Assembly: GCF_003073045.1 (NCBI RefSeq)
Contig: NC_037600.1
Coordinates: 13,020,515 to 13,084,514, forward strand
Reading direction: 5' to 3'
DNA from: Pomacea canaliculata
Taxonomy: Eukaryota > Mollusca > Gastropoda > Architaenioglossa > Ampullariidae
Length of the DNA: 64,000 nucleotides
Part shown: one piece after another, positions 1 through 64,000 of the stretch
How the letters are laid out: every line of letters begins with the position of its first letter
How positions within the stretch are numbered: the stretch's first letter is position 1
Translations under genes and position numbers: made by a program
Notes under the pieces: generated by a model
What the model was told of the DNA's origin: nothing
Seen by the model: only the letters and a program-made list of their open reading frames with translations
Database searches by the model: none

Positions 1-1300
1 CTGACTCAGCTGTTTCCAAAAATTTCCATCAAAATTATTGATTCTTGTAAGAAAATGTGCGCTTGTAATCGATATAGAAGTATTTCCTGTGTTCACTTAA
101 AAATATTAGAGATTAACGACAATTGTCAGATACTAAAATTGTCGAGTGATGAAACACAAGGATCACTCTTGGAAAAAAAGAATAAGAAAGAAGGAATTAA
201 GTGGAAAATTTTATCCCTCGGAGAGAAGTTTGCTGCCAAGATGACGCCGGATGCGGTAGTCAAGACAACGACGGGACAGACCAACACGTGGAAGAGCAGA
301 CAAACTCATTCTTCCGCCCACGAGCAACACAACACCTTGACTCACCCGCAAACTACCCTCGAGAACCCTCGATGGAAAAGATACTGATGTTATCTATGAA
401 GAACGAACAATCAAACAAAAAACAAACAAAAAACTATGCCCTAAACACGGGAGGAGTAGAGTCATGTCTGAAGAATCTAGTCAAAGTGTCTCGGTTTACT
501 TTGGCTTGGGAAGGAACTTATATTCTTCTTATCCCATATCTTCAAAAAGTTTGTCCACAATGCACGCACAAACATGCCACGGTCAGGTCGCACACAAAAT
601 TTTCATGCTCTGTAAAATCATTGTCTTGAGGTCACCGAGTTCACTGAACAATTGAACGAAAGAACGAACAAACGAGTGACGATGATGATGATGTATATAT
701 ACTTAGACAAAATTATATTTAAAAAAAAACATTTATTCACAAAACATACATCACATGCGCAAGGACGCTCTCAAACTGTTCGCCATCGTGTTCAACACAC
801 AAAGACAAAAATAAGTATCGGCAAGATATGATCCAGTGAGTCATTTATTTTTAAGGCGGGGGGAATCTCACATGCGATGTGGGTACAAAGAGATCTGCTC
901 GTCGCTGTTCTTTTTTTTTAAATTTAAATAACTTTGTCGATGTATTCATTTACTTTTAAAATCTCACTACAGTAAAAAAAAATTAATTAAAAAAATATTT
1001 TTTGCGTTTGGTGTAGTGTAGGTGTTATAAGGGTCAGCAAAGGACAAACACCGAATGTGATCAAAGTCGCTCCCTCGGTTAATTGCTCATACAGAAGAAC
1101 TGTAGCCTAACAGTGTAGCCTGTTTTCTAATAGTCTAGCGAAATATTATTTGATTAGTTCTTAGTGGAAGTAATGAAAGTATTTTCGTCGATGTCCCGGA
1201 AGCGTCCCTAAAATTATAGTTGGGAAATAAAAATTTTCACAAACATACCGAAGATCCAGCGCTCCATCACAGCGACATTCACAGGAACGCTCGATCGCAC

Positions 1301-1325
1301 TCACACACACACACACATACACACA
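1301..1325. repeat. (CA)n microsatellite
   Basis: A short, slightly interrupted CA dinucleotide run. It generates a spurious His/Thr-rich reading frame and has no visible coding role. Confidence 0.9.
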
Positions 1326-3118
1326 TTACAATGACAATGACTATATACAGAGAGGATGCAATGAAGCAATTCATGAAGGTTAGCAGCACAATGGTTTCAG
1401 GTTTTAATATGACATGATTGTGAAGGAAACGTACGTGTATGTATGTGAGAGAGAGACCCCTATAAACCAGAGATATTTATCTACATAGGTATATTAGAGA
1501 TTAAGAAAACATTGCTTCTTTGAGTTTTTGTCTGGTAGTAGTTTATGTCTTAGGGTACCGTCTTCAGAATATTCTGTCTTGACTCCCACATACTCCGCTC
1601 CGACACTTGCTTTGCAAGAACCTGCTTCTGGACGCAACATCGGTCATCTGCTTACTCAAAGTCTCTCAATAAGACGCCTGAGCCCTTATGTTTCCGTTTT
1701 GTTTTGAAATTGTTATTTTTACTTTTAGTTTAACCTTTATTGTGTTTGTTGTGGAGACTGGGAGGGGGGTTGCTAACACATAAACACAGCAAAGAGAATT
1801 ATTATAATCTCAGCCAACACGTACAAAGGACAAACAAAATTCTCAGTAGGTCCGGAAGTCTTGAAAACCAAAACAGGCCCTCCCAGAACAACAACAAATC
1901 AAGCGAGTGCCAGACAGAAACCGACGGACGTAAAACGCATAAACTGTTTTATACTTTCACGATTTGGTATTTGCATCGTCGATTACCACATCCCTTGAGC
2001 AAATAATGAATATTTCACAAACGTTTTGCCTGAGTTTATAACCCGAGAAATGGTCTCTCCTCCAAAGCCACGTTTGTTGGCGGTGAAATCCTCAGAGCTA
2101 CGAACGATAAACGCCGTAAGAAAGCGTGGAGTTAAGGCCCCCTTGTTGCAGTCTGGGCCCTGTAAGCCAAAGCTTTGCCGTGGACGCGGCCCATAATAAC
2201 ACCCGGCTCTTGCAACTTAAAGTAGGTAAACGGCAAAATCCATCCTCCACGACTTAGCTTTGTAGAACGGAGAACCGCGGGGATTATAGTCTCGGAGGAA
2301 CATTGAACTCGCACTTACATCCCGATTGTGTGAGATTTCGCCTCCTCTCAGACTTTGCCAGAAAAAAAAGTGGGGCGTTACTTTTGAGGCATCCGACATA
2401 TTCTTTCACCCGGTCTTGTCTTTCTTTCGTTTTTTTTTTTTTTGTTTTGTTTTGTTTTTTTCTTTTTCTCAGGGAGATTCTACGTTGACAAAGCAGTAAT
2501 TCATATTTTCCGACAAAATTTTGCAATTTTGCTTCTTTTTGGTTGAATAAATGCGGAGGCGGCTATAAATGAAAAATGGATCGACGGATGGCTGGACTGA
2601 TTTATATCTGGAAATAGATAAAAGAGCATTGTTTTTCTTTTCTTCGTACATCGCTTCTGCAAAGAATTCGGACATTATTCTTTTTTTTTTCTTTTTTGCC
2701 CAAGGAAAAAGATTTATCCTTCCCGTCATCTCTGGCGAAATATTTTTCGCTTAATGATTCTACAACTTCTCACATTTTTTTATTTATTATTTTTTTATTT
2801 GCTGTTGTTGTTGTTGCTGAAAGAACCCTACTAGACTAAATGAGATGGACGGCTGGTATGTATCGGTTCGAGTACTCAGCACTAGAAGATGGGCACCTGG
2901 TGCAAAAATTGAAACAGAGGAAATAAAGTTTTTATGTATCTGCCTATTTGTTTGTAACTGTTTCCATTAGCCTCTTTTTACACTTACTTATATATTTTTT
3001 TTTCTTTATTTATTTTCCAGGCTGCTAGATGGGGGACCTACTCAGAGGTGCGCAAGACTGGCTCGATGGCGGGACGTTGTCGCTGCAGCATCTCTTCGTG
3101 CCCTCCTCCTCACACCCC

Positions 3119-3121
<3 letters not shown>

Positions 3122-3152
<31 letters not shown>
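3122..3152. repeat. (CA)n microsatellite
   Basis: An uninterrupted CA run of about 31 bases. Reading frames across it on both strands (Thr-His or Cys-Val repeats) are by-products of the repeat. Confidence 0.95.
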
Positions 3153-3155
<3 letters not shown>

Positions 3156-4248
3156 AATGAGAAATATTGGGTATGGATGGTAGGAGTAGAAAGAAAAAGA
3201 AAGATTACGGTTGTTATATTTCTTGCTCGGCACTAATAAGATACAAACGCATGGTTTGCGTGACGTCCTATGCGTTTCCAGTAACAGAAGAAAACAAATT
3301 TTTGATTGTGATAAAAATTCTGGCCGGAGGCACGAAACAAAACGCCTGGGCCACCTGTCCATCACAACACTAAGACAACTCCGCTTACCCATTGGCAGGA
3401 AACTTTTGTAATTCAAAATACCGAATGAAAACACCAGCCTCGAGCCTGGCGATGTAATGTGTTCCCGTGTTCCTGCACGCAAACAGTCGAAATGTAACGA
3501 GAAAAGCAATGCACGAACAAGCTTTCAAAAAATTCTCATCTTACTCTAATCCATATTCTTGCCAATACCTTTCAGGTGAAAAAGAAATCGACATTAAAAA
3601 AAAGCTTCATCACTTATCATCACTCACATTAGCAATGATTAAGTCTTTTTATCGAGTTCCTTGCCTGAGGAAGGGAGCGGAGGTAGAAATGAAATCGTTG
3701 GAAAACGTCCCGTTCCACGAGGATGGTGTCTACATTATCTAGATTAAGAGTGCTGAGTGTGGATGCTCGCTTTATGGAAAAGTTATTTGCAAAGTGTCGC
3801 AACAGTGAATGTCCAAAAACGTGTTTCCTTTTAGCGGAGGCGAAATACCTCTTCGACTTTTGTCAGATGCAGCGCCATTCAGAGCCTGAGACGAGTACTT
3901 ACAGGTGAATGTCAGGCGCGAGCCGTAAAAAAATTAGAAACGAGGTTGGCTAGGTGAGATTCTAGACAGTTGTGGCCTCTGGCTCTTTCATGGTAGTTTG
4001 ACGGACAGGTGAAGAGATGGAAAGAGGAAAGATGTGGAGGAGGAGAGAGGGAGGGGGAAACGGGGTGTGTGCAAAGTGGACGAGAGCGCGCGTGCGAGAA
4101 TTGTCATCGTGGAGAGGCAATCATACGTTACCTTTATGGACCCACCAGTGTTACAAATACACATGCAACTTTTTTTCAACCAAAACAAAACAGAAGAAAC
4201 CAAGTTAGACAACAAAATTACCCCTACCTATTACACACACACTCCCCA

Positions 4249-4283
4249 CGCGCGCGCGCACACACACACACACATACACACAT
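4249..4283. repeat. Compound CA/CG microsatellite
   Basis: A CG run flanked by CA runs, the usual CA tract with internal CpG steps. It produces an Ala-His-Thr artefactual frame. Confidence 0.9.
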
Positions 4284-4463
4284 GTAAATAATTGTTGTTC
4301 TTTTTCTTCTAGCATGTAGTCTTATTGGTCAATGCAGTTTACACGCTAACGATTTCACCACGAATCCTACAGACATTCCCCTCCCTCCACACCGCCACTT
4401 CCTCCTCTGACTACTCCAACTCCCGACATCGCATGAAACGCACCCAAATATTGTGTGTGGGTA

Positions 4464-4497
4464 TTTCTTTCTTTCTTTCTTTCTTTTCTTCTTTCTT
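4464..4497. repeat. (TTTC)n microsatellite
   Basis: A tetranucleotide TTTC repeat of about eight units, slightly imperfect at its end. No coding role is visible. Confidence 0.85.
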
Positions 4498-4815
4498 CGA
4501 TCTGTGGGGAGCATGCATGCATGTCGGGTGCGTCGCATGCTCACTCCCTGTTTCCAACGCCTGTCTTACTTGGAACTTGTCATGCGGTGAGCACTTCACG
4601 CGGCTAGACCCGGCTAAACACGTCTTCGATGCTCATTTCCTTAATGCACTTCTGGCATTAGCAACACGATACTGAAGTAGGCGTGTGCGGCGTGTCCGAT
4701 GGTTCTGGAAAAGGGAAGGAAGCAGGCAGGTATAGACAGGCGGCTAATTCTATCTGCGAGGTAGTGCAAGACAAAGATCTATGTTCCCTCACTACGATCA
4801 TCGTTAGTCTCTGAT

Positions 4816-4863
4816 TCCTCAACACCACCACCATTGCCACCACTAACACCACCACAATCACCA
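4816..4863. repeat. Imperfect CAC/CAA triplet repeat
   Basis: A triplet-biased CAC/CAA run on the plus strand, equivalent to GTG/TTG on the minus strand. It explains a Val/Gly-rich frame on the minus strand that otherwise has no protein character. Confidence 0.7.
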
Positions 4864-5299
4864 CCTATAACAATCAAGCCATTTACTCGCAATTTTCCCC
4901 AAGTGCTTAGGATTAAAATCTGCTTCGACAGAAGAATAAGATACGAGTCAAGTAATATTTTCATAATGTCGTTTGCAGGCTAGTCGCAGACGATACTAAT
5001 TGCTCTAGAGGTATCCATAACAGTTATTCCAATATCACCAAAGTCTGAACATTCTCAATCGTAATCGACCTTCTTGCTTAGCAACGGACAGGCAAGATTA
5101 AAAAAAAACCGTGTTGAATGCTTTTAAAGTTTTCCTATAAACTAGGCAGCTCGGTAAGATTTAAAAAGGGAGCCACAAAGCGATGGGAAAAAAACTGTTG
5201 ACTTGAATACTCAACAAACAATGGTAAATTCTGATTCCTTTATAATGTCGTCTGTCTTTCTTATGTTTGGATTTTCTTTTTAAATTGTTGTTAATATCT

Positions 5300-6480
5300 G
5301 TTATGTCAGTGGTGGCATGGTTGATAGTCAGTCGTTTCTTGACCGGTATCTGTCGTTGGGGGGAGCACATGGATAGACGCGGCAGTTGACAAGGCCCGCC
5401 ATTTTTGCCTATTCTGGGCGACAGTAAGCAAATCCTGTACAGGACGACCAGTCCAGTCTTTGACATTCGTAAGCCAGGTCTTCCTCTGGCCACCGCGGCG
5501 TCGACTACCCTCCAAGGTACCATGAAGGACCGTCTTCGACAAGGTGTCATGCCGGGTCACTTGACCAAGAAGACCAGCCTACGTCGCCTGACCCAAGTAC
5601 ATGACCCTTACCTTGTTCATGTAGATCTCTGCTTTGAGGCTGCATCGATCTTTTTGCTTTTTTCAGTGCTGGTCTCCATTCCATATGCATTCGAGCTGTT
5701 TGTTAGTCTGTTGTGAGGTCTTGCAGTTCTTAATTGTTATTGCCTGCTAACATGTCTATGTCGTCTACAAAGAGTAGGTTGAAGATCAGTCTTCCACCAA
5801 TGGAAATGGAAGTATAAAGGTCGTGGAGGGCTTCAAGCATGATGTTCTCCAGGAAGATGTTCAACAGCACCGGTGATAGGGTACATCCTTGACGTACGCC
5901 TAGTAAGGAACGAAATGCTGATGCTGAAGATGTTTTTCTATAAGGATGCGACAGTTGAAAATCTGCTCAGGTCTTGCAGTACTCACTCCACTGGTTGAGT
6001 ACAGCATTGCTTTCTGTAGGGTGGCCATTGCTGTCCTCAGTGACTGAGGTTTCTGATTTGTCTTAGTGAGGGTCCTTAATTAGTAGCTGGTAGGCTTTTT
6101 GCTATCATCTCGTGCCATTCCATCCTCTATGTCCCGGCATTGGCATAGAGTCGATTTGATTATATGGTTTGATTATACGGATCAATTCATCTGGTGAGTA
6201 CCACGTGGCCGTCCTTGATTTCGTGTAGGGGGATATATTTATAATTAATGTGTTAAATGGCTATATAAGGTGATTGAGTCTCTGGCTCTGGACAAATTCT
6301 AGGAGTCTGATGCTCCTGCCGTTGGTTTCGCCAGGCCTAAAATTTGCCCACCGTTCCTGCCTATACTGATACTGAGGAGGCAAGAATGTGAAAGTCGTTC
6401 ACCGTCGTGCAGCATGGTGCATGGATCACCCAACTCCTCCTGAAGCCTTTTCCTCTGCCACTGTATTAGAGTCTACTCTA
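5300..6480 (-). mobile_element. Degraded LINE (non-LTR retrotransposon), reverse-transcriptase part
   Basis: On the minus strand, around 5,960-5,740, a reverse-transcriptase core can be read: GVRQGCTLSPVLLNIF, then SIGGR and a VDDIDMLAG active-site block corresponding to the F/YxDD box of LINE RTs. Further downstream, at 5,560-5,306, is the typical C-terminal tail of these elements (VTRHDTLSK, then an Arg/Gly-rich RGGQRKTW and a VKDWTG block). Frames are interrupted many times and the endonuclease is not visible, so this is an old, 5'-truncated relic. The boundaries are approximate. The clade is uncertain. Confidence 0.8.
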
Positions 6481-6577
6481 TGGCGACGATTTTGAAAGCG
6501 TGATAGGAGGTACGAGAAGTTTCTACCACAGTGGTTGACCGATCTAAAACTACAACCAATGTTACAAACGAAAAACA

Positions 6578-6650
6578 TTGGGTCGTTTTCACTCACGTGA
6601 TACACACGTTAGCAACGAGGCGCTGTCCGCCATCTTCCTTCCCTAACGCT
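6578..6650. repeat. Left terminal inverted repeat of the THAP/DDE transposon
   Basis: Starts TTGGGTCGTTTTCACTCACG. Its inverse complement matches the right end at 9,980-10,050 imperfectly for about 65-70 bases, with a 4-base insertion (TCAC) near the outer E-box-like CACGTGA. Confidence 0.8.
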
Positions 6651-6844
6651 TCGCGTTTCTTCAGCGGCTCTATATCGGCTTGTGTCACGACACCGCTAGC
6701 GTCTCTCGAGCACACCAGCGGAGTCGGACAATTGCGTGCTCTTTCACTCAAATAAACAAAACGATTTTGCCTATACGAGTCTGCTATGTTTAGTAATAAA
6801 AAAAATAAATAAATAAAAAACCCTATGAAAACACAGTCACTATA

Positions 6845-7290
6845 ACAATGGCTCTTCCTTTCGTCAAACACATCTACCAAGTCCACCGAAGTCTTCACAC
6901 TATTAAAACTCACTGTCTTGGCAATGTCTCCTCTAACACAATCACACAAAATCCTGTATCATTACTATTCAAACTCACTGTCTTGGCAATGGTTCTTCTA
7001 ACACAATCACATATCTCCACTGAATCTTCTACACATTATGAAGCACACTGTCTTGGCAATGGCTCTTCTAGCACAATCACAAAAATCAACGGAATCTACT
7101 ATTAAAACTCACTGTCTTGGCAATCAAACTTCGACTAACACAATCCAACTAAAATGTACTCAATCTCTTACACACTAGTGAGACACACTGTCTAGCAAAT
7201 GGCTCTCTACTCTTAAACAAGCGTCCACCTCTCTCCGAATCCTTTTCTCTTCTCCCTATTAAAAACACACTGTCCCGGCAGTGGCTTCTC
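6845..7290. repeat. Subterminal minisatellite, about 65-80 bp unit
   Basis: The core CACTGTCTTGGCAATGG, followed by CTCTTCTAACACAATCAC, recurs at about 6,911, 6,976, 7,046, 7,110, 7,186 and 7,267 (spacings 64-81 bases). Copies decay toward the right. The array lies wholly inside the transposon next to its left terminal repeat, so it travelled with the element or formed in it. Irregular, diverging spacers and the animal context rule out a CRISPR array. Confidence 0.85.
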
Positions 7291-8123
7291 CCTTCAATAA
7301 GAAACACAATCCTCCTCCCCTTCATTAAGTGTCCAGTTTCACCTCCTCTCATCATTGCTTGCTACCCCAATCTCCAGTCACACCTTTTCTTTTCTTTCTT
7401 CTTAACATCAAACAAGAACTTTTGCACATTCAAATGCATATTTATTAATTCTTTTCAGAAAATTTTGTGTCTGCTGACAGAACATAACTTAAAAAAAATC
7501 ATTACAGGGTAAGAAGGAACATATCAAAATCCAATCTAAATAACATCACTGATATGGATTACTAAGAAGAACTATTGGTTAGGTAATCTAAAATCCACAA
7601 AGAAGCTCTGGCATCAATATTGCTCTGAATTAGCTTCTGAGGAAGCAAACGGCATTTGCATTCAATGACAATAACATTTGATTCAATTATACATGTTTGA
7701 GTAGCCTGTTAATAAGCAAAAAATATTAACAATATTCTGTCAACAGCAAATATTTTGATCAACATCATACAAAGCATGACATCTCCAGCAAAGAACAAAT
7801 TCTATATTGTTCACAGTTTCACATCAATTTACCAAGTAACTTATCTGATCAGTTTGGATATCGTCATGCTATTATAAATAAAGTGCGAAAGAAAAAGAAC
7901 TACAGTAAGGTATTGTGCATTTTATATCTGAGAATAACTTCTATGGTAATGTAAACATATACAGATTGCAAGCATGCATTCTGAAAATAAATGCTGATTT
8001 CAAACTAAAAAATTGCACTATAGCTACTCAATAGGCACTATGGATTATGTAAATTTACAATGCAGCAACAAAGCCGAACTATTTTGTCTATGACTGGATT
8101 ATCATCACCAGGCTTTGTTGCCA

Positions 8124-8850
8124 TCAGGTCAATAGGCAAAATTCAAACTTTCTGCGAACAAAAGCTATAACTCTCTCAACATGAATTCGTACAGAGGCTA
8201 TTTTTCTCGAATTTTCAACTTGTAGTGGGTGAAGTTGCTTTTCCCATGGGTAAAAATCTGAAATTATTAATTTAGCTTGATAAAAAAGAACTTCATCTTC
8301 AATGTTGAAACCTCTGTCGGCCATAATTACATCTCCTGGTAACAAGTTGGACAACAAAGAAGTATTTTCAATGATGTGTTTGTCTGAAGCCCTGCCACCA
8401 AATGCATCTGAAATGTAGCTGATTGAACCTTGTGGTGTGATCCCAATCAGATATTTGGCAGAATTATATTTTTTATAGTTGGAATAAACTTGAATCTGAT
8501 TGGTTTGGCCCGAGGGTTTCTGTGCTTCAAGTTCAAAACAGTCAACAATAACAGCAACTTTATCTTTAAAGTTCTCTAAAGCACATAGGCATAGACAGTT
8601 TCAGAGCTTCTCTTGAAGGCCAGTGCAACAAAAAAGACAACCGTGCTACAAGTACATCAAGAGTTCTATGAAAAACTCCTTTGCACAGTTGACACGGATA
8701 CTTTCAGCTGATATCCTATATCCTGGAATTGGTAGTTCCAGTCTGATCTTAATTAAACACAGCAAAAACTCTTGCTCTTTGACAGTGACTGTGTTTCATT
8801 AGACATGTATGGCTCTACCGTTCTGAAAATAAGGTCCATTACTGCCAATG
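8124..8850 (-). pseudogene. DDE_Tnp_4 transposase domain relic
   Basis: On the minus strand the domain reads VIVDCFELE (first catalytic Asp), then YKKYNSAKYLIGITPQG and ISYISDAFGGRASDKHI, then LLPGDVIMADRGF (second Asp), then RIHVERVIAFVRRKF (the Glu). This is the order expected of an IS5/Harbinger-type DDE_4 nuclease. Upstream, near 8,700-8,850, an HTH-like block (FYTGLPSLAVMDLIF, then RLELPIPGYRIS in another frame) fits the helix-turn-helix that precedes DDE_4 domains. The frame changes several times between the HTH and the first Asp, so this copy should not make active transposase. The C-terminus ends at a stop at 8,124. Confidence 0.8.
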
Positions 8851-8996
8851 AAGGAAGTCCCGTGTAGAATGGAACTTAGCTTCATCTTCAACATACACCT
8901 GTCTTTCATAAATAGAAACAATGTTGTCTGTTTTTAACTGAATCAAGAAGTCTGGTCTCAGAGTCCTGCATGATTGCATCCATATTTAGTCCAGTC

Positions 8997-9164
8997 AAAT
9001 CTGTTTGAGTGTTCTGATCATTTGAACATGAATCTTCTATGCCACCATGTAAACTTTCTTCGCAAGCACTTGAGCAACCAAAATCTGTTTGAGTGTTCTG
9101 ATCATTTGAACATGAATCTTTTATGTCACCATGTAAACTTTCTTCCCAAGCACTTGAGCAACCA
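8997..9164 (-). repeat. 84-bp tandem duplication inside the transposase gene
   Basis: Two adjacent copies of an 84-base unit, 8,997-9,080 and 9,081-9,164, differ at only a few positions. Because 84 is a multiple of three, the minus-strand frame is kept and a 28-residue peptide is duplicated (SCSNDQNTQTD, then GCSSACEESLHG). The near-identity suggests the duplication is much younger than the surrounding frame damage, or that it is kept similar by conversion. Confidence 0.9.
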
Positions 9165-9654
9165 AAAACACTTTCACATATTTTTTCTTCCTGGCTTGTC
9201 TCACTGCTGATTGATTTTCGCTTCTTGCTTGCAGCAGGTGAGTAGGGACGGATGCATTACTTCTTTTGCGAGACACAAGCCTCGAATACCTGTTTTTCGA
9301 AGTCTCAGCTTCTGAGCAAGTACTTGATCGCTCATGTCCAAGTGTAGAGTGGGAAGCCACGAAGGCTGTTCCGGAAATTCACATATGCTGGCTTTCCTAG
9401 ACACAAGAATAAAACAACCCTATGAATTACATCTTTGTGATATTAACTACAAAAAAATAATAATAATCAGCACTGAAACAAAATAAACCAAATACACGTC
9501 TAAAAAGAAAAATAATGAAGTAGAAATAACATTTTTTATCCTCTCTCTCTATAGCTATAGTTTATTAGTCGTGGTCATGAATAATGAAAGTCTTGTTTTG
9601 ATGTTCACTCAAATCACGTGAACTGTCACCAACCTACAATGAAGAGAATATTTA

Positions 9655-9939
9655 TCACAATGTGTACAACATGCAGAACAATGTTAAATACTTTAGCAAT
9701 TTGGAAAAAGTCTGGTTTCTTACGCCAACAAAGTGTTTCGAACAGATAAGTATTTTGTTCCACTTCTCTTCTGTCGTAATATCCTCTCGGTAAAGCAGAC
9801 GACGTTCTTCTGTAAGTTTTCTTGTTTCGTCGCCTTGGTTCAAAAATAATTTTGGGTATCTTATGAAAGATACATCTAGAGGAACATTTCGTTTACTGCA
9901 GGGCTTGTTTCCGCATCCTTTTATACCGCAGACGACCAT
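9655..9939 (-). pseudogene. THAP zinc-finger exon of the transposon
   Basis: Starts at ATG 9,937-9,939 (minus strand): MVVCGIKGCGNKPC, then VSFIRYPK, and ends with WNKILICSKHFVG. This fits the THAP C2CH pattern, with two early Cys, the Phe-x-x-Tyr/Phe-Pro block, the conserved Trp and a Cys-x2-His pair. THAP domains bind the terminal DNA of their element. A splice-donor-like GGC|GTAAG follows the Cys-x2-His, so the frame beyond about 9,720 is probably intron; the AVPF-type motif would be in a later exon. The annotated end includes this read-through tail. Confidence 0.75.
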
Positions 9940-10397
9940 GATAACCGATCAGTTGCCAGCAAGCTTCCGTAACTACTGCTTAGTAGGGAAAGAAAAATGG
10001 CCGCTGAAGCAGCTCGCAAAAACTGATGACGTCACGTGAAAACCACCCAACAGCCTCACACACATACATTCTCTCACAGTCTCACTCGATCCTTCGCACA
10101 CACGCGCACACAGAAATACATCGAATCAAGTCCTCTCGGGTGGTGGGGAATGGAATCTTCGTATAAACGGTGCTACGAACAATGTTCTGCAATGTTAAGT
10201 GAAGAAATTACGTTTAGCAGACGATGCATAAGGTAACCGTTTGAACGACATAACATGTTGACGGCCTTAGACTCATTTACGACTACCCAAACATCCAATC
10301 AAAAGAGACGACACAGACCGCTTTGCTACAGATCGCTTGGGTGACAACGACGCTGTTGTTGCCTTACGGGAGAACACAAGCTGCAACTCTCAAGACA

Positions 10398-12425
10398 ATG
10401 ACTATGGAAACAGAAAACCAAGAGGGAGAAAAAGAAGCATTGATTGCGAATACCAATATCGTAACGCACTGCATCTACAAAAACGATCTGGCGAGACTTA
10501 TTAAAAGTTTTGAAGACGAAACAGATCCTTATAAGGAAACCATTGCTGAACTAATCAATGAGAGAGACGACAATGGAAAGCTACCTTTAGATCTCGCTGC
10601 CTGCCTCGGACGACTAGAAATCTGTCGTGAACTACTTAAACGTGGAGCAAACATCGCAAGCATTTCAGAGAATGGCATGTGTGATGTCTCACAACCTGTG
10701 TGTGCTTACTAATTACACGCTCTTGCACCCATCTGCAAGTTTACAGTGTTTACCTGTCTAAACCATATTTAATATGCTTTGAATATAGAGTTAGATATAT
10801 CACACAAATCTAGCTTTCATCATACTGAACTCTCCCTCCAGACTAGTCTTATAAACGATTATCTTTAATTTGAGAATATATGATTTGTATCAATGTATGA
10901 AGCATGATAAATTGTAAATGGATAAAATAAATAATTCGTGTTTATGCTGTGCTATTTGTCCAGGTTACAGTCCTTTGCATTATGCAGCTGCATGGGGTCA
11001 CAGTGAAGTTCTCAAACTTCTAGTTACTGCTGGTGCAAATGTCCAGCAGAAGAATGTTCATGGAGAATGCCCACGAAACACTGCTGCACGTTATAACAAA
11101 AAAGAATGTGTGAATTTTCTTGACTGGGCAGGTTAGTACATTCTATGTATATATATATATGTGTATGGGTGAGAAAGGAGATGAATAGAACTGTACAGAT
11201 ATGTTTTTCTTAGTTGTTAAATTCACCTCTTTTTTGTTTGTTTGCTATTATAATTATAAGTTAATGTTTCAGCTCAGATCATATCATCCATCCATTATTA
11301 CTAAAACATTTTGGTATAGTTGTTAAATAGAAAAAGTGGCCAGAACTTGGTAACAAAAGCAAACTTCTTGGCATTAGAGAAATGCAAAAGGAAGGATGTA
11401 ATAAAGGTTGAGGATGTGACCAGCATCTGCTGTGGGTATCTTCTGTATTAGCTTGATGTACTTCTTATAATGTAACTAATGCTCTCACATAAGTAGCAGT
11501 GGTTTGCCCTGTTAGATTTAGATTGAATTTAAACAACTGAGGAAAAATCTTGATGACTGGCATAGCATTGTCTGCATCACATTTCCAACCTCTTTTCCCT
11601 TCTTGGAAGAGGTTTTTAAAGATCTCTTATGGACACTTTACTGTAAAAAAAAAAAATCCTTTGTGAAGGCTAAGGGAATTAAAATGTGTGTGTATGTGTG
11701 TGTAATTTGTTAAGTTTATATCAGAAAACTTTTTAGTTTATAAAAGATATCAAATTTAAATGCCAATGATTATCTGTTATTTTAGGGGCAAGGACATCGC
11801 TACTTCAATTCATCAAACACTGTCAGGATTTTGTTACTGATGCTGACAAAGGACCTGGGCGTCTTACTAAAGATGAAAAGGTTTGTGCTGAAAAATTTCT
11901 TAATATTTTGCTTTAAAGATAAAATGTTGATCTGGAGATAAATTGAATTCTAAACGATAGCATTTGCTAGATGTTTTTGAGAGTTCAAGAGAAGTAGCAT
12001 TAAAAGTGGTTGAGATATCTGTAGTAACAATGATGAGAATGATTTAAGCCAATGAAACAGTTTTACAGGCGCCATTGTAATTATTGAATAAAGTTAAAGA
12101 GTAGAATGGTGTGTGGGTGTGAGAGAGAGAATTTCAGAAATAAACACAGAAATGGACACAGAACCACAAAGGAAGAAGACTTTATGCATTGTCATTTAAA
12201 CTACTTCTGAGTGTTATGTGATTCTTATTATTTTTGTCTGAATCAAGTTAGTTTTGACCATGATTTTTTGACTGAATTCCACAGCAACTGATTGTGTTGT
12301 CCTGCAAAGAGAAGACTGAATGGCTTGAAGTCACCAGCAGTCCAACCACAGAAGAGCTCCTGTCTCATAAGAAAGCTTTGGAAAACATCGTGGCACCAAT
12401 ATTTCTAAAACTTTCACAGTCTTAG
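10398..12425 (+). CDS. ANKRD45: Ankyrin repeat domain-containing protein 45 (ANKRD45)
   Basis: Four coding exons: 10,398-10,674, 10,964-11,131, 11,786-11,880 and 12,285-12,425, total 681 nt, 226 aa. The N-terminal part has KNDLARLIKSFEDETDPY, the signature that identifies ANKRD45. Two ankyrin repeats follow (GKLPLDLAACLGRLEICREL and GYSPLHYAAAWGHSEVLKLL), then CVNFLDWA, then a C-terminal helical part ending KKALENIVAPIFLKLSQS. Vertebrate ANKRD45 is associated with cilia and cell division; that role here is inferred from homology. The first ATG in frame is 10,398; another lies at 10,404 with a better +4 G. Exon 1 joins exon 2 through a GC-AG intron (GCATGT donor at 10,675), needed to give ...ENG|YSPLH in phase. 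The other introns are GT-AG. The gene converges with the SelJ-like gene downstream. Confidence 0.93.
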
Positions 12426-13890
12426 TTTTGTTGCTGTCCTTTGTGTTTTTATCTTAAAAAGGAACTTGTACACAGACATTCAGACACTGGTGTATGCAGG
12501 TTACTAGTGTTGCCTCCTTTGAGTTCCTGGCAGAATCAAATATTTTTAGCCACATCTCCACCTGTTTTATATTCAATTCCTCACCTCTTACTATAAATGA
12601 CATCTTAAAAATGCTCACACATCACAAATATGCACCATGCATTGCTTTTGCAGAATATTTTTTCTGAAGGTTAAAGACTGCAGTAGTGCCTTGTCTAGTG
12701 AGAGATATTTGTAGTTTTCTTCTACATGTCTGAATCCAAGCATTAAACCATTCCCCCACAACCAGCCATTAAAATTCTTGAAAATTGTGTTGTTTATTGT
12801 TTTTGTTCTTAAAAATGATATGCCATAGTTTAAAAATTAGGTTTGAGTTATATTTCACATTTATTTCTATTTCTTGAAGAATTAATTAACCTGTTCAGGG
12901 AATATCTTGATGTATCACATTATCTAACATTAAAGATATCTTTAAATTTATGCATTCAGAATGTGCATAATGTTTTAAACTTCTGAGACTATTGAAATAA
13001 TGGACATTACGACTAAGAAAAAGATAAAGTGGTAGAGGTTGAAATATTATATACTAGTCTGCATGTATATAACTAGGTACGAGTGCACAGGCGAGGTGAA
13101 TGTTGAAATATTCTTGTTTTTGTTGGATGAACATCCCATGCACCATTATTCCAATCTTTTATCCTTCAAAAAATAGAACATAAATTTGCTGATTGGTCAA
13201 CACTTAGATGTCAACAGATGAATTTACAAGATAAAACAGTTATCTACCAATTTTCCTCTGTATCATTATTAATGTAGAGAAAGTCTATCATTCAACATTT
13301 AAAGACATAAACAGCAAACAATGCAGAACTCTTCATATAAAAAAAGACTAGAAACCTTCAGCATATTTAATATTTTTTTCTTTCAAGTAAGCAGTACAGT
13401 CAGTGACCAAGCTACAACATCATGCATTGTTCCTCACAGAATTTTGAAACAAATGCAATCATAAAAACTTTCATTCACTGGATGTACAGCTAACTGTTAG
13501 AAGAACTAAATATTATCAAATTTATCTGTTTAATCACATGCCTCTTATGCCCTCTAACAAGTAACAAATGATTTTCTAGTAAACCATGCAAATATGCTGT
13601 AATGAAATATTATTATATAATTTTACTTAAATATAGTAAATTAAAATCTTTTGTTTCTTGCTTGATTTTTAGAATTCAATGTATTTTGTTTATGATTTAA
13701 ATCTTGCATCATTTAGATATGTTACTTTACAAAACCTTTTATTGACACTCTGATAGAAGGAAAACTTTACATTCCAGAAAAAAGAACCACTCACTGGAGA
13801 TTTCAGCATGTATCCACATGCCTTAGCAGATAAAAGTTAAGTGACTGGTGTATTCAGTTCACAGCATCCAGATATGAACTCAGGGCATGT
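12426..13890. other. Convergent 3' interval between ANKRD45 and the SelJ-like gene
   Basis: AT-rich, without open frames of note. ATTAAA at about 12,742 and 12,768 could serve ANKRD45 (+). On the minus strand AATAAA lies at 13,738-13,743 and is the best visible polyadenylation signal for the SelJ-like gene, implying a 3'UTR of about 1.15 kb. Confidence 0.5.
13738..13743 (-). promoter_or_regulatory. AATAAA polyadenylation signal, SelJ-like gene
   Basis: Canonical hexamer on the minus strand, about 1.14 kb after the stop codon at 14,884-14,886. No earlier canonical hexamer was noticed in the 3' flank. Confidence 0.45.
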
Positions 13891-14410
13891 TATTATGTAG
13901 TAATAAGACTGCTGGCAGTGGGTGTTGCCCTTGGTATCCACTGAGGGAAGGTTTTGCAGCCATGATGTAAATGGTTTCCTTAACACCTCTCTGTAACCAC
14001 TGGGTCTCGTGCTCTAAGATGGTGCCATCACCTGGAAAGAAGATATGTTTGCTATTGTGCTCATGTTACCGTTCCAGTGAAAATTCCATGTTCTTTTGAT
14101 ATTAGTTTCAATTTTCCCTCACATATGCCTGGATACAGCTGTTGCACTCAGATAATGAATGGCACTTGACTAATGCAGATTGTCAGTCTTGTCTTTGGGA
14201 ACCACTAGTCTGCTGTGGAAGGTGGTGTACAGCTTGGCATGGACAGTGACCCTGATCTTCCTGGTTTTACGGGAGATGGCCTGTGTGACACTTTTGGTGT
14301 ATATGATGGTAACATACCCATGCGACTGGGTCTAGCTGGTGGCCCAGAGGTGGGGAGCAGTCTTAAGGCTCCAAGGCAAGTTTCATGTCCATTTGGGGTA
14401 GCCTGAAATG
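13890..14410 (-). mobile_element. Fragment of a GIY-YIG-bearing retroelement, Penelope-like
   Basis: The minus strand has decayed coding blocks in the order expected for the C-terminal part of Penelope-like elements: FHSRLVVPKDKTD (compare LVxPKDKT just before the GIY-YIG domain), a degenerate CNSCIQAYVREN (compare the YVGET motif), and GDGTILEHETQWLQRGVKE, then IYIMAAKPSLS and HPLPAV (compare the WFxRGVKEAI...PSLNR tail). Frames are broken and only the nuclease end is left. It lies inside the predicted 3'UTR of the SelJ-like gene in the same orientation. The family assignment rests on motif recognition only. Confidence 0.6.
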
Positions 14411-14442
14411 CTGAACACTTCCTTGAGGTGTTGAAGTTCTCA

Positions 14443-14492
14443 CTTCAGAGCTTCATTAAAACTTTGGGTCTGACTGATGGTCATTTTTAAAT
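14443..14492 (-). promoter_or_regulatory. Weak SECIS candidate in the SelJ-like 3'UTR
   Basis: The minus strand contains ATGAC, then CATCAGTCAGA, then a loop starting CCCAAAG, then TCTGAAGTG and AGA. That gives an ATGA/GA pair, an AA in the loop 15 bases after ATGA, and eight base pairs (CAT/GTG and TCAGA/TCTGA) broken by an uneven internal loop. The spacing is reasonable, but the helix is poor and the loop large. It lies about 400 nt after the stop. I scanned the rest of the 3' flank by eye and found nothing better. Confidence 0.2.
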
Positions 14493-14883
14493 TCTGTTAA
14501 TACTATATCACATTCCTTAATACCATTTGTAGACAATTAAAAAAATTGAAACTAATTTGGCTAAATGGAAATTTATATGTGACTGTGAAACAAATGAGCA
14601 ATAGGAATGGTAAATTGTACTGATCCTTGCAATGACAATTGCAGACAATTTTATATGATATACATCTTAAAAAAAGATCATATTGAAAATCTGTAACAAT
14701 TTTTTATAAATTATAGAGGAACATATTTGCTTATAATAGTTTGCAGATTTGCTAGCATAAAGGTGTATCTTGCATCATTCTCTGAAGTATTTTGTGCCAA
14801 GAACTACCTGGATAACATTGTTTCCATCTGAATGTCTGAAGGACATGTATTTGCTGCTGAAAGTAGTAGAGTAAAATGTTCTT

Positions 14884-17800
14884 TTATGGGATGATTTTTG
14901 TCAGGTGTTTGGCCAGATCTAAGATCTCAGGACATATTTTAGTCTTCTCTTTCCAGTCATCTGGAATGCTTTCCAAACCAAACTGCAAGATGAAATTGAA
15001 ACAAAGGGTATACACACATATTCAGAGAGAGAAAAATATTGTGTGCGTATATATATATATCCATGTGCATATGTGTGTTGTATTCTTTGTCTGCAAGCAG
15101 TAAAGTTTCATAATTACAACACAAATAAGTAACAGCTTGAGAAAATGCATAAAATATTGTCATTCTTGGAAGCATGACAGGCATTTTTTTTAATCCTCAG
15201 AAAGAATAAGGTATTTTTCAGTTAATAAAAATGCAAACAACTATTTTGTAAGAAATGTATGATGACAACACAGATGCATTAATTTTAATGTTCCCTCTAT
15301 GATTGGTGTCCTTTGATATTTAAGAAAAAGCTAGTAGTCCTTTCCTCTTCAAGGATATTCAGCAACTTCATTTCTTTTGTATCATGACTGTAATTAATTT
15401 CAAATACACTTTAAACCACAGTAATAAAGAATTTAAAAAAACAGTTAATCTTATTTTATAATGGAAGGAATCTTAAATACAGGTAAAATGAGTACCTTAG
15501 GTGAATGCACGAGATTTACAACATGTGCACTGACCTTAGCAGCAGTGCAGGCACCTACGAAGCCACTACGGATGCATTGCATCCACCAATCTTGATGGTT
15601 CTGCGAATGCCTTCCTTATAGCCTGGAGCAGTAACTGCACCATGCAGGGCAGATTGGAAGGATCCAGGCAAATCTAGTGACAGCAAGCAGACAAACAAAA
15701 CAATGTAAGATGCAATGTCGTAAGGCTACTTCAAATGCGAGATGGTTCAGTTTACTTTAAGATTCTAATTTTTGAAATCTGATTAAATACTTACTTTTCG
15801 TTTGTCAAGAAACATGTTGTATTATAACTCCATTACATATGTGTATGGTTTCCAAGGACAAGAAAAAGGAGAAAGAAAAAAACCCCGAAAATTTTAAAAC
15901 AAACAAAAATGTGTATACAATTTAATTACGAAAAATTTTTAAAATAAATGTTAAATCATGAAACACATGAGTTGTCTAGTGAGTAAGAAAGTACAGCTCT
16001 TTGTGAGATAATTATTAGGGTAACATGAGTTATTATTACTAATTGTAGATACATGTGAACCATCACTATAGAAAGTCTTAAGTCGGAAATCTGAGATTTT
16101 GCAAATTGTATATTTTAAAATGTACAGGTTCTGACCTTTCTTTTGATACTAAAGTTGTTCTTCTAGTCCTAGAATTTAGTAAGTTATAAAGGTTTGAAGT
16201 GTGCAAGTACAGTGATTCAGAGTTGACCCTGATCACCTTTCTGGACCTCTAATACAAAACTGCTCTGTGTGACTTAAAACTCATTTCATGGTGGTGGCAC
16301 ATACAAATACATGCAAAAATACAAATGCATAATTATGTACACGCATTCTCCCCCACAAACAAATCATCCACCTCCAAAAAAGAACACACTCTTATATGCA
16401 AGTATACAAGTACATACACACAAACTTTGGAAAAAAAATGTTTGAAAAGCCTAAAAAAATATAATGATCACCTAGACTACCAAAGAAGCATTAAAACATA
16501 AATATCTAATGGTCAAATCAAGAGACAGAGCATGTTCTTACGTCAGTTCTTTTGGAAATTCTTAGTAACTGCAGAATGGTGATCAATGGACGAGAGCTTC
16601 TGTACTTCTCGAATAAATCCTGCAACAGTCTGGTCAAGTTCCTGTGGATTATTGCGCCGAGAATTGCTCAAGTCAGATAACACTGCATTCAGAGCATTTG
16701 TGTTTGGTCCATGAAGAATGAACTGCTCAAGGATTCTGGGTGGAAAAAAATTTAATGATAAATGAATAACAATGACAGAGAAAACATTTCATTTAGTAAT
16801 ATTATTATTTGTTTTCTTCAGCTTTGAAAAAAGAGAGTTAAAGATATTAAATTAATAAACAACAAAAATTTAAAACTATAAGAAAAATTATTCGTTTCAT
16901 TGGTAGGGTTATCAGCAAAACTGAACAAAGAGGCAAAGAGGTAAAGAGGATGACAAGAACCGACAAAAGATATCACATAGAGAAACTGGCAGATGAAGCA
17001 GAAAATGCAGCAAGTAAAAATGACCTGAAGACACTGTACAAGATAAACAAACAGCTAAACAACGGGTTTAAGAACAGTGATGTGCCAGTGAAAGACGTGA
17101 ACGGTAATGTCGTCGAGGGAGAGGCAGGAAAACTACAGCGCTGGAGGGAGCATTTTGAGTCAGTTCTGAACAGACCAGATCCCCCTCAGCTTGCAGACAT
17201 CCAGCCAGCAGCTATAGACCTTGACATCTGCACAGACCCACCAAGCCTGGAAGAAGTGACAGCAGCAGTCAAGACAATGAAGAGCGGCAAAGCACCAGGG
17301 GCAGATGGGAATAACAGCAGAGATGTTGAAGCAGACGTGAATGTGACAGCTCCCAAGCTGACTGAAATCTTCAGGCAAATTTGGGAATCAGGGCAGGTCC
17401 CTGTTGCGTGGAAGACAGGGCTCATCTTCAAGTTACCAAGAAAGGAGATCTTGGAGACTGCAATAATTGGAGGGGCATAACACTTCTTTCCCTCACCAGC
17501 AAGGTCTTCAGCAAGATTGTTTTGTCAAGACTGACGGCAACTCTTGAGAAAGACCTCCGACCACAGCAAGCAGGATTTCGCCCTGGGCGATCCTGCTCCG
17601 AACACATCTTCATTCTGCGACAGATTCTGGAGCAGAGCAACGAATGGAACACACCGCTGTACATCAATTTCATCGACCTGGAGAAGGCTTTTGACAGCAT
17701 CCACCGCGAGTCCTTATGGAAGATCCTGAGGCATTACGGAGTCCCTGCAAACTTGTTCAGGTCATTGCAATGCTGTACATCGATTTTCAAATCCCAGGTT

Positions 17801-20800
17801 GTCTGTGACACAGACTCACAGACCCCTTCAACGTCAGTACCGGGGTGAAGCAGGCTGCATTCTGTCGCCGTTCCTCTTCATCCTGGCATGGACTGGATCA
17901 TGAAGACTTCCACCGACAGCGAGAGGAGAGGCTCAGATGGACATGACTATGACAGCAACAACAGCACTGGAAGACTTGGACTTTGCTGATGACATTGCCC
18001 TGCTGTCACACCGCCACAAGACATGCAGGAAAAAACAAAGGCCTTCTCAGAAACAGCTGGAAACCTTGGGCTTGAAGGTCAGCACAAAAAAGACTAACAG
18101 TATGAGAGTGAACGCCAGAGTCCAAGACAGCATCAAACTAAATGGAGAAGAGATTGAGGAAGTTGACAGTTTCACCTATCTTGGGTCCAAAATGTCAAAC
18201 ACTGGGGATGCGGAGGTGGAGATTCGAGCCCGACTGGCGAAAGCCAGTCAGGCCTTTGCCTCACTCAGGAGCACATGGAAGGCAAAAAACATCAGCCAGA
18301 AGATCAAGCTGAGAATCTTCAAGTCAAATGTGATCAGCACCCCCTTTACGGATCAGAATCTTGGAAGATGACCAAAACCATCAGTAACAAGCTTGACGTC
18401 TTCCAAAACAGATGCCTCAGGCGCATACTTAACATCTTTGGCCAAACACCATCACCAACGAAGAACTCCACCGAAGAAGTGAAACCGAGTCCATCACCAC
18501 GCAGGTTCAACGAAGGCGTTGGCGATGGATTGGACATGTGCTCCGCCAGCAGACAGCAGACCTTTCCAGAGTCGCCCTACGATGGACTCCAGACGGCCGA
18601 AGAAAACGAGGCCGCCCAAAGGAAACTTGGAGAAGAACAGTGGAAAGGGAGATGAAAGGAAAGGGCTGGACATGGGGTCACCTAGAGCGTGTTTCAGCCG
18701 ATCGACATCGGTGGCGGACTCTGGTTGAGGCCTTATGTGCAACCTGATGCACAAAGAGGAATAGATAGATAGGTAGGGTTATCAAGCTAATTCTACTTCA
18801 ACAACTTATTCTTTTGAGTTTGTTTCTTCTTGAACTATAATTCAGATTTATTAATGTACTGGATTTCAATTTCATGACATTATGAATTGTTCTGTTTTTT
18901 GTACTTAACAGCTCGTGTCATTGTGACTTTAGGACTTGATTTCATCTTTTAAAATACATTGCAATGCCCAGATGGTTTGATATCTAACCTGGCAGCAGCA
19001 AGGCCTATGGTGACAGGGAGATCATTGCTCTGTGTTACCCTCAAGACCTCCTCCACTCGACTAAGCATCTCAGGATGACCAGCATAAAGTGCACAGACTG
19101 GCACCATGCGTAGCACACAGTCAATCTGCTCATCACTTTCTGATCCTGAAAGAGACATCCCAGCCAACAAGCACAATTATCACTGTACACACAAATGTTA
19201 TCAGCTGCTTCTTTATCTAGCTTCATTTAGTAATTGTGCATTCTTAGATGATAGTGCCTATTTTAGTCTGCTTATCCAAATCAGTGTAAATAAGCTAGGG
19301 GACACCTATGGTGGCAAATTAGTGCAGGTCCAGTCCATATTTATCTTATTTTCACCATGGTTAACTTACCTGATTCCTCTTTGCCAGCTTCCATGTTGCT
19401 CAAGAAATGTTTTATGCTGCCATTTCGCCAAGGCCTGTGTATTGGAAGTGTTGGTTTTACATCTGAAATCACAAACATAGTATTTATTTATTCACTGTAT
19501 TACTCAATCAAGGTTCCACACTGTGCAAAATCCTTTGGCTGAAACATATTTAATGCATCTCATGCTAAGGTATCCTTGTCCTATCAATGTGTATACTGAT
19601 CCTTTAATGCACTTGTAGGACTATACATATATGTATACACACATAAACTTCAAAGTATGTAATTCTTTAGAGAATGTACTTTTTTTGAGTAACTAATTCC
19701 TTTCTTAGAAAAGTAGATAGCTCTTGAGCAGAAAATTTTCAAAATAACTGCAAGTCTAGCTGTTGGTCAGTACCAAAGGCTCAGACCCTACTAAAAGAGG
19801 CATTTCAGTGTAATATGATTGAGAACTATGTACAGTATTCTCAAATTAAAATGGTTTATCTGACACGAAAAAATTTTATCAATTTTATCACCAACCCATC
19901 TTAACTGAATTTACTTTTGTGTAATGTAAATACAATCAAAATTGTTGGAGATTTTTCCTCTACAAAGAAGTACTAAATTTTGCATCCCTGTACTGCTGAT
20001 TTTTCTCATGTTTCACTTACTGATTTTGTCCTCTTTCCCAACCACATAGCGGGCATTCTCTGGATCTTCATAGGATGATTGTGGTCCAAAGAAATCATAC
20101 GTAAGTTTTTTCAGTGCCTCAAGATTTACACCTGAAATAAAAATTCACAGTTCAAAAACTTCAGATCATGCTGGAAAATTTCAAGAAAGGGGATCTTACT
20201 GTACATTGCTTTACCCACAACCATAACTGTCACAGCTTGACATAAATAAAACATTTTATGAACACAACGTTCAGAAAAGAATGAAAAATGTATTAGCATT
20301 ACCTTTATTCTCTACTAGAGATTTCAGGATGACGTATGCTTGGTCTCCATAGCAACTGAATGATCCAGTAGGTATGCAATAAAATGGATTCTGTGAGGGT
20401 TCCCAGAATTCTACTTCCTCTTTTTCCCCAATAATTCTCTTCAGCTTTTCCTCATCATACAGCCAATGCAAGGGCTGGGCTGCAATGAGGTATAATTATG
20501 CCAATGTACTAACACAATTACAGAAGTGTGAAATGCCAATATTGTACACTTTAGATGTAGATCTCATGCTTGTGTGTAAAGACACTACACTTCTGAGTGA
20601 TTCATTTCCATATTGTTAATTAATAAACAATATATTAAAGAGAATTTTGTACGTAGAATACTAGTGGTTTCCTGAGAATATAAACGCTTAGACCCGTGTG
20701 AAGAGAAGATCTAGCTCAACAAACTCCCCTTCTTCTTGCAATGCAATAGATTATATGCAAACATATAATTATCGCAGCATTTTAACTATTTTTTTACGAA

Positions 20801-21849
20801 AATGAAAGCATTTTGTTTTGCAACTCAAGAAAGATGATGAACAGTTGAACATTTTGAAACTATATATAGTATATCACTGGATTTGTACTGCTTTGATCTC
20901 TGAGCGGGTTTCAGCCAATCGACATCCGTGGCGGACTCTGGTTGAGGTCTTATGTGCAACCTGATGCGAAAGGAGAGGAATCGATAGATCGACAGATCTC
21001 TTCGACATCTTGTTAACTCTTTTTGGTTTTTCAAAGAGGCAATGAGCAGAAAAAAGACTTCTACCTATTAGATCTGTTCTATGACTTGACTCATGTTGTA
21101 GAAAGCATTGGCAACCTGGGGTATCAAGCTATATCTTCACTGTATTATTATTATTATTTCTCTAAAAAAAACTATACCAGCTATAAATGAAGCTAATAAA
21201 CTACACAAATTACATGTATATTTATTTATTACAACGTCTTTTCTCCTCTCACTTGTTTGTGTATTTACCTCGGAGTATTTAATTGGTGTTTAATTGTTAA
21301 ATGGCAAATAATGTGAACCATCGGAGATAATAAGTGAGCAATATATATAGATATTCATACAGTTTTATATGCTGTAATTGCACAGATCTTAAAGATACTT
21401 GGCTATCACTGCTTACTACTACAGCTTATCAATTCTAGCTCAAATAATCTTGCCTGAGGACTCATTCTGAACTATAAACTGACCTCAATAAAATCTAAAA
21501 AATATAACTGCCAATTAATTATTTATTTGCATATGTGCGAAGAAATTGAGCTGTCTCAAAAAACTGAAGAGAGTTTCATAAGTTAAATGCTTACAAGGTC
21601 ATAATGTTACATTTGTTTGCTTCACACATGATCTACACAAATCTATCCTCTGCCCCATCTCCGATCGAGTGAATGACTCGGCAAAAATTAATGTATTATT
21701 CTTTGCCTAACCTTGAATGCATTGAGTGTGATTAAAATTATCTCAAAATTTCTCTTAGGTTTAACTTTGAAATAACTTGCAATACCTGCTGCGTCTGCAA
21801 CTAATGCTCCAACTACAGCTGCCACTCTTCTATCGGTGATTGCCGACAT
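14884..21849 (-). CDS. J1-crystallin / selenoprotein J-like ADP-ribosylglycohydrolase-family protein, in-frame TGA
   Basis: Eight coding exons on the minus strand: 21,849-21,786, 20,479-20,303, 20,131-20,021, 19,462-19,370, 19,145-18,989, 16,735-16,542, 15,673-15,535 and 14,982-14,884. All have GT-AG borders with matching phases, giving about 344 aa. Family marks in order: TDRRVAAVVGALVADAA, AQPLHWLYD, FWEPSQNPFY, SCYGDQAY, RPWRNGSIKHFL, DEQID, LPGSFQSALHG, IGGCNA and GLESIPDDW. The family is related to ADP-ribosylglycohydrolases; members are jellyfish lens J1 crystallins and fish selenoprotein J, whose enzymatic activity is unproven. Codon 265 is TGA (16,543-16,545), at the Cys/Sec position just before HLPGSF. 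In exon 7 one base is missing near 15,571 (GG where GGG is expected on the plus strand); without it the frame hits TAG, with it the exon reads on in phase into exon 8. A LINE sits in intron 5. Start: first ATG, 21,849. Confidence 0.88.
16089..16315 (+). repeat. Dispersed repeat, copy 1 (unclassified)
   Basis: About 227 bases that match a second copy at 23,344-23,575 in the same orientation. Shared blocks include GAGATTTTGCAAA, TTTTAAAATGTAC, AGTTATAAAGGTTTGAAGTG and TTTCTGGACCTCTA, ending in ACATGCA. No coding capacity and no obvious tRNA promoter boxes. It lies in intron 6 of the SelJ-like gene. Confidence 0.8.
16543..16545 (-). other. In-frame TGA, probable selenocysteine codon
   Basis: The exon reads ...NFQKN-TGA-C and the donor GTAAGA follows directly. 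The leftover C joins AT of the next exon to give His, so the protein reads KN-U-HLPGSFQSALHG. Fish SelJ, as I recall it, has U-x-LPGxFQ at this position and J1 crystallins have Cys. A TGA at precisely this site, in an exon otherwise fully open, fits recoding better than random decay. Confidence 0.7.
16915..18771 (+). mobile_element. 5'-truncated RTE-like LINE with 13-bp target-site duplication
   Basis: Encodes the reverse-transcriptase half of a non-LTR retrotransposon: PSLEEVTAAVKTMKSGKAPG, then NNWRGITLLSLTSKVFSKIV, AGFRPGRSCSEHIFILRQ, FIDLEKAFDSIHRESLW, VKQGCILSPFLF in a shifted frame, and LDFADDIALLSHR (the ADD active site). Later blocks are FTYLGSKMSNTGDAEVEIR and a C-terminal KRGRPKETWRRTVE and HRWRTLVEALCAT before the stop. 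The apurinic endonuclease is missing. Several frameshifts break the frame (for example about 17,430, 17,850, 18,340 and 18,440). The 3' end is a short GATA-rich tail. GGTAGGGTTATCA occurs at 16,902-16,914 and 18,772-18,784, a perfect 13-bp target-site duplication. It sits in intron 5 of the SelJ-like gene, opposite to its transcription. Confidence 0.92.
20897..20996 (+). mobile_element. Very short 3' fragment of the same LINE family
   Basis: About 95 bases match the last part of the LINE at 16,915-18,771 (TTTCAGCC-ATCGACAT, then GTGGCGGACTCTGGTTGAGG, ACCTGATGC and a GATAGAT-like tail) at roughly 90 percent by eye. GATCTCT on both sides (about 20,895 and 20,995) may be the target duplication of an extremely truncated insertion. 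It lies in intron 1 of the SelJ-like gene. Confidence 0.8.
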
Positions 21850-22935
21850 TGTGGCAGTCCTTGCACCGACAAAAGTTAACCAACTGTGGCAGACATTTCG
21901 TCTGCTATTACACACAGTGGTATAATCACCTCTTTTTTTCAGAAGATCTCATGAAGGGGGAGATGAGTGGAGTGCTTTCCCTTGTACATATGTGTGTGAA
22001 AATGGCCGAATAACAAGCCACACAGCAGCTAAATGGACGTATTGATGGTGTAAGTATTTAGCATTAGTTTATTTTTCATTGAATGAGAAAAAGTTAAAAA
22101 AATGTGCTGAGCCTGTGGAGATTCTTAATTTTTGTTCGAAAAATTGAACAAAGAATATTTTTATCCAACTTTTCTAACGAATCTGGCTCTTCCATCAAAG
22201 AGAATCCAGTGTTTTCATGTGTTCCAGTTCTGGCAAATAGCACAAACCAGTTTTAAGGCTGACTCAAATGGATTTACATTTCTTTCATGACTGGAAACCT
22301 TTCAGGAACGCAGCAAACTAGAGAAGGCATTGAATTTCATATTTTAGATTATCTGTTTTGATTGAGAGTTATAATTCTTCGAACGTTTTAGCGTTAGTTG
22401 AAACGTACCGTCGCATCATCCTTACTACGCAAATGTTGTATCCTTACTGACTTAGTAATTAATTTAAGTTTGGCAATAAAATACTATCTGCGTGGTTAAG
22501 AAACGTCTGCAAGTGCCCATTTTAGATATGTAAATGTCTTTCGGTTTTCTCGGTCCAGGTTCGATTATGATTTGAATGCTTTAAACTTCAAGGACACCAA
22601 CAATGATTCAACACGCTGTTTGGTTTTGTAACTTTTATGTACTTCATCATTATATTTTTAACTCGTCCAATAAAAAAAATTTATTGAGTTACACATTCGG
22701 GTTTTTAAATTTAAGACAAATTGCATGGATTTCACCAGTTTATATAAAAACAAGTTTCATGAATCCTGTTGCTTGTTTAGTTTTAGATACTGTAGTAGTA
22801 ATTTAATAGCATTCTTTTTACTTTTTTCTTTTTACACTGAAAGAGCAATATATGTTGTGTACTATTGTTATGTGGCTCTAAATTTGCAAAATGGTGGGTT
22901 TTCTGGTTTACACAGAAGAATCAAGAAGCACAGTC
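21850..22935. promoter_or_regulatory. Divergent intergenic interval, SelJ-like gene and FBXW5-like copy A
   Basis: About 1.1 kb between the start codons of two oppositely transcribed genes, presumably holding both promoters and 5'UTRs. I see no firm core promoter motif. An acceptor-like ACACAG at about 22,908-22,913 could end a 5'UTR intron of copy A. Confidence 0.4.
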
Positions 22936-25900
22936 ATGGATGAATGCTGCGGATCAGATCTGCACCTGCAGTTGTGCAGTCTACCTGACAGTATATTGCT
23001 GGAAATCTTTTCCTACCTGCCAGTTCAGTCACTTGGGCGGATTGCTTGTGTCTGCTCCCACTTCAGCAAAATTGTCAGAGATAAACTGCTGTGGAAGGAT
23101 ATATTTCACAGACGTTTTAGAGTAAGACTGCTTTTAGATTTCTCATATCTGGTTTGGCATCCAAATAGTAATATTGAATGATGGGCAAGCTAATTTTTAA
23201 ACTGCTCATGCCTTGTGTATATTTTAAAAAAGTGGGATAGATTGGGTCTCATTGTTTAGGGTACAAGTGTGATTGAATACAGTGGAAAGCCAGCAGCAAA
23301 TATTTTTTACTGTTTTATATAAAATGTGACTTGCCACCACAGAATGAGATTTTGCAAACTGTGCGTTTTTAAAATGTACTGGTTTTGACCTTTTGGTTAA
23401 CACTTAGTTGTTCTCGTAATCCTAAATTTAAGTGAGTTATAAAGGTTTGAAGTGTGCAAATCCGATGGCATGAAGTTGACACTCATCATTTTTCTGGACC
23501 TCTACTACAAAATTGCTCCGTTCGACTTAAGACTCATTTTTTGGTGGCGGGTCACATATACATGCATAATATTTCTTCTGCTATGGCTAAAATGTTTCAC
23601 TTAAAATGTACCGTTGGCAACAATTGGTTAATAGTTTTAACCTTTAGAATGCAAATAAGTTCAAAAAAGAATTTTTAGTTACATATCTCTGCTGGGGTGT
23701 TGGTCCACTTTCCTATTATCCATCATCTCATGATGATCGTGATGATGATAATCATTATTTATCATCTTTAACATGTTGAAGCATTATGGTTATATTTCAA
23801 CTGATTGATAGGTACCTCGGTCAAGATCTATCCGGCCTGGAGCTGAATCATGGCAGGAGGAGTGCCAGAGGCTTATTGATCAAACACCCAAAGTATTATG
23901 TGAGGAACTAACAAAGCACAAGGATCAAGTTTTGCATATTAGTTTTTCTCACAATGGCCTTATGTTTGCCACAAGTTCCAAAGATGGCAAAATTATGGTT
24001 AGTATGCAGTTGCCAGTCAGAAATATTTTCAGATGGCTACAGGCACTTCTGTTTGTTGTTATTAAGTGCTGGATGGCTGGTTGGTTATTTGACTTTCCTC
24101 TTTGCAGGATGTAAAAAAAAGTTTTTATTCAGGTAGGTCACTTAAAACAAAACTGTTGCTTATTTCTTTGCTATCCATCTTCTTGAGTCTGACATTCGAA
24201 AATGGAAGCAGCTTCAGCTGACAGGAAGCTTCTGAATTAGTAAAGTGCATATAGTTTACTGTGAAAATTAGCTTATTCAAACTGAAAACACTCAGTAATG
24301 TTAATTCTGAGTTTGTGTGTTGATCTTTGATAATTATGTCATCTTATCAGGCATAATGGCATTTACAGCAATAGTTCTGGGTTCCAGGTGTGGAATGTGG
24401 ACAGAAACTGCTCACTTCGTTTTGCTTACAACATGACCAAAGAATTTAGTTGGAGATACACACAGTTTTCTCAGTTCAACAGGACTGACACTCTTCTACT
24501 GGTGTCTGGTGTGCATTATGGCAATGCAAACACATCTGGCGAAATTGCAGTATTTGACTTGCAGGGTACGAGCATATTGACATAGCGTAGTAAAGTTGTA
24601 GCAAGCCACTAGAAATGACAATTTATAAGCAGCCTTGGCAGTGTAGGTCTTGAAAACATGGCCATTGTGTCTTAAAAATGAACTTTTTCTTTGGTACCTA
24701 TAAACTATGAGCAGTGAACTATGAGTAGCTGATTTGGACATGGCATGTGGAAATGCAACGTGCAGCCTTCTTTTTCCATCACCATTTTATAACTTTCATG
24801 TATAATTCCCACATTGTGAGGAAGCTGAAAAATGCACAATACAGTAGGTCATGTATGCATATATTTGCTTTTTGTGAGCAATAGAGATAGCACTTATTTC
24901 AATGGATTTATATTAAAAGAAAATCAGATTTTGTGAAGACTTTTTTTTTCGGCCAACAGAATTCGAGCCTCAGTGCCGTGTAGTGAACAAACCATATGAT
25001 GTGTTTGGAACATGGTATGACAACAGCCACCTACTTTCTGGAAGTCTGTACTGGACAGGTCATCTGAACTCTGTCTCAGCCTTATGGCTGAACAAAGTAT
25101 GATTGATTGGACTATTTATGTTGATTTTCAGAAGAGAAATTATTTTGAGTGTAGCATTACTGTTTGCTTAACATTGCTAACATACTTTCTCTGATTTTTT
25201 TTTTCTCTCACCCACCCACCTTTGTGCATGTAGCTTATGAGTATATGCACAAAAAATCTCATATGCATACATACAAGAAAAAATAGGGCTTTTAAATTTT
25301 ATTGATAAAATGTAAGCATATTTTATATTACTTTATCTGTAATTGATTATAAAGTTGGCAAGTATGTAGAACCTATTGAAGTAATCAACATACTCATGGT
25401 GAATGTCACACAGGCTAATCAAGCACTAGAATGTGAGAGAGAATCGGTCACGATGTGCCTGTACCGGTTCCAGAATGTTAATGCCAGCTCTATCCGCACT
25501 ATCATGGTGGCTGAGTGCCCTTCAGAGAATGAAAGCAGCATGCTAGCTCAGCTTTCTCCTTGGACCTGTGTTGCATGCAGCCAGGAACACTTGGAGGGAG
25601 CCTCAAAAGAATTGTCAACAAATGTTAATCAGGACTGTAGCAACAACAATGCCACCCAAGAAGTCTGCTCACAAGATGACCTCCACTTTCTGAGCAGTCT
25701 GAGGGAAGGAGACGAAAGTTTCAAGACTGGGCCACTCAGAAAAAGGATGCTACACCATGAGCAGTGGTCAAGCACAGATATAGGGCTTAAGGATGGACCT
25801 GACCACAGTGTGGATGAAGACAGTGACTTCCTACTTAAGAGCGAAGACACTCTGATTCGTGAGTGGGAAAAGATAGAGATGGACAGCTCTGTCGAAGAGA

Positions 25901-28900
25901 GCCAATATGTCTTCCCTCACAAAAGTTCTAGGGCAGGTGATGTGTATTTAGATGTGAAGGATGACTTTTTCAATGAAAGTGAATCTCTCGAACTGGAGGA
26001 TGCAGACTACCTGACCAAAATGGTCAACGATGTGCATCTCCCATCACATTATCCTTCTGCTTGCTGTGACATTTTGTTATCTTTGCATGGTGCAGGCTTA
26101 GATGTTCATGGTGCAGCAGCCCCTGGATCTTCTCCTAGAAATAAATATTGCTGCAGAGATTCAAGACAAAGGAAAAAGTCTCAGGATTACCATCCACAGA
26201 TTGCTGAGACAACAGAGCTTTCGCCTTTAGCGTCATTAGCGGCACCACTCTCTGAGGCAGGTACAGTGTCCTCAGATAACCATGCTGGAAGAATTCATGC
26301 ATACACTGGAAATCAGAGAAGACAGTGTCTCCAGCACTGAGAGACAAGCTTCTAATATTTACAATGGGGGAGGAGACTTACACTCCCCACCTTATTGGCA
26401 TCAAGAGAATTCGTGTGGAGGACGTCATTGGGTTCAAAAACTCCAGGGAAAATCTGATTAGTCCTGATGGGGAAGTGAGATTGCTGCCTGATGTAGACCA
26501 GAACTTGCAAGGAATGGACAGGCCAAAGGATAATGTGGACCATGTTATTAATATGCATGGCCATATTGTGGGCATGGCATTGTCTCCTGACCACAGGTAT
26601 TGTCATATATGATTTAAAGCCTTGTTTGTCCACTCTGCTTGTAGATAAGTTTCCTCTTGTATATGCTGTTTAATAGAATTCAGTACTCTTATTCTGTGGA
26701 TACATTTGTGTGTGTTTGACTGTCTGTTTATTTAAGATTTTATACCTTATATTTGGAATCTTTAAAAAAGTTTTCTTCAAAACAAATTTTAAATTTATGA
26801 TTAAAGTTGATAGAGAATTTGTTGATGATTTAACACATTGGCAGCTTTGCGACTGCATGTGGTGCAGTTTACAGCCTTTTCACAGTACTTCAGTCATAAG
26901 CTATACACAGTATATTGTGTTTTAGTTAAGCAGCATGACATATGCAGATGGGTTGGAATACCATCATAGGTTTGCCTGAACATTTTTTAACAGTTTCACC
27001 CCTTAACTAGTGCATACACTGGAAGTCGGAGATTTCCCTTAACTAGGGAACAAGATGGTTAATGGAATTGTATAGCTTTTCTAAATCTCCCCTTCTCTTT
27101 TGAAAAAAAGTGTCTAAGCAATACAGTTCATGCAGTTAACTGATATTTCTGAATTTGAAGAAAACTCTCAAGGAGAATTTGGGGAAAAAAAGACCAATTG
27201 TGGAAGAGCACATGACTAATGAAAATGATGGTGAGAGCAATGGACATCAATAAAAATCCTAAACATCCGGCCGTAAAGTTGTTAAATTGACAGTGAAGAA
27301 CATATTTCTAATTATGCATAGAGTGATCAACAGCAAACAGTCCAAACTAATTTTTCGTTCTTTGCCACTAAAATTCATCACCTCACCAGGTTTATATAGC
27401 CTTATCAACTAGCTGCCATGAAAAGATTGAGCCTTTTGACGTTGACTCTTCATAAATCAAGAAACTGTACAAGTTTTGAACAGTCAGACAAATATTTCTG
27501 TACAGCAAACAATAGATCAGGCAAAGAGATTTTAAACTCTAAGCCTACCTAGATCTAAAGTAAACAGAAGGAAGAAGAACAGAACTCTGCTGCACGTCTG
27601 GTGCTTAGAGTTAGGAAACAGGACCATGCCACCCTTCTCCTTCATTTTCTACTCAGGCTTCCCACCCAGTACAAACTGTCCGTGCTGTGTTTTAATTTCT
27701 TTCCTAGCAACTGCCCTGATTTTTTCTCTGAACTGCTCTTCCCTTACGTCCCAGCTAGACAACTCTGCTTCTTGTCTGATGATCATTTTCTTACTCTTCC
27801 TGCCACCAAAACAACAACATATAGCCAAAGGATTTTTGGTTAATGTGCAGCGAAACAACGGAACTCTCTCCCTTTCCATATCCACCACCTACGCACTATT
27901 GAATCCTTTAAATGTGCAATAAAAACGCATCTCTTCCGTAATCATTACTCCTAACAACCTTTCCCATAATTCTAGTCCTTTTTCACACCCTTCCTTTTGC
28001 AATATGTTACTCTCAGCTCTTGTTCTTGTTATTTGATTCCTCTTTGTGTTATCTGTATTTGATTTTATTCTTCGTTTAGTACAGTTGTTTATTCTTTTAT
28101 AGCTCATTTGTTATTTGTTCATGTTTTTGTTTTTCTATTGCAAAAGCTTGACTTTGCACCTGACTGTCTGCATGACATACCCCATGAGATCACCAGTGTG
28201 TCATATTTTTTTTTGCTTTTATTTTTGTTTCCTCTATCTCGTTTTTTTATTTTTAAAAGTTGGTCCAAAAGCAACTTATTCTACCGAAGATAGAAACACG
28301 ATAAATGTCACTGCTGCTGACCTATTTAATTCTTTGTACAACTTAAACTTATAAAAAGGTTGAATTTGTAATCATTACTACTGATTTGATGGCATGCAAT
28401 ATTGTGATCAAACTAAAATGTGAACATTTTCCCAGGTATTTGTACGTCAACAGTCGGCAGTGGCCACAGAACTACTCCATAGAGAAGGTGCTGGAACCTC
28501 CCCCCATAGCGCAGGAGATTGATATCCATGTCATTGACCTTCTTACCCTAAAAGAAGTGGGCACCATCATGAGATCACACAAAGCATTTACACCCAATGA
28601 TGAATGTTTCTTCCTCTTTCTTGATGTCAGTGAGCATTATGTGGCAAGGTGAGTTCAGGCTTTATAGGGAAGATAAAAAACAGACTTACACGTTACGAGC
28701 TTTTCCTGGACATAAATATCAGGTAGTGAGACCAGTTTTATGCTTCTTAGAAGAATGATGAATGCATTTAGTCACTGCAGGCTGCTCTCATTTACGTATT
28801 AGTTGAAGGTGTCATAGCCAGATTATTGTCTATATGACACAGGCATCCAAAACCTAGGATGCATTCTGCAAGAATAATAATTGACTTTGTAAAATGTATT

Positions 28901-29343
28901 TTCCCACATGGATGTGAGCTCAGTACATTGTACACTAAGATCACAAATGAACTTAATCAGCCATACCTGTAACATAAGCGTTAGCAAATGAGTGATGTCG
29001 TGGGAAACATAAACCATGTGTGTGGATGATGATGAAGAACTGAGTAGCTCGATTATGCATGCATGTCATGCATCATTATAATATTTGTTGTGTGACTATT
29101 TATTTCTGTCTCTGTAGTGGTGCTGAAGATAAGCATGGCTACATATGGGATCGGCATTATGGAATATGCCTTAATCGTTTCCCACATACTGATGTCGTCA
29201 ACAGTGTAGCCTTTAATCCTCAGGATCAGGAAATGCTAGTTACCGTCAGTGATGACTTTAAGATCAAAGTCTGGCGATCGTCTCGCAAGATGAGGGAGAT
29301 GGGGCTGCAACCGCTTAACACCATGCCCTTGGGAAAGAAATAA
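22936..29343 (+). CDS. FBXW5: F-box/WD40 protein 5-like, tandem copy A
   Basis: Exons 22,936-23,121, 23,812-23,997, 24,388-24,565, 24,960-25,096, 25,414-26,596 (see below), 28,436-28,648 and 29,118-29,343. The F-box comes first (LCSLPDSILLEIFSYLPVQS), then WD40 blades: VLHISFSHNGLMFATSSKDG, YTQFSQFNRTDTLLLVSG, YDVFGTWYDNSHLLSGS, HVINMHGHIVGMALSPDHR, CFFLFLDVSEHYVARSGAED and KHGYIWDRHYGICLNRFP, ending DDFKIKVWRSSRK. These match FBXW5, a substrate adaptor of CUL4-DDB1 and SCF ubiquitin ligases. The large exon carries a long acidic Ser/Glu-rich linker, larger than in human FBXW5. Inside it the frame must change between about 26,260 and 26,326: either a 65-nt intron (26,261-26,325, phases match, giving 747 aa) or an indel. 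An in-frame codon at 22,891 is an alternative start. Confidence 0.9.
23344..23575 (+). repeat. Dispersed repeat, copy 2 (unclassified)
   Basis: Second copy of the repeat at 16,089-16,315, about three-quarters identical by eye with small indels, in intron 1 of FBXW5-like copy A. It starts GAGATTTTGCAAACTG and ends ATATACATGCA. Confidence 0.8.
27570..27970 (+). mobile_element. 3' fragment of a CR1/L2-type LINE
   Basis: Reads as the C-terminus of a LINE polyprotein: LVLRVRKQDHATLLLHFLLR, LPTQYKLSVLCFN, FFSELLFPYVPARQLC, then in another frame CAAKQRNSLPFHIHH and SFKCAIKTHLFRNHYS before a stop at about 27,952. The xNSLP...FKxxLKTHLF ending is characteristic of this LINE group. It is 5'-truncated, with at least one frame break, and lies in intron 5 of FBXW5-like copy A. 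More of its 3'UTR may run to about 28,350. Confidence 0.7.
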
Positions 29344-30360
29344 AATTGCTGAAAACAACATGAAGCAGATTCATTCATGCAGTAGGCTTCTGCTAGACTA
29401 TTTTTCTATTTTTCGGCAATATCATGTGATTGCAGTTTTCAAGAAGGCATTTAAGTTTGGATTGTGCAGCAACCAAAATAATTTTAGCACATGCACTGCA
29501 TGTTGTGATGACTATAAAGCTATAACAGTCTGAAATGTCTCTTTGATCATTTACACATTAGGAGGGAAAAAAAATGTGTCATTGCATGCAACACAGCTTA
29601 GTTGGCTTTCCATAAAGTTGTACAAAAATGTAAATAGATTGACCTGCAACACGAGAAATTTTTTTTTGACACTAAAGCTATTGGTCTATGAAAGGTAGGT
29701 AGCCCTACCTAGCTTTAGTTGAACTATTTCTAAAATTGAATGAAATCCCTTTACATAATGGTGTCAAGATCATCTTACATTTATTAGAATACAGCAAGTA
29801 GGTAAGAATAATGGTGCAGGGAGTAGAACTTTATTTTTATAACTTTATAATCCTGACAGCTTGAAGTGGTAAATAACAGTGAAATAATGAAATGAAGTTC
29901 AGCTTGTATTTTTGACTGCAAATAATGACTTTGAACATTTGAGAAATTGAACATTTCAGGGGTTTGCACTGCCTGCTGAGCTAAAGAGATATATAGTTGT
30001 TTTTTTAATAGTTTGAGAGCCTATTTGAAATATCTTGAAGTAGTTCAATGAACTGTATGGAAAAGAGTTTCAACTTCTTTTTGAATCTACAAGACTTGTA
30101 ATTATCAGTCTGCTACTTTTTACTTTAATTATGAGCGTTTAGTTTTTTTTTTAACTTGCCATATAGAGCTTATTTGTTACATTTTTTCCAAAATATTAAT
30201 ATTTTTATGTTTTCACTGTGTTAAGGATGGTGTGGTCATGGATTTGAAAAATATGTTAACAGGCAAATGGTGATATAAGCAAATCAAAGACAATATTTGT
30301 GCAACATCCATTTAATATGCAATTTTAGTTTTAAAATGAGGCAAAAGTCTATTGTTTGCC

Positions 30361-30366
30361 AATAAA
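30361..30366 (+). promoter_or_regulatory. Candidate polyadenylation signal, FBXW5-like copy A
   Basis: AATAAA about 1 kb after the stop codon; further AATAAA occurrences lie at about 30,645 and 30,809. Which one is used cannot be told from sequence. Confidence 0.3.
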
Positions 30367-32356
30367 ATCTTAGCAAAGTAGTGGTGGTCCCATATTTTTC
30401 CACCATCTTTCTGGGATTTCACTCACAGACTTTTATCAAGACATTGATACACTTCAGAAAACCACATTTAAAGAAATGTTAACATACACAATTTTGTAAT
30501 GTTTATATGTGCATGTTTGTTTATAATTATTTACATATAAGTAAAATCTGTCAAACAGCTTTTATCCATTCATTATTAAGCATTATGCACTAGCTTTAGC
30601 TGCTTGTTGCATACTGCATTTCTGACAATGCAAAAGTAATAAAAATAAATTGCTGCAGTGTTTAACAATTTGTTTTTAGCTCTCAGAAACTATCATCGAA
30701 AATAGTAAAATTGCTTGATCATTTGTTGCTTCTAATTCAAGTGTTTTATTGTCTTGATGCATTAAATACAGTTAAAGACAAGTTGAATTGTTCCACCACG
30801 TGTTTGTGAAATAAATCCTGTTTGTGACCTGCTGTACACATACAGTCAGGATTACATATTTTTTCTTGTTTGAATAACTATAGGTTTTTTGTAAGCTATT
30901 ATTTATTACCATTCTGTTCAAAGTATTGTGTCTTTGTTATCTGTAGGTCTCTTAAGATATCTTTGTTTATTCTCTCTTGCCCCCAGTAATCAGCAAGATC
31001 TCTCTTATTTGTAGACATGGGGGACATCAAAGAGCTTTTCTAAGATTTTGTTAGATTAAAATTGTTTCTTTTCAGTAACAGCAAGGACATGTTAGGAATA
31101 TTAGTTCGTGGTAACAGTGATTGATTAAATATATATGCATTTTTTTTTTTGAAGAATGCTGTTTTTTAATGCTTAAGTGGTTTTATTTATTACAAAATTT
31201 TAACATTTTTATGTGAAGTGTATATTTAGGTCCGGCTAGTGAGAAAGAGCATACACTGTCTCATTTTTCTCAGACAGTAAGAGTGAAATTTAGTGTGTCT
31301 GCAGGTTCAAGTACCTGGATACCAAGTAAAGTGTGATGCTATTAACTCTCCTAGTCATGAATTCACAGTACAAACGTGTCTTTGTATAATCGTGAGATCT
31401 GGGGCTTCTTACCTGTTAAACTCTTGTTACTTTTGTCTGAATATTGCGTGGAGCTAGTGAATGCAGGAAAATTAGAAAGATTTTCAGACATGAACAGACC
31501 ACATATGTGATTACCCGCTCTCCCAAAACGGAAATATTTACAATTTACTCCAAAGGTTGTGTGAGAGAGATTGTCATCAAATTTTGTGTATGTCACCTAA
31601 CAATGAAATAAACATCGTGAGTTTATACTTGAATATTTGTATATGTCGAACGGGTAGTTATAGAAACAGAGCCTAGATTTTGTTAGAATGGAAGCCTTGA
31701 CTTTGTTCAGTTAGCATGTCTGTGATTTCCCTCGTCACACTTGTCTGGAATGCACGGACAAGTCCCCGTCCTCTATTTACACGACGAAAAAAGGGACTGT
31801 ACCTGATTTCGGCTAAATAGAGTTATCCCCCTCCTCCCTTTAACGCTTTTTAGAAGCAAAACAAACTGTTAATGTCGCAGTTGACTAGTCAAATCATAGA
31901 CGTCGGTATCTACAGATGTTGACGTCGAATCGTTTCACGTGTAAGCTTCTGGGTTTGGTTTTTAGTTTTTCCTCTCCTAAACTCTCCCGTAGGTTATAAT
32001 GAAAATATTGAAAGAAAAGAGTTGAAACCCTTTACTCTGTGCGATCCAAAATTACAGCCACAGGTGACCTAAAGTTTCTACGCAATGTTGATTCATTTTA
32101 TTTGAATGAAGTAACGTTTCAGAAAATTAATCTGCACTTTTCACCTCAAGACCAAGATACAGATTAGAATATTTGCTGTTGTCCTAAACAAAACTTTGAA
32201 AGATATGTCGACAGACTTTTGGGACTAGGGTGAGTTAGACGTTGATTCTGATTGCCCTTCTAGAGATAGTCGATGATCAGTTGGTTTATTATTGGTGTTG
32301 TGTGTTTGTGTGATTTTTATGCGTTTTTCTTAATCTGTGATCAGAAAGCTAACATA

Positions 32357-35300
32357 ATGGCTGAAGTCGTCTCAGCATCGTTACATAGTCTGTCCAACTT
32401 ACCTGACAATATTTTGTTGGAAATTATTGCCTATCTTCCCGTTCACTGCTTGGGAAGACTGGCTTGTGTAAGTCAACGGTTTTGCAAGATTGTTCAAGAT
32501 GACATGATTTGGAAACGCATGTTCTGTAAGCAGTATAAGGTACATTATCTTTTTATTCTTTGTAAAGTTCATAACTGTAACTTGTTTTAAAAGTTCAGGC
32601 ACCAGTGAGACAGATCAGTTGAAGCTATCCCTTAAATCAATTAAAATTTGAAAATACATTATTTGTATTTTTGTTTTTAGCTGTAGATAGCTGAAAACTT
32701 TTAATAAATGTATAGGGTTTTGATTGATACAGTTGAAGAATGAATTTGTTTCTGGATAAACTCTTTTAACGTCATTAGTCATTATTCTCACTGTTTTATA
32801 GTTTAATCATACTATTCGCTCGGAGATTCAGAATTCTACATGTGTAATGAAAGAGCTTTATTTTTTATTACAGGTTCATTTACAGTGCTTATTGTTATCG
32901 ACTAGTTTTGGTTGTTAGAGCTATTGTGCGTGTGTATATGTGTTCTGCAGGTGGTATTACCACTTCCTCCAGGAGCTGAGTCGTGGCGTAGTGAATATCA
33001 GCGACTGAGTGACCAAGCTCCTGTTGTACTATGCCAAGTGCTCAGAGGTCACAGAGCTGAGGTGCTGCATGTCAGCTTTTCGCACAGTGGTCACATATTT
33101 GCTACTAGCTCCAAAGATGGAATAGTTATGGTGTGAATTTATTATTTCAAGTGGATTTTTATTTTAAACAAAGTGTAATAATATTAATGTTAACATATAT
33201 AGGACCATATCCCAGCCCTATGGACAAGCAAACAAGGACACATGAGGGTCACACACATGCACTGATGCCTGCAATGTACCATGCAAACGTTCATGAAATG
33301 TAATTTTGGGTGATATAGAATATGTCACCAGCAGTTGCTCCCATCTTGCTTCATTTAAAAACCTATAATCCAGGCTGCAGATACTCCTAGCCACACCATT
33401 ATTTTACTTCCAGTCATAAAACAGATCATGTAGGTTTGAATCATGTTTGTTTTTCTTTTTTTTTTTCCTGCTTATAGGGTAGTGTTGCATACAGCTCTGC
33501 AGCTACTTTCAGACAAGATAGAAAACACCAACAAATATCTGAATTGAGGAACAAATATAATACGAGAAAAATTATTAACTTAATTTCCAAACATACATTA
33601 AAACATAAAAAAACAATAAATCTTCATTTAATGATAAAAGTTTTTCATCACAGTTCACTTTTGTAGAAAGTTCTCTTTAAAACCTCCTCCGTCAGGTTTG
33701 GATCTCCAGCATCAAAGTACACCAACACAATAGTCTTTTCATGGTTCCCACTGCTTTCAAAGTCCAGCAAGATCTGTCGCACCAATTTATGAAGAACATG
33801 CAGATAAAGGAAAGAAAACCTTGGACCAACACCAACGAAAACTGTCAGGTTCCCCCCATCCCGTCAAGGACATAAGCAGGAGCAAAAATCACTTTCCTAG
33901 CCCTAATCTTCAATATTAATGCTAATAATTTAATGTTATTAGAGCCTCTCAGTGATGTCATTAAATCCAAGAAAAAGTGGCCATCATGAGTTGCTGACAC
34001 CCTCTCTCGTGCCAATGCACACACCCAGGCAAATCCACTTTGACATCTGACCACCTTTTCTTTTTCCTTCCAAACAATCTAAAAAGAAAAATAGCAGGAT
34101 TGTGACAGGTAGTTTGCAAAATGCCTCCTTAAAAAACCAAGTTAACAAGGCATTGTGTGAGACAATGAGATGATGTATATATATGTGGATAATATAACAG
34201 ATCATAAAGTTGAATATAGGATTGTAAAGTTTAACACCTGTCTGTGTAGCAGTTATTAAATTAAAGTTACTAATGTTATACAGAGAACAGAAGAAAAAAA
34301 TGTCTTTAATTTTTTTAATTATTTTATAATGGCTTACTAAATGTTCCTCTGCCTTGTAATGTTATAAGAATGTTCCATTGTAAATTAGGGGCTTATTGAT
34401 GAATGAGATTATTAAATCATCATTTTCTAATGTCTCCCATTTTTACAGACTTTGAAAAGAAGTTGACAGCCCCACCGTTTTCTGACCCAGGTATGGAAGG
34501 CAGACATTCCTTGCTCACTGCAATTCAGTGTCAACACAGTCCATAGGCTGAACTGGGTGTACACTGTCTTCTCACAGTTCAGCATGTCTGACACCAAGCT
34601 ACTTGTCTCAGGCTATCACAGCAGCAGCTTCAGTGCCTTTGGCCAACTTGCTGTTTTTGATTTGCAAAGTGAGCATAAAGCTGGAGATGGCTTTGAACTA
34701 AGATTTCCACGGACCCTGCAAGGGTAGAAAAACTAATGCTCAGGGGAGGGGTAAAAACCCTAACTGTTTGAGTTGGAAACATATCTCACCTCAAGAAAGA
34801 AGTCTTCCTCCGCAGATTATTTTATATTCTCCATCCTTACTGTTTGTTCCTTGATCCCTAAAGCCAGTAATTTCTGTTAGTTTGGTCTGCATAATTTTTA
34901 TAAAAATAGGAAACTTAGGAATAATAAAATATTACAGAAATCTTTTCTAATAAGCATCATATTTGCACCAAAGAAGTAGCTTTAAAAGAAGGTAAGATTT
35001 TGGGGGCAACCCCTTCCCCTCACCTGCCCCAATTGTAATGCTTCGGGTATAGATACCCTTACCACCCCTTTGAAACACCATGGAGTTATCCACTGATGAA
35101 TATCAAGCATGTGACTTTTGAACTAAAACAAATTAGAAGTCTAAGTTATTTAGATTACTGCATTTATCTTGAAATAACCTGATTGTGTTCAGGCTTGGAA
35201 CTTGTCTCTCTCGTGGAGAATGACCCTTTGGATCTCTATGGTGCGTGGTATGATGACAATCACTTTCTGTCAGGAACTATCCAGCAGACTGAGAATGACA

Positions 35301-37499
35301 CATCTATTTCATCTATATGGTTAAACAAGGTCAGATATCTTTACCTCCCCTTTCTAATTATAGGGTTGGTGCAGACATATGCTCAACAACCAAAAAAATG
35401 GAACTTGGTAGTACTGGTGAGTCTGCATGCTAGATCTGTTCTTGCAGCTGACACTCATAATTAAATTTTAAGATCATGATGTCATGGATGATATGTGTAG
35501 GATGTTTATGTTAGAACCTTATTAGCTCTAGATTATAAATGCATTTTTCAATTCCCATCATGAAAGTATTTCTATTCTAAAATGTTTTTGGCACAAGCTA
35601 TTAGTGTTTTAAATGTATCCTTTTGGTATGTATAATTTCTATAATTAATATTATAACATTTAATACTTTGGTGCAGATAAGTGGGACTTCCTCAGTCAAA
35701 ACAGCTGGCGTGGCAAGTTGCCTGTATCACTTCCAGAATGTGAGCAGTGGCTGCATTCGCACTATCTTGCTGGCTGACTGTTCTTCCCCTCGACTGCCTT
35801 TGTTGACAACTGCTGAATGTGGTCAGAGTAGACACAGTGCAAGCGACTGTTTTGAAAATAGCTGTGACAAACGGTGGCCTCTGACCTTGGAAGACGAGTT
35901 ACACAACACCACACTAGGCATGGGATTTGAAAAAAAATCGAGTGACCATAGCAGTGGTGGTCAAAAAGCTGCTTTGGTGCCAACATTTGCAGGGTCTTTT
36001 ATGCAGTCTGTTTCATGTGAACATGTAGAATCATTTGAAAGTGCATTGGATCAGAAACAAACAGGAAGAACTTCAGCCGTGCAAATTTCCACCCATGAAG
36101 GCAAGCTGTTAGTATGCTCTATGAGCTTAGACACATATGCACCACATGTGATAGGCATCAAACGGTTACAGATGGAGAAAATTAAAGACAGCATGTCAGC
36201 AGGCGAGGGATGGGTTGAACGATCAGATGGTGTTCAAAATCTGCCAGATATGCATGCTGACATGGCTATAAACCATCAAATTGATTCCATGGATCATGAG
36301 ATCAACGTACATGGACGTATTGTGGGCATGGCATTATCCCCAGATCATAGGTAAGAAGTTGAAAAGTTTGGACAGCAGTTGAGAAACATTAATTATGTCT
36401 TACAAGTAAAATGTGATAATAGCTTTAGCTCTGTGGTAATAATCTTAATTACAGTACTACAACTTCAGGAAATAGTTTAGTTTTTGCTATTTTACAGGTT
36501 TCTGTTTTTCAACATTCGAAAATGGCCAAAACACTATACCATTACAGATGTGATGGAGCCACCACCGATGTCAAAGAATATGGAAGTTCGTGTTCTTGAC
36601 CTTCAATCTCTGCAGGAAACAGGCTCTGTGTTTAGTTCACATAAAGCTTTCTCCCCCAACCATCAGTGTTTCTTCGTCTTCTTGGATGTCAGCAAGCACT
36701 ATGTTGCAAGGTGTGCTACAAATGCAAATCTTTAGCCTTATCATCCCAAAATGACTACTCAGATTCCTCCATACATCTAACTTATTAGTCATTTCATGAA
36801 GTAGGACCAAGAAACCATAAAAGCAGTCATATATATATATTCACATTAACCTTTGACTGAGAATGGGAAAGATATAACTCATTGTGGTGTTGGTAGAGAC
36901 ACTAAAGCTGTGGAAACAGGAAAAAGCCATTAAAATGTATATGCCTCTCCTTAACATTTTAAAAAATAATTTCATTTTAATCCATGTTTCTTGAATTTTA
37001 AAAATGTAAAGAATTCAATGGCATAGTTGCCATGGATACAAATGAATGTAAGTGGTTCCCCATGTGTAGGACATGGCATAATGGAAGGTAGAGCACCATC
37101 CTTTACCTTTCCTGATGAATACCAGGGATAAGTGTACTTTGCAATCAGCTAAAATGCTAGTTAGCAACAGATCCAGGCTACTGAACCTCCCCCACATTTT
37201 ATTGACAAACAGCTGTATAATATTTCATGAACAGTTCTTTGGCAGCAGAAAGAATGTTTCTCAAAAGTTAAATTTGCATATTTTTGTTGTTACTTTGTTT
37301 AAACAGTGGTGCTGAAAACAAGCAGGGCTACCTGTGGGATCGTGACTATAACGTATTTCTTGGTAGCTTCCTCCACTCGGATGTTGTCAGTTGTGTGGCA
37401 TTCAATCCATGCAATGAGGAGATGCTAGTTACTGTTGGTGATGATTTTCAAATCAAGGTGTGGCGGTCACGGAGAGCAGTTCGTCAGAAAGCAAACTGA
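32357..37499 (+). CDS. F-box/WD40 protein 5-like, tandem copy B
   Basis: Seven exons, 32,357-32,539, 32,951-33,130, 34,491-34,668, 35,193-35,329, 35,677-36,350, 36,498-36,710 and 37,307-37,499, all in phase (1,758 nt, 585 aa). The F-box is NLPDNILLEIIAYLPVHCLG. WD40 segments: VLHVSFSHSGHIFATSSKDG, VFSQFSMSDTKLLVSG, YGAWYDDNHFLSGT, LVCSMSLDTYAPHVIGIKRL, INVHGRIVGMALSPDHR, FFVFLDVSKHYVARSGAEN, KQGYLWDRDYN and GDDFQIKVWRSRR. The intron positions and phases equal those of copies A and C, and exons 3 and 4 have the same length as in copy A (178 and 137 nt). It is a divergent FBXW5 paralogue and a likely substrate adaptor of a cullin-DDB1 ligase by homology. The linker is shorter and less acidic than in copy A. 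Start: ATG at 32,357, in the same place relative to the F-box as in copy C. Confidence 0.92.
33640..33860 (-). pseudogene. Possible glycosyltransferase (MGAT4-like) fragment
   Basis: In intron 2 of FBXW5-like copy B the minus strand has an open stretch reading GGNLTVFVGVGPRFSFLYLH, then VLHKLVRQILLDFES, HEKTIVLVYFDAGDPNLTEE and VLKRTFYK. The order (hydrophobic strand, short helix, then IVLVYFDAGDP) resembles the start of the catalytic domain of MGAT4-type N-acetylglucosaminyltransferases. It ends in stops and has no clear neighbouring exon. It may be a gene fragment, a retrocopy remnant or coincidence; the assignment is tentative. Confidence 0.3.
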
Positions 37500-37682
37500 C
37501 TCATTTCAGACTTTGATCTTACTATGTAGGTATAATTGATGAGTTTTTACTCAGTGACAATGATACATCAGCTGTTAATTCAGAAGTTAAGGATTTGAAA
37601 TCTATGAGATAAATAACATGCATATGTCCATGATTTGTTCATGCTTAAAGATTTTGTTTAGAAGTTATTGTGAAGTGTGGCT

Positions 37683-37688
37683 AATAAA
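37683..37688 (+). promoter_or_regulatory. Candidate polyadenylation signal, FBXW5-like copy B
   Basis: AATAAA 184 bases after the stop codon of copy B, well placed for a short 3'UTR. Confidence 0.5.
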
Positions 37689-37699
37689 ATCTAAGACAG

Positions 37700-39232
37700 C
37701 AGAGATAATTACTTTATTTTGGAAGAAAGTATGTTTGGTGTATGAGAGCCATGGGGCCGAAATGTTCTTAGGGGGAATTAAGTGACCTATGAAGTAGCCA
37801 TGTATTGAATATAATGATAGCTGGAACTCGAAAGGTACAACAGAACAATAGTCGACACTGCACTTTACTGTGCAGACCACAGTCCTTTTAAAAAAAAGAA
37901 GGGTTAGTAACGCAAAACATAACAGTGATAGACTATAACTGTTTATTTAGTTAGGTGAGATTTAAAAAAAAAAATTGCATGATTTTGTTTTTCAGTCATA
38001 AAAATTTAGACAAAAATTGGAAATACAAGAACAATGTAGAATATTATATTGTCCGACAGGGAGTTAACAGATTTCATCATTATCATCATACACTGCTAAG
38101 ATAACCTGCATCAACACCCATTATTAAATGTTGAATGTTAAACAAATGCCCTACAGGGGCCAGAAGAGGCTGTGGTGCACGATTGTGGAAAGGGTGGGAA
38201 GTACGAAAGGGAAAACCCATTGCTGAATGCTGCTATTTTCATTGTCTCTCTTTCTCTCATACAGTTCCAAAAAGTATACAGAAACCGTGTCTTCTCTAGA
38301 AAGATCGATTCGTTTCATTTCGACCTAATTCATATCGACAAAAATATTTGTACGGCGCATGCGCTTATCTGCCCTTTGTTGTGAAGCTCTTCAGTGGCTA
38401 CGGCGACAGGATGAATGAGACTAGGAAGCACAATGTTTTTATTTACAAAAAAGAACGGATTTTCGTGAATATGCAACTACTGCATTAAGGTGACTTTGAA
38501 GGGAAATTTTCAAGTATGGTGTGTTTAAGTGTCTGTTCCCTGTGTTGTTTGTGAGTTAGCAGGAAACGGTACGTGTAATCACTATAGCGCAATAACAACT
38601 TTCGATATCACTTTATAATTCTAAGATAAGACTTTATTTGTCCCAGAGGGCAATTCTGGTGCAGCTCAATTAAAATTAGAATTCATACACAATTGCATGC
38701 ACAAAACTTTTCATGTCTCATTCGTAACCTATTCAAAAGTCGTGTAGCTAAACTGGGCCTGGACATCGTGCACTGATGTAGTTTCGTGTAAACATTCCCT
38801 GGGTCTGGGGTTTAAGCTATGGGAAGTTATTTAAAATCGATTAGACTAGATAAAGGTTACAAATGTTACAAAATTTCAGTTATATAACAAATGGGGCAGA
38901 AGTACATTTTTTTTACACACTATACTAAGCAAAAGATTAAAATAGTTAAACTTTTTGAGGTGCTCGGAGAAAGGCGTTACAAGTGGAGATTCACACTAAT
39001 ATATTTCATCTGCACATTTTTCGGAATTCGGCCATGTAATGACAAAAGGGCGCACCTGAGTGAAAGAAAATAATAATCTATTCAATTGTGGTAAAATCTG
39101 AATGCTAAAGGGTATATATATATATGTTCTATAGATGAAACAAATGCACATTTTCATAAAAGCATTGGTGTTCATAGTATATATATATGTGTGTTATGTA
39201 TGTTGACTGTAGGAATTTTGAAAGGCAGGATC
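37700..39232. other. Intergenic interval between FBXW5-like copies B and C
   Basis: AT-rich with no gene seen. At 38,621-38,670 a segment reading AAGACTTTATTTGTCCCAGA, then GGGCAATT, resembles one at about 62,947-62,976 and may be a piece of a common repeat. The promoter of copy C should lie in the last few hundred bases, where TATATATATA runs occur at about 39,115 and 39,180. Confidence 0.5.
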
Positions 39233-42200
39233 ATGGCTACAGAATTCCTTACACTGGACATACACTTAAAACTGTGCAATCTTCCAGACAGTTTGTTGCT
39301 TGAAATCTTTTCGCATCTATCTCCGAAATGTTTGGGACGACTGGCTTGTGTCTGCTCACATTTTAGAAGGATTGTTTCTGACGAGCTTTTGTGGAAAAAC
39401 ATGTTCATTCGTCATTTCAAGGTATTTCTACACAATCTGTGAATTTTAAAGTAGAAAAACTAGTGTAAGGCTACATTACTTTGTATGCTTATACAATTAT
39501 ACAGTTGATGTGCAGTGGACAAATGATCAAGTATTTTGGCCATTAAGTAGCTTCGTAGAATTCTAGCTTTGTCTCTTACTGTCATCTATGTGCCAGTAAA
39601 GAAAGTAACTAAACTACATTCATTGTGCAACTAAAATTGAGAAAGTAATAGGAGAGAGAAGTTTTGGTTTGTGTCCTGCAGTATATAAGAATGCTCATTA
39701 AATATGGGTTAAATTTAGGCAAAAGCTTTAATAAGTTTCAGTTTTGGTTTAAAGACCTCCTAGATTTCTATTCACAGGTACCACAATCAGTTCCACTGCT
39801 GCCAGGAGCAACGTCATGGCGTATTGAGTACCAGCGACTTTGTGACCGAACGCCGGAAGTACTACATCAAGAACTGCAAGGTCACACAGATGAAGTGCTG
39901 CATGTTAGCTTCTCACACAATGGCAGGATGTTTGCTACTACCTCAAAAGATAGACATATTATGGTCAGTATTATATAAGTGTTAAAGTTCATGCATGGAC
40001 ATCTGTATTAATATTACAGTTATTGCCAAGACATCTGTATCAATGGTGCTGTTCGTGTCAAGATATTATGGCTTTCTTGTTTGTAGGAACACTGTCAATT
40101 TTCATAAATGATGTGTTAGTGGTAAAGCGCTAAATATTTTTGAATGGAAAAAGATAAATGGAAATGTCCCTAATGGGCTTAGATGTAATGAACTGTATAT
40201 GGTTCTAGGTGTTTAGGTCATAGCATGTACAAGAATCCATTTTTCTGCTTTTACTTTTTGTTAAATCAGTTCCTATTACTGTTGGGTCGACAGAGGGAGA
40301 TTTTCAGTCTCTGGTCTGAACAAGCCTTGACCTGGCTACTGCTGTTCGTTCTTGCCATGTATGACACTTTCAGTCCACTAGCTGCAGTGAAGGCTGTGGT
40401 CATCATCATCAAGTCTGCAGGTCCCCAGAGTTTTAGCTCCACTACGTCAGTCAGGTAGCTGGCTGTAGGTAATCAAAGCTTGAACATGTCTGCAGGATGT
40501 GCTCTAGGAGTCAGCACATGGTGTTGTAGTTTGAAGAGGATGACCTGCTCTTTGCCTTCCAAGCTGCCGTAAGTCTTCAGTATCATGTCCCAGTTTCAAT
40601 GTAAAACCAAGTTCTTTGCTATTGAAGAAGATTGCTCACCTCTGGACTGCTTCCTCATTCTCATGTACATTACAGTGGGAATGAATCCACTGGAAAGTCA
40701 GGGTTTCTCTGGAGCTGAGAGTGGTCAGTTTCCTTTCTGATATCTTGCACTAGCTGTCTGATGTCTGACTGGAAACTAGACCACCTGGTCAAAGTTACCG
40801 AAGAGAGGAGACCTCTATCAGTGCAACAAGTGGCGGAGAATCATGCTGCTGTCCATCCCCAGTAAAGTCCTAGCAAGGATAATTCTAGAGAGACTGAAGA
40901 AGGCACTAGACAAGAGATTGAGACCAGAACAAGCAGGGTTTCGCCAGGATAGATCATGCCCTGACCAGATTGCCACCCTCCGTATCATCCCCTCTATATA
41001 ACTTTTGCGGACTTTGAGAAGCCTTTGACAGTGTAGACATCTGGAGGCTGATGATCCACTATGGCTTTCCACCAAAGCTCATAAACATTATTCAGGGTTT
41101 GTACAAAGACTCGTCGTGCGAAGTAATTTGCCACAGCAAACTCACTAAGCCTTTCGTAATGAAGACCGGCGTAAGATAGGGTTGAATATTATCACCAACA
41201 ATATTCCTCATAGTCATAGAATGGATTCTGCGCAAGACAACAACATGATATCTAGTGGACCTTCACCAAACAGCTAGAGGACCTGGACTTTCCAGATGGC
41301 ATTAGTCTCCTCTCTCATCGGCAACAACATGCACAAACCAAACTGAGTAAGCTAGCAGAGGAGGCAGAGAAGACTGGCTTAAAGCTCAACAAAAAGAAGA
41401 CCAAAGTGATGAAAATCAACAGCAAGCAGGACCTCCCAATCTAGCGTCCTGGAAACAGACTGCTTCATTTATCTGGGGAGCATTGTCAACAAGGACAGTG
41501 GAGCGGATGATGACATCAGAAGCCGCATCAACAAGGCCAGGCATGCTTTCAACAGCTTACCCCCCATATGGAACTCCCAAGCATTATCCTTCTGCAGTAA
41601 GACCCACATCTTTAACACCAATGTGAAGGCAATCCTTCTGTATTGTTCTGAAACCTGGAGAGTGACAAACACCGTCAACAACAAGCTCCAGACCTTTACC
41701 AACTGATGCCTATGCCATATTCTGGGAATAAGATAGCCTGAAAAGATCCAACAGCAGCCTGTGGAAAATAACCAACCAGAATGCCACTAGCCAAGACATC
41801 AAAAAGTGCAAATGGGGCTGGATAGAACACACCCTTCTGTGACACCATTGACAAACAGGCACTTGACTGGAACCCTCAGGGGAAGAGGAGAGTTGGGAGA
41901 CCAAAGCAGACTTGGAAAAGAACAGTAGAAAGTGAGGCAAAGGACATCGGAATCACATGGGCCCAACTGAAGGGGGCTGCCTAAAACCGAGTCCGCTGGT
42001 GAGGTGGTGTTGTGGCCCTATGCTCCTTGAGGGGTAACAAGAACTAAACTAAAACTAACCTATAGTTTTATAAGGAGTGTGTGGTGAGGTAATCTTTTTA
42101 GCTTTTCACCTTGAGCACTAAGCATCCTTCATCCATGGAGTGGAGTGCTGTTGTTTTCTCCAATGCAGTTATTGGGATGGTTTTTAGCCCTCCTGTGATG

Positions 42201-45200
42201 AGGCAGAGGGCAGCATTCTGCACCGTTCAACCTATGTTGGTTCTAGCAGCAGTTGTCCATGATGAGAATACATACTCCAGGTATGGCTGCACACTGCTTG
42301 TGCATACTGGCCTCAGTAGTCTGCTAATTGTGCCCCACTGGATTCCAGCCAGCATTTACATGATGACCATCTTCACAGCTCTGTTCACCATGCCGGTGAG
42401 GTGTGGTGTAGTATTATAAAATTATGTTTTTGCATATTTCTTATGTATGAACCATACATAAGAAATATGCAAAAACATAATTTACAGAATTTGCAGAACC
42501 TGCTCACTTAACTTTTCTGTAGTATCTGATATCAATTTTCTATGTTAATTCACTTGTCCATTATCTTCGATTTATTTTCTTGTTTAGATCAGGTATTATT
42601 TAATACACTTTAAGCACAGTTGCATAAGAAGTTGTTATTTGCTATTATTAATACACTTTTGATATTCACATGCTTGGTTTTGTTATTCAGGTCTGGAATG
42701 TTGGGAAATCATGCACGCTTAAGTTCTCACTGAACATGAGCATCTTTGGCTGGCAGCGCACTAGGTGCCCCAAATTCAACAAATCTGATACATTGCTACT
42801 GGTGTCTGGACCTACCCTCAGTTCTGGGGAGATTGCTATTGTGGACCTTGAATGTAAGCTTTAAATAATTGACTGCATATTTTGATGATTCATGTGCTAC
42901 ATTAAGTCAGCGATGTCATGTTGGTGATACTAGGAGCCAAGAAAATCTGCTGTGTGAACAGAAAAAAAAGTAAATTAGTAAAAATTTGTTTTTATTATTT
43001 ATGAACATAAAATGTGGATTTCTCTTGCAGTTTGGGTTCTTGTCACATTTATTTTTAACAATCCCAACCAGAAAAAAAGAAAACTTTTTACCTCTCACAT
43101 AAGATGTACTCCTACCAGCTGAACCCTTTCTTTCAGTGCCCAATGCTTAGCAACTCTGCTGTACAATTATGGTCTAAGAATTTACTGTTTGGCTTAGAGA
43201 AATCCTTGCTTTGTCTAATAGAAACAGGAGTGCATAGCAGCACAAACATCAAAAGGAGGTTGATTCTTTTGTCAATGTGTTTAAGTGATTGGTACCATCT
43301 GCAAAATGTTACAACTCTAGGTTGCATGTGAATGAAGTCCAGAATGACAAGGTTAAGGGATAAAAGACTAGTGAACATTTTTGCCAAATTTGAATTATCA
43401 TGAGCCTCTTGTTATCTTGTCTATTTTGCTTTTTTTTTTTTTTTTGGTGTGGGGATGTTTTAATACAGATCACTGCGTTCGTGCCACGTTCACAAATGAC
43501 CCCTATTGTGTCAATGGTGCATGGTACAATGACAGCTACTTCTTATCTGGTGCCTTGAAGGAGGTTGGCCTTTCGTTCATTTCATCTGTGAAAATGAACA
43601 AGGTTTGTATACAGCCTTGCTGCATTCCAGCGAATTGAGTTTCCATGTTTTTTGTTTTTTGTTTTTTGTTTTGTGGCATGGATATCTTTCAAGGTTTTAG
43701 CAATTTATTTTTAGTTCATTTTTCTTGGTTGTTTGCCAATAATCCTGCATCTTTTGGTTCAAGATATTTATTTTTGTATATTTGAAAGTCCTCTTCTTTC
43801 CCATTTTCATGTTACAGGTTTCTCAAGAATCCAACTCAGAAAATGTGGATTTGTACCATTTCAGAAATTCAGGTGGTAGCTTCATCTCCAGTTTTATAAT
43901 AACTGATCTGAACAATGCCTGTGATTATAGATTTCCTCAGGTTACTTCAGATGAAGCAAAAAGCTTGGGACAGTTCACACACAGTAGCACCCATTGTAGA
44001 AATAACTCCAGTGGTAAGAGTGAAGCCAGTGATTGCTGCATCATGGAGTCAGACATACAAAGAAAGATAGACACTGTCAATGGTGGCACAGGTGACAGAA
44101 TGAAGATAGCCTCACCTGAAGACAGGCTGCTTATTTTCAGCATGGGTGTAGACATGCATGTTCCTCATGCTGTTGGTATCAAACTCATGCATCTAAAGGA
44201 TGTTGAGATGGCACAGAATTGTCAGTTCCCTGCAAGGACCGTTGGTGAGGCACCACAACAACTGGAAGGACGAGCTGAGAAGCCAGACGACACCATTGAT
44301 CACGTTATTGACATGCATGGACGCATCATAGACATGGCTCTTTCTCCTGATCAGAGGTACTCAGAGCATAAACATTTTTTCTATGACCAATGACAGTGCA
44401 AAAAGAAAACCCCAACAGCAGACATGGCTAGAGTTATTTATTTTCTTCTTGCATACTTCATTTCCACTCGAAATGATCAGGAAATTAATGAAAAGGAGCA
44501 TGATCGCAATAATTATATGGATAATTTTCAACACATCAGCAAAAGCAAACTCTTGTTTATTTTTAACAGTAATTGTGTGTAAGGACCCATTGGAGACTAT
44601 TGTCACATAATCTATACTTTAAATAATTCTTACTGCCTTTTATTTATATAATACAGCTCATTGCAGTGACAACTGTAAGTCCTGATCACTCATAAGTTGT
44701 GATAATCATCGATTTTCAGGTATTTGTATGTGAACACTCGTCCATGGACACAACCCTTGCAGAAAACCAGGAATGTTCGAAGATCTTTCACAATTGCACA
44801 GGAAATCGAGATCCATGTCATTGACCTTTCAACATTTCTTGAAGTGGGTTTGGTCTTCAGGTCACACAAGGCGCACACTAAGGAGTATAATTGTGCCTTC
44901 CTGTTTTTGGATGTCAGCAAGCATTATGTGGCTAGGTGGGTGCCAAAACTTGACATGTAGTTGATTTGGGGAGAGCCTGAGGTATAGGGGATTAACGACA
45001 TATATCACACTATGGACAAAAATTTTGCATCAGCTGTTCTTGATTCATTACCTAGGACAGACATTTATAATGGTGACTCTAGCATCATTCTTTGGCAGAA
45101 CTAGAGAGTTTATTAATGCTTCATTTAGAACTGATGCAGTATGCTAAAAGTGTAAAACAAATTGCAGTGGTGATTTGTACCTCGCCCTAAGAGCAAAAAT

Positions 45201-45518
45201 ATTCTCAAGTTAGTCCAGGAGCAGAGTATTCAGTTAGAGGAAAACCAACTCGGACTGTATTAGAAGCTACTTGACTAAGTGATTTCTGTTCAATCTTCTT
45301 TTTGTTGGTGTCTTTGCAGCGGGTCTGATGATAAACAGGGCTATTTATGGGATCGACATTATGGCATTTGTCTCAACCACTTTCCACATGACGATGTTGT
45401 CAACACTGTTGCTTTTAACCCATGTGATGAAGAAATGCTGGTCACTGTTGGGGATGATCATAAGATCAAGGTGTGGTATTCGCGGCATAAGAAACGCCAG
45501 GTTAAAGGTTATTGTTAA
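39233..45518 (+). CDS. F-box/WD40 protein 5-like, tandem copy C
   Basis: Seven exons, 39,233-39,421, 39,778-39,963, 42,691-42,853, 43,469-43,602, 43,818-44,356, 44,720-44,935 and 45,320-45,518, in phase (1,626 nt, 541 aa). The F-box is NLPDSLLLEIFSHLSPKCLG. WD40 parts: VLHVSFSHNGRMFATTSKDR, CPKFNKSDTLLLVSGP, NGAWYNDSYFLSGA, LLIFSMGVDMHVPHAVGIKL, VIDMHGRIIDMALSPDQR, AFLFLDVSKHYVARSGSDD, KQGYLWDRHYG and GDDHKIKVWYSRH. Intron phases (0,0,1,0,2,2) match copies A and B. It is the most shortened copy: exon 3 lacks 15 nt, and the linker exon gives about 180 residues against about 373 in A. Intron 2 is swollen to 2.7 kb by nested LINEs. Function is inferred as in FBXW5, with substrate choice possibly changed. 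Confidence 0.92.
40290..42420 (-). mobile_element. RNase H-bearing LINE (I/Nimb-like) relic, split by another LINE
   Basis: The minus strand has two parts of one LINE polyprotein in order. At 42,420-42,111: GMVNRAVKMVIM, then VCTSSVQPYLEYVFSSW, VQNAALCLITGGLKTIPITA and ALEKTTALHSMDEG, the post-RT part. At 40,770-40,290: TFQWIHSHCNVHENEEA, the conserved end of a LINE RNase H domain (compare xWIPSHCxVxGNExAD). Between the two lies a plus-strand LINE (40,772-42,058). The element is old and broken in several places. The presence of RNase H points to the I/Nimb group. Confidence 0.65.
40772..42058 (+). mobile_element. RTE-like LINE relic inserted into another LINE
   Basis: Plus-strand RT blocks: WSKLPKRGDLYQCNKWRRIM, LLSIPSKVLARIILERLKK, EQAGFRQDRSCPDQIATLRI, YGFPPKLINIIQGLYKDSS and ILSPTIFLIVIEWILRKT, then the C-terminal VGRPKQTWKRTVESEAKD. 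The end is a short AACTAAA-type repeat tail. It belongs to the same broad type as the LINE at 16,915 but is much more decayed, with many stops and frame changes. It interrupts the minus-strand RNase H-bearing LINE, so it is the younger of the two insertions. Confidence 0.75.
42419..42483. repeat. Perfect 31-bp inverted repeat with 3-base loop
   Basis: Arm 42,419-42,449 (ends TTCTTATGTATG), loop AAC at 42,450-42,452, arm 42,453-42,483 (starts CATACATAAGAA). All 31 positions pair. It adjoins the end of the minus-strand LINE relic, in intron 2 of FBXW5-like copy C. Confidence 0.97.
45005..45260 (+). mobile_element. Possible Tc1/mariner relic
   Basis: CACTATGGACAAAAATTTTG at about 45,008 looks like a Tc1-type terminal repeat, and a following degenerate stretch reads MQYAKSVKQIAVVICTS, then RGKPTRTV, reminiscent of the N-terminal HTH and GRPRxT part of Tc1 transposases. 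No right end was found. Weak. Confidence 0.25.
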
Positions 45519-48418
45519 AGTTGTTTACATTCTGCTTTTTTTCATGAATTACCTGTGAAAAATGTACATTTTTAAAAATCCTAAAGTATTACATGATTAG
45601 AGGACAGGAAGATGGGTACTTAAATTGCTGTGAGAACTATTCTATGATTTTTGTTTGTTTGGATAGCTTAGTGTTTTGTTGTTGCATTTTAATGTTTAAC
45701 TTCATTTTGCCTGAAGCTGGACTGTGGAGATGCCAATTACTGTTTAGGGAAGAAGAATATTAAGGGGAACTTGTTTTGTTAGCAGGCACTACAGCAGCTC
45801 TTGGCAGCAAAAAGAATTATGTGTTGCTAATGCTGAAACAGCATTCATAGTGTAGTGTGTCAGACATGTCCTGCTGGGCAAGTTTAGAAAGCCAATGGAA
45901 TGAAGTATCTAACACATCAGTCCACCGAGTTGATTAGAGATGCTAGAGCAATTAAAAATATTATTGACCAGTTAAGACAAACATGGAAAATTATTAATGA
46001 GAAAGATATTGACAATTTTGGATCCAGTTGTAGGGTATTGTCCAACTACTTTAAATGTACAATACTGAATTACGTTTGGCATAATGCGAGTCTTAAAATG
46101 TAGGTACCTTGAGTATTACATCAACCATGAGGTGTAAACTCTGTTTCTTGATACATTTTGAAGTTTGCAAAAAAAAATAATAAACCATATATGGAAAGCA
46201 ACAGTAAGCAGTGGATAGATGACTTTTGAATGTGCGTGTAGAGGCATGTGAGAGTAATATTGTTTGATCTACAGGCTATGTCATTCAAAAGTTTATTGCT
46301 CTGGGAAAGAAATCTGCAAAAGAATTTTCTGTTGACTACATGAACAATATTCTATAACAAAGTATAACCAAAAGATGCAGAATCACACGCATACATCTTT
46401 CTCAACAACAACGGCTGCACTGTACAGCAAGAAACAGTCCAGTTCGAAACCAATCTGGGCTGGCGAAAATGCCAACTCCTACAGCAGCACACACTTCTGC
46501 TCTTTTTTCCCTATTCCCCTTGAACAGTCTGTGACAGATTGTCAAATCATCGTCACCACATCACACAAATGCAGCTCTGCTATGAAGAAGGGCCAGCTTC
46601 ATTTGAATCATCATTGGGATCTGCACACAGACAGCAGCAAACTAAAAGTTCCTGTTCCAGCGGTGCAAGTCAGAATGGTCTATGTAAGATCTATGCACTT
46701 TTTGTCTCATGCAACCCCATTTTCAGATCAGACTGGTTCTACTGCGCTGAAACAATGGTAGAATAGGCAGATGCTTTAGGTTTAGGATGTCACTGTCCAC
46801 AGCTCACACTTAGTTTTATCTCTGAACACCTCACTCCCCAATGACCTGAAAAGGTTAGGAGACAACCTTTACTCTTTTTTTTCTTCCTAGTTTCATATGT
46901 GCCAACAAAGTCCTTTCACAAAAAACCCCGGTTAAAGCACTTAAAGAAGAAAACTTCCCTTTCACTTTAGCTGGGAATAGCTAGCATTTTACGAAACTAA
47001 AGCATTAAGTAGAACAGTACAGATTGACCATGTACATGTTTGAAAACAGTTATACCTGTGCACACAGGAAAACTGTGAAAACAAACTATGGATAGTTTTT
47101 ATCCCTTTTGCACAGAATCTTGATGACAGTTGACAGTACATGAGCACTCAGCTCAAATGATGGCTTAGGTGAAAAATAAGCAGAAGGTAGAAGCCAGTTT
47201 TCTAAAATTGGGGCTTAAACAACTCGACTATATCTTTCAAGACTTCTTAGCTTATCTTCTGATACCAGGCTTCTGCGCGCTAAGACAAAGAAGTATAGAC
47301 AGAGGTCTTTCTCCTACCAAGTCTGATCAACCTGGAACTGATTACCCATCAGCCTCCGTCACTCTGATTCTTTTACCACCTTTAAGTCTAAACTTAAGAC
47401 ATATCTTTTCAGAAAGGTGAATAGTTGCAGTAAAGTCAATAAATCTATACAGAAGGATTACTAGGTGGGTGGATTGAAATAACGCTGAGCAGAGTGGCAG
47501 TGGTAGGTTTACAAAACCAGTTAATTAAATATTCTGTTCAGCTATTGGATAAGAACAGTGCAGCTGTCCTAAAATCGTTTGCCTAGGAAAGCACAACCCA
47601 TGCTAGCATCGTAACATTAAAACAACAAAATAACCTGGTTAAACCATGTAATAATAAAACATTATAAATTTGGTTTTGGTATAGTTTGAGAAAAAGAAGG
47701 TGTTGACAATGTGAAATTAAAAAAAAAATTAAATTAAGACTTATAGGCTGTTACCAAAAGGACTAGCATAATAAGCTCTCTAACAGCCCATGCATTTCTG
47801 TCTATTCTTCATTTAAAAACAGATATTCTGCTTGGTTCGTACCTCTCTAATCTCAGACATATAGATCTTAGAGACACCTTAATCAAATTTAGATGAGCAA
47901 TAATGAGTCTCAAGTGCTACAAAGTACTCTAAACTACTGCCCTCTATGCAATTATGTAAATTTTTTTTTGTTCGAAATATGCCAATTTACTAGTAGAATA
48001 TTAGTAGAATTATATAAACCCATTGAAGCGGCCATATTAATGGCTGACAAATATTTGGTAATGACTGACTGGCTAATAATCTTTACAAAGCATTGGAATG
48101 AAGGAATGAGGTGGTGTTACAATAGCCTTTTATTGCTGTTTTACACTTTGTACCACTATCCTTCCATGGCTGTACCTTGCTGATTAAATATCATCTTTAC
48201 CTGTACATAAATGTATATATATACCTATGTTGGAATTCAATTAAGATGTATCTTGTCGAATATGCTAATATTGTATAAACTGCACTATAATCCCATTGAT
48301 ATGGCTTTTCAATATAAAGTTTCATTCCTATTAATTTCAAATAAAAAAAAATAGTGTATGATTTGACTGAACTACACCTTTACCTTCATGATCATTTGGG
48401 ATAACATGATTATAACCT
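45519..48418. other. Intergenic interval, FBXW5-like copy C to PPP1R11
   Basis: No gene was recognised. AATAAA at 46,179-46,184 could end copy C transcripts. The longest open frame, 46,375-46,761, lacks domain character. A LINE fragment lies at about 47,280-47,430. Confidence 0.5.
47280..47430 (+). mobile_element. CR1/L2-type LINE C-terminal fragment
   Basis: In one plus-strand frame: LPISLRHSDSFTTFKSKLKT, then YLFRKV, the characteristic xLPxxLR...FKSxLKTxLF ending also seen at 27,570-27,970. Short and 5'-truncated. Confidence 0.65.
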
Positions 48419-50087
48419 TTAAAATTCAGGTTTACAGTTGCCAGAATTTGTAGTTTCAAAATACTGCACAGGTTCATTTATTATATCTTCGCCTTTTAAT
48501 GTGCACATACAGCCATGAATGCGCGCGCACACACACACACACAGTTGATAGGCATAATTACTATGATCATGATGTTTGCTTCCATGGCGAAAACACTTTC
48601 CCTTGTGTCCACGACAATGGTCTGTTTCATCATCGTCTTCGTCTGAAGACGATTCCCCAAACAGCTTCGGTTTTTCATAAATGCAGCAGCCTGTAAACAA
48701 ATATGAGTTTTTAATGGTCATTAAAAGCAACTACACTAATAATTTATATACCATTAGGACAGATTACATTCTAGTCCCAATATTGAATGCAAGACATATA
48801 TGCTTAAACAATGCCAGTACTGGAGAATGCAACCTGATGTTTGTCACATTGTTGATTTTGTGTGTAAATACTTTTTTGTAATCTAGAGTCTGAGAAATAA
48901 ATTTGTTTACAGACTCTATAGGTGGTTGATCCTCTTTTGTGTGCTTGCACACATGCAACACACATTAAAGATCTCAGGCTCAGTTGTGATGATAAGGAGA
49001 AAGCCATGTGCTATAGCCGGAAAACACAAAAACACAAGGCACGTACATACAGCTCATGTTAAACATGGCCATCTACACTTCAAAAGCTGTTACAGTGGAA
49101 GCATACAGCGTAGAATTGGTTTGTATGTCATCTGATTTCCAGATAAACAAGCACTGGCGGAAATAGGCCCAACTGCAACATCGCAAACAGTTACAGCAAA
49201 GGAAAGTCCAGTCAGATGGAAAGGTTCAAAACTTCACCTTTATGTTTCTGAGTATGTGTGTGGTCTAAATTCAAGTCCAATGATCTAAATACTTGTAAAA
49301 CATAAACTACAAATAATTGTTTCAAAATATTTTGGTGGAGGCGAGCTTTAATCATGGCAATAATAATTGGATGGAGAGAAAAATATAAATCCCTTATTAA
49401 CTAATTTCCCATTAAAGAAGTATCACTGTAGCTGATTATCAGACATTCAAAGAAAGTTCCCTTTGTACATTCATATAATTTATAAAATGGCATAATTTTA
49501 CATGTGATGTGGGTTTTACAGCTACAAACAGAGAAAAATCCTGCAATGACTAATTAATGCTACCTGAAACTGTGAACAAAAGATTTTATGTAATGCATAA
49601 GGCAAACTGAAGACCTTCAAAATTCTTACATTTTGACTTCCTTTTGTTCATGTGTTCATTGTCTATTGTTTCTGTTGACCACTTCACCTTCTTGTCAGGT
49701 TTGGGATTTTTCAATTTTAGATGCAGTGTGGGTCCATGCTGCTGCAGTAATAAACAAACCAGATTTGGGTTACTTAATGCGCTTACAGAAATCAATATAA
49801 AATGATAAATATACTTATGGCGTTACAAAGTCAGCTGTGGTTACAATATACAAAAACATGACAGTCTAAACATACAACATGCAGCAAAGGCAGCTGAAGT
49901 GAAACAATACAAACATTAGTACAGTGACTGACACCATGACCAGACCCAGACAGCAGCGCACATGAAGCAAACTGAACTTCACTATGTGTAAATTGCCAGT
50001 GTTTACTTCTACCTGTGTCTCCTCTTCTTCTGTTATTGTTTCTGTAACTGTCACATTATCATTCGTCATGGTATTTTCTTCTGCCAT
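48419..50087 (-). CDS. PPP1R11: PPP1R11 (protein phosphatase 1 inhibitor-3 / E3 ligase)
   Basis: Three exons on the minus strand: 50,087-50,013, 49,741-49,630 and 48,690-48,419, in phase (459 nt, 152 aa). Family marks: TVTETITEEEETQ near the N-terminus, LHLKLKNPKPDKKVKW with the PP1-binding K-V-x-W, TIDNEHMNKRKSKC across the second intron, CCIYEKPKLFGESSSDEDDD, then HCRGHKGKC. In vertebrates this small, disordered protein inhibits PP1 catalytic subunits, and its Cys/His-rich part has been linked to ubiquitin-ligase activity. Human PPP1R11 is 126 aa; here the C-terminus differs, running through a CA/GT microsatellite (CVCVCARIHGCM) to a TAA at 48,419. The first ATG in frame is 50,087. The last part of the tail could be lineage-specific or could hide an unseen splice. 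Confidence 0.92.
48521..48543. repeat. CG/CA microsatellite within the PPP1R11 frame
   Basis: GCGCGCGCACACACACAC on the plus strand. On the coding (minus) strand it encodes CVCVCAR within the C-terminal tail. Dinucleotide slippage would shift the frame of all residues after it. Confidence 0.9.
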
Positions 50088-52828
50088 TCTAATCAAGAAT
50101 GTTGTAGATGGAATTGTTGGCTGCGCATCTCCAGCCTCGACTTTGCGATGATCGAGAAAGTAAACAAGGGGTTACGTCCCTGTGAAATGCAAAAATGCGG
50201 ATCAGAAAAAGAAAGAAATATTTATATCTATCATTATATTCACCAGCAACACTCTACATTAAAAACGAAAGAAAAGAAATATAAAATACTTTTATATAAA
50301 ATAAAATACTTTTTCCACTATTTTCATCGCGAAACTTCTGTATATGTACTAGAAAAAAGAACGAGGCCGAGAACGTAGTACAAAAATAAGATCCAACCTC
50401 CCCTCCCCCGAGACACTGACACCTTCCTCCCATCCACACTGTAACAGACAGCTGCATGCTCGCATGTTTACAATTTTTAGAATGTAGGTAAGATTTTGAA
50501 TTGCTCAGCAGCAGCTCTGCATGAATGAAAGCGACCGCATGAACTGCAGGCTAATACCAGCGGCAGTAGCGACAGCGCGGAGGAAGAATTTCCGGGCTCG
50601 GCGCCTTTCCACATGAACATAGTAAATTAACTGTGTAAAATATGGTGTAAACCACTTTCATTTATTTCCTCCCCGTCCCCGTTGTCATCCTTGACAGCCT
50701 CTAGACATATTACTTAAAAAAATCTTTTCAATGCATGGCCCGATGTAATGGAGAGGAGTAAAGTGAGCACTATAATCACGGACGTGTGTAGTCGGACTGC
50801 TGTCTGTCTGCCGAGACCAACGCTTAGCCTCATGCGAAGTTCGCCGCTGTTTAGTCTCGGTGAGCCGTAACAAAGAATGTGAATAGACCGGAAGCTTTGT
50901 AGTCTCATGACTCGTTTTAGTAGTTAACTGGAAAAAATCGTCTGCCAGCAGTCCAGGGACATTCGTGCTATAACAGCTCGTATCAGGAACACTGGAGTAT
51001 TTATCTGTTTATGTCAGTTATTTTTTAACCCTTTTCTATAACCCCTGAACTGTACTAAGTATCGTGTAAAGGCGTAATTGATAAATTATTAGTTTAATCA
51101 GTTTTTATTTATTTTATCGTGCAATCCGTCTTTCATTCGCCTGAAATCACGAGTTATGAAGCAGCTAGAGGTTGGGGTGGCGACTATATATATATACACT
51201 AATAAATTGTAGTAAAAAAAAAAAGGCGATAAAACTGAAGTGTTGAACTATGCTCACGCTGGAAGTACGAGTGAGGTGTCACTCATGTCACATTACTTCA
51301 CCATGACAACAGGCGACTATTTGGATCCCCCACATAAAGGAAGGAAGGATCAATGTCCTGCTTGGAACAGACCAGAGACTTTATTTATAGTCTCTGTACA
51401 GATGAGAGCGAGAGGATGCCAACTGACATTGATTCGCCAGTGAATGAACATAATCCATTAAACTAGCTGTCGGCGACTCGATCTGTGACGAGCACACCTG
51501 TGAACACCTGCAGGTAATATTCGGTCATCAGTTTGACTCCTTCGTCCCCACCTCCCCCCGATCGGCGGAAACCCATAGATTATCAGCCGACTGTGCGGCT
51601 GTTTACAATTTTAATTTATTTAATACTTTGTGTTGAATGATTATCGCCAGTTTCTTGAGCTTTTTTGTTTAGGATTGGGATATTATGTGGCTTTGTAAGA
51701 ATCATTTCTCGAGGGTGCGAGCGATGTTCTAAGCCCTACTTTTAAGGCTTAATTTTATCAGACGCAAAAAAGACCCCAACCTAAAATACCCCTTTTACCC
51801 GGTGTATTAAAGGTAGCTTTATTAGCACTACATAACTCCATGCCCTGCTTTCCCCTTTTTATTTGGATCCTACCTGTTACACTTATCCAGTTAGGAATTG
51901 CATGCACCCTCGTGAAAAAAAAAGCTGTGCTATAAAATTATGGTGTATGTGCTTTCTCTAGAGCAATTTCTTCTTTTTAATAGTTACGTACAAGTTATTT
52001 AACGGTTACTGGTGTTTTGAGTATTTCTAAAACATCAATTAAACATTTTTTTAAAAATCTATAATGTATGGTAACTAGAAGTAACTGCAAGTGAACTAGC
52101 ACGTTGAGCTTAAGCTGAATCGAAACCACCCAAACTTTTGGTTTCCAAGACAATCGTTTATAACGCGTCTCCTGGGAAGCCGCCATGTTTTGCTGTCGTC
52201 ACTCCATCAGGTGCAAGAGCTCCTATACAGGTGCTCTCTTCAAAGCGCTGGAATCGTTTATCTGGGGATAGTGCCACGTTTTCAATCGCTGTAAAGTGAG
52301 AAAGAGCCGCGCAAATTGGAGAAGACTGACATGATAGAGGGATGCTGTTTTTGTCAAATAATCATTAATCAGGGTCACTTTGTTTTCCTTCACAAAATAG
52401 TACGGAAACGTGGCCCGACCTTCGAGAACCCACCCGCAGCTGTTTTATATTCTATGAGAATCTATGAGAAACCCAAACTTTTAAGCGGAATCATCTCTCC
52501 TTTAAAGCCCAACGTGCTACTCAACTTGCCTTTTTCTTTCACGACCACACAGTGCATGCAATAATTAATCTAAACGAGAAACCCACGCAGACGATTGATC
52601 AATAAAAACGTTCAGGTTCGAGTGAAGACTATGTTTATTTGCAAGTTTTCGAGAAAAATCTGTATCTACTATCCACGATTTTTGACTTTACAGACTCCAT
52701 CCTCTACAAAGAGTCGACTCGAGCTTGGCTACCTTCGCAGCTGACGTGCACTGGGCGTGGCCGTCCAATCCAAAGTTCATCTGGCGACGTCCAGCACGAG
52801 CGAGGTATCGAGGGTCCTAGTGCGGAAG
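50088..52828. other. Intergenic interval with the PPP1R11 promoter
   Basis: No coding exon recognised. The segment 50,510-50,620 is richer in CpG than its surroundings and could belong to the PPP1R11 upstream region. A TATATATATA run is at about 51,186. The next gene's start codon is at 52,829. Confidence 0.45.
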
Positions 52829-53263
52829 ATGCTCAGGACATTTTTGTCCATCTGTCGGCCGGATGGGGCCAGGACCTCCATCAGCCGCAATGCACGCTGG
52901 GCCGCACGTGAAAGCAGCGGATTGTTTCTGTTTACATTTGTCACGGTCTGCTTCCTTGCCTGCTGCTTCGCCCGGCCTGTCGCTCGAGGAGAGCCTCCTA
53001 CTCCTGTTCTGACGTCACATCCGGAAGAGGTATCGACGAGCTGCACACGTTGTGATGACCAGGACTGCAACAGTTCAAGCATACTATTTACACACATCAT
53101 CCCCACAGCTGATCCCTTCCCGCAGGCCTCTGGCACTGGCACCAGAAGTCTTTTTGCGGACAGGCTGAGAAAATTTAACGATTTCTTTTACAATGGAGGC
53201 GTCCTACTCTTTTTGGCTGCAGTGTGTTTGTGTTGTTTCTGCTGCTGTTGGTTTGTCGATTAG
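52829..53263 (+). CDS. Small membrane protein, function unknown
   Basis: Open frame of 144 aa from the ATG at 52,829 (the frame upstream lacks another ATG). It has a hydrophobic segment at about residues 30-48 (GLFLFTFVTVCFLACCF), likely a signal anchor, a short polar middle with a CTRCDDQDC cluster and one N-x-S site (CNSSS), and a C-terminal membrane segment (GGVLLFLAAVCLCCFCCCWF) only two residues from the stop. The Cys cluster in the last segment would suit palmitoylation. AATAAA at 53,304-53,309 lies 41 bases after the stop. I do not recognise the family. It stands upstream of two receptor-like genes in the same orientation. It could be the last exon of a longer gene. Confidence 0.45.
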   Translation: MLRTFLSICRPDGARTSISRNARWAARESSGLFLFTFVTVCFLACCFARPVARGEPPTPVLTSHPEEVSTSCTRCDDQDCNSSSILFTHIIPTADPFPQASGTGTRSLFADRLRKFNDFFYNGGVLLFLAAVCLCCFCCCWFVD

Positions 53264-53303
53264 CAATTAACGTCACTTTGAAAATGCTCTTCATTGTTTC
53301 GCT

Positions 53304-53309
53304 AATAAA
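53304..53309 (+). promoter_or_regulatory. AATAAA polyadenylation signal
   Basis: Canonical hexamer shortly after the stop of the small membrane protein frame, supporting it as a real transcript end. Confidence 0.45.
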
Positions 53310-55869
53310 TATACATATGTGATAAACAAAATGTTGTTTTATAGAAGGGTGAATCGAGGAGCAGATGACTTTATGATTTAAAAAAAAAAAAAAATTATTT
53401 GTACGATCTCTTAAGTGTATTCAGTTCTGGGCTAACGCCTGCCTATTCGTTACTTTCAAATAACACAAAAATAGATAGCATCGTAAATTTTTTCGTGAAT
53501 TTTTGAAAGGAATATGAAGCTATGTTTTATATAACTGTCATGTACCAGACATATTCGTGCTATGGGATCGCAGATGTGCAGTGAATACTGATGCGACACT
53601 CTGTGTTTGTATGTTGAGGTTGACCTGGTCGGTTCAAGAAAAACATTGACTTTTACTTTAAAATCTCTTTGTCGACGGTTCCCATTAAAAGGATTTAGTA
53701 TATGTAATATCTATGTTTGTACCTATAATGACATGCACGTGTTGCACAATGGCGTATGAAACCCACAGTATAACCGCTTAACACACTCTATAACCGATAA
53801 GTAACATCTGTTTACATCTGAATGTAACATCTGTTTACAAGACTGGCCGTCGGTGGCTTTCGTACACCACGTGCGCTGTGTGCATGCATGCTCGTGTACT
53901 CGACATGTGCTCACACACCGAGCAAATCGCTCTTTGACTTCCCTCTGTGTTTCCCTTACCACGTGTAAAATGCAATGATATTTAATAACAATTAATAATA
54001 AACACACACAGTAGCTAATAATGACAGAAGCATGGAAAATGTTAACCCCATCATCTTCGAATTCAGTCACCGCAGGTTCGCCAGAGACACGCGAGACTAT
54101 TAGCGATCTCTTCTGAACTCGCTAATATAAACAAGTGGTCTGGCCTTGGGACGGCAAGGGTCAAAATGGAGAAAAAAAAACTTTTAAAAACCCGGATCTT
54201 GAGGGAAAGGGAACGGATTAGTGGGTCTGACTGTCTAGGGAAAGGAACAAAAACAAGCAAAAGCATGTGAAATTTTAGTGGAAGATGGCTCACACTTTTG
54301 TTGCAGATAACTCGTCCACTTATGGGAGTATGTTAGGAATTTTCTAAGAGAAAAAGACGACTGTCATGTTCAGATAAACTGCCGAAGTTATTCATATACT
54401 CGACAACAAGTGTCCTGTTAAAAATGCCCTCCCTACCTCCCTCCTTTGTGAAGAACGGATCAAGTTAGTTGATGAAGCCACATCCGCTTGTGTTGTGTGT
54501 TGGGTGCTGTCCCTGCCAGAGGATACTTGTTGTGATTTGAGTTTCATTCCGCCTCAAAGCCACGTGTCGCAAATCCTTTATTGCAGCTGGTGTAGGAGCA
54601 GACGATCTAGGTTGCAAGTACATGTAAACAATGTTCCGGATGGAATGTATTAGCCTATAAAGGTAAGGGTAAATACGGGGACTGCAGCAAAACACGCAGG
54701 AAGGCGCTGCCGAGATACCAGCAAGGTGTGTTTGGCTTTCATGAACCTGAGACCGGCTGAAAGATGGTATGTACATGACATCATTGTCCCTGGTTTTGTC
54801 TTGAAATTATTCTGTGCCAAAACGGAGTCGAGAAATTTCTGCAGGCACTTTCTGATTTATAGCGGATAGCTTTAACTGATAACGATTTAGTATTTAAGAG
54901 ATGGGAAAATAAAAGTGTTTACATCTTTCAGTTCAGTGTTTAGTGAAAAATGTTCAGTATCCCCCGAGAGGTCCGGATCCTTCTTATTCACAATGATCTC
55001 TAAAGGTTAAAGGCCATTATCCGTTATCTAGACACTGGAGGTAGTACAAGAGAAGAACATCCGCGACACAAGTTTCCACGGCGACGGAGGACGGGTAGAT
55101 CATGGACCCACCCGTCCTTGGGCAAACAGGGCGAGAGTCTGGGGTGTTGTGAGTTCGTGAAGTGCGGTCTGCAGCAAAACAACATGCAAAGCTTTTAACT
55201 TCGCAGTTACAAGTGTGATCAGTGCATCGTCCTAAAGATTAAAGAAATGTTGTGGTTGAATAATAACATGAACGTCTGGATTGTCGCGCAGATCACCATC
55301 CGGGGGCTGGTTGCTAGGAGAAGTGTTTGTGAAGCGATGGGACACAGGGCTTTTTTCATTTTTTGAGGACTTGAGCAACTTTGTATAGGTGGTGGATAAA
55401 TGCATTTTTATTTATTTATTTATTTTTTTATTGATTTTTTTTTTGCAGGTTACAAGCAATGTCTTTAACTGTCCAGAATGTACAACAATACAAGAGCCAG
55501 AGCAGATTCTTTGAATTTTGAGGGAAGGAGAACTGAGGAGACAGAATCCACGAAAATGATTAAGAATAATCAAAAATAAGAAGAAAAAAGATAAACTCTT
55601 CATTCGACAGCCAGAAATATTGTGACTCTTTTTCGGAAGATACTGTAAATAAGATGAAACAAGAAATACGAATATCGGTCAAATCGTCAGCTGTGTCTGC
55701 GGAAAAAACATAAGAAATAAGCAAGCAGCTGGAGAGTTTGACTGACTGCTCCTGCATGGAGATACGTCTGCAAAAAGATGGAGAAGCGATCGAAAAATAA
55801 ACAAGAACTGTATGTTTTGAGCAGAAGACCGGTGTCAGAGACATTTTTCAAGTTATAGACTAGCAATTG
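53310..55869. other. Intergenic / probable 5'UTR of the first receptor-like gene
   Basis: No coding exon recognised. A donor-like AAAGATG|GTATGT at about 54,769 and an acceptor-like TTTTTTTTTGCAG at 55,449 could bound a 5'UTR intron of the gene starting at 55,870. Confidence 0.35.
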
Positions 55870-56742
55870 ATGAAAGGAGAGACACTCATGCAGGAACAAG
55901 CGGTCCAATGCCTCATTTTGCAGGCTTTTGCTGCGGCCTGTTGGGCAGGACAGCCTATTCATCTGGAAACTTCTCAGCCCCTGACGAGGTCCTGCAGGTC
56001 CACACTTCGTCATAGGAACAGGTGCGAGGATCCCATCTTGAACTCGAAGAAGTGGATGCGACTGGACGAAATGTGCTGCGCGCCGCTCAACGGAAGTTTG
56101 CGGTTCAGCTGCCAGGAAGGGCGGTTCGAACCCGACGGGAAGCCTTACATCATCCAAGCGTGCGTTGAGGAGCAGGTGGCGCCGCCTGGGAAGACGCTGA
56201 GGTTGTCGGTGCGTGACGACGGTTCGGTGCACTACGAGCTTCTCGTCTGCCACGAAGGTTTCTACGAAGATGCGACCAGGAAGTCGTACGAAATCACAGC
56301 CCCTGTGTGCCGACGGAAAAAGAAAACATGTGACACAAGGTGGGGGGAAGTACTGCTGAGAGACGGGGGCGCCACGTCCGACAACCTATGCGGATGTGGT
56401 GCCTCGTACAGGGTCAAAGGTCATCCCAATGTTTCCGCTTGCTGGGGTGGTTTCGGCTCAAATAGTGGCTGTTATTGCGAGCGTTGCGTCGGTGGTCTCG
56501 AGAGTGATGGGGAAAAGAACAGCACGTGCGTGTCCGCAAGATGGACAGCAGGGGGTGAAGACAGCGCCGTGGGTGTGAACTGGACAACGACTGATGTCAT
56601 TAACGCCGCCATGAAGACATCGGACGAGCACGTGCACACCTCGCGCGAGTTTCACAAGTTTGGGATAGTGCTCAACAACTTCCTTAGAATACTGGGCATC
56701 GCTGCTTTTACCATTGTTTTAATTATATCGTGGGCACGATGA
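55870..56742 (+). CDS. Cys-rich type I membrane protein, TNF-receptor-like, no cytoplasmic tail (copy 1)
   Basis: One open frame, 290 aa, from ATG 55,870 (alternative 55,888). It has a short hydrophobic N-terminus (AVQCLILQAFAAACWAG, probable signal peptide) and a Cys-rich ectodomain with MCCAPLNGSLRFSCQEG, VCHEGFYEDATRKSYE, TCDTRWGEVLLRDGGATSDN and LCGCGASY, then a CWGGFGSNSGCYCERC block. A C-terminal membrane segment (LGIAAFTIVLIISWAR) follows, with only a few residues after it. The C-x-G...DxxCxC arrangement resembles TNF-receptor cysteine-rich domains, but I cannot prove membership. It is a paralogue of the gene at 60,557: cysteines align through most of the ectodomain. With no intracellular domain it cannot signal by itself; a decoy or co-receptor role is one possibility. 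N-x-S/T sites are present (NGS, NVS, NST, NWT). Confidence 0.75.
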   Translation: MKGETLMQEQAVQCLILQAFAAACWAGQPIHLETSQPLTRSCRSTLRHRNRCEDPILNSKKWMRLDEMCCAPLNGSLRFSCQEGRFEPDGKPYIIQACVEEQVAPPGKTLRLSVRDDGSVHYELLVCHEGFYEDATRKSYEITAPVCRRKKKTCDTRWGEVLLRDGGATSDNLCGCGASYRVKGHPNVSACWGGFGSNSGCYCERCVGGLESDGEKNSTCVSARWTAGGEDSAVGVNWTTTDVINAAMKTSDEHVHTSREFHKFGIVLNNFLRILGIAAFTIVLIISWAR

Positions 56743-58587
56743 GGCGATCGGTACTAGACAGATCGATCTTTCTCTTCGAGTTATTCTTTCATTCTCGTTC
56801 ATTTCTTGCTCTCTCTTTCCCTCGATTTCTCTTTTTACTTGTTCGGTTCTGCTTGTTTTTCTCCTCCTCCTTTCTTTCTTTCTCTTTTTTTAGTACTTCT
56901 TGTTCTTCTTTTTCTCTTTTTCAACATATCCACAGGACCACAGACCCGCTCATTGTCATAACCTCCTTTACTCAATCATTCCCTTTCACTTGTATATGTG
57001 TAGGTCTTCTACCCTGCTCTGACACTCAAGTTTTCCGCAAGACCAGTGCACATACCTTGGTGTCGACCTGAATATTAGATAAAGGATAACCTACTTTCGC
57101 AATGTTTGTAACACAACACGGTTCATACCGAGGGCTGTAACCACGCCTGACTAAACACTACACCAATATAAACTGTCTCTGTTGTTTAAAGGCATGGCAG
57201 TTGGATGTGTTGGTGTTATTTAGTCGGACTGTTTTTATGACAACTACGTACATAGAAAAGGTCGGATAAACGTTGGACAATCATTGATAACAGAGCCAGC
57301 AATCTCGATATATCAATGAAGGTTGCGCACATGGGACTTCAAGCGGAAGAAGTCTGTGCTCTGAAGTATCCTCCGTGTGTCGAGGACTATCATAGACACA
57401 CTGATACCAGGTATTTTTCAGTTATTAGGTTTACATTTTAATGAATATTTTAGAGATTGTCAGTGACCAATATACATGAGGATGTATAGTCGGACTTAGT
57501 ATATCAGTTTACCATTTGGTGTCAGATCCGTTACGAGACACCAAGGAAGGCAATTGTAGAAAAGCTCGTGGCCGACATTCGAAACTTTGGAGTCTGCAAG
57601 GCTGAGAAGGGACAGGTCTCGTTGTCAACACGATCTCGGAAGAAAATAATTCAAGAAAATCTTTCTTCGATCCACGCATGGACGTGGACATGGCAGGAAT
57701 CACTTCATTTGACCTCTGATCTTTCAAACAACAATGGAGCTTTAGATTAACAGCAGCCGTGAGGTATTCGTGTACATAGCATCTGTGAACTAGCAAACAG
57801 GGAAAAGAAACCTCAGATGAAAACTTTGTCTCTACTGAAGGAAACCTGCATCACTTTTGGAGTAAATCGACATAAAAGTGTGCAATCTGGAGCGGCTTTT
57901 TAAAATCACTGAAGTAATCAACCTCAAACTTCCTGGTAATCCTAGGCGGAGTGTACGGCATATCTTAAACTGTCTAATAAACATAATTTCAGAATCCTAT
58001 CTTTAATCACCGCTAGACACAGACAGAAGAGAAGGAAAGGGGACGAAAGCAGAATATGTGAGTTTTATTTCCAAAAGGGATTGAGACAACTTGACTGTGA
58101 TCTCCAGGAACACTGACACTACGGGAATAGGAGTGAACTGTGAAATCAGTCCAGTCTTGAAAATGGTGGCTCTGGTTCGTAGCACTGCTGATCTGGTTGT
58201 CTTCTTCCATGACAAAATACAGCAACAACTGCGACAACAACGAGCCCACAACAACAGTTGTGAGAACATATCCCGTTCAGCCAAGGAGCAACATCGCAAG
58301 CATGTTCCCAGAAGGACTACTTCCCCGTGCAGGTTTACTTGACTTCCCGTCTCCATGACTACGCAGGATGTACTTAACTCATGGAGATGGAATGTGCCGA
58401 CGACCCCAAAGAAGGGAGAAAACAACATCCGGGGTCTGGGATTATTATACCACTGTCACCACAGTGATGTCACAGGATCCATCTGGGCTTGATGGAGGTA
58501 AGTATGCGCGTGTGTTTGTTTTTGGGTTGTTTATGACCATGTACTTGTATGTGTGTACGTGTACATGTGTGTTTCTCTATCTCTGTA
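56743..58587. other. 3' flank of receptor-like copy 1 and possible 5' exon of copy 2
   Basis: A pyrimidine-rich tract at 56,760-56,930 is followed by unremarkable sequence. AATAAA at 57,976-57,981 could end copy 1 transcripts. A donor-like GATGGAG|GTAAGT at about 58,499 may end a 5'UTR exon of the second receptor-like gene, whose acceptor would be TTTTCAG at 60,555. Confidence 0.35.
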
Positions 58588-58770
58588 GAGGTGGTTCGGT
58601 GACCCAAAGGTTATAGCGCCTGTCACCTATACACTGAGGGTTGGCTGTACAGGGTTCAGTTCTCGTCTAGCTGTTCTTTCTCTCTATGTGGCATCTGTTT
58701 ACAGGACTGGCTGTGTTGCCGTGATGTAGCCTTATATGCTGACGGCTTAAAACACCAATTCCCCCTCCAC
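58588..58770 (+). mobile_element. tRNA-derived SINE
   Basis: Begins with a tRNA-like head: GGTTCGGTGACCCAAAGG, then TTATAGCGCCTGTCACC (A-box region), GAGGGTTGGCTGTACAGG and GTTCAGTTCTCG (B-box-like). The body ends CCTTATATGCTGACGGC, then TTAAAACACCAATTCCCCC. The head-plus-body layout is that of a Pol III SINE. The B box is degraded, so it is an old copy. Confidence 0.75.
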
Positions 58771-60556
58771 CCCTTGCTCTGTGTGAGTGTGAGTAATTTT
58801 ATCTCCAGCTTTTTTTTTCAAACTGTAAAACCTAACGTCGCCCAAAAGAAAAAAAACAAGGGAGGGGCTCAACCACGGACTGTCAATGTGTGTAGGCGAC
58901 TCAGACCTGCTGACTCTTTACAACACAGTCACAAGGACTTTGCCTTTGATCACACCAGACACTCATTTTGTGGGATATTTTGTGGTTACATGTTTGTGCA
59001 TCGAAACACATTCGTCTGTTTTCAGGAGATTCATTTTCTATTGACAGCCTAGCTATGTCAAGATGACCTACGAACTTAACTGACAACTTTACAGTGAACT
59101 TCTATTTACGTGTGTGCAGGTGTGTAAACTCTTCTCGCATATCGTTTCTTAATATGTATCTTCCACATTTCAGTTTATTTATTAGAGGCTTTATTTTACA
59201 TTAAATCATATTAATATGCGAAAACAAATAGAGGCATGTTTACACCGTTTTCAACAGCAAAGAGTAGGTGATAAACGGATAGCTTTCGCTGCTCAGCTAT
59301 ATATACTCTTGATTCGCATTGAAGTGGCCACTTCAACATTTCTACTTAACAGATAACTTGCCTGTCTAGTCTCAAGGGCTTGTATGTACTTCAAGCCTTT
59401 AGCCCTCTAGCAAGACTAGTGTGACCTGAGTGGATCGTGTGGTGTCGGGGCTGAAGACCGGTAGTACACTCGGGTGACTTCAATGGCAACCTAAGCTGCA
59501 GTACCCCGTGGATTTTGTGGCTTTGTAAAATAATCTAGGAGCAGGCCATGTAGTCCGTTATTAATCTGCTCAGAGCCTTTCACACACTAATTGTTGAGGA
59601 GAGGACCAATGTTTCACTTAGTCTAAAGATATTAATGTGATACAAGTGGCATATTTAACGACTGGTTGGAAAATCCTGGACTGAATCCAAACTCGGTCTG
59701 GAGTACACCGGTGAGGACCCTCAGTTCGTCAGTTCTATTTATAGTATCTGTTTTTGCTTACGTAGTTGAAGCGGCCAAACTGTCAGTTCCTTCTCATTCA
59801 TGTCTCCTCGGTAGGTCCTTCCTCCGTTTGTTCTCATATTAATACATATTAAAAAAAAATTGTAATCCTCATATCTGAAGTTGGCAGGTATGTAGGAAGC
59901 GCGGGTGCTTTTTGACTGCTCTTGTTTATCACCAAGGGCTTTATTATTTATTTACGAGGGTGGCAGGACAGAAAGACAACTAAAAGAAGTGGCCACTATG
60001 GTCAGATCCCGCTAGTCGGTAAGATTGTAGGTTCGATAAAAGAAATATTTCGATTAGTTAACGGCTTTTAGAGGCTAACATCAGTCTATTAGACAAAAAA
60101 AAGGAACATCCTTCCCTCCCGGCACTCAAATGACTTGTTTACATCTCATTTATTTACAAATTCACGAAGTGTTATTCCAAAACAATTGGTGTGTGCTGTT
60201 ATTTCTATGGGTTTGATGTTGCTGGTTTTTTCCCCCATGTAACTCAAAGCTTTTAGTTGTTTAGCTGCAGAAAATTTACAGATAGACTTTTTATTTTACA
60301 ATAATGGCTAATAATAATTAGGTTTTTTAGTGTCAAGATTTATCCAAGTTTCAGGTTAAGCATTGAATGAAAGAGTAAGCAAACAAATAAACAAATCAGT
60401 CAGTCAATCAATAAATTCTTCTAATATTGTTGCTTTATGAAAAATGTCAATTTTTAACAATGACACGCTGTTTCGCTTCAGCAGTTTTTGTCGGTAAATA
60501 ATAAAGATGTTGAAACATGCAAAATTATACACAACAACAGTCTCTTCGTTTTCAGG
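58771..60556. other. Intergenic / 5' flank of receptor-like copy 2
   Basis: AT-rich with no coding exon recognised. It probably includes a 5'UTR intron ending at the acceptor TCGTTTTCAG, 60,546-60,555. Confidence 0.4.
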
Positions 60557-61492
60557 ATGGACAAGAATAGGAAAATGTCGACCCTGACAGCCAGAATTCT
60601 GTTTGGCTGTATTGTCTTTTGGACATGTTCAAAGGGAGAGGCATCGCAGGTCCTTCCATCCACTTGCTGGGATCAGATCCAAAACGTTGTGTTTGGGTGT
60701 CCCCCGCGAGATTTTGAATATGACGAATATTATTGGGCATCTCTCAGCAAGCTGTGCTGCAGAAACTACCCGGGAACAGTCCTACACTGTCAAGAATCTC
60801 CATCTCTTTTTCTAGCCTGTCTTCAAAGGATAACAGTAAGTAAAGGACATCATCTGAAATTAGAAAGAAACGCTAGTGGGTACCCTGTGCAGAATATCTC
60901 TCCTTGCGACGACGGCTATTTCGAGCCGAAAGACAGACAATCCGACACTGTACGGTTCCCACAATGTTCCGAACCAAAGTCGACCTGCAGAGGTAAAGGT
61001 CAGATGTTACTGTGTCGAGGGGGAAACGAGGAGGACGACCTGTGCATCTGTAGCCATGACTACACCCCATATCCCAACACCACAGAGTGTCATCGGGGCT
61101 TTACTCAAAACAGCGACTGTCGGTGTGTGGACAGTCTGTGTCCAGATGGAACCCAAAGATTCTTACAGAACAACATCGGAAGCTGCAAAAATGTGGCCAC
61201 GGATCACAGTCACGTGTGTTCTCCAATCATCGAAGGACTATCAGCAGATAGTTCGATTCCGAGACACGAGGTAACCGAGGACCTCCATACTGTGATGACT
61301 CCTCCAAATAAGGACGATGATGATAGAGGAGTGAAGAACGACAATGACACAAAGAACTTAAACTCAAACATTCTTATCGCTGTACTTATATCGGGTTTTG
61401 TCTTACTCATTATTGTTGCTGTCACAGTATATTGTGTGTGGTTAAAACATTCTGGTGACTACACCGTAATGGAATCACTACAATCACCGTAA
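60557..61492 (+). CDS. Cys-rich type I membrane protein, TNF-receptor-like, short tail (copy 2)
   Basis: One open frame, 311 aa, from ATG 60,557, which directly follows a splice-acceptor-like TTTTCAG. The signal peptide is ARILFGCIVFWTCSKGEA. The ectodomain has LCCRNYPGTVLHCQESPS, SPCDDGYFEPKDRQSD, STCRGKGQMLLCRGGNEEDD, LCICSHDY and HRGFTQNSDCRCV blocks, which align cysteine by cysteine with the gene at 55,870. An acidic stalk (about residues 230-275) precedes a membrane segment (ILIAVLISGFVLLIIVAVTV). The cytoplasmic tail is only about 20 residues, with SGDYTVMESL: YTVM is both a YxxM and a YxxPhi-type motif. TNF-receptor-like identity is suggested by the CRD-like pattern, not proven. No death domain is present in the window. 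N-x-S/T sites are frequent. Confidence 0.8.
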   Translation: MDKNRKMSTLTARILFGCIVFWTCSKGEASQVLPSTCWDQIQNVVFGCPPRDFEYDEYYWASLSKLCCRNYPGTVLHCQESPSLFLACLQRITVSKGHHLKLERNASGYPVQNISPCDDGYFEPKDRQSDTVRFPQCSEPKSTCRGKGQMLLCRGGNEEDDLCICSHDYTPYPNTTECHRGFTQNSDCRCVDSLCPDGTQRFLQNNIGSCKNVATDHSHVCSPIIEGLSADSSIPRHEVTEDLHTVMTPPNKDDDDRGVKNDNDTKNLNSNILIAVLISGFVLLIIVAVTVYCVWLKHSGDYTVMESLQSP

Positions 61493-61932
61493 ATTTATTC
61501 CAAACATCAAAATCATTCAAAGGAAGATTTCCGTGTGTGGAGGTGTAGAAGTGTATAAAGTATGGTTGATATTTTTCCACAGTCAATGATTAATGGATCT
61601 GGAAGATGTAAGAAATTATGGTGAACTTCTCTTTCGTGGGTGTTCACAGAGTAAATGGTGTACCTCCGTGTGTACATAGAGAATGATGAAGATATTGGGG
61701 AGGTATTGGAGCGATTGTTCGATCCCCATGCACTATATTTATATGTTAGAGAGTGGATGGGTCTGGAGAATACTAGTTATAGACTGTGAGCAAGAGTACA
61801 TGATAACTCGACTAAATTTTACTCCTTTTTGTTGTGTTTATTGTATTCATGCTGATGGTGCAAATAGGACGTTAGAGGGCAAGAACGTTAGTGAGGTGGA
61901 GAAAGATGATGGGCAAAGGGAGAAAGACTGGT

Positions 61933-62140
61933 GTGTTAATATGGAGTGGTTGGGGCATTTATCCTGCTTGTTAGTATGGAGAGGTTGAGGCAATTGCCCA
62001 GTATGTTAGTAAGAGAGGATGGTGAATTTTACCTGAATGTTAGTATGAAGAGGTGCAGGATTTTACTCTGTATTTTACCATGGAGAGGGCGAGGCATTTG
62101 TCTGTATGTTAGTACCCTGTATGTTAGTATGAAGAAGATG
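61933..62140 (+). repeat. Minisatellite, about 35-bp unit
   Basis: The core GTTAGTATGGAGAGG recurs, with variation, at about 61,934, 61,970, 62,005, 62,039, 62,073 (degenerate) and 62,108 (spacing 34-36), with a further core at about 62,123. Confidence 0.8.
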
Positions 62141-62804
62141 TGGACTGTGACTATGGTGTGATAATTGGTATGTTGGCTTTGCTTAGATTTGGTTACTTTA
62201 ATTGCAGGTATTGCTGTTCCCATATTCCCCAGAGAGTGACAGGAACAAAGATCTCTTGTATCTCTCGTATTTTATATCTTGGATTGTCAAGTTTAATCCA
62301 ATTATCAATGCACAGCAAACAAGACACCCAGAACTAACCCTATATTAAAACTACATTCTGTATATCCCATTAAAGGTTTGGACAGCTGGCTGTGAATCAG
62401 TACTGATAGTAACTGTGTGACAGTTCTAATATAATAAGAGTGGAGTTTTCTGGGGTAAGGAGGAATCAAAATGTAAAAGACATATTAGGATAGGAGACAT
62501 CAGCAATATTATGTGACCACCTAGTCACTTGTGTTATTGTCCGCATTCTTTGTTAAATGACATGCAACGAACATAAATCACAGAAAATGTTTTGTGTCCA
62601 GACAAATCACTAATGACAAATCTGAAGGTGTGTATGTCTTTTGACACAGGTTGTGTTTTATGTCACATATCTGCATGTATTTTGCATGGCAAAAAGCAAA
62701 TCACATCCGCTTTTGAATGATGAAATCTTGAACCAAAAGGGCTGACAACTGTAAAGAAACTCAGTGTTACTTTAGATTTTCAAATTGTTGTAATTATTGT
62801 TGTT

Positions 62805-62810
62805 AATAAA
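62805..62810 (+). promoter_or_regulatory. Candidate polyadenylation signal, receptor-like copy 2
   Basis: AATAAA about 1.3 kb after the stop codon at 61,492, followed by a T- and GT-rich stretch (TTCTTTATTGTG, and a GTGTGTGTG run at about 62,878), which is a typical downstream element. Confidence 0.4.
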
Positions 62811-63069
62811 CAACTTGTCCAGCTGTACAGTTCTTTATTGTGCCTTGCATCCTTTTCCTGTCAATGTGTGCGCCTGTGTGTGTGTGTGTGGCCTCTAAGT
62901 GTGACTGAATGTAATAGTTTCGCTTGACAATGACAATGTCTAACTTTATTAGTCCCCAGTGGGCAATTTAAACATGGGAAGATAATCAGTTAATATGTAT
63001 GAATAGATATACAATAAATTAAGTTCTAGGCGAAAAATATGAACAAGTCAAAAAGAATATAAAAAAGGA

Positions 63070-63280
63070 GTACTGTGAAAAATATAAGACGGAAGTATTG
63101 AGGGTCAACAACAAGCAAGAAGCTCCACTGCAACAACATGGGGAATGTATTACAGAGTCTGTTTCACCTAACTTGGCAGCATAGTCAGCAAAGAGGGAGG
63201 TATAGATGAATATGTAAGAAGCCAAATAAACAAAGCCAGGCTTGCATTCCGCACCCTGAAGTCACAATTCATCTGAAGTC
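63070..63280 (+). mobile_element. RTE-like LINE fragment
   Basis: TEVLRVNNKQEAPLQQHGE, then IVSKEGGIDEYVRSQINKAR and LAFRTLKSQF in a shifted frame, match the post-RT LGSxxSxxGxxDxxVRxRIxKAxxAF block that is also present in the LINEs at 16,915 and 40,772. Only about 200 bases remain. Confidence 0.7.
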
Positions 63281-63944
63281 ACCTGTGATTGAGCACCTGG
63301 GCTGCAGATGACACAAACTATTTAAGATGCCTATTATTGTTTCTACAGACAGACATATCATGAATAGCATTTACCTGAACTTAATAACACAAATATTTAT
63401 ACAGTGTGTTCAGAATGAGCAACTTGGTATCGTCAACACCCTTCCCTTTGTAGTGGGTACCTGCAAATTATAGTGGGTTCAATTTACTCTCTATTGATGT
63501 TAAGATTATTGACAGTTTTCTAAACAGCGTGCATCTTGATGCTGAGTTTGGGGCTAATATCTGCAGCCACTTTTTTATTTTTACTTATTTTGTTGTGATG
63601 TGATCTATGACAGGATCATATTTGGATTAAACCTAGTACTAATTAATTTAGTGGAACGACTGCATCACATTATGGTTCACGCCAATAAATCAATGGGGGG
63701 TAACAAAGTTGGGGTCGGCAGTCTAAGGGAGATAACTCTCTCAAAAAAAAGAAGGCGAGAACTCGTAAAGTTTTCATTCGCTCACGGGTGCTCGTAGTAG
63801 ACAACACAACTATCAATAATCGGAAGAAGAGATATCAAAGATCAGAAAGGTAAGAATGATAAATCTTGACATATGTATGTACAACAATAATGTTGCATAG
63901 AGGCATATATCTCGTAAATGTAGTAATGATCGTCTTGTCGCACC

Positions 63945-63995
63945 ATGGACGTTCGTGGTCGAACTGTGCTGTCACTTGTCAAGATGGCGATAAAG
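63945..63995 (+). CDS. Possible first coding exon of a gene running off the right edge
   Basis: CACCATGG gives an ideal start context, followed by 17 codons (MDVRGRTVLSLVKMAIK) and a donor AAAG|GTAAC exactly at the window end. No domain can be judged from so short a piece. It could equally be non-coding. Confidence 0.3.
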
Positions 63996-64000
63996 GTAAC

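Follow-up and report, generated by a model that had tools for sequence, protein, structure and literature searches.

A selenoprotein J gene with a probable in-frame selenocysteine codon in Pomacea canaliculata and its relatives across the molluscs

A minus-strand gene of eight exons was rebuilt from the sequence of the window, by which we mean the whole stretch of 64,000 nucleotides from the caenogastropod Pomacea canaliculata that was analysed here (Table 1). All seven introns are of the GT-AG type, and every modelled donor is the top-scoring GT within its own exon when scored with a simple donor matrix. Exons 1 to 6 provide 264 open codons followed by a TGA at codon 265, the first base of which lies four bases upstream of the donor GT at 16541. 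Exon 7 then starts with HLPGSFQSALHG, in which the H codon is split by the intron. The first-pass annotation of this DNA had reported the TGA at codon 265, a canonical donor four bases further on, the residues with which exon 7 resumes and a junction at 16542/15673, and all of these were recovered in the rebuilt gene. It had also described eight exons that rebuild a full-length protein; the eight exons and their GT-AG introns stood, but it had overlooked that exon 7 is one base short and that a TAG follows at codon 305. A wrong splice model as the source of the TGA was ruled out, since no GT of exon 6 scores higher than the donor at 16541 and the residues to either side of the TGA agree with those of relatives.

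Table 1. Features of the rebuilt gene and its downstream region (positions within the window)
Feature	Position	Strand	Basis
Exon 1 (ATG start)	21786..21849	-	sequence
Exon 2	20303..20479	-	sequence
Exon 3	20021..20131	-	sequence
Exon 4	19370..19462	-	sequence
Exon 5	18989..19145	-	sequence
Exon 6, ends 1 base past the TGA	16542..16735	-	sequence; donor 16541 is the top of the exon
TGA codon 265, Sec/Cys site of the SelJ/J1 family	16543..16545	-	sequence and relatives' alignments
Exon 7, 1 base short near 15572; resulting TAG at 15557-15555	15535..15673	-	sequence; frame intact in the close relative P0190
Exon 8, family C-terminus and TAA stop (frame of intact relatives)	14884..14982	-	sequence
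SECIS candidate: AUGA core at 13462, 13 bases to the start of the AA loop, 3'-side GA core	13409..13470	-	scan, shuffles and fold; Rfam silent in scans of 7,801 and 2,384 bases
ATTAAA, possible poly(A) signal 3' of the SECIS candidate	13366..13371	-	sequence

The database protein C0Q70_17957 of P. canaliculata (P0001), which has 264 residues, is 100% identical to rebuilt residues 1-264 and ends at the TGA. It contains the ADP_ribosyl_GH domain of the selenoprotein J (SelJ)/J1 subfamily (69.9 bits against a cut-off of 26.2), and its nearest relatives, both in the homology search and in the tree, are SelJ/J1 proteins. A genome-wide search with PF03747 returned 10 matches on contigs C1, C5 and C9 and missed the SelJ locus itself, so that it was uninformative on SelJ paralogues. 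A broken reverse-transcriptase element (16950-18655, plus strand) lies within intron 5, and its ORF at 17381-17848 matches RVT_1 with 63 bits. Elsewhere on the plus strand of the window, three ORFs (25396-26340, 35623-36354 and 43782-44393) are alike by eye near their starts, where they share an LYxFxN... motif, and have no Pfam match; perhaps they are exons of tandem gene copies. Two further ORFs (55867-56742 and 60488-61492) encode cysteine-rich proteins with a hydrophobic stretch near the C-terminus, also with no Pfam match, and the ORF at 10323-10712 matches the ankyrin repeat PF00023 with 25.1 bits (cut-off 21.1).

The position of the TGA was compared in 188 different relatives, comprising 105 proteins from a first search and 83 new ones among the best 120 of the 370 from a second search; end points and site residues were read from pairwise alignments to the rebuilt protein. 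Exactly at residue 264 ended 68 of the 188, and 8 more ended within a few residues of it. The exact enders include 20 named molluscs (Pomacea counted), the annelid Owenia, two amphioxus records, two starfishes, a coral and fishes. A sequencing error at the TGA itself was ruled out, as 67 other models of the 188 have this end point in common. The relatives running well past the site number 101, and Cys is aligned at the site in 51 of them, including algae and other distant relatives. W is found there in one (P0046), and the remaining 49 show a gap (27), Ser (8), Ile (4), Pro (3), Leu (2), Ala (2) or, once each, Asn, Val and Lys. In the printed alignments, relatives with a gap or a residue other than Cys seem for the most part to be gene models in which the site is skipped, because LPGxFQ or a similar motif comes next. 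The W of P0046 was not accepted as proof of a TGA in that relative, since TGG and a TGA translated under another table are both possible. Salmonids carry FPNSCGLPGSFQ, with Cys at the site by pairwise alignment (P0106). Nucella lapillus has two models with consecutive numbers (P0010, 264 residues, and P0189, 87 residues) that meet at the Sec site and appear to be one SelJ gene annotated as two. The name selenoprotein J already stands on two sea-slug database records. A scan of IMG/VR for DNA of the relatives returned none, and NCBIfam held no family for four SelJ proteins. Judged from these comparisons, the in-frame TGA is very probably the selenocysteine codon of SelJ.

Identity to the rebuilt protein before and after the site was similar in most of the 14 relatives compared, for example 52% and 54% in Aplysia J1C, 51% and 51% in Patella, 45% and 42% in Antedon, 50% and 44% in P0014, and 59% and 68% in P0046. 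The exception was a Batillaria model, with 75% before versus 60% after, from which the site region is missing. Three proteins, P0190 among them, were returned when the last 82 residues served as the query. According to the database annotation, the TGA would be a true stop and the product a 264-residue protein without the C-terminal part, and the end of C0Q70_17957, together with that of the 67 other models, fits this reading. It is nevertheless very improbable: conservation is about equal on the two sides of the site, the Pfam domain of the 264-residue protein is severed at profile position 210 of 287, and Cys is frequent at the site in full-length relatives.

Exon 7 has 139 bases, one too few to keep the frame, and the break falls inside the conserved GGCNASRxGFxGAC motif. 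The shifted frame runs into the TAG, and a different frame is needed to read through exon 8; besides the UGA, the assembled copy is interrupted at this point as well. No other lesion was found in the eight exons. The protein P0190, from a contig of 5,578 bases, corresponds to the same exon 7 together with flanking intron sequence in a very close relative. Here the frame is intact and 43 of 45 comparable residues are identical to those of the window; in the flanks, 10 of the 11 residues directly preceding the exon and 24 of 27 following it are identical, and the intron further upstream has diverged. Because exon 7 of P0190 is intact, the shift is, on this comparison, a recent mutation or an assembly error, and we infer that it is private to this assembly or individual. 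PMC11417965 describes a different P. canaliculata assembly.

If the exon-7 mutation is real, the copy would be SelJ by descent with a genuine Sec TGA but in decay, ending in a short wrong-frame tail. The base missing from a conserved motif and the TAG at codon 305 are what such decay would produce, yet we consider it unlikely, given that the lesion is a solitary one, that the very close relative stays in frame with 43 of its 45 exon residues kept, and that one-base gaps are generally known to be common in long-read assemblies. An alternative donor inside exon 7, just upstream of the lesion, would keep the frame at the cost of about a dozen residues, and by reading, a GT after codon 300 would join exon 8 in phase. 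However, this GT ranks below the top five in exon 7, all of them clearly outscored by the modelled donor at 15534, and splicing here would remove a motif that is retained in relatives, all of which makes this reading extremely improbable. A SelJ gene read through at its Sec codon, with the exon-7 shift private to this assembly or individual, remains our preferred reading.

To find a SECIS element, we used a scan pattern of RUGA, 9-13 bases, AA or CC, a loop, GA and a scored helix, the scores of which are uncalibrated on known SECIS elements. The first-pass annotation had pointed to 13,700-16,800 on the minus strand for this element. The minus strand of 13,700-15,000 gave only weaker candidates (13.5, 12.5 and 12.3, against 20.8 for the top match), and the candidate was found instead outside that range, at 13470-13409. 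It is the top AUGA/AA match, with a score of 20.8 at 13462; the next AUGA/AA match in the window, both strands included, scored 17.3. Counted against the candidate are two GUGA-type matches elsewhere in the window (21.3 and 20.5) and an AATAAA at 13743-13738, upstream of it. In dinucleotide shuffles of 12500-14883, AUGA/AA matches reached 20.8 in 3 of 2000 and 18 in 30 of 2000. Twenty stretches of this genome, each of 10 kb and one of them mostly masked, gave on both strands no such match of 20.8 and two that reached 18. The 105-base hairpin at 13487-13383 folds with -26.9 kcal/mol (z -2.21), and 4 of 200 shuffles were equally good. When a 151-base stretch chosen around the candidate was submitted to Rfam, SECIS_1 was the best of 4227 families and its AUGA, AAA and UGAU were aligned, at 18.6 bits and E 0.22, below the gathering score of 35. 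SECIS_1 was not listed in Rfam scans of 7,801 bases (9000-16800, E up to 10) and 2,384 bases, and a single 151-base control stretch gave no SECIS. Taken together, the hairpin at 13470-13409 is a good but unproven SECIS candidate, which the gene would use.

We then placed the protein in a tree of 48 proteins, chosen among the named ones plus the window, using the part before the site alone. Rows were labelled Sec when the model ends at the site or when the row is the window; 29 of the 31 Sec rows end there exactly, and Argopecten and Crassostrea within two residues. The window groups with Littorina, Babylonia and Nucella (support 99/95). The mollusc group of 22 rows (20 Sec, 2 Cys) was weak at 89/77, rising to 99/96 for the 21 rows without the chiton, and the group of molluscs, Owenia and the coral comprised 24 rows (22 Sec, 2 Cys) with 100/91. 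The same grouping of molluscs, Owenia and coral appeared, with an SH-aLRT of 94, in an earlier quick tree of 58 rows. Patella and Aplysia J1C account for the two Cys rows of the mollusc group, and Cys paralogues of scallop (two) and shark (one) branch outside the mollusc SelJ clade. Six Sec/Cys changes are needed by the tree, which does not distinguish gain from loss. The coral model (P0077, Paramuricea, on a 16,507-base contig) ends at the Sec site and stands beside an annelid on a long branch; it may represent an early Sec form, be misplaced or stem from contamination. By end point, a probable Sec form is present in a chiton, bivalves, a cephalopod, gastropods and one annelid, and from these comparisons Sec-form SelJ looks widespread in molluscs.

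The snail gene is like SelJ (SELENOJ) of ray-finned fishes and amphioxus in its family, its Sec site, the LPGxFQ after the site and the database models that end at the same residue. It differs in its mollusc host, in a SECIS that is a candidate and in the frameshift of the assembled copy, and the fish models of the first search are 50-52% identical to the snail protein before the site. J1-crystallin-like Cys forms (Aplysia J1C, Patella and the scallop paralogues), to which the cnidarian J1-crystallins also belong, share the family and the site but have a Cys codon instead of TGA. ADP-ribosylglycohydrolases (DraG, MJ1187 and ARH3) were 13-22% identical to the snail protein in alignments. The TDDT and GGDTDS of MJ1187, its metal-binding motifs, align with SCYG and GGCNAS of the snail protein, and Asp motifs for metal binding (TDDT-like and GGDxDT-like) were absent from the snail protein in this alignment. 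Because SCYG and GGCNAS replace TDDT and GGDTDS, classical hydrolase chemistry appears doubtful in the snail protein.

These results suggest, with a probability of about 0.85, that the gene is the P. canaliculata orthologue of SelJ and that selenocysteine is inserted at its UGA codon 265 by means of a SECIS in the 3'UTR. By descent, it is a genuine SelJ gene within the mollusc SelJ clade. The earlier proposal of a lophotrochozoan SelJ is well supported by the TGA on the Sec/Cys site, by conservation that changes little across this site, by the place of the gene in the mollusc SelJ clade and by the SECIS-like hairpin downstream. The mechanism of Sec insertion through SECIS, SBP2, eEFSec and tRNA-Sec is established. 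In P. canaliculata, the candidate hairpin at 13470-13409 would bind SBP2, which would recruit eEFSec with tRNA-Sec to the UGA; Sec would then be inserted at codon 265, and the ribosome would read through about 79 more codons to finish an ADP-ribosylglycohydrolase fold of the J1-crystallin kind. If the UGA were read as a stop, the junction of exons 7 and 8 would lie 140 bases downstream and the message would be sensitive to decay at low selenium. The TAG of the frameshift lies 20 bases upstream of the same junction, and nonsense-mediated decay would not be expected for it. Both predictions follow from the coordinates and the established rules of nonsense-mediated decay.

In the sources consulted, SelJ is narrowly distributed, and its role, as a crystallin or as a redox enzyme, is unsettled. 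Table 1 of a 2012 survey (PMC3473315) gives Sec SelJ as present in amphioxus and absent from the other five invertebrates, including the mollusc Lottia and the annelid Capitella. Vertebrate SelJ is described as confined to fishes in PMC3316567, and SELENOJ is reported also from algae in PMC7539508. Lottia and Patella are both patellogastropods, and a Sec to Cys conversion in limpets may account for the reported absence from Lottia, because its fellow patellogastropod Patella has a Cys form. None of the papers listed in the literature searches, which reached few subscription papers, dealt with mollusc SelJ. According to the title of one paper, molluscs have a selenoprotein P containing up to 132 UGAs.

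The wider scenario, in which Sec-form SelJ would be an old bilaterian gene with repeated Sec to Cys conversion (limpets, one Aplysia copy, salmonids and perhaps hemichordates) and P. canaliculata would now be losing it through a recent, real frameshift below an intact Sec codon, is in its entirety quite unlikely. The first-pass annotation had expected the gene either to widen the known range of SelJ or to represent an independent retention. The range is indeed extended, but the gene is not isolated, with the 20 named molluscs (Pomacea included) and Owenia ending at the same residue. SelJ itself was already known; the probable Sec form across molluscs and in at least one annelid was absent from the papers listed in the literature searches. 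Because many mollusc SelJ models are stumps of 250-270 residues or jump the site, the range of SelJ has probably been underestimated.
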